Source: Undaria pinnatifida (Eukaryota > Sar > Phaeophyceae > Laminariales > Alariaceae). From it: 64,000 nucleotides of DNA. Positions 1-64,000 of this stretch are shown here, one piece after another. Where the stretch lies: contig JABAKD010000010.1 in assembly GCA_012845835.1 (NCBI GenBank), positions 16,407,355 through 16,471,354 of the forward strand. Reading direction: 5' to 3'. Position 1 is the stretch's first letter, and each line of letters opens with the position of its first letter. Below the pieces are notes generated by a model. It ran no database searches. It was not told the origin of the DNA and worked only from the letters and a program-made list of their open reading frames with translations. Position numbers and translations under genes: made by a program.

Positions 1-1880
1 GCCAAATCGACCCCACGCAACACCCACTCAAAATCGATCTCCCTCTCCGAACTCTCGACGACTTGACGTGTGACCGGCGAGAGAGAGCACCTTTTCCCTC
101 AAGTATCTTGCTCGTCAATCCAACCCCGGGCTCATCGCGATCGATTGATTCACTAGCTGCGCGTCGCTAGCCCGGCGACATTAGCCCGGCGACACACAGA
201 CATACAGACAGACAGACATACACAGATGTCACTTTTGGAATAAAAAATATATATCGACACCCTTTTCAAACTTTTTGTTTCGGTGCTTTACCCTCTACTG
301 CTGCTGTACGTGCGCGACCCAAATTAGGAAGATTATTTGAATCCCAAAATCTTATGAAAAAGCTACCAGGTATGTACCAGTAAAACATCAGCCGTCAGCA
401 CAAAATCAACTAATTGTGTTCAATTTCGGGTCGCCCGCAGTTTCTATCTCACAGCGAATGGTGGTTTTCAAACCGTACTCTCATTATTTCGCACAAACAA
501 CTTGCAACAAACAACACTACGAGGCAGCGCTGCGAAGCGTGTGATTTTTAAACGATCTTCTAAACACGTTTGTTGTGAGTTCGATGTGTTAGGGTCGATC
601 CTCACATTTGCAAGCTGCGCGATACACCGGCCGCTCGTTTTTACGGATGTGTTATCCTTCGAATACATACATACAGTAGTTGTGATTTTGGTTCGTGAAA
701 CTACTGGTCCAGACAGACAACCAAGGAACGTGGATATAGTTTGAAAATAAACGGAGGGAGGGGTTAATGGTGTTGCCGGAAAAACAAGAAACAGACTGCT
801 TAACGCTTTACTCTTAACGCCATACAACTGGAAACCCGGTTTTGAGGACAAACTACTTGGAAGTAGTAAGAATACGGGGGATGTTGGGGATCTGAAGGGG
901 TTGATAGAAATTGCTCATGTCTCCACCCAACACATGCTATCATTTTTTCACTAAGCGTCCTGAACTCAATAATGGACCATAAAAACACCGCCAAAAAATA
1001 CACCACCGGCCCTCTCATAAGAAACAGCCCCACAACAAACTGAGCCGAGAAGCATAGCCGAGAAATTGCCGGGGGGAGGGGAGTGAGAAAATCGAGCGGA
1101 GTTGTGGTGGAGCAAAAGCGTGGGGCACGTATTTTCTCGAGTACGACATTTATTAAACACGCTACAAAAAAACAAAACTTTTTCGGAGGTTTTCACGCTA
1201 AACACCACAGCAGTGCTTGGGTCTCTCTGCTATTAGCGGGACGAGGCATCGGCACGGACAATCTGTGGGTGCTGGATGTTGATGGGGTAGAAACAATAGC
1301 TTACCAGGAAGAACACACCACACAGACACACTGACGCTAATACGAGCAATGTCGGGGTGAAAAGAGGTTCACCTCTCAGCGATTCTACGTGGGCGTTCTA
1401 GGCGGGACTTGCCCGCGCAAAAGAAACAGCCCCGCACGAAACTTAAGCTTGGAAATTACGGGGAAATAAAGAAACTCACCCGCCGATATTTAACAAAAAT
1501 TTTTTAAGGACGTCAGCTGTGAGTTCGACGAATTTAGGGTCGATACTCATCTTTGCAAGCTGCGTTGTTGATATTGTGTACGTAGGGCACACTCTTTCCC
1601 AAATTCGAAAAATGGCCGAAAAGCAATACCAGTATCAAGGGCTCCTATCAGAACGGCGGTAGTACTTGTAGCACGCTCAAACGGGCAATAACATAACGGG
1701 TGAGGCTACCGTGAGGGGTAAAGACCAGGTAAAGACAGGTATGACATTGTTATATCATACCAGGTATCATATCATATAGGACGCGAGGAGTATGTGCTCG
1801 CTATGCCGCAATCAAATTCGTATAATTCTTCTGACGTGTTCTTTATTATTGCGGACACCAGGTCGGACGGTAGAAGTGGC
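1..1880. other. Intergenic, no gene recognised
   Basis: Holds short open frames without domain signatures and two diverged fragments of the CAGCTGTGAG family (about 560-632, 1508-1570). Confidence 0.5.
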
Positions 1881-2065
1881 CATAGGTGCGGGGGGGGGCG
1901 GCGGGGGGGTATTCATTTATTGCTTGCCATGAGTCATTTGACCATTGACCACGTATTCCCTGTTGAGACGGAGGGGGGTGGGGGGGGGGGGGGGGGGGGG
2001 TACTCACTTGTTGCTTGCCTTAGTCATGTGACCACTGACCACGCATCCCTTTCGAGACGAGACAC
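1880..2065 (+). repeat. Tandem duplication with long G tracts
   Basis: Two units of about 90 bp (GTACTCACTTGTTGCTTGCC type) each preceded by G runs of 8 to 19. Quadruplex-prone. Confidence 0.75.
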
Positions 2066-2962
2066 AGTAATCATTACAGAGACACCTCCAACATTTGGGC
2101 GCTCAGCACATTTCTTCTAGTTATGTATTTTGCGTATCTTGTCTCCTTTCCGTCATCTATCTCCAAGGATAGCGATCGTTTTCTCGCTACTATCTAATTA
2201 TGTACCAAACTTCTCAGACGTGTCACATCCGTCTACTTTCCTTGTCTCTCCTCCTCGTACACTTCACGTTCTCCCACAATGTGGGTTCTACTCTCGTCTG
2301 CGTTGCCACAAGGGCAGCTCTGTGCGCCTTCTTCCTCCTCTACCCGACTATTTCTACACGGGTTATCTCTATCTTTTTTCTGGCAGGTCCCGGTCCCCTA
2401 CACGAAAACGCCGTTTCACCGTTTTCGCAGCAGAGGAGGGTGAGTAATGCAGTCAGTACCATGCATGTCCGTAATCGTATGACCATAGGGAAGAGGGATG
2501 AAGGAGGGATGGAAATCATGGCTTGGCACTCCACCACACTCACCTTTCAGCTAGGCGTTCTTGGCGGGACTTCCCGAGGGCGAGATAGCAGCACGGCAGA
2601 AGACAACACGCCAGAATCCCGCACACCAGGAACACCAAGGCCAAGGTCAACAGTCCGAGGGCTATCATCGATGAACCATAGCATCACCACGCAAGCATTG
2701 ATCGCGTAGCATTGCAGCATAGCACCGCATATCGATTACATTGTCGCCAAATACACACGGGCGGAGGGGCGGGGTGAGGGGGGTGAGGTGCGGACCGATT
2801 ACTTACCACAGGACAGCAGTAGCAAACAGGCAGTACGCGTACGTATTGTGAGGCCGTACAACACCACGAGGTACCAGGTACATATATGAGCCTGTCCTGT
2901 GACCACGGACTTGATTATGCGATTTGATGCAAGAACAACATTACCAGGTACAAAAAAATAAA

Positions 2963-3315
2963 AATACACTCCAGCTGTGATGAGATCGAAGCCTTTGTCG
3001 AAACTCATCTGTGCAAGCTGTGCGTGATACTCCGATACCACAGACACATTTTTGTAAAATAAAATTACGCTCCAGCTGTGAGATCGAAAATTTTGGTCGA
3101 AACTCATCTTTGCAAGCTGTGTGTGATACTCCGATCGCGTATTTTACTGGGTGTGTGTCCTCATTAACGATATAGGTCGGCGACTCCCCTTGGCACTAAA
3201 AGACAGTGTAGCCTGTACGCCAACAGGGTGATGTTCGTCAGTCTGTGCTAGGAAATTATAAAAACCGTTTTCGAGGGGGACAAAACCTGACAGCTGTGGA
3301 AGGAAAATGCATCAG
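2963..3315 (+). repeat. Dispersed CAGCTGTGAG repeat, one partial and one fuller copy in tandem
   Basis: First partial unit at 2963-3040, second at 3055-3315 ending GACAGCTGTGGAAGG. Confidence 0.7.
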
Positions 3316-5020
3316 TTTATCAAGTGCATGCTGTCAGTCGTACAACCAGTGAGGAGAGGGCGGAGTGTACGAAGGGGTGGGGTGGGGGGTTCGGGGGACG
3401 GGGGGGGGAGGGGAATGAATTGGAGCTACTGCACGGATGGCTAGAAATATAATGAGGTGATATCAACTGTCTGGTAGTGTTTATTACTCTAGTCTATACC
3501 AATACCAAGGTCAACAACAGTCCTCAAGTCTGTAAGCGGTCAGTCACCATTGAGCCCGATCACGACACCATGCAAAGACCACAACATCGAGATCAAGCAT
3601 GCATTCAATTGCGTAGCATAGCAACCCATCGCGGGTCGATCGCATTGCCAGCAACTTCAATTCACCATCACGGTCGGCGGGGGCGCGGGGGGGCGGGGGC
3701 GGGGAGCGGGGGGGGAAGGTGCGGGTCGATTTCTTGTTCGAAAACGAGTGGCATCACACGATCACACCAACGTGTTGACAAAATAATGGAACCTGTACAG
3801 CAGGTAGTACAATACAACAGCAGTAGTATTAGTAGTACAGTCGGTAGTACAAAAAAGCAAGACAAGATAACAACGCCGACCTATCGCACGGTCAGATGTG
3901 TACCATGACTGCTGCCGTTTTGCCAGAGGGAAAAAAATACGCGTACCAAAACAGGCACTAACTGCTGTGACACGGGAAGGGGAACCAGGTCTAAGATACG
4001 GGCATCATTCACGACGGGCACGTGCTATGATGATATTCAGTCGGATACAAAGAAAGCAAAGAAGAGCTGTTGTGCGTTATACTGGTAGTCGAAAGCCACC
4101 AAGGAGTGTAGAGCCAGCTTCCTACTTTATACCCGTGGTATGATACTCTGTTGCTAAAATTCTGCAATTAAAGTACGTCATCTGTGAGAAAAGGCAAGGT
4201 CGACACCACGAGGGCTGCATGCTTTTACTGCTTGCTGCATGCTTTTACTGCTGCATGTTTTTACACTATAAAAAAAGTACCTCGCATCTGAGCGTGTAAG
4301 TAGCGCGTCAAGTGCATACCGGTACTCGTCGCGATCCGCAAACGGAACCAGGTACCATACCTGGTCCACAAGTGCCCACCTACCATATGCACTTCGCAGT
4401 TCGGCAGATATATCTGAAACAGCTGACAGGGCAATGAACATGAGAATGCGACCGGGTGCTTGATCATGAGGGACGGTGCACATGTCGCTCCACAGTCAGG
4501 CCTCAACGACAAAAGCAAAATAAACTAAAGCCACGCAGCAAGCGTCCGCGTACAACTAGCAATACCAACAGCAACACAAGCACCAGCAGCACCAGCAGCA
4601 GCACCTCCCGCAATGCCATCCGATTAAACTCTGAAAGCATCACGTGCCAGGCCAACGCTCACCGAAATTTCAATTTCGAGCATTTTGGTGACAATCTATA
4701 CTGGCACCAAGTATAAAGCCAATCCCAGAAGGAGCAACAACGTGCCAGACAAAAGTATACCATGTACACCACAGACCGGACTTGACCCTCGTTAGTGCGG
4801 TTCCTTGCCGGATGACAGTGACAGCACTAAATAGGAATAAAACATATGTAGTAGCCATTTAAAGTGGGGTATAACCGCATTAACATGGTACCCCCAAACC
4901 AAATGGTACCGCACTCAGCCGGGACCACGACTACCTCTACGAAAAAAAGAAGACAGCAGCACTTGTACGTGTGCACACAGGTCAGCTCTATGCGAAACCC
5001 CGAGCGCCCAGGCTCCGCTC
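3316..5020. other. Intergenic, no gene recognised
   Basis: Contains G-rich tracts (3380-3412, 3680-3720), a CAGCAC-type triplet run (4565-4605) and ACCAGGTA motifs. No domain was seen in any frame. Confidence 0.5.
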
Positions 5021-5043
5021 CCCTACTGCGGACGATACTCACT

Positions 5044-5205
5044 GTATGACGAGTCCGTGGTGTCGAAGTCGTTCTCCCTCATCCCTGCTAATAGGTCGTG
5101 GTTAGCTTCTACCGAAGACCCCGGGGTGAAGGTAGACGGGACATAGTCGCTGGAGAAGACTGAGATACTTTCCCACCAATCTCCGCCTGTTGCTGAGGTA
5201 GACAT
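5044..5205 (-). CDS. Possible first exon of an unrecognised gene
   Basis: From an ATG at 5205 the minus strand reads MSTSATGGDWWESISVFSSD and continues Ser/Asp/Thr-rich for about 54 residues. It then meets CATACA followed by GTGAGTATC, a textbook donor. The stretch looks less random than surrounding open frames. I could not identify downstream exons between 1 and 5040 and recognise no family. It could be a chance frame. An RNA read spanning the donor would settle it. Confidence 0.3.
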
Positions 5206-6026
5206 GGCTTTTCTCCTTTCAACGGTGCAAGTCTAGCTACAAAATAGCAGCGCCTCCACCAACTAACTACCTGCGAGAACTAGCTGCTGCAGTAGCAGGT
5301 AGACGAACAAGCTATACAACTATGCCCTGCTCTTCGCGTAAGATATCGCACTCGCTCCGTCCCAGGGAGAAAGCTGCTGGGGATTGGCTTGCGGGGCTCG
5401 CGGTGGGACGGATGCTTTCGTTGGGTAGACTGGTGTCCTACGTTGTAAATGCCTGCTGCGGAGTTGTTTCAGTACAGAAATGTTTTCAGTAGAATTTTCA
5501 GATTTTTTTGTTCAAAATCGCAAAAATGAGCGAAAAATCATCGTAAAAAGTTCTTTATTTTCAGACATTTTTTGCCGTCGTGGACCGTTCCCGAAGCATG
5601 GAAATTTCTCGGATATGTACTTTAGATCGCCCACAGGGTTGGACAGTTGGAATTGATCGGCCAGTTAGGTCTGTTCGGTTAAACTGCACTCCGTTTTAAG
5701 CCGCCCTCGCCAAGATCAAGATATTTTACTGGTAAAAAAGGCGAAAGGTACTGGTACTGGTCCCAGGTCCCAGACAGTCGTCGTACTTCGTACTGATGCA
5801 TTTTTGGTGATGAGGGCAGTGCAGCTGAGAGCCAGACACAACAGCACCATCATCAGCACAAAGGGCACAGCTGCCATGCATGATCTTCGTTTCTTTTCAG
5901 TGTTTCTTTTTTCCCAATTGACTCACGTCTGTCGTGCGTATGCGTAGTGATAGGTTGCAATATGTACGTGGTAGTCTTTCGTGGGTGGCAAGCGGTAATA
6001 AGTCGGTTTTTCCAGGGCTCCCGTGA

Positions 6027-6353
6027 AATTGCACGTACGTGCAAGGTTTTCAAGATTTTCACGGAAATCCAATAGTGATTTTGATTTTATGTATGGCGGC
6101 TCCCTATGTGCAGGTCCGCACAAAACGACGGTTACGCTGCCCAGACCAACCCGACCCCAGACCCGACCCTAACTCTAACTCTAACCCTAAACCTAACCCT
6201 AACCCTAACCCTAACCCTAACCCTAACCCTAACCCTAACCCTAACCCTAACCCCAACCCAACCCTTTGGGGGGCTCTCGGTCTGCTCTCGAGGTCGGCAG
6301 GGGCTGTACTGAGTTTACGTGCAATTCTAAAAACCTTGCACGTACGTGCAATT
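6027..6353. mobile_element. Small TIR element carrying a telomere-like array
   Basis: A perfect 24-bp terminal inverted repeat (AATTGCACGTACGTGCAAGG TTTT at 6027-6050, its complement at 6330-6353) encloses 279 bp. The first 18 bp are themselves palindromic. Inside lies a CCCTAA array (6170-6260). The element interrupts the dispersed repeat. No clear target duplication was found beyond the AATT/TTAA-like edges. Confidence 0.7.
6170..6262 (-). repeat. Telomere-like (TTAGGG)n array, interstitial
   Basis: About ten near-perfect CCCTAA units on the plus strand, with CCCGACC and CCCCAACC variants at the edges. It sits between the inverted repeats of a small element, so it marks a transposable unit rather than a chromosome end. 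The TTAGGG type is consistent with several protist and algal lineages. Confidence 0.85.
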
Positions 6354-7439
6354 AAACGCCTATGGTGTTTTTTCCAGGCGCGAGTAGTGAGACGTATACA
6401 CCAGTATGGACCTGGCACATGGTAGGCTGACTCCCGATTTCCCTCTCATACGTACGTTTCTGGTGGAGGCATGGATTGCGTCAGCTGTGATATATGCGTG
6501 TACCACCTTTGGTTTGTTTTGTGTTATTTCCCTGGCGTATTTCTCAGCTCCAGAGTGACTGGAGCCTGTCCTGTAACCACGGACTTGATTATTATGCGAG
6601 TTAATGTGAGAACAATAACAACAGCAGCATGCGTGCGTTGCTGCTGCTGCTGTTGTAGCTGTCGCAGCAACGCAGCAGTTCTCAGTTACCTCTCCGCGAT
6701 CAGTTCAGTTAGTTGCTACCAGGTATTAAACACTACCAGTAGGCTACTACTATTAACAATACTACTGCGGTCTGCTGCAGCAGCAGCAGTCGAGGAGCAG
6801 TCCATTATTTTTTCCAACAATAACAACTAACTACAGCAGAGCAGTACACACGGACAAAGACCACACCACCCACCCATGTTTTGGATCCGTGTACCATGTA
6901 CCCTCACCGCGAGTAAGATATTATCTCGATGGGGTGGTCGAATAGTGTAGCTCTCGCTACGTGCAGGAACTCGCGCTGGGAGATGCGTGTAACTGCTGCC
7001 GTCAACTATCTTTCTGTGTGCGCTGGAGGAAGTAAACAAAGCAGTCACTACTATCTGGCATACGCCGCTTGCGAAGCGGAGCCCTTGTAGTATCACACCA
7101 CCCAACGAAAACACAAAACACCACCAGATCTGGGGTGGGGACACAAAAACCGGCATGTGAAAACCAATGCACAAAAATGGACATATAATACGAGTACACG
7201 GCACACATCGATTTTGATATGATCCCCGAACCAGCCGATCGATCCACCGGCCACCGCTATAATACGCGCAAAATAAACCCCACCACAACATGAAATCATT
7301 AGACTAGTCGGCGAGAGTGCACTCCTGGCTATCGCGTGGTACGGCTTACCGCTGCAGCAGCTGTGTCTACACCTTTTCTAACAGTGTACCATTTTTCTAG
7401 CCGCGCTGTGTGCACTTGGCGCGCACACACAGGGGTGAC

Positions 7440-8460
7440 CGTCGTCTGTCATAAAACATGTCCCAGAAACGTCCATCGATCGGCTCATCGGCTCGATGAT
7501 GGGATCGACGATGCGCTTCGCCCGCTCATCATGTTCTTGTGCCACACCACCGAGCATCTAGCAATAACAATATAACGAACGGCCATATCATTATACTACT
7601 GCCTGCTGTGTCACTCCAACCAGCCAGACTTGTTGTGCTCCGAGCACAAGTGGCCGTCCCAAAAACAGAGCCAAAAGCACGGACGCCTTGTCTTCTGAGC
7701 AAAGACAGGTGGTGTGTGTGGGTGTCTAACTGTCCCCAAAAGATCTCGCCTCGATGATGGGGTCGACGATGCGTTTCGACCGACCATGTTGTGCTCCCCG
7801 CCCATGGTACATTCGTGTAGGGAGATGTCTTTCGCCTGTGCCTTTTTTCGTAAACTGTTGATACTACTTGTATAGTCTTCTAGTCTAATGACCATAAAAC
7901 ACTATTAATACACTAGTAGTCTAGACTACACCCAGGTGGATATTCATAATAATAATAGCAGTACCTGCTGCTGCCACAGTGACACTCCAACCGGCCCGCA
8001 TTATGTTCTGAACGCAGGTCACAGTCCCAACGAATATCGATCCCGTGTGCTCTAGGCACAGACAGATAATAAGCAACGGTGACTGTCCCGAAAACATGGA
8101 CTGGGCGACGAGATCGACTACGCGTTTCGTCCGACTATAAGATATTATTAGACTATTATGCCACCGCCGAATATTGTGAAACGGCTATTATTATTGTGTA
8201 GTCTAAAGGCCATGACACTGCTGCTACTATATAGTCTAGTCTACTGCTGTGACACTCCAACCGGCCCCCGTTATTTTTGTGCTCTGAACGCAGGTGACAG
8301 GCCCCAGAAGCGCCAGTGCCTTTTGTGTCCTGAGCACAGTTAGTTGACTGTCCCAGGAACATCGGCCTTGTTGCGCTCTAAGCACAGGTAGGTGAGTGAC
8401 TGTCCCAAAAACACCGCGGCCCGACGATGAGATCGACGACGCTTTTCGCCTGACAACATG
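7440..8460 (+). repeat. Degenerate tandem repeat, about four units
   Basis: Units of about 190-370 bp share CACTCCAACCGGCC, GAGCACAGG, ACTGTCCC and a closing GATGRGATCGACGATGCG motif (ends near 7515, 7780, 8130, 8450). Open frames in it contain no recognisable domain. Confidence 0.6.
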
Positions 8461-9947
8461 TTGTATGCGATATGTGCCCTTATAACCGACTGCAATGTAA
8501 CGAACTCTAATCGCTCGCGCCCACCACATCCTACCTTGCCATCACCACCACACCACATACTACCATGATGAGGACCACACGTACATTGTGTGTGCTATAT
8601 GTCAGTCCAACCGGTCCGTCCGATCTGGTCACTTCTCCTCTCCCCTCGTGTTATGAATAGACCTACGCTCTACGACAGTGGGGATGTAAAATGATGTAGT
8701 CTGTCCCCCTGTTTCACTGGGGAGTTTGATATTGAGAAACTATAATCCACTTCTCAGGTGGCCGACCGATGACGGTCTTCAGGGGTTTCTCACAGAGTCG
8801 TTGCGAGACGAACTCGAGCATCACACATGGTGTAGAAGATACACATTTCCGGTTGAACAGGAGCGCTCGATGGCCCAACTATACAGCTTATTGGCCGATG
8901 AACGGGAAGACGCTCAGATGCGGTTGAGAAGAGTGAGAGGGGGGGGGGTCCATCTACTTCCTCGACGTCGAGAAAGCTGCTAGGTTCTAAAACCCTATTC
9001 GACCGGCGTCCAGATGTCAGCCATGCTCCAGAAGCCCCTAGTCTATAGACCGTGTTACAGGACTGCCAGAAACCGTCGAATAGTCCCAAAACGCGATCGA
9101 CCGAGAACCCTCATTCTAGAACGCGAACTACGAGCACAGGGGACAACAATCCCTCCAGTGAACAGCAGCCACTACACTACTACTGTTGTGTTCGTGCAGC
9201 ATAACCTTGTACCTGGTATCTGGTAGCATTAGCCGATACTCATTGAGTCACTATTAATACCACCACAGTGACTGTGTTTCTCACGGGCAAAAATACTCTG
9301 AAGTGTAGTAGGCGATTTGTTTGGCCCAGCGTAGCTTACCCTCTTCCATCGCGGATTCCTGTCGCACCATTAAAACAGAACGAAAGCTTAAGGCCAAAAT
9401 AATGAGCAGGGGAGGGGGTCACTCGCGTGAGTGACTCCCCGAGCCATTGGTAAGGAAGGCTCCCAAAAAGTGACGCCGCTACCGCACGCCGCTTTGTTTC
9501 GTTGTTACTGGAAGTGTATTGATATACTCGGGGCATGGTACCCGCATTCGACGAGGTGCGCCCGCGACACCAGTCCTTTCTTTCTTTTGGCTTTAATAAC
9601 AGCAGTATATAATCAGGTACTTCGGTATACTTCACGGAGCACACCCACTCTTCGTGGTGCCAGTTGATAGTTGCGTGAACTCTACAGTAGTAAATATTGG
9701 GCACATTATATACTATACCTGGTCTGTATAGAAGTAGTCCTCCTCCCCCGTCGAGCGAGTTGTTATGGTACGAGAAGACATGCGAATAGATTGATCGAGA
9801 ACCGAAGCGTTCACGTCCCGATACAGTAACAACCAACAACAGGGAAAGCAAGAAAGGCAACAATTAATAACGAATATGTCTTACATCACATTGTGCCGAC
9901 AGTGCTCCACAATATTACGGTACCTCCCGCAGTCGAGCGCACAGGAA

Positions 9948-10142
9948 TCCCCCCCCTCGCCCCCCCTCCCCCCCCTCCCTCCATCCTCCCCCTCCCCCCC
10001 TCCCCCCCTCCCCCCCTCCCCCCCCTCCCCGCCCTCCCCCCGTCCTACCGCCATCCTCCCCCCCCCCCCCCTGCCGTTCCTCTCCCCGTCCCCCCCTCTC
10101 CCCCCCTCCTATTCTCCCCCCGTCCCCCCCCTTCCCCCTCCA
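9948..10142 (-). repeat. C-rich tract, quadruplex-prone on the minus strand
   Basis: Nearly 200 bases of CCCCCCTCCC-type sequence. A smaller tract of the same kind lies at 10630-10682. Confidence 0.85.
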
Positions 10143-10159
10143 GGCGTGTTATGTACCCT

Positions 10160-10640
10160 TTTTCCCGTCTTCTGTTCTTCGTTTGAGGTTTTCTGCCGTA
10201 GCATTTTCCGTGAGGCTTCGTAGCCTCGCAGGGTAGAGGTGCGGGAGTAGGCTGTGAAGAGCCGCATCTTCGAGTCATGTTCTAGACCGTGGAACCGGTG
10301 CTTCCCCGAATCTTCCATATTTTTGCATATACGGTTCATCAGGGTGGGCTAGTGTTATGATATTCCACTGGGAGCCTAACAAGGCGTAAGATATGGGATA
10401 CGGTTGGATATAAAGGGTTTCACATGCCTTTGAATGCATGTGCGTATAGGAAAAAAGGGGATGATGCTTTTGCCTCGCGGAATTGAACGCTATTATTCGG
10501 TTCGTCCGTGGCGAGTGTGGGACTAATACAAGAGCTTATCTAGTACACGTGAGTGACCAACGTGGAATCTGCCTAGCAGAGGAACCTGCAAAGGGTGGCC
10601 TGCGTCTGAAACATCCCCTTAATCTTATTATACCCCCCCC
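10160..10640 (+). mobile_element. LTR-element remnant: internal part, purine tract and LTR-like unit
   Basis: The internal part (10195-10352) matches the start of the 25.5-kb element in reverse and ends CATCAGGGTGGGCTAG. The LTR-like unit starting TGTTATGATATTCC at 10353 differs in sequence from the 25-kb LTR but matches 33657-33940. Confidence 0.6.
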
Positions 10641-11234
10641 CTCAACCGCCCCGTCTCCCGCCTCCCCCCCCCCCTCTCTCCCACCGTGAGTAGTAAGCAT
10701 GGACTCTACACAGCGTTTGTTGGTATATTATGTCAAGAATGCGTCTCGGTTACAGTAAAAAACTCCCTACTATAGGTAGTAGTGCGTACGTACCAGATAC
10801 CACGTATCAAACACTTGGAACCCAGGGACCACCCCCCTACGACAACGACACGAGTAGAGTGCGGTTAATAGAAAAAAAAACGTCCATGAAGAGCGCGCGG
10901 CTATTCTGCGCGAGCACCGTCGTGCTGGGCGTGGTTGTCATGAAAAGCTCCCCCCATTAGCCCCCCCCCGAGACGCGCGCGCCACGACAGAGATATCGCA
11001 GTGTGTATCACAATGTGAAGGGCATACCAGGTAGTATAGACTGCTATACGTAGGTGGGGAATACATAGTCTAGATAGATTCGGTATGAAACCATGGGTCA
11101 TGGGCAGTATAGGGTCACGAGTCATCCCACGGTACGACTGCGCACAATTGGGGCCAAACGAGTCCTTTGACCGGTTGAGCTCCTCAATAATAGTAGTGTG
11201 GAACGATCGAGGTGAATATGAACATTTTAGACGC

Positions 11235-12430
11235 ATACATGCTACAGCAGTAGAGGTGCACCACTTCTTTTTTTTCACTTCTTTTTTTCGTCATAAATAA
11301 TACTACTCTTTAATTTAGGAGTTTTACTAAGACACTAATCTACTCTTCCAAAAAACTGTAGGGCTGGGTACTGAACCAGTACGTACTGCCAGTAGTACTA
11401 GTACTGGCAGTATCCTGATACTGGTAAACCGACCTGCCAGTACACCAGTACATTCGCATATAGACGAAGATCCCAATATACGCCTCAAGAACCAGCGGAA
11501 ACCCATAGCTTCAGGCTGCCTGTTTGTTGTGCTGGTATCTAGCGGCTGTGATTTATGCGCGGTGTAGGTTTTGGTTGGGTAGGTAGCTTTCGATAGCTGT
11601 GGCACCGTTGTTATCTCGTTGTGTACTCTGTTGCTCTGTTGCTACCGTTGCACCGCTGTTCGTAGGCACATCAACTGATGGACTGATGATGGTGATCGAC
11701 TTGGTTGCTTGCCGTCGTCTTTAGTACTCTTGTCAATCTATAGCTATCAATCTACTTTTTTTCCAATATACGCTGGGTTGAGTATGTGTGACATGGAATG
11801 AGTGCTATCCATTCCAATTCATGCTTATGCATACGCTACGTCACCCATGATCATGGAGTATATGGGCGTTGCAAAGTTAAAGATTTGTGCTACATTCTAC
11901 ACATCCTCCATGTTGAAAATCGGTACATATTTGGGCGTTGAACTCCAATTTTAGTGCCGTTTTCCCCACAAAAGTGCCTCTGTCATATGAGCCAAAATCA
12001 CTCATTTTTTATGCTCTAGTGAAGCCAAATCGCGTAAAAAATCGCCTCCGGCGGGGCGCCTCCAGCGGGGCCCTCCGGGGGCGCCTCCGGCGAGGCCCCC
12101 TCACCAGCCGGGGGGGGCCGATGGTCACGGCTGCGCCGCGACCGCGCGGCTTCGCCGCGCCACCAGTATACTAACCGGATCCAGTATACTGGCTGCTGAC
12201 GCAGCCAGTATAACTTGTACTGGCGCTGCGCGCCAGTACCCAGCCCTAAAAAACTGGCTTGTTTTGTTGGGGCAGAAGAATTGTAACTGCTACCAGGTGA
12301 TTAAATCCACATCATGTGGCCTATATCCTATCTATGCACACGACGAGAACCATGCAAAAAAATGACCTGCTTGCGACGCGATTATTTTGGCTTAATAAGG
12401 AGCTCCGTCAAGTGGAAGCCATCTGCTTGC
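11235..12430 (+). repeat. Dispersed repeat, copy split by the hAT-like element
   Basis: The outer parts (11235-11358 and 12257-12430) share GAGGTGCACC-T-run, CCAAAAAACTG, CACGACGAGAA-CATGCAAA and a closing GAGCNCCGTC with the copies at 28495-28745 and 30195-30450. Confidence 0.6.
11359..12248. mobile_element. hAT-like non-autonomous DNA transposon, 890 bp
   Basis: Perfect 15-bp TIR TAGGGCTGGGTACTG at 11359-11373, with its complement at 12234-12248. The flanking 8-bp duplication AAAAACTG lies at 11351-11358 and 12249-12256. TIR sequence and 8-bp duplication together point to the hAT superfamily. Both ends carry subterminal clusters of CAGTAC/CAGTATAC palindromes. A very GC-rich block (12036-12165) lies near the right end. 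No transposase frame is present. It interrupts a dispersed repeat also found at 28495 and 30200. Confidence 0.88.
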
Positions 12431-12627
12431 TGCTCCAGCAGCAGCAGGCGAAAAATGCTCTATAGACTACCTCTATGTATCTATGGTGGCACGGTACAAT
12501 GATGCTATTAATGATGCCATTAAAATGATGCTATCATTAATGATGCTATTAATATTATCATTTATTATTAGAACTGGCGCCTAGAGGAAGGGTTGGTCGG
12601 GGTGAGATAGTGAGGTAGTGAGCTACT

Positions 12628-13162
12628 TGTAAGGTTATTGGTGGGGCACACAGAGTGCCCCCTGCAGGTCTGCCAATTGAGCAGGTCCTCGGAGAGTACT
12701 GTGACACTTTTTTTGCCTTCGTAGAGACGTAGCTTTATTTGATTCCACCAGAGCCCCGGATGGCTTCTGAGATCGGAGGCACGTGCCTCCGATCTATTTC
12801 CTAACTTTCTCGAAGAGCCATCCCACGGTAGGGCTGCAACATCAGAAAGTCCCTGAGCTCTCCTGACATGAGGAACTCAATATCTCACCCGAAAAATGAC
12901 TTCGAAGGCATTCGTTCGCACAACAACCGACCAAGCTTCTATGCCTTAGTCCACAATATAATGTACTCGTGAAAATGCTTCATTGACCGGTAGTTGCTCA
13001 CATACATGAGGAACTCAATCGCCCAGGGACGTTTTGGCGCAGAAAGTGCAACCCCTACCGTGGGATGACTCCCAATATAAAACGCCAACCTTATCATACG
13101 AAACCCATCCAAATGATCTCAAATTCGGATTGTTACAGGCCTTTCGAGGTCGTATCTTAACA
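12628..13162. mobile_element. Solo LTR-like unit (about 270 bp) with a nested MITE
   Basis: Starts TGTAAGG, ends CTTAACA, and is flanked by the exact 4-bp duplication TACT (12624-12627, 13163-13166). It matches the two LTRs at 25239-25508 and 27125-27394. A 257-bp inverted-repeat element interrupts it at 12815-13071. Confidence 0.82.
12815..13071. mobile_element. MITE, 257 bp, nested in a solo LTR
   Basis: Terminal inverted repeats of about 25 bp (CATCCCACGGTAGGG core) with two mismatches. Comparison with uninterrupted LTR copies (TTCCCGAATATAAAACG) shows the insertion point. A decayed 7-8 bp duplication (TCTCGAA and TCCCAA) flanks it. A related end fragment lies at about 11117-11145. Confidence 0.72.
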
Positions 13163-13174
13163 TACTCATGACAT

Positions 13175-13547
13175 TGTTAAGGTGTTAGTGGGGTATTAGT
13201 CCGTTTGACCACTTGCGAAAGGTTAACCAATAGCTTACCCAAACTAAGCCTTATAACACTCTCCCTCCCTGAAACGGCGGGATAGCAGGTCGGCCGGATA
13301 TACGGGCGGACCTGTCATTTATCCAAGCCGTTTCATTCCCTGGGGTACCAGGAAGAGTATTTTTCAAGTTCGACATGGGGAAAATCTGAAAAGTTTATTA
13401 TTGTGGATGGTGGGGATCGAACCCACGACCCAACAAACCCATGGTCCTGCCGACGATGCCACTTGTTAAGGTATTAGTGGGGTATTAGTCCGTTTGACCA
13501 CTTGCAACAGGTTAACCAATAGCTTACCCAAACTAAGCCTTATAACA
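13175..13547 (-). mobile_element. TRIM-like LTR element with tRNA-like internal segment (copy 1)
   Basis: Two 84-bp direct terminal repeats (13175-13258, 13464-13547) run TG to CA, flanked by the duplication ACAT (13171-13174, 13548-13551). On the minus strand the left LTR is followed by a primer-site-like GTGGCATCGTCGGCAGGAC, then a B-box-like GGGTTCGATCCCC. A purine tract precedes the right LTR. Total length is 373 bp and no protein is encoded. Confidence 0.88.
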
Positions 13548-14269
13548 ACATGATAGCCTCTTACAATCCACCCCTAAGCTTACAATCCGATGCACCCCTG
13601 AGCGCGGGACGACGCTCTCAACAGCTAGTAGTTAGCAATTGTAGTGTAAAAATATTTTCCGAGTGACCGACTCCTCAACGAACGAAAGGAAACTGCTTAC
13701 TGCCTTTGGAAACCCATTTCTGTTTCCCAATCAAGGCGTTCGTCTAGAACCTTCAGATTTGTACACCCGTTAATAGCCCATGGCACTGCTCATCGGGCGG
13801 GGCGGGGCGGGGCAAACGATGACGTTTATCAAAATTCTATTTCGCGGATGGGATGTGGATCGAGTTCCTCATGTCAGGATAAGCCCCACAAAAACGAGAG
13901 AGATGGACCCTCGTTCGCTACCAATGTAGGTGGCACCCTTGATCCCCAGGTGTTTCAAATTAAATTGGCGTGGCCGAATCGGATGCTGTTGTAGTTGCCG
14001 TGTTTTTTGGACGTTTTTTCGCTCTGAAGTCCGAAAGGACGTTTGTGCCACGATACGTATATCATACCTGGTAGTTATCTTAGCACGTTTGCCCTGGAAG
14101 GTTTTCTGACTGACGACACTTTGACCCCAAAGGGTCAGAATGCCATTTTTTTTTCTTCGCGACACATTTTAACATTTTTTTTATGACGACGTAGAGGCCA
14201 TATATACATCCGTTCATCATGGAGTCGCACAGAGACTGAAGTCTGGGTTTGGCCATCATCGTATCCTAA

Positions 14270-14403
14270 CGATGCATTATCTCTGTGTCGTAGCTTGTGA
14301 CCACAGAGCTGATCTTTCTAGGGTGAAGAATCAGTACAGACACTGGGTGTGCTGGATGTCGACGAGTAGAAGAACGGTTTAATGTGAAGAACACACACAC
14401 ATT
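14270..14403 (+). mobile_element. LINE 3'-end fragment
   Basis: Only the terminal block (CGATGCATTATCTCTG to TGAAGAACACACACACA) is present, the expected product of a severely 5'-truncated insertion. Confidence 0.75.
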
Positions 14404-14716
14404 GAAAGTTGTGGGCCTTCTAATGGCCGTCACAAGATAGCATAAGACGAAAGACGCCCTGACTTCTTCGCCATGTTGCGTTCTCTCCCAGGTGCCATGG
14501 ATGATGGACGTGATACCCTCTGTTAGCCCAATGCCATCCTTAGCCAGTTCCTACCGTTCTCCTTCGGCCTGCCCCGTCCTTGGGGTGGGCCGAGGAAGCC
14601 CGCGAGGACCTGCAGCGGTCTAGCGGCAGTCACACGGGCATCGAGCCTCGGGCTGGGTAGAGAGGGAACCTTGCGCGGTCTGGCTAGTGAACTGCTCACT
14701 CTAAGGACCGCGTGGG

Positions 14717-15265
14717 GTGGTGGTGATGGGTTTTCTTTTTAACCCCGACGCCGAGGAGTTCATCCCCGGGGCAGGACGGGTACATCACCACAGCAGAGAG
14801 CGCAGCGTGGGCAGCTTGGGGAGTGGAGAGGCTGGCCACCGCGTGGGTACGCATGCACGACAGGAAGGATGGGAGTGTCGGCGTTGGCTGGGACGGCTGA
14901 ACCCAGCCAGCGGAAACCAAGGCGCGAACCGGGCTACGAAACGGAGAGCCACAATCATCACATTAATAGAGAGAAAAAAGAAACAACAGAAACAGAAACG
15001 GAGGAGGGGACGAGCCTCTCGTCGGCTGGCTGAGAAAGCAGCACGCGAGACTCGTAAGAGACGGAAGGCGGCACTTGTGGCGGTAGCGACCTACAACGTG
15101 CGTACCCTGGCCGTAAAGGGGAAGAACGGGTATGGGCATGACGAGCGTGTACTGGCGAAAGGCCAGCAACTCGGCTGTGACTTCATTGGCCTGCAGGAAA
15201 CTCGACGGCCCGGCAACACGAGATTCAGTGCAGCTGGATACCAAGTTTTTTGCTCAGGTATTTGA
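14717..15265 (+). pseudogene. LINE endonuclease domain, internally deleted copy
   Basis: The 182-residue frame begins with a basic stretch (KKKQQKQKRRRGRASRRLAE). It then shows the start of an AP-endonuclease-like domain: ATYNVRTLA and DFIGLQETRRPG, where the Glu of QETR would be catalytic. It stops at GYQVFCSG, and the DNA from about 15257 jumps directly into the LINE's C-terminal coding and 3' region, so the rest of the endonuclease and all of the reverse transcriptase are deleted. RTE-like affiliation is an inference from motif style. The unit from roughly 14410 to 15956 retains both ends of the element and could be mobilised only in trans. Confidence 0.75.
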
Positions 15266-15956
15266 AGAACACAAAGGGGGGAGGGGGGGAAACAGGAGGA
15301 GTAGAAGGAAAGCCGTCCAAGGGAATGGGGGCAGGGGGGGCAACAGGAGGAATAGAAGGGAGACCGCGGTGGACGAAGGCAGGAAGGAGATGGCAGACAG
15401 GGTAGCAAGGTACCAGGCCGACTAGTAGGTACATAGCACTTTTCGTCTTTTTCTGGGGTATTTTTCCCCTTTGTTCCCTCCTTCCGTGTCCAGGTTTTTG
15501 GCTCGTGTTCGGATTATCTTATTTTGGTTTTACTTTACTTTATTTTATTTCATTTTATTATGTTTCTTTTCCGAGCTTTGGCTCTCCTTTCCGCTTGGGT
15601 TGTTTCTTCGATTCCCCTTCATTTTGTTTGTTTCATTTTTTGTTTTATTTTTATCTTTGTTTTTATTTGTTTTCTTATTTTGTTTTTGTTTTTTGTTTTT
15701 GTTTTTGTTTTTGTTTATTTCGTATTTCTCTCTTCCAATGTATTTCTGTTGCTGACGTATGTATGTTGTGCCTGTCGTACCCAGTACTAGGGCATGACAT
15801 TGCGTTGTCGAATGCATTACGATGCATTATCTCTGTGTCGTAGCTTGTGACCACAGAGCTGATCTTTCTAGGGTGAAGAATCAGTACGGACACTGGGTGT
15901 GCTGGATGTCGACGAGTAGAAGAACGGTTTAATGTGAAGAACACACACACACACAG
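15257..15956 (+). mobile_element. LINE copy A: C-terminal coding remnant and 3' end with (AC)n tail
   Basis: Contains the Gly/Arg-rich C-terminus ending DRVARYQAD and stop, then the T-rich 3' region. It ends with a conserved block (CGATGCATTATCTCTG to TTTAATGTGAAGAAC) and an AC dinucleotide tail. The same sequence occurs inverted at 16293-17000 and again at 20640-21370. Confidence 0.8.
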
Positions 15957-16159
15957 TTCCTAGGGTCTGCTAGTATGACACTTTTCTTCTTTCCTTTCTT
16001 TTTCTATTTCTTTTTTTTTTTTTTTCCTCTTCTTCTTTCCTTGCTTTCTTGTCTTGTCTTTTCTTGCTTTTCTTGTCTTTTTCTTCTCTTTGCTTGCCTT
16101 TTTCGTCTTGTTTCGTTTTTCTTCTCTTTTCTTTCCTTTCCTTTATCTTCTTTTCTTTT

Positions 16160-16292
16160 CTTTGTTTCTATTTCTCCAATTGACTTATGCTTGTCGTGCG
16201 TATGCGTAGTGATAGATACTACGTGTAATATATACGTGGTAGTCTTACTTGGGTGGCAATCGGAATATATATGTGGTTTCTCCAGGCGTGAG
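16160..16292 (+). repeat. Dispersed repeat, copy 2, left part
   Basis: Matches 5905-6022. It is separated from its right part by LINE copy B, with a TGAG target duplication at the junction. Confidence 0.7.
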
Positions 16293-18568
16293 TGTGTGTG
16301 TGTGTGTTCTTCACATTAAACCGTTCTTCTACTCGTCGATATCCAGCACACCCAGTGTCCGTACTGATTCTTCACCCTAGAAAGATCAGCTCTGTGGTCA
16401 CAAGCCACGACACAGAGATAATGCATCGTAATGCATTCGACAACGCAATGTCATGCCCTAGTACTGGGTACGACAGGCACAACATACATACGTCAGCAAC
16501 AGAAATACATTGGAAGAGAGAAATACGAAATAAACAAAAACAAAAACAAAAACAAAAAACAAAAACAAAATAAGAAAACAAATAAAAACAAAGATAAAAA
16601 TAAAAATAAAACAAAAAATGAAACAAACAAAATGAAGGGGAAATCGAAGAAACAACCCAACCGCAAAGGAGAGCCAAAGCTCGGAAAAGAAACATAATAA
16701 AATGAAATAAAATAAAGTAAAGTAAAACCAAAATAAGATAATCCGAACACGAGCCAAAAACCTGGACACGCAAGGAGGGAACAAAGGGGAAAAAAATACC
16801 CCAGAGAAAGACGAAAAGTGCTATGTACCTACTAGTCGGCCTGGTACCTTGCTACCCTGTCTGCCATCTCCTTCCTGCCTTCGTCCACCGCGGTCTCCCT
16901 TCTATTCCTCCTGTTGCCCCCCCTGCCCCCATTCCCTTGGACGGCTTTCCTTCTACTCCTCCTGTTTCCCCCCCTCCCCCCTTTGTGTTCTTCTCATTAA
17001 ACCAAAATACCTTGTAAAAGAGAGAAACAACGAAAGAAACCAAGACAAAATAAATAAATAAATAAATAAAAAGGGGAGCCAAAGCACGGGAGATAGAAAC
17101 ATACCCCGAGCATGAGCCAAAATGGACATGCAAGGGGGAAAGAAAGGGAAAAAATACCCCGGAAAAAAGAAACAAGTAGAAGAAGGAAGACTGGGAGGGC
17201 CAAATAAAACAGGCTCGTCACCTACCCACCATGCAAGACTCCCTACATAAGGATAAGAAGGGGAAAGAAAAAAAATAAAATAAAATAAAATAAATAAATT
17301 CACGGAAAAATCAAAGTACCAAGAAGACATAACATTCCGAGCAGCCGCAGCAGTTGGCGGTACGAGTGGCATAGATAGAAAGGTTCCACCTACTAGTCGG
17401 CCTGGTACCTTGCTACCCTGTCTGCGGTCTCCTTCCTACTTTCATCTACCGCGGTTTCCCTTCTACTCCTCCTGTCCCCCCCCCTGCCCCCATACCCTTG
17501 TGCGGTGTTCCTTCTACCCCTCCTGCTGCCCCCCCTCCCCCCGTTCCCTTCGACACCACCCACGGCGGATGCGCGGCGCTGTCTACTCAGCTTTGCCTCA
17601 TCCTCGTGCCACCTGCCCATGAACCGTTCAGCTGCTTCGAGGACCCCCCGGTACCACTTGCCCACCTTTTTTGCTGCAGTGGGCCACAGCGCGGTCCCAA
17701 CTCCAAAAACTAAGGGGGAGTGTTCCGTTGATCCCTCGTTGGCTTTGAACACCCTAAGGTCCTCAGCTATGGCTCTAGGCCAAGTCTTAAGTTGTCCGCC
17801 TGGTTTCGGGTTCTCCCCACCAGCGATCGTCCCGAACATCAACCGACGGGGCAGTCGCCCCTTGTGTTGTCGCACCAGGGCCCCGGCAAAGAAGAGCCGC
17901 CGTTTACGGATGGTCGTTTCGATGCTCTCGCATCGTGTCATCCTGAGGGCCTTCGCGTACGAGAGGGTGGTGTGGTCGGTGCGTAATCGGCGCTGGAAGC
18001 CAATGACTCGCAAAAGGACTTCGTGGTGGGCTGATCGGAGCTTGGCGAAGTGGTCCGCATTGAGGGTCCACGTCACACACCCGTACAGCAGGGTCTCAAT
18101 GACCTCGGCCTTCAGCATGCGGACTTTCAGACCAAGCGGGGCGGTCGTCCTGTCATACAATTCCGGGCCAAACCGTTTGAGGCATGCCCGCATGAGACGG
18201 ATCCGTCGTTCGATTTCGAGCGAGAGGTCAGCGCTTTCGTGGATAATGCCGCCTAGGTATAAAAACTGGGTCGTCTGTTTATACCTCTGGCCTGATGCTT
18301 CGATCGCGAGCGGTGGGGCGAGGGATGTCTGGTCCGGTGTTCGTAGCAGCATCGTCTCTGTCTTCTTTTCCGATACCGTGAGGCCTGCTGCTTCGAAGAC
18401 AGTCACGATGACTGTCATCATTTTAGCAAGGCCTTCCGCCGACTTCGAAACAATTCCTGCGTCATCTGCGTACAACATGCCCCACACAGCCCTTTGCACG
18501 CATGCCAACGGTTCCTCTTTTCCGACTGCACTGCCCTCTTCGAGGTGAACCAAATCCCTTACGATGCT
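16293..18568 (-). mobile_element. LINE copy B, 5'-truncated, with TGAG target duplication
   Basis: Runs from the RT fragment through a first 3' region (17393-17000), a second copy of the C-terminal coding end, and a second 3' region ending in the GT/AC tail at about 16293-16305. TGAG at 16289-16292 and 18569-18572 flanks it. Removing it rejoins a dispersed repeat whose other copy at 6376 reads through this point as CAGGCGCGAGTAGTGAG. Confidence 0.8.
17393..18568 (-). pseudogene. LINE reverse transcriptase, C-terminal half (YADD box)
   Basis: Minus-strand frame with WGMLYADDAGIV (catalytic YADD, about 18462-18478), followed by TVSEKKTE and LYLGGIIH. The thumb/connection-like segment YGCVTWTL...LRVIGFQRR comes next, then RRLFFAGALVRQ, as in RTE-like LINE polyproteins. 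It ends in a Gly/Arg-rich tail and DRVARYQAD. The copy is 5'-truncated at 18568: upstream sequence belongs to an interrupted dispersed repeat, so any start codon further up is not the element's own. Lacking fingers and endonuclease, it is not autonomous. Confidence 0.85.
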
Positions 18569-18800
18569 TGAGTAGTGAGACGTATGCACCGGCCTGGACC
18601 TGGCACATCGTAGACTGACTTCCGATTTCACTTTTATATGTTTCTGGTGGAGGCATGAATTGCGTCAGCTGTGATATATGTGTGTACCACCTTGGGTTGT
18701 GTGTGTTTTTCCCTGGGGTATTCCTCAGCTCCAGAGTGACTGGAGCCTGTCTTGTGACCACGGACTTGATTATGCGAGTTAATGTGAGAACAACAACAAC
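18569..18800 (+). repeat. Dispersed repeat, copy 2, right part
   Basis: Matches 6376-6620, from GTAGTGAGACGTAT through CCAGAGTGACTGGAGCCTGTC to an AAC triplet run. Confidence 0.75.
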
Positions 18801-18920
18801 AACTTTCAGTTTCTATGAAAAGAAAAGTTGTTTTTGGTGAGGTGCATGTATATAGAAGCGAGCTCTGCAAAGTATGGAGTTTCAGAAAAAAAATAGTGCA
18901 CTACGAAGTACTAATATAGT

Positions 18921-19075
18921 CGAATGCATTACGATGCATTATCTCTGCGTCGTGGCTTGTGACCACAGAGCTGATCTTTCTAGGGTGAAGAATCAGTACG
19001 GACACTGGGTGTGCTGGATGTCGACGAGTAGAAGAACGGTTTAATGTGAAGAACACACACACACACTATACGAAG
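18921..19075 (+). mobile_element. LINE 3'-end fragment joined to a TAC triplet array
   Basis: Terminal block of the same LINE, ending in an AC tail that passes directly into the trinucleotide array at 19076. Confidence 0.75.
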
Positions 19076-19119
19076 TACTACTACTACTACTACTACTACC
19101 ACTACTTATACTACTACTA

Positions 19120-19153
<34 letters not shown>

Positions 19154-19325
19154 CTACTACTACTGCTACTACTACTACTACTGCTACTACTGCTACTACT
19201 ACTACTACTACTGCTACTACTACTACTACTACTACCTACTACTACTGCTACTACTACACTACTACTACTACTACTACTGCTACTACTGCTACTACTACTA
19301 CTACTACTACTACTACTGCTACTTC
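19076..19325 (+). repeat. TAC trinucleotide microsatellite
   Basis: Long TAC/CTA array with interspersed TGC variants, joined directly to a LINE AC tail. Confidence 0.9.
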
Positions 19326-19556
19326 TACCCTATTCGTTTCCCTGGAGTATTCTTCTTTCTGTAGCAGCAGCTGTTTATGAGTGATTATCATAGGTGCTGT
19401 TAATAATTCATCAATACTCCGTACAATAATAGTGCAATAATAGTGCAATAATAGCCGAATAATATTGCAATAATAGTGCAATAATAGTCACCAAGCAAGG
19501 CTAGATGTTGGGGGGGGTTACCTGGTATGTTATAACAAAGGCTTTGTTTGTCCCCA

Positions 19557-19823
19557 CCTGTTTTTGTTTTTTGTTTTTGTTTATTTCGTATTTCTCTCTT
19601 CCAATGTATTTCTGTTGCTGACGTATGTATGTTGTGCCTGTCGTACCCAGTCCTAGGGCATGACATTGCGTTGTCGAATGCATTACGATGCATTATCTCT
19701 GTGTCGTAGCTTGTGACCACAGAGCTGATCTTTCTAGGGTGAAGAATCAGTACGGACACTGGGTGTGCTGGATGTCGACGAGTAGAAGAACGGTTTAATG
19801 TGAAGAACACACACACACACACC
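19557..19823 (+). mobile_element. LINE 3'-end fragment
   Basis: Begins in the TTTTTG-repeat part of the 3' region and ends with the conserved block and AC tail. Confidence 0.75.
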
Positions 19824-19867
19824 ATTACCTTAGTTACGTAACAGGCACCCCCCCGTTCTTACAGCCG

Positions 19868-19942
19868 GGTTTTCATCACTCACTCGCACGATCACTCGCA
19901 CGACCACTCGCACGATCACTCGCACGACCACTCGCACTGGTC
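19868..19942 (+). repeat. 12-bp tandem repeat (ACTCGCACGAYC)n
   Basis: About five units alternating GATC and GACC endings. ACTCGCACG also occurs at 20082, and a diverged related stretch lies at 9300-9480. Confidence 0.8.
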
Positions 19943-20119
19943 AGTGACTCCGCACCTCACGGGAAAAATAAATTATTGGGCGGATTTTTATGGAGGCAGG
20001 GGAGCTTACCATGCCACCGCGGATTCATGTGGCAAAATTGAAGCAGCACGAAAAGGTCAAGATCGCTAAAGGAACAAGATGTCACTCGCACGGGTGTCCC
20101 CGAGCCACTACTACCTACT

Positions 20120-20323
20120 GACACCGCACAAGGGTATGGGGGCAGGGGGGGGGACAGGAGGAGTAGAAGGGAAACCGCGGTAGATGAAAGTAGGAAGGAG
20201 ACCAAAGACAGGGTAGCAAGGTACCAGGCCGACTAGTAGGTGGAACCTTTCTATCTATGCCACTCGTACCGCCAACTGCTGCGGCTGCTCGGAATGTGAT
20301 GTCTTGGTACTTTGATTTTTCCG

Positions 20324-20356
<33 letters not shown>

Positions 20357-21476
20357 CCTTCTTATCCTTATGAAGGGAGTCTTGCATGGTGGGTAGGTGA
20401 CGAGCCTGTTTTATTTGGCCCTCCCAGTCTTCCTTCTTCTACTTGTTTCTTTTTTCCGGGGTATTTTTTCCCTTTCTTTCCCCCTTGCATGTCCATTTTG
20501 ACTCATGCTCGGGGTATGTTTCTATCTCCCGTGCTTTGGCTCCCCTTTTTATTTATTTATTTATTTATTTTGTCTTGGTTTCTTTCGTTGTTTCTCTCTT
20601 CTACAAGGTATTTTGGTTTAATGAGAAGAACACAAAGGGGGGAGGGGGGGAAACAGGAGGAGTAGAAGGAAAGCCGTCCAAGGGAATGGGGGCAGGGGGG
20701 GCAACAGGAGGAATAGAAGGGAGACCGCGGTGGACGAAGGCAGGAAGGAGATGGCAGACAGGGTAGCAAGGTACCAGGCCGACTAGTAGGTACATAGCAC
20801 TTTTCGTCTTTTTCTGGGGTATTTTTTTCCCTTTTGTTCCCTCCTTGCGTGTCCAGGTTTTTGGCTCGTGTTCGGATTATCTTATTTTGGTTTTACTTTA
20901 CTTTATCTTATTTTATTTTATTATGTTTCTTTTCCGAGCTTTGGCTCTCCTTTCCGGTTGGGTTGTTTCTTCGATTTCCCCTTCATTTTGTTTGTTTCAT
21001 TTTTTGTTTTATTTTTATCTTTGTTTTTATTTGTTTTCTTATTATTATTTTGTTTTTGTTTTTGTTTTTGTTTTTGTTTATTTCGTATTTCTCTCTTCCA
21101 ATGTATTTCTGTTGCTGACGTATGTATGTTGTGCCTGTCGTACCCAGTACTAGGGCATGACATTGCGTTGTCGAATGCATTACGATGCATTATCTCTGTG
21201 TCGTAGCTTGTGACCACAGACATTGCGTTGTCGAATGCATTACGATGCATTATCTCTGTGTCGTGGCTTGTGACCACAGAGCTGATCTTTCTAGGGTGAA
21301 GAATCAGTACGGACACTGGGTGTGCTGGATGTCGACGAGTAGAAGAACGGTTTAATGTGAAGAACACACACACACAGAGCTGATCTTTCTAGGGTGAAGA
21401 ATCAGTACGGACACTGGGTGTGCTGGATGTCGACGAGTAGAAGAACGGTTTAATGTGAAGAACACACACACACTGA
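20120..21476 (+). mobile_element. LINE copy C, 5'-truncated, with duplicated tail blocks
   Basis: Starts inside the Gly/Arg-rich C-terminal coding sequence (ACCGCACAAGGGTATGGG). It has the same two successive coding-end plus 3'-region modules as copy B, in plus orientation. A long poly-T lies at 20328-20356. Near its end a roughly 60-bp block is tandemly duplicated (21160-21219 and 21220-21279), and the AC tail at 21366 runs straight into another truncated tail copy (21378-21476). Confidence 0.8.
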
Positions 21477-21524
21477 AAAACAAAAACAAAAACGAGAGTG
21501 ACTTCCCTACTGGCTTGTACGCAC

Positions 21525-21579
21525 TAGCAGTAGTAGTAGTAGTAGTAGTAGCAGCAGCAGTAGTAGTAGTAGTAGTAGC

Positions 21580-21650
<71 letters not shown>

Positions 21651-21682
21651 CAGTAGTAGTAGTAGCAATAGTAGTAGCCTGT
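21525..21682 (+). repeat. AGT trinucleotide microsatellite
   Basis: AGT array with AGC variants, soon after a LINE tail. Confidence 0.9.
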
Positions 21683-22542
21683 TGGGGCTAGTATCGGAAG
21701 ATAAGAATGCAACCTCTTACAGGATCATTGAGTAGCACACTCTTAATACTGACGCTAAAACGTTCTTATTTGCCGCCGAAGTTGCCACGATTATTTCCCC
21801 ATATGATAGGCCTCCTTCAACCAGGACTTACTTGTTTACTGCTGGAAATGACCTGCATGCCTGGTCGGGGCAGCGGGGGGGGCGTGGCGTGGAAAACGTC
21901 TCAGATATTGAGGAATAGTCCCAAAACAAAATATTCCGTTTAAAAAACACGGGGTCTTTCCTATTTCGAGTTGAAAATACTATACACCGAGATAATATCA
22001 GGCCTCGTACCAAACGAAGCATGCATCTTTACGAGATATTTCCTGGTGTCAAAGTTGATATGCTCACTATGCATGGGCGCGGGTGCGTGTGATGACGAAC
22101 AAATCAACCCGGAAAAGCCCCAAATCAATCACGAATCCGTAACAGATTATTACACTCCATAGCACATCACCTGCTACTAGGGCTTCGCTACCAAACCATC
22201 ACATACATACATGGTATTTTACCTTACAGGAATAATTATGAGAGTTTCCACGAACATTCCCGATATCTCAAGCACAAGGAGGGCGTGTGCTGCGTTTTGT
22301 GTAACTCCTGTAAAAAAAATCGTTGTCACCGGGTCGCCCTGCCTGAAACTCGGAACCGGCGGAAGTACCGTTCTCGCAGAAACAGAGTCCATTCTTCCCC
22401 CGAGGCAGACGTCAGGCACACAGACAGCTTTTATTTTTGCTATGATATCAATATCAACACCACACAGCAATTAAAGTGCCATGCAGAACGTCTTGTTAAT
22501 AATGTAATCCCGTTAGTATTCGGGGCCTGACGCGTATTTTTC

Positions 22543-22880
22543 ATTTTTTTTCTTTTTTTTCTTTTCTTTTTTCCACGCACAAATACTTTCCAGCTTTTCT
22601 GGACAAACAAGCCGTGGTCACAGGTGTCGTCCCTTCTTCCCCTCGGTTCTTGCCTTCAATTATTTTACCGCGCATCATATAGGGTTCAGCAATCCCACTG
22701 CTCGTCGATTTTTCATCGCGTGATGCTAACTCACGCTCTCGCGCTTTCCGCAAGTGAATTTGTGCGCAAGAAAAAGTCCCCACGAATTTATTGGAGTATG
22801 CACTCGGCGGGATTCGAACTCACGAGAATGACCTATACCAGGCTCGAGGACAACACGATAATCCACCGGGGCGACCGGCT
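22543..22880 (-). mobile_element. tRNA-headed SINE, copy 1
   Basis: Minus-strand head GCCGGTCGCCCCGGTGG, B-box GAGTTCGAATCCC, body matching 35527-35840, and an A-rich tail at 22543-22573. The A-box region is diverged. Confidence 0.82.
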
Positions 22881-23466
22881 ATATAAAATACCCCGCCAGT
22901 ATGAATATTTTTCGTTATTTAAATATACCGCCAGTATTAATTTCCGTCCTAAACTCATTTAAAATGTTGTTCACACAGCTTGCAAAGATGAGTTTCGACA
23001 AAAGCTTCGATCTCACAGCTAGCTGGTGGTGTCTATTTTAGTTTTTTCGAATATATATATGGTTGGAATGGTTGTTCACGATTGGTCTATTGATAGCTGG
23101 GTATGTTTAAAGACATCACTTCATAGCTTTATAGCATGGAGCGAGTTGCGTGCCAACCGTTTTTTTTGGGGTCCATGCACAGCGATGAAACAAAATGTAA
23201 ACGGGTGCTTATTATCATGGTGCGACGCGTGCAGCACACGGCAGCGCAACCTGTGCGCGTGTCTTACAGGCACTCGCATTGATTGGAGGTCCACCGTAAG
23301 TCGCCGACAGCTAATTGTAGTGTAGCAGCAGCCGCGGTTGCAACGCGTGACGGATACTGCAAACCGTCAGTTTTATTAGTCGTCTACGTTTTTCCCTCGC
23401 AAGCCCCAAAAAAGCTAATGGTCGTAGTGTACTGGTAATAGTCTAGACCACCATTAATTAATTGAT

Positions 23467-23853
23467 TGTTAAAAGGCTTAGTTTGGGTAAGCTACGTATC
23501 GGTTAACCTTTTGCAAGTGGTCAAACGGACTAATACCCAACTAATTCATTATCAAACGGCGTCGTCGACAGACCATGTTTTTTTGGGGTCGTGGGTTCAA
23601 ATCCCACATCCACCGTAATACTCGTAAACTTTTTCAGACTTTCCCCATGTCGAACTTGAAAAACACTCTCTCTCCCCGGTATCCCCAGGAAATAAAACGG
23701 CTTGGATATTGAAAGGTCCGCCCGTATATCCGGCCGACCTGGTATCCCGCCGTTTCAGGGGGGGGAGAGTGTTATAAGGCTTAGTTTGGGTAAGCTATTG
23801 GTGAACCTTTTGCAAGTGGTCAAACGGACTAATACCCTACTAATTCCTTAACA
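23467..23853 (+). mobile_element. TRIM-like LTR element (copy 2, diverged)
   Basis: Left LTR 23467-23554 (88 bp, diverged), right LTR 23770-23853 (84 bp). The internal part has GGCGTCGTCGACAG, the tRNA-like GGGTTCAAATCCCACATCC and a GGGGGGGGAGAG tract against the right LTR. Flanks TGAT and TAAT suggest an eroded target duplication. Confidence 0.82.
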
Positions 23854-24291
23854 TAATGTTGTGAATTCAAGCCTAGCTGTTCATAGGTTTTTGCTTCATT
23901 AAGTCCTTACGTTACGGTATATGGAGCGAGTTACTATGCCGGTAGTTTAGTACTCCACCACTAACTAGTATCTGCCTTTTTTAGGGGCCCGTGTATAGCG
24001 ACCGAAAAAAATACGATTGATTGGTTGCCAGATATGTTTCAAGTGTCTGCCAGTCAATAGCGTGAGCGCGCAGCACTCACAGTACGAGTAGGACCACGCT
24101 GCATTGTTGGCGTCGTCGTTCGGACACCAATTTTATCATCGCCAACCAGCAGCAGTGAGTGGCCGATCGATGCCGTAGTGGTCAATTATCATCGTCTTCA
24201 TCCGTTTTCTTCCTGAAGTCTCAAAGGGCTACACTGCACATTTTTAACTCGATGCCAGTACTGAACACCCATTTTTTAATGCGTACCAGGT

Positions 24292-24535
24292 ATTTATATT
24301 ATAAAAAAATGAAAATACACTCCAGCTGTGAGATCGAAGATTTCGTCGAAACTCATCTTTGCAAGCTGTGTGTGATACTCCGATCGCGCGCATTACGAGT
24401 TGTGTGTCCTCATTAAAGATATAGGTCGGCGACTCCCCTTACAACTACAGTGTAGCTATCAGGGTCAACAGGATGATTTTAGTCAGTCTGTGCGCGGAAA
24501 CTATAAAACCCGTTTCTGAGGGGTACAAAATCTAT
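24292..24535 (+). repeat. Dispersed CAGCTGTGAG repeat family, near-complete copy
   Basis: Begins AAAATACACTCCAGCTGTGA G, includes CTCATCTTTGCAAGCTGTG and AGGTCGGCGACTCCCCTT, and ends near AACCCGTTTCTGAGGGG. Other near-complete copies lie at 3055-3315 (+), 55720-55985 (-) and 60195-60475 (-). Confidence 0.75.
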
Positions 24536-25521
24536 ATATGTACCTGATTGTTCTTTCAGGCTCTGGCCTGGTTTGTTTGATTTTTTTTCGTTATTACCGT
24601 GTTGTATGAATGTGTATGGAGCGAATCACCACGTTTGTTTACGGGTTCAAAGAGATTTGAAACTTGACCGCAGATAGAACAACAACAGCTAGGTGGCACA
24701 TTAGAGACTGATCCAGACTTGGCTTGGACGTAATCCGACCCCATACAAAGTTCACCGACGAATGTATAGCTCCGCCTGCGACTGTGGGACGAAATCTTCC
24801 TCCATCGGCAAATCGTAGAACCCTGGACGCAGGACACGGAACAACCGCCGACAAAACCACAACAAAACCACGCTAGGTTTATTTTGCACCCTATGCTTGA
24901 CTATTCCCAAGAACGGTGCCCTCTTTTTTCGAGTTTCCAGAATGAGATGATCCTTCCTGTAGTACAGGCGTCCGACGCGTCAATTTTGCGTTGTGTGGTG
25001 AGTAAGGTTAAAAAGGGGACACATTTTGCTATCGAGTAATAAATCATAATCCCGCAACAGTTGGACGTTGTTGGTGTTGTGGTTGTCGAAACGAAAAGCA
25101 TTCCGGTACGATAAAAGGCCCAAAAAAACCTCGATAACGATAACAACAGCAACAACAATACTTTTATCATTATCGAACAGAGAACGCCAAAAAGGCTATA
25201 ATAAGTCTAGACATCTTCTATTATTAATCGAAGTGTTCTGTAAGGTTGTAGGGTGGGCACACAGAGTGCCCCCTGCAGGTCTGCCAATTGAGCAGGTCCT
25301 CGGAGAGTACTCACTTTCTTTGCCGTCGTAGAGACGTAGCTTTATTCGATTCCACCAGAGCCCCGGATAGCTTCTGAGATCGGAGGCACGTGCCTCCGAT
25401 CTATTTCCTAAATTTCCCGAATATAAAACGCCAACCTTATCATACGAAACCCACCCGAATGATCTCAAATTCGGATAATTACAGGCCTTTCGAGGCCGTA
25501 TCTTGACACTAGCCCACCCTG

Positions 25522-26013
25522 ATGAGTCGCACATACAGAAATATGGGATATTCGGGGCAACTCCGGTTCTACGAACTAGACCATGAGTCGAAGATGCGGC
25601 TCCTCAAAACCCACTCCCGCACCTCTAACGGTTTGGCTATGAAGCCAGGAACACGCGAAGAAAAGCAGTTGAAAAAAACGCAGACCCTACAACAAGGAAA
25701 AAATCGCCCATCAAAACCTGCCGCATACCGCCGGTGTAGCGGGGGGGGGCAGGAAAGGCTCTACGGCAAACCAACCGCAGAAAAGGTACTATCTATGGCG
25801 AGGCGAGCCCTCGTCGATATGGAGAGGAACACAGGTGACAACACAAGGGAGAAGTCATGCGAAAACTTCCCGCGGGCCATCGGCATGCCGGGGGGTCAGA
25901 CGAGGAAACGACACATACCCGGGATGGAAGGCGGCAACACCTACAGCCTCGCGAGTGGGGGAAACGTTTGGTCGAAAAAACAAAGTAGAACAAGTACAAC
26001 ACACAAAAGATAA
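25522..26013 (+). CDS. Unrecognised ORF (163 aa) inside the LTR element, antisense to its inferred transcription
   Basis: The frame starts MSRTYRNMGYSGQLRFYELD shortly after the LTR. A diverged counterpart lies at 10160-10339 on the minus strand, next to a different LTR: NM-x2-SG-x2-RF-x2-L-x-H-x-SKMRL-x4-SRTS is shared. Conservation between elements with unlike LTRs hints at selection on the protein. The region may equally be conserved as nucleic acid. No known domain is recognised. Primer site and purine tract imply transcription from the other strand. Confidence 0.35.
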   Translation: MSRTYRNMGYSGQLRFYELDHESKMRLLKTHSRTSNGLAMKPGTREEKQLKKTQTLQQGKNRPSKPAAYRRCSGGGQERLYGKPTAEKVLSMARRALVDMERNTGDNTREKSCENFPRAIGMPGGQTRKRHIPGMEGGNTYSLASGGNVWSKKQSRTSTTHKR

Positions 26014-26198
26014 AAGATGACACACAGACCCGTACATAGCCGTGTACCACGTTACGCGCGAACGGAGTACCCTGATCGCCCCCCGGCTCTGGGCTGAGGA
26101 GGGCGTCGGCAGGGCGAAATTGAACAATGACGAAAAAGCGAGAGCCCTGCCCCTCAGATGGCGGCGTTTTACCCGAACCCTGGCCCGGCACTGAGCAA

Positions 26199-26569
26199 TG
26201 TTATAAGGCTTAGTTTGGGTAAGCTATTGGTTAACCTTTTGCAAGTGGTCAAACGGACTAATACCCCACTAATTCCTTAACAAATGGCGTCGTCGGCAGG
26301 ACATGGGTTTTTGGGTCGTGGGTTCAATCCCCACATCCACCATAATAAACTTTTTCAGATTTTCCCATGGCGAACTTGAAAAATACTCTTCCTGGTATCC
26401 CCAGGAAATGAAACGGCTTGGATATTGACAGAGGTCCGCCGTATATCCGGCCGACCTGCTATCCCGCCGTTTCAGGGGGGGAGAGTGTTATAAGGCTTAG
26501 TTTGGGTAAGCTATTGGTTAACCTTTTGCAAGTGGTCAAACGGACTAATACCCCACTAATTCCTTAACA
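26199..26569 (+). mobile_element. TRIM-like LTR element (copy 3), nested
   Basis: Two 84-bp LTRs (26199-26282, 26486-26569), essentially identical, are flanked by GCAA (26195-26198, 26570-26573). After the left LTR come TGGCGTCGTCGGCAGGAC, then GGGTTCAATCCCC, and a GGGGGGGAGAG tract before the right LTR. It is the best-preserved copy and therefore probably the youngest. Confidence 0.9.
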
Positions 26570-27649
26570 GCAAGGGACTCGGCAGGACAAAAAGGAAAAA
26601 AAAATGGAAAGAACCGCCCCAAAACCCGACGAAGACCCTCAGGATACTTCGAACAACCCAAAGACAAAGGCTCAAACCTCATAACCCCAAAAATTGAAGA
26701 ACTATCGAGGAGCGGTGGCGGCTTGGAAGTCAACTGGCCACGGCCGCGCCTCGAGATTCGTCTACGTTACGTTGGATTCCCCGAGGAAACGCACTGGCGA
26801 TGTGAACTTGCAAGCACCAAGAGCCTCGTACGGCTCCCGTCGAAGTCGTGTAGCGCGTCGGAGGAAGAGGAAGTTTAATCCGTCCCGGGTCGTCCAGAAA
26901 GCGGACCAGGTATACCTTGTCCTCGGTAGTGCTCGCGCTGAGGTTTCGAAGCCACCATAACCCATCGTCTCCCTTGTACCAAAAGTGGGCTCCCTTAGGA
27001 AGTACTGTGTCATGGTAGCGACGGAGCCGATCGGCGCGGGGAACCCAGGCGTAGCCCGGCGCTTGGAAACGTTCCCCGTTTTGCCGGGAGTTTTTTTTCT
27101 TCTTGTCCTGCCGACGACGCCATATGTAAGGTTATAGGGTGGGGACACAGAGTGCCCCCTGCAGGTCTGCCAATTGAGCAGGTCCTCGGAGAGTACTCAC
27201 TTTCTTTGCCTTTCGTAGAGACGTAGCTTTATTTGATTCCACCAGAGCCCCGGATAACTTCTGAGATCGGAGGCACGTGCCTCCAATCTATTTCCTAACT
27301 TTCCCGAACATAAAACGCCGACCTTATCATACGAAACCCATCCAAATGATCTCCATTCGGAAAATTGCAGGCCTTTCGAGGCCGTATCTTAACAGTTCGT
27401 AGCTGTTCACATTGTTGTGTTCATTCATGGATTTTCTGCTTTTCGTGGTTTGGATTTTCGATTATTTCAACATATTTTTCGCTGTGGACACCAACGCTGA
27501 ACACGTTCGGATGGCAAACGAGATAATAACAATAATAATACACGATAGACAACGACAACGACGATCGGCAGCGGAGGCGAAAACCGACGCACGAAGCTCT
27601 CACAGCCCATCTGCCCACCTGTGCATGTGCTGTTGTCTTCGGAACCCTC

Positions 27650-27880
27650 CCCCGCACGTGGCAATGGGGAAGAAGAACCCCCCCCCCCTTGTGGCAAGGG
27701 GGGAGAAGAGTCCCCCCCTCTGTGGCAAGGGGGGAGTTCCCTCTCCTTGTGGCAAGGGAGGGGGAGTCCCCCACCTTGTGGCACGATGGGAGGTCCCTCT
27801 CCTTGTGGCCAGGGGGAAGGGGTCTTCCACCTTGTGGCGAGGGGGGGAAATACCCCCACCTTGTTGTGGTTCTTGGCGTA
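27650..27880 (+). repeat. Minisatellite (CTTGTGGCAAGGGGG type)
   Basis: About seven units of 25-32 bp built on CCTTGTGGCAAGGGGGGAG. The G-rich strand could form quadruplexes. Confidence 0.85.
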
Positions 27881-27999
27881 TAGGCTCTACACAGGGTATA
27901 ATAAGCGTGCACCTGATGTGGTGGATCAACGCTAATGACATCGAGATAAGATCTAGAGGCAAACGTTTCGGAGTAATGTGAAACAGCTCTTCTTCTTGG

Positions 28000-28490
28000 A
28001 GCTTTAAGCTCGCTTTTATTGAACCGCCTTCTACTACTGCAGGCCATGTAAAGAAACATATATAAATATATACAGGACACGCAGCACAGTATGGGGGAAA
28101 AAAAAGTTCTGTGTACGGCGTGGGGTTGCAGCACTATCATAATAAGGGGGTGTTGATGAAACACCACAAAACCTAGCCCTCAGCTTCTAACCCTAACCCT
28201 GACGCCAACCCCATCCCCGGGCAGACCTGTCTGTGTGGAAGTTGTCCGAGCAAATATCCGGCTCAAAAAACTATTTTCGGAGAAACTGTCGACCAAAATA
28301 TCATAATTCACACCTCTGGTACATTTTTGTTTTGGCCATTCCCATGCTAAATGCAGTAATATACAATTATTTACGGGCCCCAGGTATACTACTGTTTTTG
28401 TTCTTCGTGCCGACCCATATGCATCACGGTCGCCCCGGTCGTCTAGCAGGGATGGTTTCTTATTCCTAAACAGATACCTCCGGGAAGACG
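28000..28490. other. Intergenic, nothing recognised
   Basis: A two-unit TAACCC stretch at about 28187-28198 is the only landmark. Confidence 0.5.
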
Positions 28491-28494
28491 CCTG

Positions 28495-28745
28495 CTACGC
28501 TAGAGGTGCACCTTTTTTTTCTTCTGAGATTCCTCACTTTATTTCAAGGAGCTTAAGACCTCTCCCAAAAAACTGATTTGGAGAAAAATAAAGCTGCTAC
28601 TTGTGCACACCTGATGAAACATCCCATGATCTAGGTACACGATGAGAAATCCATGCAAACAAAAAAATGGCGATTTTTTTCCCGACGATTTTGGGTCAAG
28701 GAGCCCCGTCGTTCAGAAACCATTTCACACCAAAATTGCTGTCTC
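28495..28745 (+). repeat. Dispersed repeat (same family as 11235 and 30195)
   Basis: Contains GAGGTGCACC, a T run, AGACCTCTCCCAAAAAACTG and GACGATTTTGGGTCAAGGAG CC. Function unknown. Confidence 0.6.
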
Positions 28746-30194
28746 TATTGCAGCACGCGTCAATCATGGTCGGTTTCGGGGCGAATGATGGAGAGCTTCG
28801 CAAGCGAGGGTGCACCTCGCTACTACCACCGTAGCTTGCGCGTGCGAGATTATATAATGTTTTCGCGTTTGTTTGGGGGTGTGCCAGAGGACAAGGGATG
28901 TCTACAGTCGAGAATTTGGCGAAGCCGACACGAACGAACGACGACACATGCCATGATATACCTACGGTAGGTAGGTAGTAGTAGTAGCAGCAGCAGATAG
29001 AGTGGACCATTTCTTTCTGACACTTCTTCTCGAGGAGAGAGCTCGCGGTACCTTATTGGCGGATGTGGCGATACGACCTGGCGTGGTCGCAGAGGCTGGC
29101 GCTGACAGCAATTAAGCTAACCGAAGGAGCGTGCAAGATGCGCCAGGCAGAAATATATCGATGGTAAAAGGGCGCATTCGGCGAAGAACAGAAGCACCTG
29201 AGAACAATGGACTGCTGTGTCCAGAGTTCAGGTGGTACTGAAAACTGACGAGGAAGAATAGAAGGGTGAGAGAAGAAGTGAGGAGTGGATGGGGTGGGGC
29301 CACCCGTATCATCCGTCTCAGCGTCCAGAGGTCTACTACTTCTAGAAGCCTATGATTTCGAGAACTCGACTACCTCGCACGATACGATCTTCTCGAACTA
29401 TTGCATACAGCAGCAGTAGTCGAACAGGTGGTAGACTAATCTCGCCGCTTTTCTAGAACATTTCTTCCAAGAAAAGTTCTGGTTCAGCTGTAACGCTCAT
29501 ATGTTACCTTCTGCTACGACTGCGGGTACAGCAATGAACCAATCAATGCTGCTGAACATTGCCTCGATAGGTGTGGTAGTCTAAAACACCTATCCTCAAC
29601 ACCCCCCAACAATGGAAGTGGCATATCGATTCAATTGCAAGTTCCAATTGAAACCAAGTTACACACCAATCAGAGATACGACGCATGTCATTTCCCACCG
29701 AAGAGAAATGCAGACTTGCTGACGCAATTCTTAGAACTCGAGCTACCGTATCCCGTGTATTCCAACCGAATAAAAAGCTAACGCTTATTATACAATGGCA
29801 GCTACAGGAGCTGTGAATCTAATCACGAAACCGTTAGTGCAACTGGTTCCAATTTGTGTCAGCAGTCCAAGACTGAGGACACTGAACCGGTTGCGACTCA
29901 ACAAATCTACTGTTGCTCGTGTGAGTCAAACAACCAACACACCCTTAACTTCGGTGATTAACCCTAGTGCACTAGTTGTCCGCCGATCCAAACGGAATTG
30001 TCCTGCGGACCATAATACGGTAACTGCGTAACCCCCCTCCCCCATTCTTGAATGCCAGTGCTCTTGGCGAGTTGATCGCCTCACACAGCAAAACCTAGTC
30101 ATCATGAGCTCTCCTCACAGAAAAGAAGGGAGTCCACTGTCAACAAGCACGAAGCGAACCGTGCTGCACAACGTCCGTCCGACGCGTTCCAAAC

Positions 30195-30450
30195 GCGTGC
30201 TACAATAGAGGTTCACCACTTTTTTTTCCTAATACTACCCCTCAATTCGGGAGCCTAAGACCTCTTCCAAAAACTGATTAGGAGAAAACAAAAACCGCTA
30301 GCGGATGAAAATCCTCATGGCTTAGGTACACAACGAGAATCAAGCAAAAGCAGATGGCCTATTATTTATTTTTTTTCCGACGATTTTGGGTTAAGGAGCC
30401 CCGTCGTTCAGAAACCGTTTCAGCCAAAAAAGTGCTCTACCTCTATCGTA
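30195..30450 (+). repeat. Dispersed repeat, adjoining the copia remnant
   Basis: Same landmarks as 28495-28745 in the same orientation. The pair could be dispersed copies or distant terminal repeats of one damaged element. I cannot choose between these. Confidence 0.6.
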
Positions 30451-30520
30451 GCCCAGCGTTCCAATGCACCGATCTGCTGCGGTTTGTTGGCGACAGCGAA
30501 TTTCTAAGTGATTCCTGATC

Positions 30521-31473
30521 CTAGGCAGTAATCCCTGAACTCGTCGCGCCCGTAAGTTTGCTTGCCTGGTCGGCACGCCATCTGATGATGCGTTTGCCGA
30601 GAGGTATCGCGGTTGAAGTGACGAACATCTGAAGCGAGGCAAGGGCTTGATCTTTGCTGCAGAGAAGGTAGACTGCGGTCCATTGGGTGAACTGGTCGGT
30701 GATGTTGCTGACAAACTTGTATCCACCATGAGCCGTCGGTTTTAAGGGGCCCATGAGATCTCCGTACACGAGCTGAAAGGGCGCATTAATGGCGGCGTGG
30801 TTGACTTTCTTGGGGTGAGCCAGCTGATGGCTTTTCCCCACCGCACAGACGTCACAGTCCGCAGTAGAACCGTCAAATGCGACCCCATTGCCGTTATTCG
30901 TGTCCATGAGCTCCAGGCTGCGCGTATTGAAGTGGCCCAGCCGCTGGTGCCACACTTGGGCATTGGTCACCGCATTCATCGCCAGCTCCTTTCCTGCATA
31001 TCCATCCGCGCTAAGGTCTAGATTGAAAGAGTAGAAATCGTCGTTTTCTCCGCGAAGTGGCACGGTAATATCCCCGGCCTTCAGCCTGGTTTTGTTGACA
31101 TCGAAAATTGAAACGATGCCCTTCCTCGTCGCTGTTTTTACAGAGAAAAGATTGCGCCCAATACCGGGCACAATTAGGACTGCGATCCGCACAAGGTGCT
31201 GTTCTCCATAGTCGTCCGTGATGAGGCCTTGTAAGACACCCTCGGCGGTGCCGTCCAGAAGAGCTCCACCAGCCGTAAGAATCGTGCGAGGCGTACTGAC
31301 GGAGGTGTAGTCCTGTAAACGACGTTTGAGATCGGGGATGATGGCGTCATGGAAGTGTGGCCTGATGCTCCACTGTCGACTGTAACAGTAGCAACATTTT
31401 TACCACTCTCGTGCGGTTTACGCTCGATCTCGGCCGGTTCTGGCTCCACCGGGGCCATACGATCCACCCTCAT
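30521..31473 (-). pseudogene. Ty1/copia-type protease and integrase remnant
   Basis: VTVDSGASGH (about 31345-31400) is the aspartic protease active-site style. After a frame shift, VLIVPGIGRNLFSV and WHQRLGHFN...CDVCAVGKSH form the GAG-pre-integrase zinc-binding segment. VYGDLMGPLKPTAHGGYKFV with ITD begins the integrase core. The frame ends soon after, and RT and RNase H are absent downstream. Confidence 0.88.
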
Positions 31474-31724
31474 CGTCCTTTCTTCCGTTCATGTCGGAGA
31501 AGTCCGGCTTTTCCTGAACTCCAAAGGAGATGGCGGGCTCGGCGCGTTCCTCAAATAGCCAAGGACGCGATGCTGACAGAGAGCTGAATGGTCTCGTTTC
31601 CTCATTGTGGCTTTGCTCCGCGGCAATTGCCGCTGTGGGATGTACCGCCGTCGCTGTGAAGGAGATGAAGGGGCGTTCCGGCTGATCGTCCTCTTTGGAA
31701 GATCGAAAGCGCGGCATATTTCCT

Positions 31725-32710
31725 TTATCCTCGAAGGCCCGGTTGCAGCAATGAGAGAGTTGCCGTCAGCCTGTTTGCGCCTCCTGGCTGGGCACTCGGC
31801 GTCGCTATGGGGGGTTGTTTAGTGGTATGAGCACCAAACGGGACTTCGCCTGCCTCCACGATGTCGTTGGTGCTGTCTGCGTGGGTGTTTTTGTTGTCCT
31901 TCACGCTGCTGCGGCTGCTGCCCATCATTCCCCTGCTGCTGCTTGACGCGCGTAGGGAGCACTTAATTTCGAAGTGACCGACATGACCACAAAAGTAGCA
32001 CTTGATGTCATTACGATCGCGGCTCGTCGCCTGCATGGCGGCACCATGCCCCGCGGCATCCCTGAATGTATCAGAGCGCGAATGGGCCAGACTATCCGCG
32101 TAATTGATCGCCATCACACGCCGGATATCGACAAGTCCAAACTCTCCTCGCTCCAGGCGGGCTAGTCAAATTGCCTTATATTCAGGCGTAGAGTTTTTGC
32201 AGACAAATATTCTCATACTGACGATCTGTGGAACCCTCTGGTGGGTCGCACGCGTTTAGGCGATCTCGATAGCTATCCACGGTGTAAGATACTCGTCCGG
32301 ATCCTGGTCTGAACGCATTCGCGTGTTCATTTTTGAATGAACTCGCGCGAACTCCCTTTCAACTTCTTACGCAGCGCTCCACGCCTGCTGTCCGTATCCT
32401 GCTCCATCCTCGAGTGTGGTGCCCTTGAATCTCCGTACGACGAAGAAGGCTGAGCCGCCCGTCGAAAAAAATAGTATGCTGAACAGATCCTGGTTGGCGG
32501 CATCCCACGCCGAGCGGGCAGTGGCCTGACTGTCGTCGGTCTCCGACGGTCGATCTTGCCCCTGCAGGATGTTAAATATGGCTCTGTGTCGTAGATGCTG
32601 AAACTGGCACGAAGCTTGCAACTCCAGTCAAGAAAGTCGTCCGCCTTTTTGCCGTCGAATTTCGATGATTGTTTCGAGACAACGTGAAGGTTGTTCGTTG
32701 TGCCGTCCAT
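31725..32710 (-). pseudogene. Ty1/copia-type gag remnant with zinc knuckle
   Basis: The N-terminal part (from 32710) resembles copia gag: SSKFDGKKADDFLDWSCKLR A. It is then broken by frame changes. A second frame (31725-32117) carries CYFCGHVGHFEIKC, a CX2CX4HX4C knuckle. Gag would coat element RNA. Frame breaks and missing reverse transcriptase show the copy is dead. Confidence 0.8.
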
Positions 32711-32839
32711 GATGATGATTCCTCCCGCTCAGCAATGAACGTGAAGTTTTTGCAAACACCTTGCTGCAATCCTTGTGCAGGCTAAAAAAAAACGCCCCCG
32801 AGTTTGCAAAGCTCGGCCTGTGCCCTTTTGTACTGACGT

Positions 32840-33125
32840 ACACTACCTGTGCCATCTATGCTACAGCTGGTGCAGCGTGGTCCTCTGACGTGCACTACCT
32901 GTTGTGCCGTCCATGCTGCAGCTGGTGCAGGCTAACTGAACGCACCGAGTCTGTTCTCGACCCGTGGTCCAATGACGCGCACTACCTGCTGTGCCGTCGA
33001 TGATGTAGCTGGTGCAGGCTTAACTGAGCGTCTCGAGTCCTTTCTCGACCCGTGTTCGAATAACTGACGTGCACCACCTGTGCCGTCGATGCTGTGCAGT
33101 TGGTGCAGGCTCAAGCGGACGTAAT
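32840..33125. repeat. Tandem repeat upstream of the copia gag
   Basis: About four diverged units of roughly 75-110 bp share GACGTGCACTACCTG, TGCCGTC-ATGCTGCAGCTGG TGCAGGCT and CTCGACCCGTG. They probably lie in the element's leader. Confidence 0.65.
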
Positions 33126-33637
33126 GCAATCTGTGACGCGTCAAGAAGTACGGTAATTACGCCGCACCACTCAACCCGTGCAAGAAAAGCAAACGCAAAG
33201 GACAAGGCCCCGATAGCGATATCGGCGCGTAGATACGATGCTATCCTTCCTGACAGTAGGACACGACCGAGACGGACTCGGTCGCCAGTGCAAAGTATGA
33301 TGGATCTATTAATAGATGATCAATCTAACCCAAGCCGCTGTCGAAAATATTGGCTCGCCTCACTTTTTCAAACTCCCAGAGTTGACAGTCCCGTGTTGTT
33401 GACAGTCCCGCGGCTGCTCCAGATTGAAGGTTCCCTCGAAGGCGTCTCCTCGATAACTCATAATTTTTTTTGTAGTATACTGCATGCATCTCTTTAGTAT
33501 ATGATGTTTATGCCATGTGGGATTATAGGCCGGAGTATATCCATGATGGGGTTGGACTTTCATTTTTTCTCGAAACATGTTTTGTTTGGGTGAGTTGTAC
33601 ATCTCAACAGGTTAGTAGCCTCAGAAAAAAAGGGTGT

Positions 33638-34306
33638 TGTTAAGGAATTAGTGGGGTGTTTTGGTATTCCCCTAGGAGCATATCAAGGCGTAAGACATGG
33701 GACACCGCTGGATATAAAAGATTTTCACATGCCTTTGAAGGCATTTGCGTATAGGAAAAAGAGGATGATGCTTTTGCCTCGCGGGATTGAACGCTATTCA
33801 ATTCGTCCGTGGCGAGTGTGGAACTAATACAAGAGCTTATAAATCTAGTACAAGTGAGTGACCAACGTGGAGCCTGCCTAGGAGAGAAACCTGCAAAGGG
33901 TGGCCTGTGTCTGTAACAGCTCCTTAATCTTATTCTAGAGGTATTAGTCCGTTTGAACACTTGCAAAAGGTTAACCAATAGTTTACCCAAACTAAGCCTT
34001 ATAACACTCTCCCTCCCTGAAACGGCGGGATACCAGGTCGGCCGGATATACAGGCGGACGTGACAATTTCAAAGCGGTTTCATTTCCTGGGCATACCGGG
34101 GAGAATATTTTTCAAGTTCGACATGGGGAAAGTCTGAAAAAGTTAGGTATCATCGTTGATGGTGGGATTCGAACCCACCACCCAAAAAAACATGGTCTGT
34201 CGACGACGCCATTTATTACTACGGAATTAGTGGGGTATTAGTCCGTTTGACCACACGTGCAAAAGGTTAACCAAGAAAGAGCTCACCCAAACCAAGCCTT
34301 ATAACA
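33638..34306 (-). mobile_element. TRIM-like LTR element (copy 4) interrupted by an LTR-like unit
   Basis: Outer LTRs are flanked by GTGT (33634-33637, 34307-34310). The left LTR is broken after GTGGGG at 33656 by about 284 bp (33657-33940) that match the LTR-like sequence at 10353-10640. The rest resumes at GTATTAGTCC. The internal part has the tRNA-like GGGTTCGAATCCCACC on the minus strand. Confidence 0.85.
33657..33940 (+). mobile_element. LTR-like unit nested in TRIM copy 4
   Basis: Shares CAAGGCGTAAGA, CACATGCCTTTGAA, GATGATGCTTTTGCCTCGCG, GGCGAGTGTGG and GGTGGCCTG with 10353-10640. No target duplication was found, so insertion or recombination are both possible. Confidence 0.6.
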
Positions 34307-34462
34307 GTGTATTATCTCTACCGTATGAACTATTCGTAGCATGTGTCCTTGAAAAAAATGAAGAGTTCATCGTACAACGAACAATACTTTGAATCAAACA
34401 AACGGTACTGGGTAGCAGTACCCTTGTACCTCAGGTGAGGAGTCCTGTCGATAATGAAAAAT

Positions 34463-35240
34463 GGTTATAGCCAAGAACGGGTACACCCGATCATTTTTGT
34501 CTCAAAAAACGGGTACACTCCGAAATCAACGAGTAAAAAACGTACCCCACGAGCCACGCGATTGGCTAAAAACAGTTATCCAATTTGGGGGGGAAACGGC
34601 CCGGTATGCTCGTAAAAAATCTATGTTATGCGTGGGTTTCAACCGTTTTTTGTTAATCGCTTGCTTACAACTAGTGCGTCTTCCGCATCGCTGCTGTCGC
34701 GGCTACTCTTGTTCTTCGTTTATTTTCTTTCAAGCTCGTTCACTTTTGGCATTCGGAGTATTCTATTTAACCAACATGCGCACCAGGTATCATATTGTAC
34801 AATATACGCCTAGTCTACACGCCTACATGTATGTGCGTATCATATCCTGCATAGTATCCATACGCATAAAACATGCACCTACCAAGTGAAAAACAGGGAC
34901 CAAGTAAACAACACACGCGTGCTACCAGAAACCTCTGCTTCTAAACACCCTACGCATGGCACTTGATCCCACCCAAGCCTTACCCACCCAGGCCTGAGCC
35001 CTCTAGATTGCACCTGGATACATACGTCGAAGTATCTAATTTGCCGCCGGCACTTGTATCTCTCTGTGGTTCATTACGATCCCCTAGAAACGGGTATGGT
35101 CTGGGATTTTGGCCAATCGCGGGATGGATGGCGCGTGGGGTGCTTTTTTAATGTTTTATTGTGGAGTTTTTACCCATTTTTGAGAGAAAGCGGATGGGGT
35201 GTACCCGTTATTGGTTATTGCCCGACCCTCCCCCCAAAAA
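34463..35240. mobile_element. Candidate inverted-repeat element
   Basis: The left end (AACGGGTACACCC-n-TCTCAAAAA-n-GGGTA) and the inverted right end (about 35160-35235) match imperfectly over some 55 bp. No target duplication was identified. Confidence 0.4.
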
Positions 35241-35526
35241 AGTGCTACGTACGTACGAGAACCTCTAACGTAGCATTTGTCCGAACAAACACGTTCAACA
35301 CGTTTTCGCACATTAATTATTAGTCTGGGGGAGGATATCATTAGCCTAAGGCCTCCAAAAATAATTATGTGGGGCCATCTCGTTCGTGATCACGCCAGCC
35401 AAAATATAGCTCACAACACGCTAATAACAGGTCACGGTCAAGACCAGGCAGTCAAAATGCGGACAATAATAATGTCCACATCGAGTGTATGCATGTCTAC
35501 AGACAAGAGCCATCCATCGTTATAGC

Positions 35527-35840
35527 CAGCCGGTCGCCCCGGTGGCGTATTAGGTAATCCTCGAGCCTGGTATAGGTCAGTTTCGTGAGTTCGAGCCCCG
35601 CCGAGCGCATACGCGTATAAATTCGCTGGGACTTTTCCTTGTGCACAAATTGACTTGCGGAAAGCGCGAGAGCGTGAGTTAGCAACACTCGATGAAAAAT
35701 CGACGAGCAGTGGGATTGCTGAACCCTATGCGCGATAAAAATTGAAGGCAAGAACCGGGGGGAAGAAGGGACGACACCTGTGACCACGGCTTGTCCGTAA
35801 GCTGGAAAGTAAAAGTGTGAGAAAAAAAAAAAAAAAAAAA
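35527..35840 (+). mobile_element. tRNA-headed SINE, copy 2, with polyA tail
   Basis: A box TGGCGTATTAGG (about 35543-35554) and B box GTTCGAGCC (35589-35597) lie at tRNA-like spacing, followed by a tRNA-unrelated body and a pure A tail (about 35822-35840). Flanking ATAGC at 35522-35526 and 35840-35844 is a short candidate target duplication. The polymerase III promoter layout supports a SINE mobilised by a LINE. Confidence 0.88.
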
Positions 35841-35879
35841 TAGCTACCCAGTTGGGCGTCCATGGGCGGAGGGGCGGTT

Positions 35880-36560
35880 TGCACAGGGCTGGGCAGGGGA
35901 GGGCAGGGGAGGGTAGGGCAGGGCAAGGCAGAACCGGACAGGACAGGACAAGACAGGACAGGACAGGGCAGGACCGGACAGGACCGAACAAGACAGGACA
36001 GGACAGGACAGGACAGGACAGGACAGGACAGGACAGGACAGGACAGGACAGGACAGGACAGGACAGGACAGGACAGGACAGGACAAGACAGTACAGTACA
36101 GTACAGTACAGTACAGTACAGTACAGTACAGTACAGTACAGTACAGTACAGTACAGTACAGTACAGTACAGTACAGTACAGTACAGTACAGGACTGCCAA
36201 GCCGTTCTTCCCGCGCAATAGAGCACGCCAACCGAGCCATCAAACAAGGAGGACGAACGAGTACCACCCTCTACCTAGAGCGTCGACGCCGGCGTCTGTC
36301 AGAGTCAGCTGACCTTTGTTTATTTCTAGGGTCCCCCACAGTACAGTACAGTACAGTACAGTACAGTACAGTACAGTACAGTACAGTACAGTACAGTACA
36401 GTACAGGACTGCCAAGCCGTTCTTCCCGCGCAATAGAGCACGCCAACCGAGCCATCAAACAAGGAGGACGAACGAGTACCACCCTCTACCTAGAGCGTCG
36501 ACGCCGGCGTCTGTCAGAGTCAGCTGACCTTTGTTTATTTCTAGGGTCCCCCACGAGAAA
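35880..36560 (+). repeat. Pentanucleotide arrays GGACA and GTACA with a duplicated 150-bp flank
   Basis: GGACA units (about 35935-36085) change to GTACA units (36087-36190). A 150-bp unique block follows, then a second GTACA array (36340-36405) and a second copy of the same block (36406-36555). The long open frames here are products of the repeat. Confidence 0.9.
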
Positions 36561-36780
36561 ATAAGCCGCTTGTCCGTAGCGTCACGTTAAGTCAAGACAG
36601 CACCAGCAAAAACAAAATGCTTCATTTCATTTATCTTTTCGAAAGGATTAGATTTTCGTATTGGGGTACCCCACGAAAATAAAACGCCGCTCGCCGCGAG
36701 CGTCAAAACAGGTCAAATAAGCACCAACAAAAACAAAATGCTTCAATTCATTTTTCACTCTTCGGCAGGATTTACTCCCA
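36545..36780 (+). repeat. Two tandem units of about 115 bp
   Basis: CCCCACGA-GAAAATAA-CGC, GCACCA-CAAAAACAAAATGCTTCA and a TCATTT run recur at 36550-36640 and 36668-36760. Confidence 0.7.
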
Positions 36781-37630
36781 CACAGCGACACACGGGTCAC
36801 AGTAGTGGACCCGGCGGGGGAAGAACAGCAAGACTAGTACTACTGTACACCCCTACAAACTACAACAGCAGCAGCAGCAGCGCCCTAACCAAACGAAGGA
36901 AACAGAACACAAAACTTCTCAAGCCCCCCCCCCCCCACCCCCAAGATGCTATCCACGTTGTACGCTGCGGCCGGTCGGTCGCACACGCTCTATTTCTCCC
37001 GTAGCTGCAATCGACCTTGCGCCTGCCACAGCAACATCGATGGCCCTGTGAAAAAACCTGCAGCAGAAAATATGTTTAGTGAAAACCTGCAGCAGAAAAT
37101 ATTATTTTTAGCCACGACCCGACCCGACCCTGAACCGAACCCCGATCCGAACCCCCCACGCGGTCTCGTCCCGTCCCCTCCCGTCCCCTCCCCTACCGTC
37201 CCTTCCCCTCCCTGACCTTCAGAGAACAGCTTGTCGCCCTCCCAGGCAAGGCAAAACTTCGTCTCCGATTAAAGAAAACAAAGTTCTTTACCTTCGACTA
37301 ACAAACGCCTCAACCGCGACCAACGCCCCCTTTCCAGCTATCGGCGCGCAACTTGACGCCAAAAGCCAAGTTAATCCCCCCGGGGCTACCTCACCCCCCC
37401 CGGGCTACTTCATCCCCCCCGGGGGTTATCCCCCCCCCCCCCCCCCCGGGCTACCTCGCCCTTCTTGACCCCACACCAGCGTAAATCGATATCGAAAGAA
37501 CTGGGTGGAGGACATGGGAGGCTTAAGCTACCAAAAAGCGCACGTGCAAGACAATAAAAAAAAGCCAAGACCCGACGAAAAGACTCAAGACACCGTTAAG
37601 GGAAAGCAAAACAGCAAAGCCCCTGCCGAT
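36781..37630. other. 3' flank of COPA
   Basis: C-rich tracts (36925-36942, 37120-37215) and the minisatellite at 37370. I find no convincing polyadenylation signal on the minus strand and no other gene. Confidence 0.5.
37370..37470 (+). repeat. CCCCCCGGGCTACCTC-type minisatellite
   Basis: Four units of CCCCCCCGGG plus CTACCTC or similar, in the 3' flank of COPA. Confidence 0.75.
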
Positions 37631-37631
37631 T

Positions 37632-37898
37632 TTAGCGCTTTCCCCCTGCAGAAGCAGAGCTGGTCGTGACCAGCCCGAGGGTCTCTACGCCCACTTGGCT
37701 TAGACCGCACGTGACGCAGACCGTGCCCTTCGCGCTCGGCTGGTACGCGGAGCCGCAGTAGGGGCACTTGCAGGAGGGGGAGCCCCGGTAGATGGGCTTG
37801 AGTGCCTCGCAGTCCACCTCGAAAGGGTTTCGCTCGTCGTAGTCGAGGGTGTGTTCGTTGCGCGCCATCTGCTGGGACTTTTGCAAGACCTTCTGGGC
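37632..37898 (-). CDS. COPA: COPA last exon: C-terminus with CX2C pairs, and stop
   Basis: Eighty-eight residues then TAA (37632-37634). Contains [22 protein letters not shown], the family's NPF...PIYRG block, then [10 protein letters not shown] and [10 protein letters not shown], two CX2C pairs that could form a zinc ribbon, and ends SASAGGKR. Acceptor CACCAG. No clear AATAAA is visible just downstream. Confidence 0.97.
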   Translation of the reverse strand, partial: AQKVLQKSQQMARNEHTLDYDERNPFEVDCEALKPIYRGSPSCKCPYCGSAYQPSAKGTVCVTCGLSQVGVETLGLVTTSSASAGGKR

Positions 37899-40800
37899 CT
37901 GGTGTGTGGTGGTGGTGTGGTGGGGGTGGTGGGGGTGATGTTGGTGGTGATAATGACCGACGAGAGCGAGGCAGGGGTGTGTGGCATAGAGGTAAACCAT
38001 CAATCACTACAGTACGAGAACATCGAAACACGTGCGTTCGAGAACAACAAAAAAGGTACGACAGCGACAAAAAAGGTACGTTAACAATAAAAATGTACGA
38101 GAACGGTGTGAGGGGAGTACTGGCACCGGTAACGTAGCAGGACTTGACAAATTTTTAACATGGCTATGACGACCTCAAATTGCCACGGTCCAACAAAACA
38201 CAACGGGAACAGCTTTACCGGACGGAGGCCTCTTTGATTGGACGTGAGGGAGCCAAGGGATTTCCCAATGGGTGAGAGGGGGGGACGAACTTAGCGCAGG
38301 CATTTCTTCTTGGATGGGCGGGGGGGGGGAGGGCACCTTGGTTCGGAGATCCGCGTGACGTTCACTGGAGAGATCCGGCAGCTCCAGTAGGCGCTGCGCG
38401 AAGCTGGCCGCGGTGATGTAGTTCTTGCCCTTAAAGGCAGACGCCATGGCCATGCGGAGGGCTAGCAGCAAGTGCGCGGGCTGGAGGTTGCAGCAGGTGA
38501 AATACGCCAACAGCTCCATGTTCCGCACCTGTAGACATTATATCGTTCGACGGGCGAGGCGTCATAAGCCAGCAGGGACGGGGGACAGCAAATTACGGAG
38601 GACGGCGGTGAGGTGGGAAGACAAAGATCGGCAGAGGATGACGTGGGAGGGGTTGAAAACAACAGTCGCGTCAACCCTCTTCGACAACTGAGAGGCAAAA
38701 CCATTACAGCACCGGCCACTCCTTGGTTGGGGTTAGACAACGAAATTTTTGGTGTGTGAACTAGAATGCAAGGATTCGTACCCATACCGGCGCAGCACGA
38801 TCCTACTCGAGCTGCTGCTCCGCGCTCACAATAAGTACTACTGTACCTAAAGGCGGCCGAGGACACCGAATAAATCACACCCCCCACAGACCATGATCTA
38901 GGCCATCTAGATCATCCACAGTACACCCCGTATCTGCCGTTACGATATGTTACGCTGGATCTGCATCTATCTAGCACAGATCCAACCCAGTAAACGTGCG
39001 CTAGACCACGCAGATCGCACGGCTCCCACAGGGTAACATGAGCTAGATCATACAGATCATACAGATCTTCCCTTAAATATCTAAATCATCAAGTAGGGGT
39101 CGATCATCTGGTGCGAAACTGGTCACTAGTTGCCTTGTACCCCCGGCGGCTCGCTCATGTCATACTTGTGTCGCAAAAAAAATAAACGGTATCTACCTCC
39201 CTGTGTCCCCGTCCTCCGGGGCCCACTCACCACATCTGCTGTCTCCGCCACAGCTGCCTTAATCCGAATAGCAGTCACGTACTCGCGGCAGATGGACAGC
39301 AGCTGAAGGTACCAACAGGGAAATATTGAGAAGAGGGTGGTAAAGGAGAGCAGGCAGGGGGGGGGTAAGGGAGGCGAAGAATTTTGGGAGGAGGGAGGTA
39401 GAGGGGAGGCGAGAGGGAGGGGAGGGAAGCGGAGGGGAGAGGGGTTCAAACGACAAAGTCAGGGTGTGATGAGGACCGGGTTGGCGTGGGAGCCGCAGCA
39501 GTGCAGGCCAAAAAGGCAGGGACACCGCCCCCCCCCGAACAATAGCCAACAAGCACACGCGTGCGCTACCAGGTATAGTACATACCAGGTACCTGAAGTA
39601 GGTTTTGAGAGTACATATGCAAATTTGAAGCAGATCCGCAAAATAAAAAAGGCTCCTGTTGGTAAAAACCATGGCGAAATTCGGAAGATTCGCTGAAAAG
39701 AAAACTGCATCGAATGGTGGGTGAAATCCCTACCCCATTTTTGTCCCACCCACCTCCTTGAGCTCGTTCCCCTCAGCTCGCGTCTCCCCCACGACGAGCG
39801 GCACAGCCCTGAGGATAAAGTCGAACTCCTGCCGAGAGCCGGCGAAGTTTCCCATGGTGAAGGCCTTGTAAGCTGCCTTCAGGCGCTCCAGCAGAGCGGA
39901 GGCCTTCAGGGAGATCGCAGGGAGGGAGTTCTAGAGAAATAACACAAAAAACAAAAACAAACAATGGCGGTACGTACATAGCGGGAGGGCGAAGAGCGGG
40001 CGCACGCGTTTGGTCGGGGGGGGGGTAAGATGAGAAACAATAATAGTAAAATCGAGTCGTGTTCATCGCGAGCTTAGAAACAAAGTCTTGTAAGTGGCCT
40101 TCAGGTGATCCATAAGAGCGAAGGCTTTCAGGGAGATGGCGGGGAGGGAGTTCTAGAAAAGTAATGCACAAAAACACATTAAAAAAAAAACGTTATGTAT
40201 AGCGGGAGGGCGGGAACAGGGGGCGTGGGCGGGCGAGCGGGCGGAGGGAGTAACATAAGAGCGAAACAAATCAGGGGAGGACTCTCGGTTCGACCACAAA
40301 TGCTTTGAAAAACTGTGAGGCATATACATCGTGAGTTTCACAAGCTTCGGAAACACAGGCTCCAATCACTCTTAAAAATGAGGAGTGCAAGACTACATCA
40401 GGAAATTAAATATATATATTAATATACTAGTATATTTTCATTTTATATAATATTATATATATATCGACATCACCCCAATCACCCCCAACCCCGTCAGTCA
40501 CCTTCTCCGGGTTCTTCTCGGAGGCGTTTCTCTGAAGGTAAGATCTCATGCTCGGGAGGGCATTCAGACCGGGGATGGACGCCAGCGTCCCCGTGTGCAC
40601 CGCCAAGAAGTGCGCCCTCAGAGGCTCGAAGTTCACCACCGCGATTTGGCGGTTCAGCAGCTGCATCGCCCCCTGTTGCGCCAAAACAGAGATAATTGTT
40701 ACGTTAAAAAAATAAATTACGTACGGGAAACTACGGACGTTCAGGATTTAGGGTTGCGTACTGGTACGCGAAAATACGGCAAATACCGGGGAAGAGTCAG

Positions 40801-43800
40801 CCCTAACCCCGGTGGGGGACGAATCGTATGCACCCCCGCAGAATATGAAGGTCTCCAACGAGATATTGAAGCCTTTTTCGTGGCGAGTAGGGGATACATT
40901 ACCTTGCGGCATTTTTTCAGTTCACGTACGGCTAACATTGATCCTGGTAATTACGCATAACCAAGCACCAGGTACCAGTTAACAACCAGCGCTGAACAAC
41001 ACCCAATGGCAAAAAAAAACAAGCAGAACGCAACACAGAAAAAAAAAACAGGATGCCAAAGGAAGGGACAAGGCGACCGCGGGGAGTCCAAAGAAAACAC
41101 ACGTGCCAGTCAGCACACCACATTTATAGCCGAGTAGTGGGCATCCACACGAGCGGGCCAGAAGCATAATCAATTCTGAGCATTAGCCTTTAGTGACTGT
41201 GACTAACGGGATACATGAACATTCTTAATCTTGGAACCGAGGACGTATCAGAATACTGAAAGCTGCAACGTAAAACCGATACGCTGTGGCCAGGTATACG
41301 TGATTGATGTGTCGAATTTGATGTACAGCGAGCATGACACAGCTATAAAGCCACGAAGCCCTCTCCATTCACGAAAAACCAACGCTAAATTCATTGATGA
41401 AGTAAGTGGCCAGATCATTTACTTCCCATACACGTTCCTAGATGCAAAGGGAACCGGCCAATCCTAAGCCATATGCAAAGGAAGACGGCAACGCTAAATA
41501 TACGCCTGGTACGATTACCGTATACGATACAAGATAACACCCACAAAATATACCACACCCCACAGAATACAACACCCGGTGGTATTTTTAGTCTCCAACA
41601 AGGGGGCGAATTATCACCCAGGTTACATAAGATAACACCCCCCCTGAGGTAACGCCGCATGTATTCACCGGGCCCCTGCTACTCTCACCCAGGTGGTACT
41701 GCATTATGTCGTGTTATCACACACAACACACTCCTTTGTGTGCCGGGTACCACCCCGTACGGAGACCTCCAACATGAACGTGGAAGGAGAACAGAATCCC
41801 GCCGGTACCTCCGCTCCTTCGACAGCTGCTTCGACAGCTTCGACCGCAGCAATGCGGCAGAAGCAAAATTTACAAGCAGTTTTATCACCCCCCCACAATA
41901 CCACACCCCTGCAGGTGTGCGGCAGCAGCAATTATTTACAGGCAGTGCCATCACCCCCCCTTTTATCACACCCCCTGCATGGCCCTTGCGACCTGCGCTT
42001 CATCACCCGGGCTACACAAGATACCACACCCCCTACAGAATACAACACCCGTTGATATTTTTTTGAACTCCAAAATGTCATCACCGGGGTGTGTTCTCTT
42101 GTGCCGTATACGGTAGCCCTTTTGCGGCCCAAAAACCGCGATAAAAAAAATCAAGATGTACGATACCTCACCACCCGTCGATTCATAGTGTGAGAGCGCA
42201 GCAGGACGAGCGTGTCATGCTGCGCGAGTGTCGTATAACTGGTTGGGTTGATTGTACAGCAGTACATCGGACCGTAAACTCACCACCCCCAAGCCTGCAG
42301 CCCGCCGTGCCTTTTGTGGTCGGTGCTGTGATCGTCAAATTAATTCCGTCATTGTGTGCCTCTGAAAGTCCCAAAAGGGCTAAAACATGTAGCATACTTG
42401 ACGTTTTTACTTGAAAGCAATGTTGCATTTTTTTTCCTGCAAAAAGGGCACTCGCCTGGAAGTCCCCTGCTGCTACGTGATCGGCCGCATGCGAAGAGTT
42501 CTCCACCCACAGCGTCGGCAAAGCGCGACCTGCCGGGGGCATGGCAAAGTCCGCCAAATCCGACGGAGCCGACTTGCCCCGCGCCGCCCCCCCGCCGTCT
42601 GCGAGGCCAAGCCAAGCCAGATCAAACAAGACCCGGCAAGGTCATGAGAGATTGACAAGGACGAGGATAGCATTCACAAAAACATTAGAAAATGCGGCAA
42701 AATGTGATAGAAAACACGGGTGAGAGCTAGGGGCGCCACCCGCCGGGTACCCGCCACGAACGGTTACCTGCCAAATTCTAGAGGTCGGACTCGGACTCGC
42801 CACCGGGTAACCCTTTTTCACGGGGCCGGAGCCGGGTCCACCGGGTACCCGGACAACATATGGTCCTGTTTACGGTCGTCAAGCGGGCCTGACAAGTGGA
42901 TCGTAGGCGTATTTCGATGGCATTTAGCGGGAGAACTACAAGCGTCAAACCGCACCCGCCTTTGCCTTCTAACGCAGGATCCTCCCTTCGTCTTAGATTG
43001 AATGAGCGTTGCTATTGGAAATTCTCTTCGTCGAGGGGTCAACTCTAAACAATCCCGGTCGCGTTGTAGCCCACTATCCCGGAACACTAGGTATGTATGT
43101 ATGCATGCTTTACATCAAGCGTTGTGCTTGTTGGACTGGGTCGTTTCTTTCGTGTTTGAAAGGTGTCCGGAGGTATTGTCAGGCATGTTGATCACGGGGA
43201 CACGTTGTCAAACGGGTACCCGGGTACCGGTACTCGGGTACCCGGCCCGATAGATGCTCATGATCATGGACGGCCGTCGTAGCTGCATGCGTAATAGCTG
43301 GTAGGTAATGTGCGAGTGTTGCGCTGGATCGTTTTGCTGCGTGTTCGAAGGGTTTCTGGAGTTTATTGTCAGGAATGCGGACCACGGGGACACGTTGCTA
43401 CCCGGGTACCCGGCCCGGAAAACCCGGCGGGTTTTGGGTCGGACCCGGAGCCTGTGACGGGTAAACCCGCCGGGTACCCGGGTCCGACACGAACGGGTGG
43501 CACGCACCCCTAGTGAGAGCACGCTACACGTTCAGAAAAAATACCGCACGGCGCGCTTACGGCTACAGTAGACGTACTGCAGTAATGGCAAGGTGTAGCC
43601 GCAGGTAAGGTTCGCGACAGATAACAAGGACTGTTCCAATCCCCCACCCCCCCCACCCCCCCCACCCCCCTGCCCGCCTCCTTACACATCACCAACTCCC
43701 TCACTCTCTCTTCTCGAACCGAGCCAAACCAAGTCACTGTGTGAGCCAAACAATTCAAGGCAAGTATGTTCCAACCCCTCGTCCCCCTCCCCCGTCTCCC

Positions 43801-46800
43801 CCGTTCCATCTCCTCACCGTCCCCGAAGTCCAAGTCATCATCACCCAGGTCGAGGTCGTCGTCCTCGCCCCACCCCCCGCCTTCACCTGCCTCCTCCCCT
43901 CCCGCCGCTCCCCTGCCATTAGCAACTCCCATCCCGTCCCCTCCCCCCTCATCCTCGTCCAGATCAATATCCACGTCCCACTCTTCTCCCGTAGCCTCAT
44001 CACCCGGGGTGGCAGCGGCGGCAGCAGCAGCAGCGTCGGCCCCTAAGTCTCCTCCCTGCATCGGCCCCTTCGAGACCGCCAGGAGGGGCCAGTTGTCCGT
44101 GCGGACGATGGGTGTGGGGGGCTGGAGGAGCGCTGCGTCAGGTCGCGTCTGCGTGGGGCAGGAGGAGTGGGGTGGGCGCGGGGTGGGGGTTGGGGTCGGG
44201 GTATAGGGGAATGGGGGCGGGGGTGGGGTGGGATTGGGTGGGGGGTTGGGTGGGGGGCAAGGGGGAACATTACATAAAATAGAACGTCGAACAAAAGAAA
44301 ATATTTCAAAAAGAAACTATTCCAAAAACAGAAAATATTGAAAAAAAAAAATTGTACGTGTACAAAACACAAATATCGGGGAGCACTATTAATAGGTACC
44401 TCCGGGACGGGCATCCCCTGCGCCTCAAGAAGCTCCCTCAGTCTCGCCGCGTCTTCCTCCAACCCGTGTGTCGCGGCCGTCAGGTAGGCCAGAGAGATCT
44501 AACACATGAGGTGGGGGGGGGGGGGGGGGGCAGGGGGACAGAAACAACGCCAAGGGGAGAAACCGTTGTCACACATTCAATCTTCATTTGACGTGACTTT
44601 CGTTGTAGAAACCTTGTCGAAGGAGACGGTTGGCGTAAGAACCGTCGACACCTCCCCCACTTGTCCAGTGGACTCTACCAGCGCCATCCGCTCCGCCGTG
44701 TTTCCTAGCAAGAGGGCGTTGTGAAAGTGCTACCCCCTCCTACCCCCTCCTACCCCCTCCTACACCCCCGTCGCCTCACTCCTCCCCTCCCCAGCTCCAT
44801 GACGTGAGTACCCCCCTGCCCCCACCTCGCCCCAACCCCTCCCATCTCCCCCCCTTTAGCTCCACGACATGAGTACCCCCCCTCTTCCCTCCCCCCGCCG
44901 CCGCCTCTCTGGTCGGTGAAAACCCGACGTGCTCCGCCCCGGCATTGTAGGGATGCGAGGGAATATGATATCAACACTGCGGCCACGCATGATACGAGAA
45001 ATGAGTGCCTCCGCGCCCCCCCCCCCCCCCCTCGCTCCCGCCCACCCGCACCTGTCCCGTGGACTCTAGCACCGCCATCCGCTCCGCCGCGTCACCCAGG
45101 AAGAGTGCGTTGTGAAAGCGCGACATCACGTCGCCGCGGCGCTCGGCGATTTTGTGCATCTTGCGTAGCTTGTCCGTGTTCCCGGTCAGCAGGTAGAGGA
45201 ACGACAGCCGCTCGAAGTTCTTCGTGCGCTGGTATGCCATCTCGACCACCTACGCGAGGAATATCAAAACGAGGACAACAACACAAGCACACATTGCACA
45301 GAGTATCATGAGTTTAAATCGTCTACGAGCAGATACGGCGTTTCGGCCACCTGAGCGTAGGATATCCATTCACACACTGGAAATATCACCACACGTTATC
45401 ATTTACGAGCAGTAGGTCGTCTATGAGCAGGACAACGGGCAGGAGGTAGAAGAACGACAGCTGCTTGAAGATATTCGCAAGCTGGTAGCTGGTAGGCCAT
45501 CTCGACCACCTTTGCACGGATGGTGAAAAAAATGTTGCTTTGACAACCGAGTTAAAATTAACACTTTTCAATGAAATCATACCCGGTTACAAAGTATCAG
45601 GTACGCGCAAGTGCGGTACGACCGATGACAATGGAAAGCCGATAGTTTGACCAAAAAGTTTGCAAACTTTTTTTGGGGGTTATTTGCTGAAAGATTCTGG
45701 GTAACGTCGCTATGGGAAAAAAATGACTAAAGTGTTTTCCTCTGGCTCTTTCTTGGGTCACGTGGTCCAACAAATCAATTTGTCTATTTTTCATCAAGCC
45801 TTGATTAACACTGCCCACCAAACGCGATTGACTTCCGATCTCGAGATAGAGACAACCCATGGTCACTACTCTTCGTTCCGGACAAGGCCACATGACTGTA
45901 GGTGACAGCGCTGAAGAGTTCATCTCGATCCATGCCTAAAGGCGTGAGAGGTTGCTTGTGTTGTCTTGTGGTACTCCGTCCCATCTTCTCAAAATTCTGT
46001 TTTTCGCCCGTGGGGAGACGACAGAGAGTTTTTGTCTCAGCATTCTACACACCAGCCGCCAAACGTGTTTTTAACAGAAGCCTCATCGGCGCCCGCCACA
46101 AACCACCGGCCGTAGAGTGGGCGCTGTACACCAAGGGGGGGTCGGAGCCCCTAACGAGCTTGCCACGTTCAGAGTTCACGATGCTGTCGTTGATTTCGTC
46201 GAACAAAGTCTGTGGAGAACACGAAATTGCGCCGCGTCTAATCCAAGATCTGCTTGAGAATTTCTCAGGCCGATGTTGGCCAAGATCGCCGCGAGAAATC
46301 GTTTTTTTCCGGAATTCTGGAAAGTTTCAAAAAAGAATTCTACCAAATTGGATCCGAAGGCGAGACCGTTCAGGCAAAGTTTGGCTGGGATCTTCGAGAA
46401 TTTCAAACTTTTGGCCTTCAATTGTCATCGGTCTAATCCCAACCGCTTTAAAACTGCATAAACCTTTTTGGTGAAAAACTAACTGAAATTAGTGTGCGAT
46501 CATCTCTGCAGTTACACCATAAACGGGTTAAGCGTCATTTATTATACCTATCCGCCGGGGGATAAAGAGAAAAACAAATAAAAACAAAAATACACGAAAT
46601 ACAACCACTCGCACCATCGGACAAACAAAAACACGTACACCATTTATATCTGCCGAGGAGGTGGAGAAGCGCCAACCGCTTCAAGACTTTCGTGCGCTGG
46701 TACCCCATCTCGATCACCTGTTGGACACATCAGGATCTATCAAAGACTATTCAACAGATCATCTGCCTACAGGTAGATCCTATCTTTTGGTCGTGACGAG

Positions 46801-49800
46801 ATGCCGCACCTGGTGGTTTCCCTGCCTAAGAGCCTCGGTTCCAAGCTGCTGCCAGATGGAGTCGTCCGGCAGCTTCTCCGCCGTATGCATGGCCACCTCG
46901 ATGTTGCCGCAGGCCAGGGCCAGCCGGAACTTCGTCTGCAAAAACATAAAACATCGCCAGACGAACACAAGGGGATCAACATACAGCACAGCAGTCGACG
47001 GGAAATCGGGCAGCAGCCAACACCAACACCAACAACAACAACACCGCCGACACCACCAACATCACCAAACAAAAAACCATCGCCCCCACCCCCATCCCCA
47101 CCTCACCCACCCAAAACCGAATTTTTTGTCACTGACAAAGTGCATGTGAACCTCCGGGGATCTCTTCTCCCGCAGGTAATAGACGATCGGCTGTCTGCAT
47201 AATATCATCAACACCATTAAACAAACACCACCCCCGCCATCACCAACACCATCACCACCATCATCTCCATCTCCATCAACAGCACCCCCCCCCCCCCCCG
47301 CGCCCCGCCTGCGTACCTTGTTGTCGCTGACGAAGTGCAGAGCAACCTCCGGGAATCCCTTCTCCTGCAGGTAAGAGATGATCGACTGCCCACACAACCG
47401 GCTGTGGCGCACCATGTGCATGACCTCTCCGTACTTCTTGTCCTCCAGGGCAAGCTTGAACAAAGCCTAAAGACAGAGATCATAACACAAGGTAATACAG
47501 CTTTGTTAAAAACAGGTACAAGCACACAGATACAATCATATCGCGCCCCTCTTGCGCAAAACAACAATTACCAACTCCCCTCAAAATAAGAAATAATTAA
47601 TCACAATACATTACATTATCCCCCATAGCAGGTACATATTTTCGTTAATAAAGTTGTTTTAAATACGTCAGCTGCGAGTTTGACAACAAAAAAAAATGTA
47701 TAACTGTGAACCAGGTAACAGATACCGGTACCTGGTAAGTACTACTGTAGAAACAGGTAGGTATGCGTATGATATGCTATATGCAAGTGCTAAATTATAT
47801 TTTTTTGTTTACATGTCGGCCCATGAGCGCCAGTTAAAGACCAATCTATTTTTTCCGTTCCTTTGATTTCTCCTCATTCTTCATCTTCGTCACCTGCAGC
47901 GTAATCTTGGTATATCTGGTTTGCTAGCTGGTGTATGTTTCGCTGTCGTACCCAGTATATGTGGCAATGCATGGCCGAATCTCCCTACTCCAACTGCCAT
48001 GTATCAGGTATCAGGTATCAGGCATATCTGTCTAGTAGTTTGTTACCACAGAGCTTGTATCTCTTTAGCATGCCTCTCTGGTACAGCTAGATCATGCTAT
48101 ATAGGCACAGTAGTTTAGATTGATCCGAACTGACCTCCGTGTTGTCCATGTCGACTGTGCGAGTCTTCCCCTCTGTCGAGGACAAACATCATAAATATCC
48201 CGTACATAGATAGATAGACAAGATGGACAGATACTTCGAAGTAGACGTATACTTCTCGAGACAGATAGACAGGCAGGCAGGCAGGCAGGCAGGCAATTTA
48301 ACAAATCGTTGAGATCTGTTCCAACTGACCTCGGTGTTGTCCATGTCGACTGTGCGAGTCTTCCCCTCTGTCGAGGACAAACAACATAAATATCCCGTAC
48401 ATAGATAGACAAGACGGACAGATACTTCGAAGTAGACGTATACTTCTCGAGACAGATAGACAGGCAGGCAGGCAGGCAGGCAGGCAATTTAACAAATCGT
48501 TGAGATCTGTTCCAACTGACCTCGGTGTTGTCGATGTCGACGGTGCGAGTCTTCCCCTCCCTGTCCAGGCAAAACAGCTTCTTCCCCACGGTCTTGGTCA
48601 AGTACAAAGGCACGTCCAAAGTGCGGATGATACCCGTGTCTCCGTTCGGCAGTAGGTACTATAAGCAGAAGGGGGGGGGGGGGGGGGGGTACAGCGGGAG
48701 GGAAGCGGGTGGAGTTAGCCGACCGAACACAAGCCGAGGATGCCGCCCAAGGTGCTCAGACTGGTCACAATAGCTCACCACGACCACGACCACCACGACT
48801 ATGACTACCACGATCACCAAAACAACGACAGCAACATCAACAATGGGATCCGAAGGGTGCGCCAGCTAGCGTTGGGCTGCGAAAGCAACTGAGTTAAATC
48901 GACACACGACGCGTATGAAAATACGTGAAAGTGTGGTGAGCTAAAGCTTTATTGTTCCCCATCCGCCGGAGGATGGAAAAAAAAAAGAAAAAGACAGCAA
49001 CATCACAACCAACACCACAAACACCACCAACACCGCCAACACCAACACCATCATCCAATTTCTATTACACCACCATCACACCACATCCAACACCAACACC
49101 AACACCAACGACAACATCACCAACACTACCAACACCAGTAACAACAACGCCAGCAACAACACCAGCACCAACACCAACAGCAGCACCAACACCAACACCA
49201 ACACCAACAACAACAGAAAAACGAAAATCTCGGCAGCTGACCTTAATGTGGTTAAGGGTGGAGTAGACGAAGATGCGGTTGTTGACGTCCCAGGCTCCGC
49301 TCTTCACTCGCACCGTCTCCGACACCGTGGCGCTATGGGGCAGGGCAAGTCGGGGTCACGAAAAAGTCAACACGTCATAGTAAATCGAGGGCGTAGCGGA
49401 AACAGAACAACAGACAAACCAACAGCATAACTATTAATACAAACAAATGAAAAAACAGACGAAAGCTGAGACGAACAAAACCAGAGACAAACAACAGCAT
49501 AAACAACCAAAAAGCAGACTAGACAAACAAGCACGTCACCAAAAACACAACTAGAATACAAAAACACAAACACATAGCAACGAGTATCTATGAAGAAACA
49601 GAAAAGACAACAACCCCGGCGGCAACGACAACGACGAAAGCAATCATCCGGCACTTCCGCCTGGCGCCGTGCCCAAAATTCTGACGAACCCCCAACGCAC
49701 GGCCTAGCATGGCAACGCAAAACGATGCAACGACTCACAGCTGGTCGAGCTGCTTGGTCGCGATGACGACGGTGTGCTTGCTCGCCAGCGCCACGAGGCT

Positions 49801-52800
49801 GCAGTCATGGTTCCAGAACGTGTACTTCACGCGGGGGACCTAAGGAGGATGGCAGGCGGACAACAAACAGATGTAAAAAACAAGCAAGGATCGAGCATTA
49901 CAAAGCGGGGGGAAGTAAAACGCTTTCAGTTCCATCGCAGTCTCAAAAATCTTCTTCATATATCACAGACGGTTGGCCTTCCGGTTACGAGCGGTTGCGA
50001 ACGTGCGCTGAAACAATTTCTACGCGTTCCACCGCGCAATGCCAAAGATGCGTTCTCGCTCCCCCCTTCCATCTCCCCCCGCCCCACCACTCCCTCCCCT
50101 TTTCTCCCACCACGCCCCGTTCACCGCTCCCCCCCCCCCTCACCCCGTCCTCATTTCCCCTCTCCTGCCTCCCCCCGCAAAAACTCCCTACTTACCCTCC
50201 CACCCGTCCCCCCACCGCCTCCCCTCCCACCCAACCCAACCCCCCGACGACCCCCCCGTTCCCATCGCTCCCCTACCCAATCATGCCCCTCGGGGCACGT
50301 AAAAAAAACATATTCCCCCTCTCGCCCACATCCCGAGACCTTGCGTCTCTGTTGCTCGTACGTTGTCATCCGGTCACCCCCCCCACCCCCCCAATCCAAC
50401 CTGTCCACCCACCTGAAGCTCCGCCAAGACCTTGCGGCTCTGTTGCTCGTACAGCGTCATCCGGTCCTCGCAGCGCAGCAACAGCCGCCCCGAGGTCCCT
50501 CCGAAGTGCATCCCGTCCGTAGTCGGGTGGGGTGGGGTGCACTTCTTCGTCACCTCGTTAGAGAAGTTCTTGATCAGGATCTGGGAGGGATTGATGGAGG
50601 AGTGGGAGGTGGTGGTGGGGGGGGGGGGGGGGAGGATAATGGGGGGGGGGGTGACAGTGGGACGGAATAAGTTTCAGATCATCCCAGTGGCGTGATTGGG
50701 TACACGTGGGAGGGGACGGGGGGTGAACGGAACAATTTTTTTCGGTCCACATCAATCCACATCAACACGCCTCCTAGAGCGAACCACCCCATCCCCAACA
50801 CCTCTCCACCAGCTGGTCACCCCTCACTGGTCATCTCTCACCCCCCCCCCCCTTCCCCCTCCCCCCCCCCTTCCACACCCCCTTCCCTTCCCCTTTCCCA
50901 CATACCTGGCGGCTCTTGTCGAGCACCGCAAAGCGGTTGCGCGAAAGGAACACCGCGGCAAGGCAAGGCCCGCGGCGCATCTCATTAGGGTCCGCCCCAG
51001 CTCCGTTAGCACTCCCGTCCGTGCTGAAAAAGGTCATCAGCTCGTAGCACCCACCATCCGTGTCGTAGGTCACCTGTCCAGCGGAACGTAAAACGAGGGA
51101 CAGCGCAAAGGCTAACGTAATTGCAGGTATCGGGTAACAGCGGCGGGTGTGAAGCAATTATTCCTGTCATCGCGCTCAGCGCTGTTCAGTTGAAATCATG
51201 GTTGCCTAAGAACGTCATATCAAAACCCCCGCCCCCCCTACCCCCCCTCCTTCGATAATCAACAGCTCACCGTGCACCTCCAGCAAAATCCGAAAATATC
51301 AACACCAACACCACGCCCCCCCCCCACCACCCCCCCCCCCCCCCCCCCAACAGAAGCAAAGCCTGACACCGAACTCACCAGCGTGTTGCTCTCGACAGTG
51401 TTAAGCCCCACTTACACCCAGCCCCCCCCCCTCCCCCCCCCCCCCCCCAACCTGACATTCCCAATAACACACCACCACCCCCACCGCCACCCTTGAACCA
51501 CCGCTACCCCCCCCCCCACCCCCCACCCCCAACAGAAAACAAAGCCAAGCTACGCAATCACACCACTCGTACCCTCATCACCCCCCCCCCTCCCTCCTCC
51601 TCCCCCATCCCCACCCCCAACAGAGGCAAAGCCCTCACCGGCACGTTGCTTTCAGCAGGGTCGACTCCGCAGCCCAATCCTAACTACCACTACCCCCACC
51701 TCCACCTCCGACATAATCCCCCATCACCACCGCCACCACCACCACTACCAACAAGCCCTAGCCATCCCACCACCACCACTACCGCCATCAGCGCCACCAA
51801 CACTACCAGAACACCCCCCCCAAAAAAAACAAACAATACCCGGCAAGGAACTGACCAGCACATTGCTCTCAGCAGGGTTGAAAGAGTTATGCTGGAGGCT
51901 GCGCGGTCCCTGGCCCAAGCTCGCCCCTTGGCTCTGCCCCGGGCGGCGCATGCTGACGAGCGGGTGGTCTCTGCCAGTCTGCAGCTCGTGCACCCGTAGG
52001 TAGCGGTCACGCACGTACAGAAGACGCGACCCTAATGGAAAAAAAAATGGACAGGGAATGGGAATGGGGAGGAAGGGAGGAAAGGTGGGGGGGGGGGGGC
52101 ATCGTAAGGCGGTGCGGTGCAGACGGCAAGGTGTTGCGGCAGCGCCGTTTGCAGTTTTTTCTTTTCGTTTTTCATTGTTGTGTTGGGAATTAGCAAAAAA
52201 CAATCTCCACCTCCAGCTCTATCTTCATTTACACCTCCACCCGCCCCTTCATGTCCCCCATCTCGTATCTCCATCGTTCACCGTGGGTGTCGTAGGCCGG
52301 CCTTTCCCTTTCGAGCTTGAACACGATCATCCCGCTGTCGTGGCCGGCCGCCAGCAGGTTCTGCTCCGGGTGAGCCGCGAGGATCCAGAAGCGGTCATTC
52401 TCCCTGCGGAACGTCTGAACGCCCATGCGCTGGCTGATGTCCCACACCTGTTGATACAGCAGTCGTGAACCCGCGTTAGTGCGGTACCCTTTAGTGCGGG
52501 GTCCCAACTTAGTGCGGTCAAAATCGCTTATCACGAGCTTGTCCTACACAAAAGCCCCGCGTTATTGCGATACTGTCTAGTGCAGGGTCCCAGCTTAGTG
52601 CGGTCTAAATCGCTCATCACGACCTCGTCCTACAGAGTACAGCACCAAGCCCCGCGTTAGTGGGGTACCCTTTAGTGCGGGGTCCCAGCTTAGTGCGGTC
52701 AAAACAGCTGATCACGACCTCGCCCTACAACAAAATCCTGCCTTAGCGCGATACTTTCTAGTGCGGGGTGCCAGCTTAGTGCGGTGAAAATTCAAAATAT

Positions 52801-55800
52801 CACGACCTCGTCTACAGAGGACAGCACCAAGCCCCGCGTTAGTGCGGTACTTTCAAGTGCGGGGCCCTATCTTAGTGCGGTGAAAAATCGCTTATCATGA
52901 CCTCGTCCTACAGCGCACCGCACCATTTAGGGATAGTTCGATGCCCCACTCTAGGACGAGTATCATCTTCGACTTATGCATTGCACTAATGAGGAACTAT
53001 GATAAGTGCCACGCGCTCGCGCAGCGAGCGACCGGGGCGCACGATAAAAGCGTTGACAAGCAAACAAGCCCGGAACAAAAAACTGTCGCCGAACCGCACC
53101 CGCCGACGAAGCACCGTCTACAAAACACGATCTACACAGCACCGCTGTCTACACAGCATCGCCGTACGAACCCCCTTCACCCCCGCCCGAACCCTTCCCC
53201 AGCCCCCCCCAACCCCCTTCTCCCCAACTCCACCCTCCCCCTCCACCGCCCCACCCCTACCCTCCACCCCCCCATCCTCCCGCCCGCGACCCCCTCTTCT
53301 CCCCGTCCCCCCCTTCGAAAGCCGAGCGTAGGCGGGGGAGGGCTTTCCTCGGGTGGTTACATATAATGTCTCCTCACCCGGATGGCGCGGTCCTCGCTGT
53401 TGCTCACGATCAGCTCGCGCTTAGGGTGGAAGATGACGCACGAGACGTTGTTGGTGTGTCCCGTCATCGTGTGCACCTCCCACGCCTTAGTCTCGTTCAT
53501 GCGCCACAGCTTCACCTGCACGGAGGGGGTTGGAAAACCACAGGCGGGATGAATAAGGGGGGGGTAGGACAAGCGGAATGTTTAGATGGGGGTCGGAAAA
53601 CAATAGTCGGGATGGATAGGGGGGGCGGGGGGGTCATCGTGTGCACCTCCCACGCCTTAGCCTCGTTCATGGGCCAGTCACCGGGAGTTGGGGGGGAGGG
53701 CACAGGCGGGATGAATAGGGGGGAAGGGTATAAAAACACAGGCGGGATGTATATAGGGGCAAAAAGGGGAAGCAGCAGGTTTGAGGGAAGGGGGGGGGGG
53801 GGGTTGTGCGTTACACGGAAATCAAGGCACACCATTCGGCATGAAGCAGCGAAGCACCAACCAGCAGAACCCGCCCACACCATGTCCTATATACAATAAA
53901 ACCAGCTATTATATCGTGTGCCTCGAAGGTGAAAAAAATAAATGTCTCGAATTAGTATGAACTATCGAAAACATTCGGACACAGCAGCTTAAAAAAGCAG
54001 AAATCGCAAACCGCGACCAAGATCGACTCGAAAAGCATGCATGTCCTCCCGCCCCGCCCTATCGTCTGCTTCGAAAAATATCCATGCGGGTTTACCGGAA
54101 TGAATAATGATATCGTTGTTGTATGCCATAAATAGCTCCCTTCTCCATCCCGAATAAAAACAAACACCAAAGGATGGTACCTGGCGGTGGTCCAACAACA
54201 AAAAGAGCACAACAAAAACAAAAACGAAAAACGGTATAATACGAGCATATATCTGACAGCTATTCGCTCCGGAGATGAGCGGCAGCGTCCGCTGGAAGCT
54301 ATAGTGAGTAGCCCAGTTCACACGCCTTTATTTACCCATCACTATTAATATTAAAAAACAACAAAGCAAAAAAGCACACACACCAGATACCAGGTACCCG
54401 ATTCAAGAGCCCCATGGAACAGGACCGTTCTAATCTCCGTATAGGTCTTATCTTAGGTTCAGCATCGTACAAACAATATTAACCCCTCTACTACAACTGG
54501 AAACCCGTCTTGGGGGAAAAATTACTTGGAATTAGTATAAGCAGTAGTATAAGCCGGGAGGCTTGGGGCTCTATAGCGGTCAATAGTTAATAGGATGCTG
54601 GCGACTTCCAACATTTATTGGGTTGGGAAAAATGAAAAACAGTGTTAAAACCGACGAACACCATGTTAACCCAAGGTCAACCAGCCCACCAAAAAAAAAA
54701 GACAGAAAAAAAGAAGGTATTACAGGAACACGTATCTCTGGCCGACTCTTTCGCTGTTTTTTTCGTGGGTTGGGGTGGCCTCGTCTTGTGACTTTCGACG
54801 GTTTCAATACTGCTATTAATAAGTGTCTGCCAGTGGCGTGAGCGCGCAGCAGTAAGAGTAGGGTCATGCTGCGCCCGTCCCGTGCGATAATTTGCGTTGT
54901 TGTCGTTCGGACACCAGTTTTATCGTCGCTAACCAGCGATCGCCCACGCATAAATCGTCGTTGTTTCGTCATTTTTCCTTCGCGGAAGTCTCAAAGGGAT
55001 CAATATAATAGTACCAAAATGCCCTGCGTGTGCCGTATACCTCCTACCGCTACGCTTTCAATACACTACTGCAGTAAACACACACCCCCTCTATACCCGG
55101 CGTGTCCCGGGCTCATTCGTGTGGCGGATTCTGGAATCGTCAAGAAAAAACAATCAGTGTTTTTGCGCAGGTGGGACCACGTCTCGAGGGAGCGTCGGAT
55201 CGGAACAAGGCGACCTGACAAACCTCCTGACCCCACCTGACCCGTCCCATGACATTTCGATCACCTCCTAACCCGAGCCGACTCGAGGCCCCACTGAGTT
55301 CTTGAAAACCTCATGACCCGACCCGCGGGCCCGGTCATGACCCGTGAAAAACCCGGGTTTTTTTCGCTATTTTTCTTCCCTCTGAAGCCCCAAAGAGATT
55401 AACCCCGTTAGAGCCCCAATATCCTTCCCTATACTAACTTCAAGTAATTTAGTAAAAAAAAAGGGTTTCCAGTTGTACAGGCTTTTAAACGGGGTATACC
55501 ACGGTATAGCATTACCTGACGGTCGTCCGCTCCAGAGATGACGAGCGGCAGCGTCGGGTGGAAGCTAGCCCAGTTGACGCCCCTGTCGTGCCCCTCCAAC
55601 ACGTACTTCACCACGGCGTCGGTTCCCCCGAACAGGTCGGAGTTGACCCGCGAAACCATGTCGTCGTGTGGCTGCTATACACCGAAACGAACGAACGAGC
55701 GGCGGCATATTATAAAACGGATACATTTCCCTCCACAGCTGTCAGAATTTGTCCCTATCAGAAACGGGTTTTATAGTTTCCGCGCACAGACTGACTAACA

Positions 55801-58800
55801 TCACCCTGTTGACCCTGATAGCTACACTGTAGTTGTAAGGGGAGTCGCCGACCTATATCCTTAATGAGGACACACAACCCGTGATACGCGCGATCGGAGT
55901 ATCACACACAGCTTGCAAAGATGAGTTTCGACAAAATCTTCGATCTTACAGCTGGAGTGTATTTTCATTTTTTATAATACGGATACATATGATATATGTT
56001 CGATCTCACAGCTGTTGCGTACTTTAACTTTTCGTAATACTGTACCGGTCGTATATTATTAGATGGCTACATATTTAATATCAAAAAAATAGTGTAAGGC
56101 GGTTTCATGTTACAGGACCGAGACATATTACAAGACGGTTACATAAAATGGTTACCTGTTGCTTGACCCGAACAGGTCGGAGTTGACCCGCGAAACCATA
56201 ATCGTCGCGTTGCTATATACCGAAAAGACAGGGTTGCGCAAAAGTCGGGGCGCATACCAAACATCCAGGTGGTTTGTGCACGCGAACGGAAAGCAGACAA
56301 GTAGACAGACAAGTGGGGGCGGGGAGAGAGAGAGCGAGAGAGGGGGGGAGGGAGGGAGCCCCCCCCCCCCCCCCCCGCTCCCTCATCTTCGAAACAAGAA
56401 CCTTTCAGCCTGCTCCCAACTTGCCCTGAGCCTGATTCATACATATATATACTGCCTCCGCTCACCATCGCCGACGGTGCTCCACGGACGGTCTTCTTCC
56501 TAAGCCCTGTCGTGTCCCACACGCGTACCGTTTGGTCTAGCGACGCTGACACCACTAGGTCGTCCTGCAGCGACGACATTTGATGGACCAAAACGACGGA
56601 TATGAGTACAACAAGGCACTAACACGTGACAGATCAGATGGCTGTACAGATGACTGCACACATCACAGTCCGTTTTCATGGATCTGCAATTTTTCACGGA
56701 CCTGCGTCACCAGTACGTCTGATCTAGCGACGCCGACACCACAAGGTCGTCCTGCAGCCATGATACGAAGCATTAGATGGAACATGAAGAGGGGGACGAG
56801 GTACGCGGAAAAGAGCAATTGCTTGTGTTCAGAAAATATTCAAACTCGCACATATCAGATCAATTTACAGATCATATCACTGTACATATCAGATCGCTGA
56901 ACAGATAACACAGATAACACAGATCACTCTCACAGATATGCATCATCTGTACTCTACATAGCGACGCCCGACAGCACCAGGTCGTCCTGCCGTCGTGAGG
57001 ATGGATGGAACAAGACGAAGGAGATGAGGCACGAAGCGGAAAAGGCCTTTTGTTGTTTAGAAACCCTCGCACCCCGGACAGATCACGTCGAATAGATCAG
57101 ATGACACAGAGGTCACACATCGAACAGATTGTACAGATGACACACAAATTACGGATCTGCGTCATCTTTGCGTTTTGGTCATGTTGGTCGATTCGAGTCG
57201 GGTCGGATCATGGGCGGATCGAAGTATCCATTGGTGGATCTGCATCAACTACACGTTTTACCTATATAGCGACAACGACACCACAAGGTCGTCCTGCCGC
57301 CGTGGAGGTAGAACAAGACGGCACACGAGTCACAAGGAACACTATTGCACGAGTCGGACAGCATCAAATCCCTGCACAGATCACCCAGATGATCTTCACC
57401 GATCTGCACTAGCTGAACGTCTGATCTATTTAGCGATGCCGACACCACACGGTCGTTCTGTCGTCATGGGGATGGGCGGAAGAAGACGAGGGAGACCAGC
57501 ATTTCCTTAAAATAAACTAACCCGAAGGGCTTCGTACGCTTGCTAGATTCAGTTCCTCCACCTTCGCCACCCCGATACTCCGTAAAACACGATTGACCAT
57601 CACGGCAACCACTACGAACACTGTCGTTTTCGTGCCGACTCGTCACAAGTCCTCGCCCTACGCTCTTCTTGGGGGTAGGGAGCTCCAAGGGTCGCTACCG
57701 AATGGTGTTTGCTGATTTAAATTCGCTTGGCGATTTCTTCGTACAAATGGGCTGTTGTTCCATTTCATAATCGTCAGTTAGCATCCTCACCAACAAGCGA
57801 ACCGCAATTTGGCAAGGACGCTAGCCGATCATTATGAAATGGAACAACCGCCCATTCTGTGCGGAAAAATGGCCAAGTGAACACAAATCAGGCATACCAT
57901 TCAGCGGCGACACCCAAACCCCCCCACCCTCAAGAAGAACGTAAGACAGGCACTTACCACGCAGGGCACCAGACGCATGCTGCGGTAGCGTTGGTTGCAC
58001 CTAAATATTTCTGAAACCCTTCACTTGAGCATCCATCTCCACAGGGTGTTTGCGACTTTCAAATTTCTGTTGGGGTTGAAAATACATTATATTAGCCTCG
58101 TCGACGGCTGATGTTACACCATTTTTCATACTAATACTAGTATTGAAACCGACGAACGTCATGACCAAGGCCAACCAACCCACGAAAAAATGGTTAGAAA
58201 AAAAAGAAAAAAAACGGTACGAAGCAAAAACTTATTTCTAACAAAACAGTTTTTTGCCAATTTTTCGTGGGTTGGGTTGGGTTGGGTTGGCGTTGGATTG
58301 TGACTTTCGACGGTGTCAAAACTATTAATAGTGCAATATGCTTTCCTACACAACTCCTACCCAACCAAGGTTGGCATCTTGCAAAAACACGCTTACATCT
58401 CAACCGAATTCCGATTTTGGGAATAAATGAAAAGCCATACCCGATTAACAATCCAATGGCCTAAGCACCCCCACATAGGGACTAAATGAAAAGCCATACC
58501 CGATTAACAACTTCATGGCCTACAGTATGTACCCCGCGAAATTGCATAAAATGACGTCAAAAATCACCAAAAACGGGCCAAAAACGAACTCAAGACTCAG
58601 TTAAAAAACTTGCCAAAACGCCCCCCGCAGTAAAAACCCCACTGGAATTCCAAAGACACTCTTCTCGATTGAGGACCCCCGCCAATCAGCTTTGTTTGGG
58701 CCAAAAAGTGCTATAACCCCTAGATGTTTTTTCTTCTTCTGTTTTTTATCCTCCGGGGCATGGGGAAAACTAAAAGTTAAGCTCAGCACACTTCCACAAA

Positions 58801-61800
58801 TTTTCATACATCTCGTGTGTCAATTTAACTCTATTGCACCCGCAATCCAGCGCAAGCTGGCGTGTCCTCCAATTCCCGTGGTAGCGACAGCGCGACGTCA
58901 CCGACACTACTCCAGCAGCGCTGGCAACACAAGCTAAACCAGGCGGGTCATATACAGATCAGGGATCCGTCTATCGTGAAAAACATACCGGGAAACATGA
59001 AAAGGGAGCTGGCATGTCTCATGGGCGGATAGTTCCGTCTAACGCACAAGTACAGAGTGGCGCAACAGGGATGCTAGCGACTTATCACGAAACAATGTAT
59101 ACTTTCGGGTTCGAATCCTCTCTAGCCAGCAGTCTCCGGGGCGAGCCCTTCACCACGTATATATCATCATGGCATCTACAGTACAGGAGCACATTTGTAT
59201 TCTATATTTTCAATCATCCCATGTACCAGTAGTTCATACGAGAGGTTGGTGTCGTGAACGAAAAGAGGATGGCGTGAATGATATCTGGTACCTGGTATAT
59301 ATGTGATGCGATGCGAAATAATCCATGTACTTATATTTATCATCACTTTCACTTTCCAGCTCAGCTCGTGGAAGGTTTTACTCTCCGCCCCCTTCTGGAC
59401 ATGCCGTGGTCACAGGTGTCTTTCTCCCCCTCCCCCCGGTACTTGCCGTCACTTTCAGCTTGCATAGGGGTCAGCATTCCCTCTACTCAAACTCGTCGAT
59501 TTTGCATCGAAATTTGCTAACTTACTCTTTCGCACTTTGTGTTGTGGATACATACGATATTATACCTGTTTTTCACATGTCACGATAATAAACACTTCAC
59601 GCACAGGATATCACCTCATTATCTTTCGAGAGCCATCCATGCCGCTGTGTTCCCCCCCCCCCCCCCGCCTCGAACGCCCCCTTCTTCCCCATCACCCGCA
59701 CCATCGCCTAGACCTAGCACCACACGTATAACAAACCCCTCACCTAAAGCCCTTCCCCCCCCCCCCCCCCCCCCCCCACCTCCCCCCCAACCCATCCCGC
59801 CCCCACCCCCTCGAACACTCCACCCTCTCTTTACTCACTGATTGTACGACTTACCCCAGGATATACATGATAAACTGATGTATTATTTCCAAAACCGTCA
59901 CATTTATCCCCTCAAAATAATGTATAGTTTCCAGGCACATATTGAGCTCCCCCCCCCCCCCGCCCCAACCCCCCCCCCCGCCCCCAATAATATACTGGTG
60001 CCAAAACCGTCAGATTTATCCCCCTCGAAAGGATTTATTGCTTACATGCACAAATTGCCCCCTTTCCCCCCCCCCCCCCCCCCTCCAAACCCGCTCGCTT
60101 TTGATCAAAACCAGGCCCCCACGTCCTTCAAAACTCCGCCCCACCCCCCTCACCGGTTGTTCGACTTACAAGATTCACTTGATTCGACTTACAAGATTCA
60201 CTTGATAAAAGGATACATTTCCCTTCACAGCTGTCAGATTTTGTCCCCCTCAGAAACGGGTTTTATAGTTTCCGCGCACAGACTAACTAAAATCACCCTG
60301 TTGACCCTGATAGCTACACTGCAGTTGTAAGGGGAGTCGCCGACCTATATCCTTAATGAGGACACACAACTCGTAATGCGCGCGATCGGAGTATCACACA
60401 CAGCTTGCAAAGATGAGTTTCGACGAAATCTTCGATCTCACAGCTGGAGTGTATTTTCATTTTTTATAATAAATAAGGTATATCACATCATGCAGCACCG
60501 CCTCTCTAGTAATAAACCTGGCCACTGACCCTGGCTACATTTCTTATTTTTAGACAGGGTGTACCCCAACCTAACTCTACAATAAACGCTTCCGAATTTC
60601 TTGGTTTTGCATAAATCTCAGGCTGATTTGTCTTGCGGGGCTCTTTCTCACGGGGGCGCTGTATGTATTAATAGTGTATATAGAGGAAATCATACCTGTA
60701 CCTGGCATCACAAATCACAACGTGAATATCAGACGTATCTCATGGTATATCACGATTCTTGATGTAGATATATCGACCTCCACATTTTACCTTGGGATGG
60801 AAGTTTTTTTTTCTCTTCTTTTCTTTACCTGGCGTCGGACAAATCACATGATATATCAGGACTTTTGATAACAGATACCCATCTCTACCACATGGTACTA
60901 CGTGCATGGGGTGGAACATATCACATGATGTAGCAGACACAAAAAAAATGATATATATCAGACATATCATATGGAATCTCAGGATTCTTCCATGATATGT
61001 ATACCGATCTCTATCCCTTACCTTGGGATGGAAGGCCGCGCACATGACGTAGTGGTTGTGGCCGGTCAGAACCGCGATGCAGGTGCGGCTCTGCCAGTTC
61101 CAGATGCGGATCGTCTGCAAAGACAACAAAAACACACACAAGGAAACAAACATTGACGTTGACGTTGACGTTTTGACTTTTGTTTGTATTTTAGCCTCCA
61201 GCGGATGGGAAAAAATAACGCTCAAGCTCACCACAGCAGTGCCACAAATTTCCATACATGTCGTGTGCCAATTTAGCTCAACAAATCGACATTCGAACGC
61301 GTCAAGCGGCAACATCGAGTGCATATCATACGGTGCAGCAGCAACGCAAAAAACAAAGAGACAGATGGGTGTACCTCCTTCGAAACCTGAGAGGAAACCA
61401 TTATCAAAAAGTACTGGCGATTAAAGCACCGGCGACGAAGCATCCAGGGGAACTGGTGGCGTAGGGTTAGGCGTGTGTCGAAAACGGAAAACGTGGTCAT
61501 GGCAGAAATGCGGGGAGCATGCTGGACTTTGTACTGTTGCGCGATCTTCTCGTCGACGCTTGAAAGTACCACCCGTTTTGGGTGTTGCCATATATGCAAC
61601 ACATGGAGTTGGGAGACATGCGGGGAGCATTCTGGACCTCGTACAGCTGCACGCTCTTTCCCTAGACGCTTGCAAGCACCACCCGTTTTTTTTTTGTTTC
61701 GCTTTACATGGGTTGCAGTGACAATATTAGCTTGGAAAAGTCGGCGAAAGCGGTGCATTGAACAACGCAAATGTAGGGAGACATTGTAGAGTGGAGGTAT

Positions 61801-62768
61801 CAGTTTCCAAACATTGGTATACACACAAAGCGCTCAAACACCTTGACCCCTGTGCTTTCAAGGCTGTAATTTGTCGGATATATATATATATATATAATAT
61901 CACACACAGCTTGCAAAGATGAGTTTCGACAAAATATTCGATCTCACAGCTGGAGTGTATTTATATTTTAATAATACGTATATATTACGCGGTTGTGTCG
62001 AAACTTTTTATTTATTTTCTCGCGTAGGCTTCCTCCCCATTCCGCAACAACTTTCCTCGGCGCTTTGTAAAGCCACAGGCGACGTAACCTTGCCTGTTCT
62101 TGTCCACACCACACGCGCAGCAGCTGTAGACGACTAGACCAATTAAAAATGAAACAAGAAGGAAAAAGATCGGGCTCCGCGTACACCTGTTTATTTCCGT
62201 TCCATCTTCGACCAAAAATTGCGATGTGTGCCCTTCATAGGTTTGTTCACAACAGAAAAATAGCACTCCTGAGCGAAACGCACAGCGAAAAGACCAACAG
62301 TTTTCCTGCGCGCCAAGACAAGCAAATTTCTTACACCAAGGCCAGCCGCCACCAATTTGGAGACCGCGGCTTGACACCTTGACTGGCCGCCCCAACACAC
62401 CAAAGCTAGGAGAGAAAATTATACGCACCGAGGTGCGCATATGTTGACCCCCAGCACTAGCTAGCACCGAGGGGAGTCACCGGCCTACATCATTCATGAG
62501 GACATAAACACCCTGCAGTACCACACAGCTTGCAACGACGAGTGTCCACGAAATCCTCGATCTTACAGCTCACGAGTATTTTTTTCTTTCATAATCAAAA
62601 ACCGTGCACAGACTATACGATCATCATATTGAAGTAGCCCCCCTCGCTCGCCTGATCATCGGAGGCCGAGATAATCCACGGGTACTCGTTGTGGAACTGC
62701 ACCGTGCGGATGTAGTCCAGGTGGCCCAGGAGGGTAAAGAGACAACGCCGCAGCTTGTAGTCCCACAC
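37632..62768 (-). CDS. COPA: Coatomer subunit alpha (alpha-COP), 5'-truncated by the window edge; 23 exons
   Basis: Alpha-COP is a subunit of the COPI coat, which carries cargo from Golgi to ER and within the Golgi; in the family its N-terminal WD40 propeller binds dilysine retrieval signals. Twenty-three exons join without a frame break into 1178 residues plus TAA: exons 62652-62768, 61022-61114, 56466-56564, 55516-55671, 53378-53515, 52282-52447, 51856-52031, 50906-51073, 50413-50580, 49739-49839, 49242-49332, 48521-48658, 47317-47466, 46810-46935, 45052-45249, 44400-44498, 43818-44148, 42456-42598, 40502-40672, 39754-39930, 39231-39302, 38337-38528, 37632-37898. Order of domains: first propeller (residues 1 to about 240), second propeller (to about 540), alpha-solenoid (540-730), acidic linker (about 750-840), C-terminal COPI_C domain (850-1178). 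The whole alpha-COP order is kept. About 75 N-terminal residues are missing at the right edge. Only about 14% of the span is coding. Identification is by recalled family motifs, not a search. Confidence 0.97.
38337..38528 (-). CDS. COPA: COPA exon: COPI_C domain ([18 protein letters not shown])
   Basis: Sixty-four residues, [20 protein letters not shown] through HADLRTK, with the conserved AAYFT-x-CNLQP and FA-RLLEL motifs. Acceptor CTACAG, donor GTGCCC, phase 0. Confidence 0.96.
38885..39115 (+). repeat. GATC-rich dispersed repeat in a COPA intron
   Basis: Shares CATGATCTA, GATCATCCACA, AGATCGNACGGCTCCCAC and CATGAGCTAGA with 63735-63990. Confidence 0.7.
39231..39302 (-). CDS. COPA: COPA exon: COPI_C domain ([15 protein letters not shown])
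   Basis: Twenty-four residues, [24 protein letters not shown]. Matches the family's ICREY motif. Acceptor CTTCAG, donor GTGAGT, phase 0. Confidence 0.94.
39754..39930 (-). CDS. COPA: COPA exon: COPI_C domain ([15 protein letters not shown])
   Basis: Fifty-nine residues, [20 protein letters not shown] through EGNELKE. Acceptor CTCTAG, donor GTGGGT, phase 0. A second copy of its first half, with its own acceptor, lies upstream at 40068-40156. Confidence 0.95.
40068..40156 (-). pseudogene. COPA: Pseudo-exon: copy of a COPA C-terminal-domain exon start
   Basis: After TTCTAG the minus strand reads [24 protein letters not shown], a near-match to the first 26 residues of the exon at 39754-39930, in open frame. 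The similarity then ends, without a donor at the matching place. Confidence 0.8.
40502..40672 (-). CDS. COPA: COPA exon: COPI_C domain ([18 protein letters not shown])
   Basis: Fifty-seven residues, [20 protein letters not shown] through ASEKNPEK. Continues in frame from DFQ across a GC-AG intron. Acceptor CAACAG, donor GTGACT. Confidence 0.94.
41540..42075 (+). repeat. COPA: Direct repeats in a COPA intron
   Basis: ATACCACACCCCNCAGAATACA ACACCCG-TGG/TGATATTTTT occurs at about 41555-41590 and 42020-42062, with shorter relatives between. A damaged element is possible but unproven. Confidence 0.5.
42456..42598 (-). CDS. COPA: COPA exon: start of C-terminal domain
   Basis: Two carried-codon bases plus 47 codons: [20 protein letters not shown] through HVAAGDFQ. 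Matches the PPT-x-W-x-NNS-x-AADH-x-AGDF block at the start of the COPI_C domain. Acceptor CTCGCAG. The exon is followed by GCGAGT, a second GC donor. Confidence 0.9.
42728..43512. mobile_element. hAT-like non-autonomous element in a COPA intron, 785 bp
   Basis: Flanked by the exact 8-bp duplication GTGAGAGC (42720-42727, 43513-43520). Ends start TAGGGG and, with a short gap, continue CCACCCG on both sides. Both ends are crowded with CGGGTACCCGG palindromes. No transposase frame is present. It lies between COPA exons 42456-42598 and 43818-44148. Confidence 0.85.
43818..44148 (-). CDS. COPA: COPA exon: acidic linker
   Basis: The largest exon (331 bp, ends phase 1). It starts [28 protein letters not shown], the conserved NWPLL motif. 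It then runs through a poly-Ala stretch and an Asp/Glu/Gly-rich segment ([13 protein letters not shown] and [20 protein letters not shown]), as in the disordered linker of alpha-COP. Acceptor ACGCAG, donor GTGAGG. Repeat-rich codons make the exact length prone to variation. Confidence 0.9.
44400..44498 (-). CDS. COPA: COPA exon: end of alpha-solenoid ([15 protein letters not shown])
   Basis: Thirty-three residues, [20 protein letters not shown] through MPVPE. Acceptor TGTTAG, donor GTACCT, phase 0. Confidence 0.95.
45052..45249 (-). CDS. COPA: COPA exon: alpha-solenoid ([19 protein letters not shown])
   Basis: Sixty-six residues beginning [20 protein letters not shown] and ending LESTGQ. Acceptor GCGTAG, donor GTGCGG, phase 0. 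Two decayed copies of its 5' part lie in the preceding intron and one of its 3' part in the following intron. Confidence 0.97.
46648..46722 (-). pseudogene. COPA: Pseudo-exon: copy of the YQRTK exon start
   Basis: Reads [21 protein letters not shown] on the minus strand, against [21 protein letters not shown] in the real exon at 45052-45249, then diverges. A second, more decayed copy is at 45418-45515 (VVEMAYQ then frame loss). Confidence 0.8.
46810..46935 (-). CDS. COPA: COPA exon: alpha-solenoid ([12 protein letters not shown])
   Basis: Forty-two residues, [20 protein letters not shown] through [10 protein letters not shown]. Acceptor TTTGCAG, donor GTGCGG, phase 0. Strong match to the family's LALECGN and QGNHQ motifs. 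Confidence 0.97.
47317..47466 (-). CDS. COPA: COPA exon: alpha-solenoid start ([13 protein letters not shown])
   Basis: Fifty residues, [20 protein letters not shown] through [19 protein letters not shown]. This begins the coatomer WD-associated alpha-solenoid. Acceptor CTTTAG, donor GTACGC, phase 0. A decayed copy of its second half is at about 47112-47205. Confidence 0.97.
48115..48560 (-). repeat. COPA: Tandem array built on the end of a COPA exon
   Basis: A unit of about 185 bp is repeated. It contains the end of the exon at 48521-48658 (GKTRTVD-x-DNTE), its donor GTCAGTT, a CTTCGAAGTAGACGTATACT block and GGCA tetranucleotides. The units at 48318 and 48130 keep the open frame but lack the exon's 5' part and an acceptor. 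Confidence 0.85.
48521..48658 (-). CDS. COPA: COPA exon: [14 protein letters not shown] segment
   Basis: Forty-six residues, [20 protein letters not shown] through [19 protein letters not shown]. Acceptor TTATAG, donor GTCAGT, phase 0. Two tandem copies of its last third, with the donor, follow in the intron (48130-48185, 48318-48375). Confidence 0.96.
49242..49332 (-). CDS. COPA: COPA exon: RVKSGAWD segment
   Basis: One carried base plus 30 codons: [20 protein letters not shown] through [13 protein letters not shown] and SNHIK-like endings are alpha-COP signatures. Acceptor CATAG, donor GTCAGC. Confidence 0.95.
49739..49839 (-). CDS. COPA: COPA exon: second propeller ([14 protein letters not shown])
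   Basis: [20 protein letters not shown] through ATKQLDQ plus two bases (phase 2). Acceptor CCTTAG, donor GTGAGT. The split Leu codon is completed by the next exon. Confidence 0.93.
50413..50580 (-). CDS. COPA: COPA exon: second propeller ([13 protein letters not shown])
   Basis: Fifty-six residues: [13 protein letters not shown], then [20 protein letters not shown], ending LAELQ. Acceptor CCCAG, donor GTGGGT, phase 0. A decayed copy of the 3' half lies just inside the next intron (about 50329-50392). Confidence 0.93.
50906..51073 (-). CDS. COPA: COPA exon: second propeller ([15 protein letters not shown])
   Basis: Fifty-six residues. The first half ([16 protein letters not shown]...) is variable and the end [18 protein letters not shown] is conserved. 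Acceptor GACAG, donor GTATGT, phase 0. Confidence 0.93.
51856..52031 (-). CDS. COPA: COPA exon: start of second propeller region
   Basis: With the carried G this encodes [18 protein letters not shown] through [10 protein letters not shown] (59 codons). It aligns with the weakly conserved part of alpha-COP after [12 protein letters not shown] is the recognisable anchor. Acceptor ATTAG, donor GTCAGT. Two short decayed copies of its 3' end lie in the next intron (51375-51410, 51640-51670). Confidence 0.9.
52282..52447 (-). CDS. COPA: COPA exon: last blade of first propeller ([20 protein letters not shown])
   Basis: Begins [16 protein letters not shown] and carries the family signature [18 protein letters not shown], the junction to the second propeller. 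Acceptor CAACAG, donor GTGAAC. The exon ends in phase 1 (166 bp), and the split Gly codon is completed by the next exon. Confidence 0.97.
52465..52925 (+). repeat. COPA: Minisatellite (CGCGTTAGTGCGGTAC type) in a COPA intron
   Basis: About five diverged units of 80-100 bp containing CCCGCGTTAGTGCGGTAC, TAGTGCGGGGTCCC, TTAGTGCGGT and ATCACGACCTCGTCCTAC. Confidence 0.85.
53378..53515 (-). CDS. COPA: COPA exon: WD40 repeat (MNETKAWEV...NSEDRAIR)
   Basis: Forty-six residues beginning [14 protein letters not shown] and ending SNSEDRAIR. Acceptor GTGCAG, donor GTGAGG, phase 0. A copy of its first part lies upstream in the intron at about 53632-53680. Confidence 0.97.
53520..53765 (+). repeat. COPA: Repeats with a COPA exon echo
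   Basis: Four diverged units with ACAGGCGGGATGAATAGGGG. One also carries a copy of the start of the neighbouring exon (ATCGTGTGCACCTCCCACGC at 53637-53656). Confidence 0.75.
55516..55671 (-). CDS. COPA: COPA exon: WD40 repeat ([16 protein letters not shown])
   Basis: Fifty-two residues, including [20 protein letters not shown] and ISGADDRQ, among the most conserved stretches of alpha-COP. Acceptor ATAGCAG, donor GTAATG, phase 0. Copies of its 5' part (56160-56222) and 3' part (54275-54317) sit in the two flanking introns. Confidence 0.97.
55720..55985 (-). repeat. Dispersed CAGCTGTGAG repeat in a COPA intron
   Basis: Near-complete minus-strand copy, starting at the CAGCTGTCAG end and finishing at the AAATACACTCCAGCTGT end. 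A further partial CAGCTGT fragment follows at about 56000-56035. Confidence 0.75.
56466..56564 (-). CDS. COPA: COPA exon: WD40 repeat ([17 protein letters not shown])
   Basis: Thirty-three residues, from [11 protein letters not shown] through LRKK to SAM. Acceptor CTGCAG, donor GTGAGC, phase 0. The upstream intron is 4457 bp, the longest in the gene. It begins with an array of decayed copies of this exon's first half (56540-57475). Confidence 0.95.
56718..57475 (-). repeat. COPA: Array of decayed COPA exon starts
   Basis: Four copies (about 56722-56760, 56959-56990, 57265-57300, 57430-57470) of the start of the exon at 56466-56564 lie upstream of it. The nearest still reads [12 protein letters not shown] on the minus strand with CTGCAG before it. 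The others decay with distance. Neighbouring intron sequence (GATGGAACA-GA-GA, ACAGATCA) is repeated too. Confidence 0.8.
59345..59545 (-). mobile_element. SINE fragment, copy 3, inside a COPA intron
   Basis: Matches the SINE body (GCCGTGGTCACAGGTGTC, CTCGTCGATTTTGCATCG) but is diverged and lacks the tRNA-like head. Confidence 0.65.
60195..60475 (-). repeat. Dispersed CAGCTGTGAG repeat in a COPA intron
   Basis: Near-complete minus-strand copy in the 4457-bp intron. Shorter fragments lie at 22965-23035, 61895-61980 and 62465-62595 (minus), and diverged ones near 560-632 and 1508-1570 (plus). Confidence 0.75.
61022..61114 (-). CDS. COPA: COPA exon: WD40 repeat ([12 protein letters not shown])
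   Basis: Thirty-one residues, TIRIWNWQ through VMCAAFHPK, continuing the propeller directly from the previous exon. Acceptor TTTGCAG, donor GTAAGG, phase 0 on both sides. A copy of its 3' end with donor-like sequence lies in the following intron near 60790-60815. Confidence 0.95.
62652..62768 (-). CDS. COPA: COPA exon (first visible): WD40 repeat segment
   Basis: Thirty-nine residues starting [20 protein letters not shown], a signature stretch of the alpha-COP N-terminal propeller. The acceptor is AACAG. The exon ends ASDDQ followed by GCGAGC, a GC donor rather than GT. Phase 0 at both ends. The preceding exon (start codon and first blades) is not visible between 62769 and 64000. Confidence 0.95.
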
Positions 62769-63079
62769 CTGTTGCGCATTTCGGGTTTGTGGCACAGGGA
62801 GCGAAAAAACAAAAAACAAAACACAAAAAAACACAGCAATGTTCACAAAAAACGAACCTGGTACATGTATACGATACAATCCCACGCCTTGGTGAGAATC
62901 TTCGGTTCGCAACAAGAGGAAGAAATAAACGATTGCTGCCACAAATGACCTCAAAAAAAAAAAAAACGAACCTGGCATAGTCTCTCGCAAATTTGCAAAT
63001 ACTGTCAAGTCCGTGATATTTAGATGCGGGGCAGTTGGTGGAGTAACTAGGCACAGCCCGGTAGAAACTACGCACAATC

Positions 63080-63560
63080 AAGTACCTCGTAGGCACAACC
63101 AGGCCGTTAAATTAGAACACTCGGGTACAAAATAGGCACGACCAGGTAATAAAATACAACCAGGTACTACTAAATAGGCACACAACCAGGCGCAACAAGC
63201 ACAATCGGGTGCAAAATAGTCCTATCACGGACATAGGCACGATCATGTACCAGAAATGGATACCGGCAAGGTAGGCACTGACAGTAAATAAGCACATTCA
63301 GAGCACAACCAGACAGTTAAGAAGCACAATCGGGTGCAATTTAGTCACAATCAGGTCATAAGCACGATCAGGTACCACTAAATGGACACACACAGGTAGA
63401 GTACATGGGTAAACAAGCACAATCGACGCACAGCCAGAGGGTAAATAAATACAATCGGAGGGAAATAGGCCCAACCAGGTCACAACCTTTTCCTGGAAGA
63501 AAATAGGCCCAATCACAGATAAACATACACGTAGGCACAACCAGTCTAAGGGTGAAAACG
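63080..63560 (+). repeat. Degenerate minisatellite (TAGGCACAACCAGGTA type)
   Basis: Irregular units of about 20-40 bp share GGCACAACCAGG, GCACAATCGGG and ACCAGGTA. It lies in the intron upstream of the first visible COPA exon. Confidence 0.75.
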
Positions 63561-63734
63561 ATAACCAATCACGCGCGGGGGCAACGGGAGAGGCGCGTTC
63601 CCAACGATAATAATGTGTACCGTACAACACGCGCATGACGAAAAAACTCCCGAGAATGAGTTCCCGAGCCCCACTTTCTCTAAAATGAGGAGGGCACGCA
63701 CAACGAAAACGTCCGCTTTGGAAATATCAACACC

Positions 63735-63990
63735 TCGTACAGATCACGATCTAGATCATCCACATCATAAACATGATCTACAGCAGATTCTGTATCTACC
63801 GTTTAGAGACGTTGTGCAGGATCTGTACACAAAAGTACAGATCCAACACGAGAAACATCTGCTAAATCATAAGAGATCGTACGGCTCCCACCGGGTAGCA
63901 TGAGCTAGACGGTGCAGATCTCCCCTGAAATATCTACTACTGTAGATCATGAAGTAGGGAAAGATCATCGGCGATCTGTCCGACGTCTTT
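63735..63990 (+). repeat. GATC-rich dispersed repeat at the window edge
   Basis: Second copy of the 38885-39115 repeat, in the same orientation. Confidence 0.7.
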
Positions 63991-64000
63991 CCATATTTAT

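Follow-up and report, generated by a model that had tools for sequence, protein, structure and literature searches.

Partial copies of exon ends in the introns of the Undaria pinnatifida coatomer alpha gene, best read as decayed tandem duplications

The coatomer alpha gene and its exon-end echoes

The window analysed here is a stretch of 64,000 nucleotides from contig JABAKD010000010.1 of Undaria pinnatifida, and positions are given within it. It contains COPA, the coatomer alpha gene, on the minus strand (37632..62768), with the 5′ end of the gene outside the window. The gene model comprises 23 visible exons and 22 introns (20 with GT-AG and two with GC-AG splice sites) and has a clean, single reading frame of 1177 codons plus the stop; the product aligns to PDB coatomer alpha entries (9qpq_D, 5a1u_C) over query residues 1-1165. 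The span given with the original prediction, 38337..61114, is too short for the gene on both sides, since it runs from 37632 to at least 62768. A dispersed element of ~80 bp recurs in several introns within the window, and identical tandem pairs also exist there (e.g., 36123-36554). A search of a phage collection gave no match.

The introns of COPA had been predicted to carry worn copies of neighboring exon ends, and all 13 items (14 intervals) were found again, to about 30 bases. These echoes lie in introns 2, 3, 4, 7, 9, 12, 13, 14, 15, and 19, which bears out the claim that at least 10 of the 22 introns contain them. Alignment gave 27 rows with a score ≥14, from which 18 copies at 12 junctions were counted; the nine remaining rows (scores 14-17, and 25 and 15 for exon 17) were set aside as chance or low-complexity matches. 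The self-alignment of exons against introns that had been suggested as a check was performed at all 44 exon-intron junctions with 500 dinucleotide shuffles each, giving a floor of p≤0.002. In the direct orientation, 11/44 junctions reached this floor and 12/44 had p<0.05 (the twelfth at p=0.016); in the inverted control the floor was reached by 1/44, with 3 junctions below p=0.01 and 5 below p=0.05. At a score ≥25, exons matched an adjacent intron in 10/44 direct and 1/44 inverted pairs, and a non-adjacent intron in 3/462 direct and 1/462 inverted pairs; the low-complexity exon 17 was involved in all five control matches (one adjacent inverted, three plus one non-adjacent). Across the window, pairs within 1 kb at E≤1e-4 numbered 46 direct and 4 inverted, and three repeats with a block-shuffled window returned none in either orientation. 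The inverted, non-adjacent, and shuffled controls rule out base composition as the cause. Collectively, these results confirm that the exon-end echoes in COPA introns are real.

All echoes are on the minus strand, like the gene. The donor end of exon 2 (61022-61114) recurs in intron 2 at 60787..60803 (17/17 bases, p=0.016, offset 231), with collinear intronic homology of 87/119. Intron 2 also holds four acceptor-end echoes of exon 3 (56708-56763, 56959-56990, 57267-57300, and 57407-57460), with AG retained in 4/4; the junction value of p≤0.002 was obtained with the best of the four copies. Exon 4 is echoed at both ends, by an acceptor-end copy in intron 3 (56158..56224; 59/66 identical, p≤0.002, AG kept, offset 538) and by a donor-end copy in intron 4 (54244..54327; 62/74 identical, p≤0.002, offset 1257) whose donor dinucleotide is now AT. 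An acceptor-end echo of exon 5 follows in intron 4 (53633..53676; 42/44 identical, p≤0.002, offset 170). Intron 7 contains two donor-end echoes of exon 7 (51627-51664 and 51371-51402; scores 22 and 18), both with GT kept, and the junction p≤0.002 refers to the better copy only. These two (51627 and 51371, in C-rich surroundings) and the exon 2 donor echo (60787-60803) are the weakest of the set. The donor-end echo of exon 9 lies in intron 9 (50333..50375; 38/43 identical, p≤0.002, offset 91). Sequence alignment and the junction test identified two donor-end echoes of exon 12 with intronic flank in intron 12 (48113..48383), which form a tandem array with units of ~191-195 bp; a donor-end echo of exon 13 in intron 13 (47123..47202; offset 195); and an acceptor-end echo of exon 20 with intronic flank in intron 19 (40082..40248; unit 222 bp). 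Exon 15 has two acceptor-end echoes in intron 14, the first at 45436..45520 (65/78 identical, offset ~253-260) and the second at 46656..46719 (50/64 identical, offset 1468), both with AG kept, and a donor-end echo in intron 15 (44651..44733; 69/83 identical, p≤0.002, GT kept, offset 391).

Tandem structure and decay of the copies

Exonic and intronic parts were compared in 13 of the 18 copies, with exons 3, 7, and 12 each represented by a single copy. A head-to-tail arrangement, in which unit length equals copy offset, was evident in 6/13 echoes. Homology covered 165/188 bp of the unit for exon 3, the entire 170-bp unit for exon 5 (170/170), 209/217 bp for exon 7, 192/193 bp for exon 12, 189/195 bp for exon 13, and 221/222 bp for exon 20; for the other seven it was partial or no longer resolvable. 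The intronic part alone exceeded all 200 shuffles in 5/13 echoes (exons 2, 5, 12, 13, and 20). It was not above the shuffles in the other 8/13, where the evidence for a tandem structure is the similarity of the exon and splice site. Six young, near-perfect tandems have breakpoint overhangs of 0, 1, 2, 6, 8, and -24 bp, too few to indicate a mechanism.

Splice dinucleotides, codon positions, and frame were scored in 17 of the 18 copies, with exon 2 left out. The splice dinucleotide lay within the alignment in 14/17, showing that homology crosses the splice site into the intron. Mismatches between exon and echo at codon positions 1, 2, and 3 were 40/286, 29/291, and 62/285 (p=0.001), or 10% at the second and 22% at the third position. 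Over the 13 echoes, mismatch was 100/701 (14.3%) in exonic and 243/1036 (23.5%) in intronic sequence, and 95/647 (14.7%) and 242/900 (26.9%), respectively, without exon 12. Of the 12 echoes having any intronic alignment, 10 were more similar to their source in the exonic than in the intronic part. The order is reversed for exon 12 (90.7% exonic, 99.3% intronic) and slightly so for the exon 4 donor (83.3% and 87.0%, the latter from only 23 intronic bases). The five echoes of a Fisher test were chosen after these identities had been seen; neither exon 12 nor exon 2, with its 13 exonic bases, is among them. The pattern of decay is the one expected when one copy is under constraint and the other is free. 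The reading that suits the echoes best is head-to-tail tandem duplication across a splice site, with decay that has probably been neutral.

Placement of the duplications and competing readings

The duplication process is not confined to COPA; six chaperonin genes and other stretches of the genome show it. Among the chaperonin exon cores (39 of 57 matches, those within the six genes), 11/39 direct and 2/39 inverted reached a score ≥20; the contrast is smaller at a score ≥18 (13/39 versus 7/39). Paralogy among the chaperonin genes raises the scores against the other five genes, and 7 of the 11 cores at ≥20 exceed even this inflated maximum while 4 do not. Nine of the 11 were aligned, those at offsets of 890 and 1833 bp being left out. 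In nine 10-kb stretches elsewhere, taken at round coordinates on 7 contigs and thus not a random choice, there were 8.2 direct versus 2.6 inverted pairs per 10 kb (74 versus 23 pairs); two stretches account for 17 of the 23 inverted pairs, and direct pairs are absent from one stretch. The density of local direct repeats in the chaperonin genes was 9.9 per 10 kb. The predicted general process of duplication at exon-intron junctions is upheld in one part, as short tandem duplication across junctions that lengthens introns is seen on other contigs too, in genes unrelated to COPA. Its tie to the junctions is not supported: direct repeats are similarly dense elsewhere (8.2 versus 7.5 per 10 kb in the window).

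Exon ends could also be copied into the adjoining intron by a mechanism directed at them or at splice junctions, such as one coupled to transcription or splicing. In its favor, 10/16 COPA repeat clusters touch an exon, compared with 25% expected by placement alone (p=0.0016). The exonic parts of the echoes are also short, at 13-81 nt, on average taking up roughly one third of the length available (mean rank 0.34, KS p=0.013, calculated from exon and unit lengths with one copy per junction). However, if exon-anchored copies remain visible twice as long, 40% of clusters are expected to touch an exon and the excess falls to p=0.058. In the chaperonin genes there is no clear excess (7/27, against 16% from placement, p=0.12, or 27% with visibility, p=0.63), purely intronic clusters do occur in COPA (6/16), and local direct repeats are about equally dense away from it. 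Several copies include intronic flank, which means that the template was DNA or unspliced RNA. Geometry and the longer visibility of exon-anchored copies nearly explain the junction bias. The duplication process need not target junctions, and targeting, which we consider improbable, becomes superfluous when placement and visibility are taken into account. No whole-exon echo was found in COPA, where ~5.5 were expected from placement, which suggests selection.

Another reading takes the echoes for mutually exclusive or otherwise alternative exons, or for the remains of duplicated whole exons. Splice dinucleotides are intact in 13 of the 14 mappable echoes, as such exons would have them. This is close to the ~11/14 that a hand estimate gives for neutral decay, and the pseudo-exons which the echoes had been suggested to seed are putative. 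Against this, no echo spans a whole exon, 9/17 copies contain a frameshifting gap (8/17 have none), and mismatch still amounts to 10% at codon position 2. Partial extent and frameshifts led us to reject mutually exclusive or vestigial whole exons, a reading that we regard as very unlikely. An assembly or haplotype artefact would account for identical tandem pairs such as that at 36123-36554, but divergence from the exon is ~5-25% in most of the 18 copies, which misassembly of one molecule does not yield, and the same picture is seen on other contigs; this can practically be discounted. Introners or other dispersed elements inserted with splice sites next to exons appear as improbable: the ~80-bp element does recur in several introns, but every echo matches its own neighboring exon, the non-adjacent direct pairs at score ≥25 (3/462) all involve low-complexity exon 17, and the exon 20 echo, compared with the whole 511-Mb assembly (the other echoes were compared with the window), returned, besides itself, only the adjoining copy among the best candidates listed.

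A proposed origin and its significance

We favor tandem duplication with unequal decay, at a probability of about 0.88: the echoes would be remnants of short head-to-tail duplications that arise widely in the genome, mostly at offsets of 50-500 bp. Where a duplication extends across a splice junction, one splice site and the full exon would remain in use by the gene, and the surplus exon end, left within a lengthened intron, would drift freely. With its exon copy under selection, such a pair would stay recognizable for roughly double the time of a pair in which both copies are intronic. Echoes would thus be found in introns because side-by-side duplication is frequent and the intronic copy may decay while the exon is kept intact. 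Duplications inside exons or over whole exons would mostly be purged, since they would alter the protein, and the exon 3 and exon 12 arrays would reflect further rounds. The direct orientation, the crossing of junctions, near whole-unit homology in 6/13 echoes, the pattern of decay, and the recurrence of all this in other genes and stretches are observed features. Break repair or replication slippage is the putative cause at the DNA level, selection probably filters out exon-altering duplications, and splicing presumably ignores the echoes.

Related events have been described. In a potato RdRp gene, a tandem duplication crosses an intron-exon boundary (PMC4974935); that case concerns one recent event in one gene that formed a new intron, whereas here many junctions in several genes carry mostly decayed copies that lengthened existing introns. 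Among the openly licensed matches listed, this geometry is already in print once, in that potato gene, and the distinctive feature here is density. Introns can also be gained when an exon segment containing AGGT is duplicated in tandem (Rogers 1989, Gao and Lynch 2009, and Hellsten 2011, as cited in PMC4974935). Extra splice sites likewise come from local tandem duplication in that model, but the segment is exonic, while the segment here crosses a junction already present and makes its intron longer. Tandem exon duplication leading to mutually exclusive exons (PMC9013439) also duplicates exon sequence locally within a gene; there, whole exons are reportedly chosen between in the transcript, in contrast to the partial, decaying, and presumably inert exon ends seen here. 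In human and mouse cells, break repair is reported to give rise to small tandem duplications (PMC8355091) that resemble the echoes in being short and head-to-tail, and for the echoes this route is putative. No genome-wide report of partial exon echoes or of intron growth by tandem duplication was among the openly licensed matches listed.

More tentatively, and with considerable doubt, short tandem duplication may be a main force lengthening introns in this lineage, with exon ends as a fossil clock of intron growth and splicing setting the limit, such that exonic parts below ~80 nt would be tolerated and longer ones recognized as exons and purged. Because one copy of each junction duplication would be frozen by selection, the echoes would form a datable record of intron growth for which a single genome suffices. 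The absence of whole-exon echoes and the shortness of the exonic parts could serve to gauge the selection that splicing exerts on new duplications, and the exon-like pieces in such introns may mislead gene prediction.

Exon-end copies in the introns of COPA

The model of the coatomer alpha gene (COPA), on the minus strand between 62768 and 37632, has 23 exons and 22 introns, and its 1177 codons and stop lie in a single open frame. Twenty introns are GT-AG; introns 1 and 18 are GC-AG, with GC donors at 62652 (exon 1) and 42456 (exon 18). Coatomer alpha chains were the top PDB matches and aligned over query residues 1–1165; because the alignment begins at chain residue 77, the 5' end of COPA lies outside the window. 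The assembly holding the window has 68 contigs and 511,146,479 bases.

The original prediction listed 13 items (14 intervals) of exon-end copies, all of which were recovered, and placed such copies in at least 10 of the 22 introns. From 27 rows with a score of at least 14, 18 decayed partial copies (echoes) were taken, at 12 junctions in 10 of the 22 introns. When all COPA exons were aligned with all introns, a score of 25 or higher was reached by 10 of 44 adjacent pairs as direct repeats and by one of 44 in the inverted orientation used as a control, compared with three direct and one inverted of 462 non-adjacent pairs. The five control matches (inverted and non-adjacent) all came from exon 17, which is acidic and of low complexity. 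The copies also stood out in a self-alignment against shuffled introns, as proposed with the prediction: with 500 dinucleotide-shuffled versions of the adjoining intron as the null, 11 of the 44 junctions reached the floor (p ≤ 0.002), and the exon 2 donor echo gave p = 0.016. Among the inverted controls, a single one (exon 17) was at the floor, and 5 of 44 had p < 0.05.

Other repeats were also seen. A decayed minisatellite at 52470–52925 (about five copies of ~86–95 bp units) fills about half of intron 5, and a dispersed element of ~70–80 bp, delineated partly by eye, occurs in several COPA introns (55918–55978, 60392–60476, 61898–61976, and 62522–62601) and inverted near the window start (2955–3135). 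A telomere-like interstitial array of ~17 ACCCTA hexamers lies at 6166–6265. At 36123–36554, adjoining ACAGT/GGACA simple repeats, a 215-bp unit is tandemly duplicated; its copies are identical, so the duplication is either young or an assembly effect. Among 10 open frames scanned, those at 17396–18664 and 30524–31399 gave Pfam matches under the curated cut-off, to RVT_1 (reverse transcriptase) and to GAG-pre-integrase plus integrase core, respectively, and judging by these domains are likely retroelement remnants.

Structure and decay of the copies

For 14 of 17 copies the alignment takes in the splice dinucleotide, with AG or GT retained in 13. Six of 13 echoes (exons 3, 5, 7, 12, 13, and 20) showed homology over nearly the full inter-copy distance, a sign of head-to-tail duplication. 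The intronic part by itself exceeded all 200 shuffles in five of the 13 (exons 2, 5, 12, 13, and 20) and did not do so for exons 3, 4, 7, 9, and 15. Whole-exon duplication with mutually exclusive use is at odds with the partial extent and lost frames of the copies, 9 of 17 of which contain a frameshifting gap.

If exons were under selection and echoes free, mismatch would be expected to be about twice as high in intronic as in exonic parts, and about twice as high at codon position 3 as at position 2. Over 13 echoes, mismatch was 14.3% in exonic (100/701) and 23.5% in intronic parts (243/1036), or 14.7% and 26.9% without exon 12. In five echoes that align at length in both their exonic and intronic parts (exons 3, 5, 7, 13, and 20), picked after the table was seen, the counts were 38/269 and 174/638 (Fisher p = 1.6e-5). 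Codon positions 1, 2, and 3 mismatched at 14.0, 10.0, and 21.8% (p = 0.001); both p-values are optimistic, since some exons contribute several non-independent copies. The exon 12 echo was the clear exception (identity 90.7% exonic, 99.3% intronic), most simply explained if the duplication is old and its echo, together with the intronic part, was copied again recently.

Possible junction targeting and selection

Clustering of COPA repeats blind to exon positions gave 16 clusters, 10 of which touch an exon. A model that places tolerated duplications at random expects this of 25% (p = 0.0016); allowing exon-anchored copies to stay visible twice as long raises the expectation to 40% (p = 0.058). 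In six chaperonin genes elsewhere in the genome, with exons known as profile matches only, 7 of 27 clusters touch an exon against 16% expected (p = 0.12), or 27% with visibility (p = 0.63). Junction targeting is not needed to explain these counts, and there may be a mild junction excess in COPA. Whole-exon echoes were absent from COPA against ~5.5 expected (p = 0.004), and exonic parts measured 13–81 nt, averaging about one-third of the available length (KS p = 0.013, from 12 junctions only). Both observations are consistent with selective removal of duplications that would insert a further exon or imitate one.

Origin and extent of the duplications

Breakpoint overhangs in six young, near-perfect tandems were 0–8 bp in five and −24 in one, compatible with end-joining or replication slippage. 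In human and mouse cells, break repair is described as producing small tandem duplications (PMC8355091), and COPA-type duplications may have an origin of this type. A duplication of the same geometry is described for one potato gene, where it created a new intron (PMC4974935); no genome-wide account of such echoes was found among the matches listed, in openly licensed papers. The unusual feature here is density, with 10 of 22 introns affected in one conserved gene.

Across the window, 46 direct pairs lay ≤1 kb apart at E ≤ 1e-4, versus 4 inverted, and block-shuffled sequence gave zero. Within 1.5 kb, there were 48 direct and 7 inverted pairs in the window, 71 and 3 in the chaperonin genes, and 74 and 23 in nine 10-kb stretches drawn from 7 contigs, each holding between 0 and 14 direct pairs; offsets were 50–500 bp in 160 of these 193 direct pairs. 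Chaperonin exon cores (profile matches) aligned to their own flanks at a score of at least 20 in 11 of 39 cases direct and 2 inverted, and at a score of at least 18 in 13 and 7. Homology extended beyond the profile-match end in 8 of 9 alignments, at putative AG or GT splice sites recognized by eye. In the sequence sampled, then, the duplication process is widespread.
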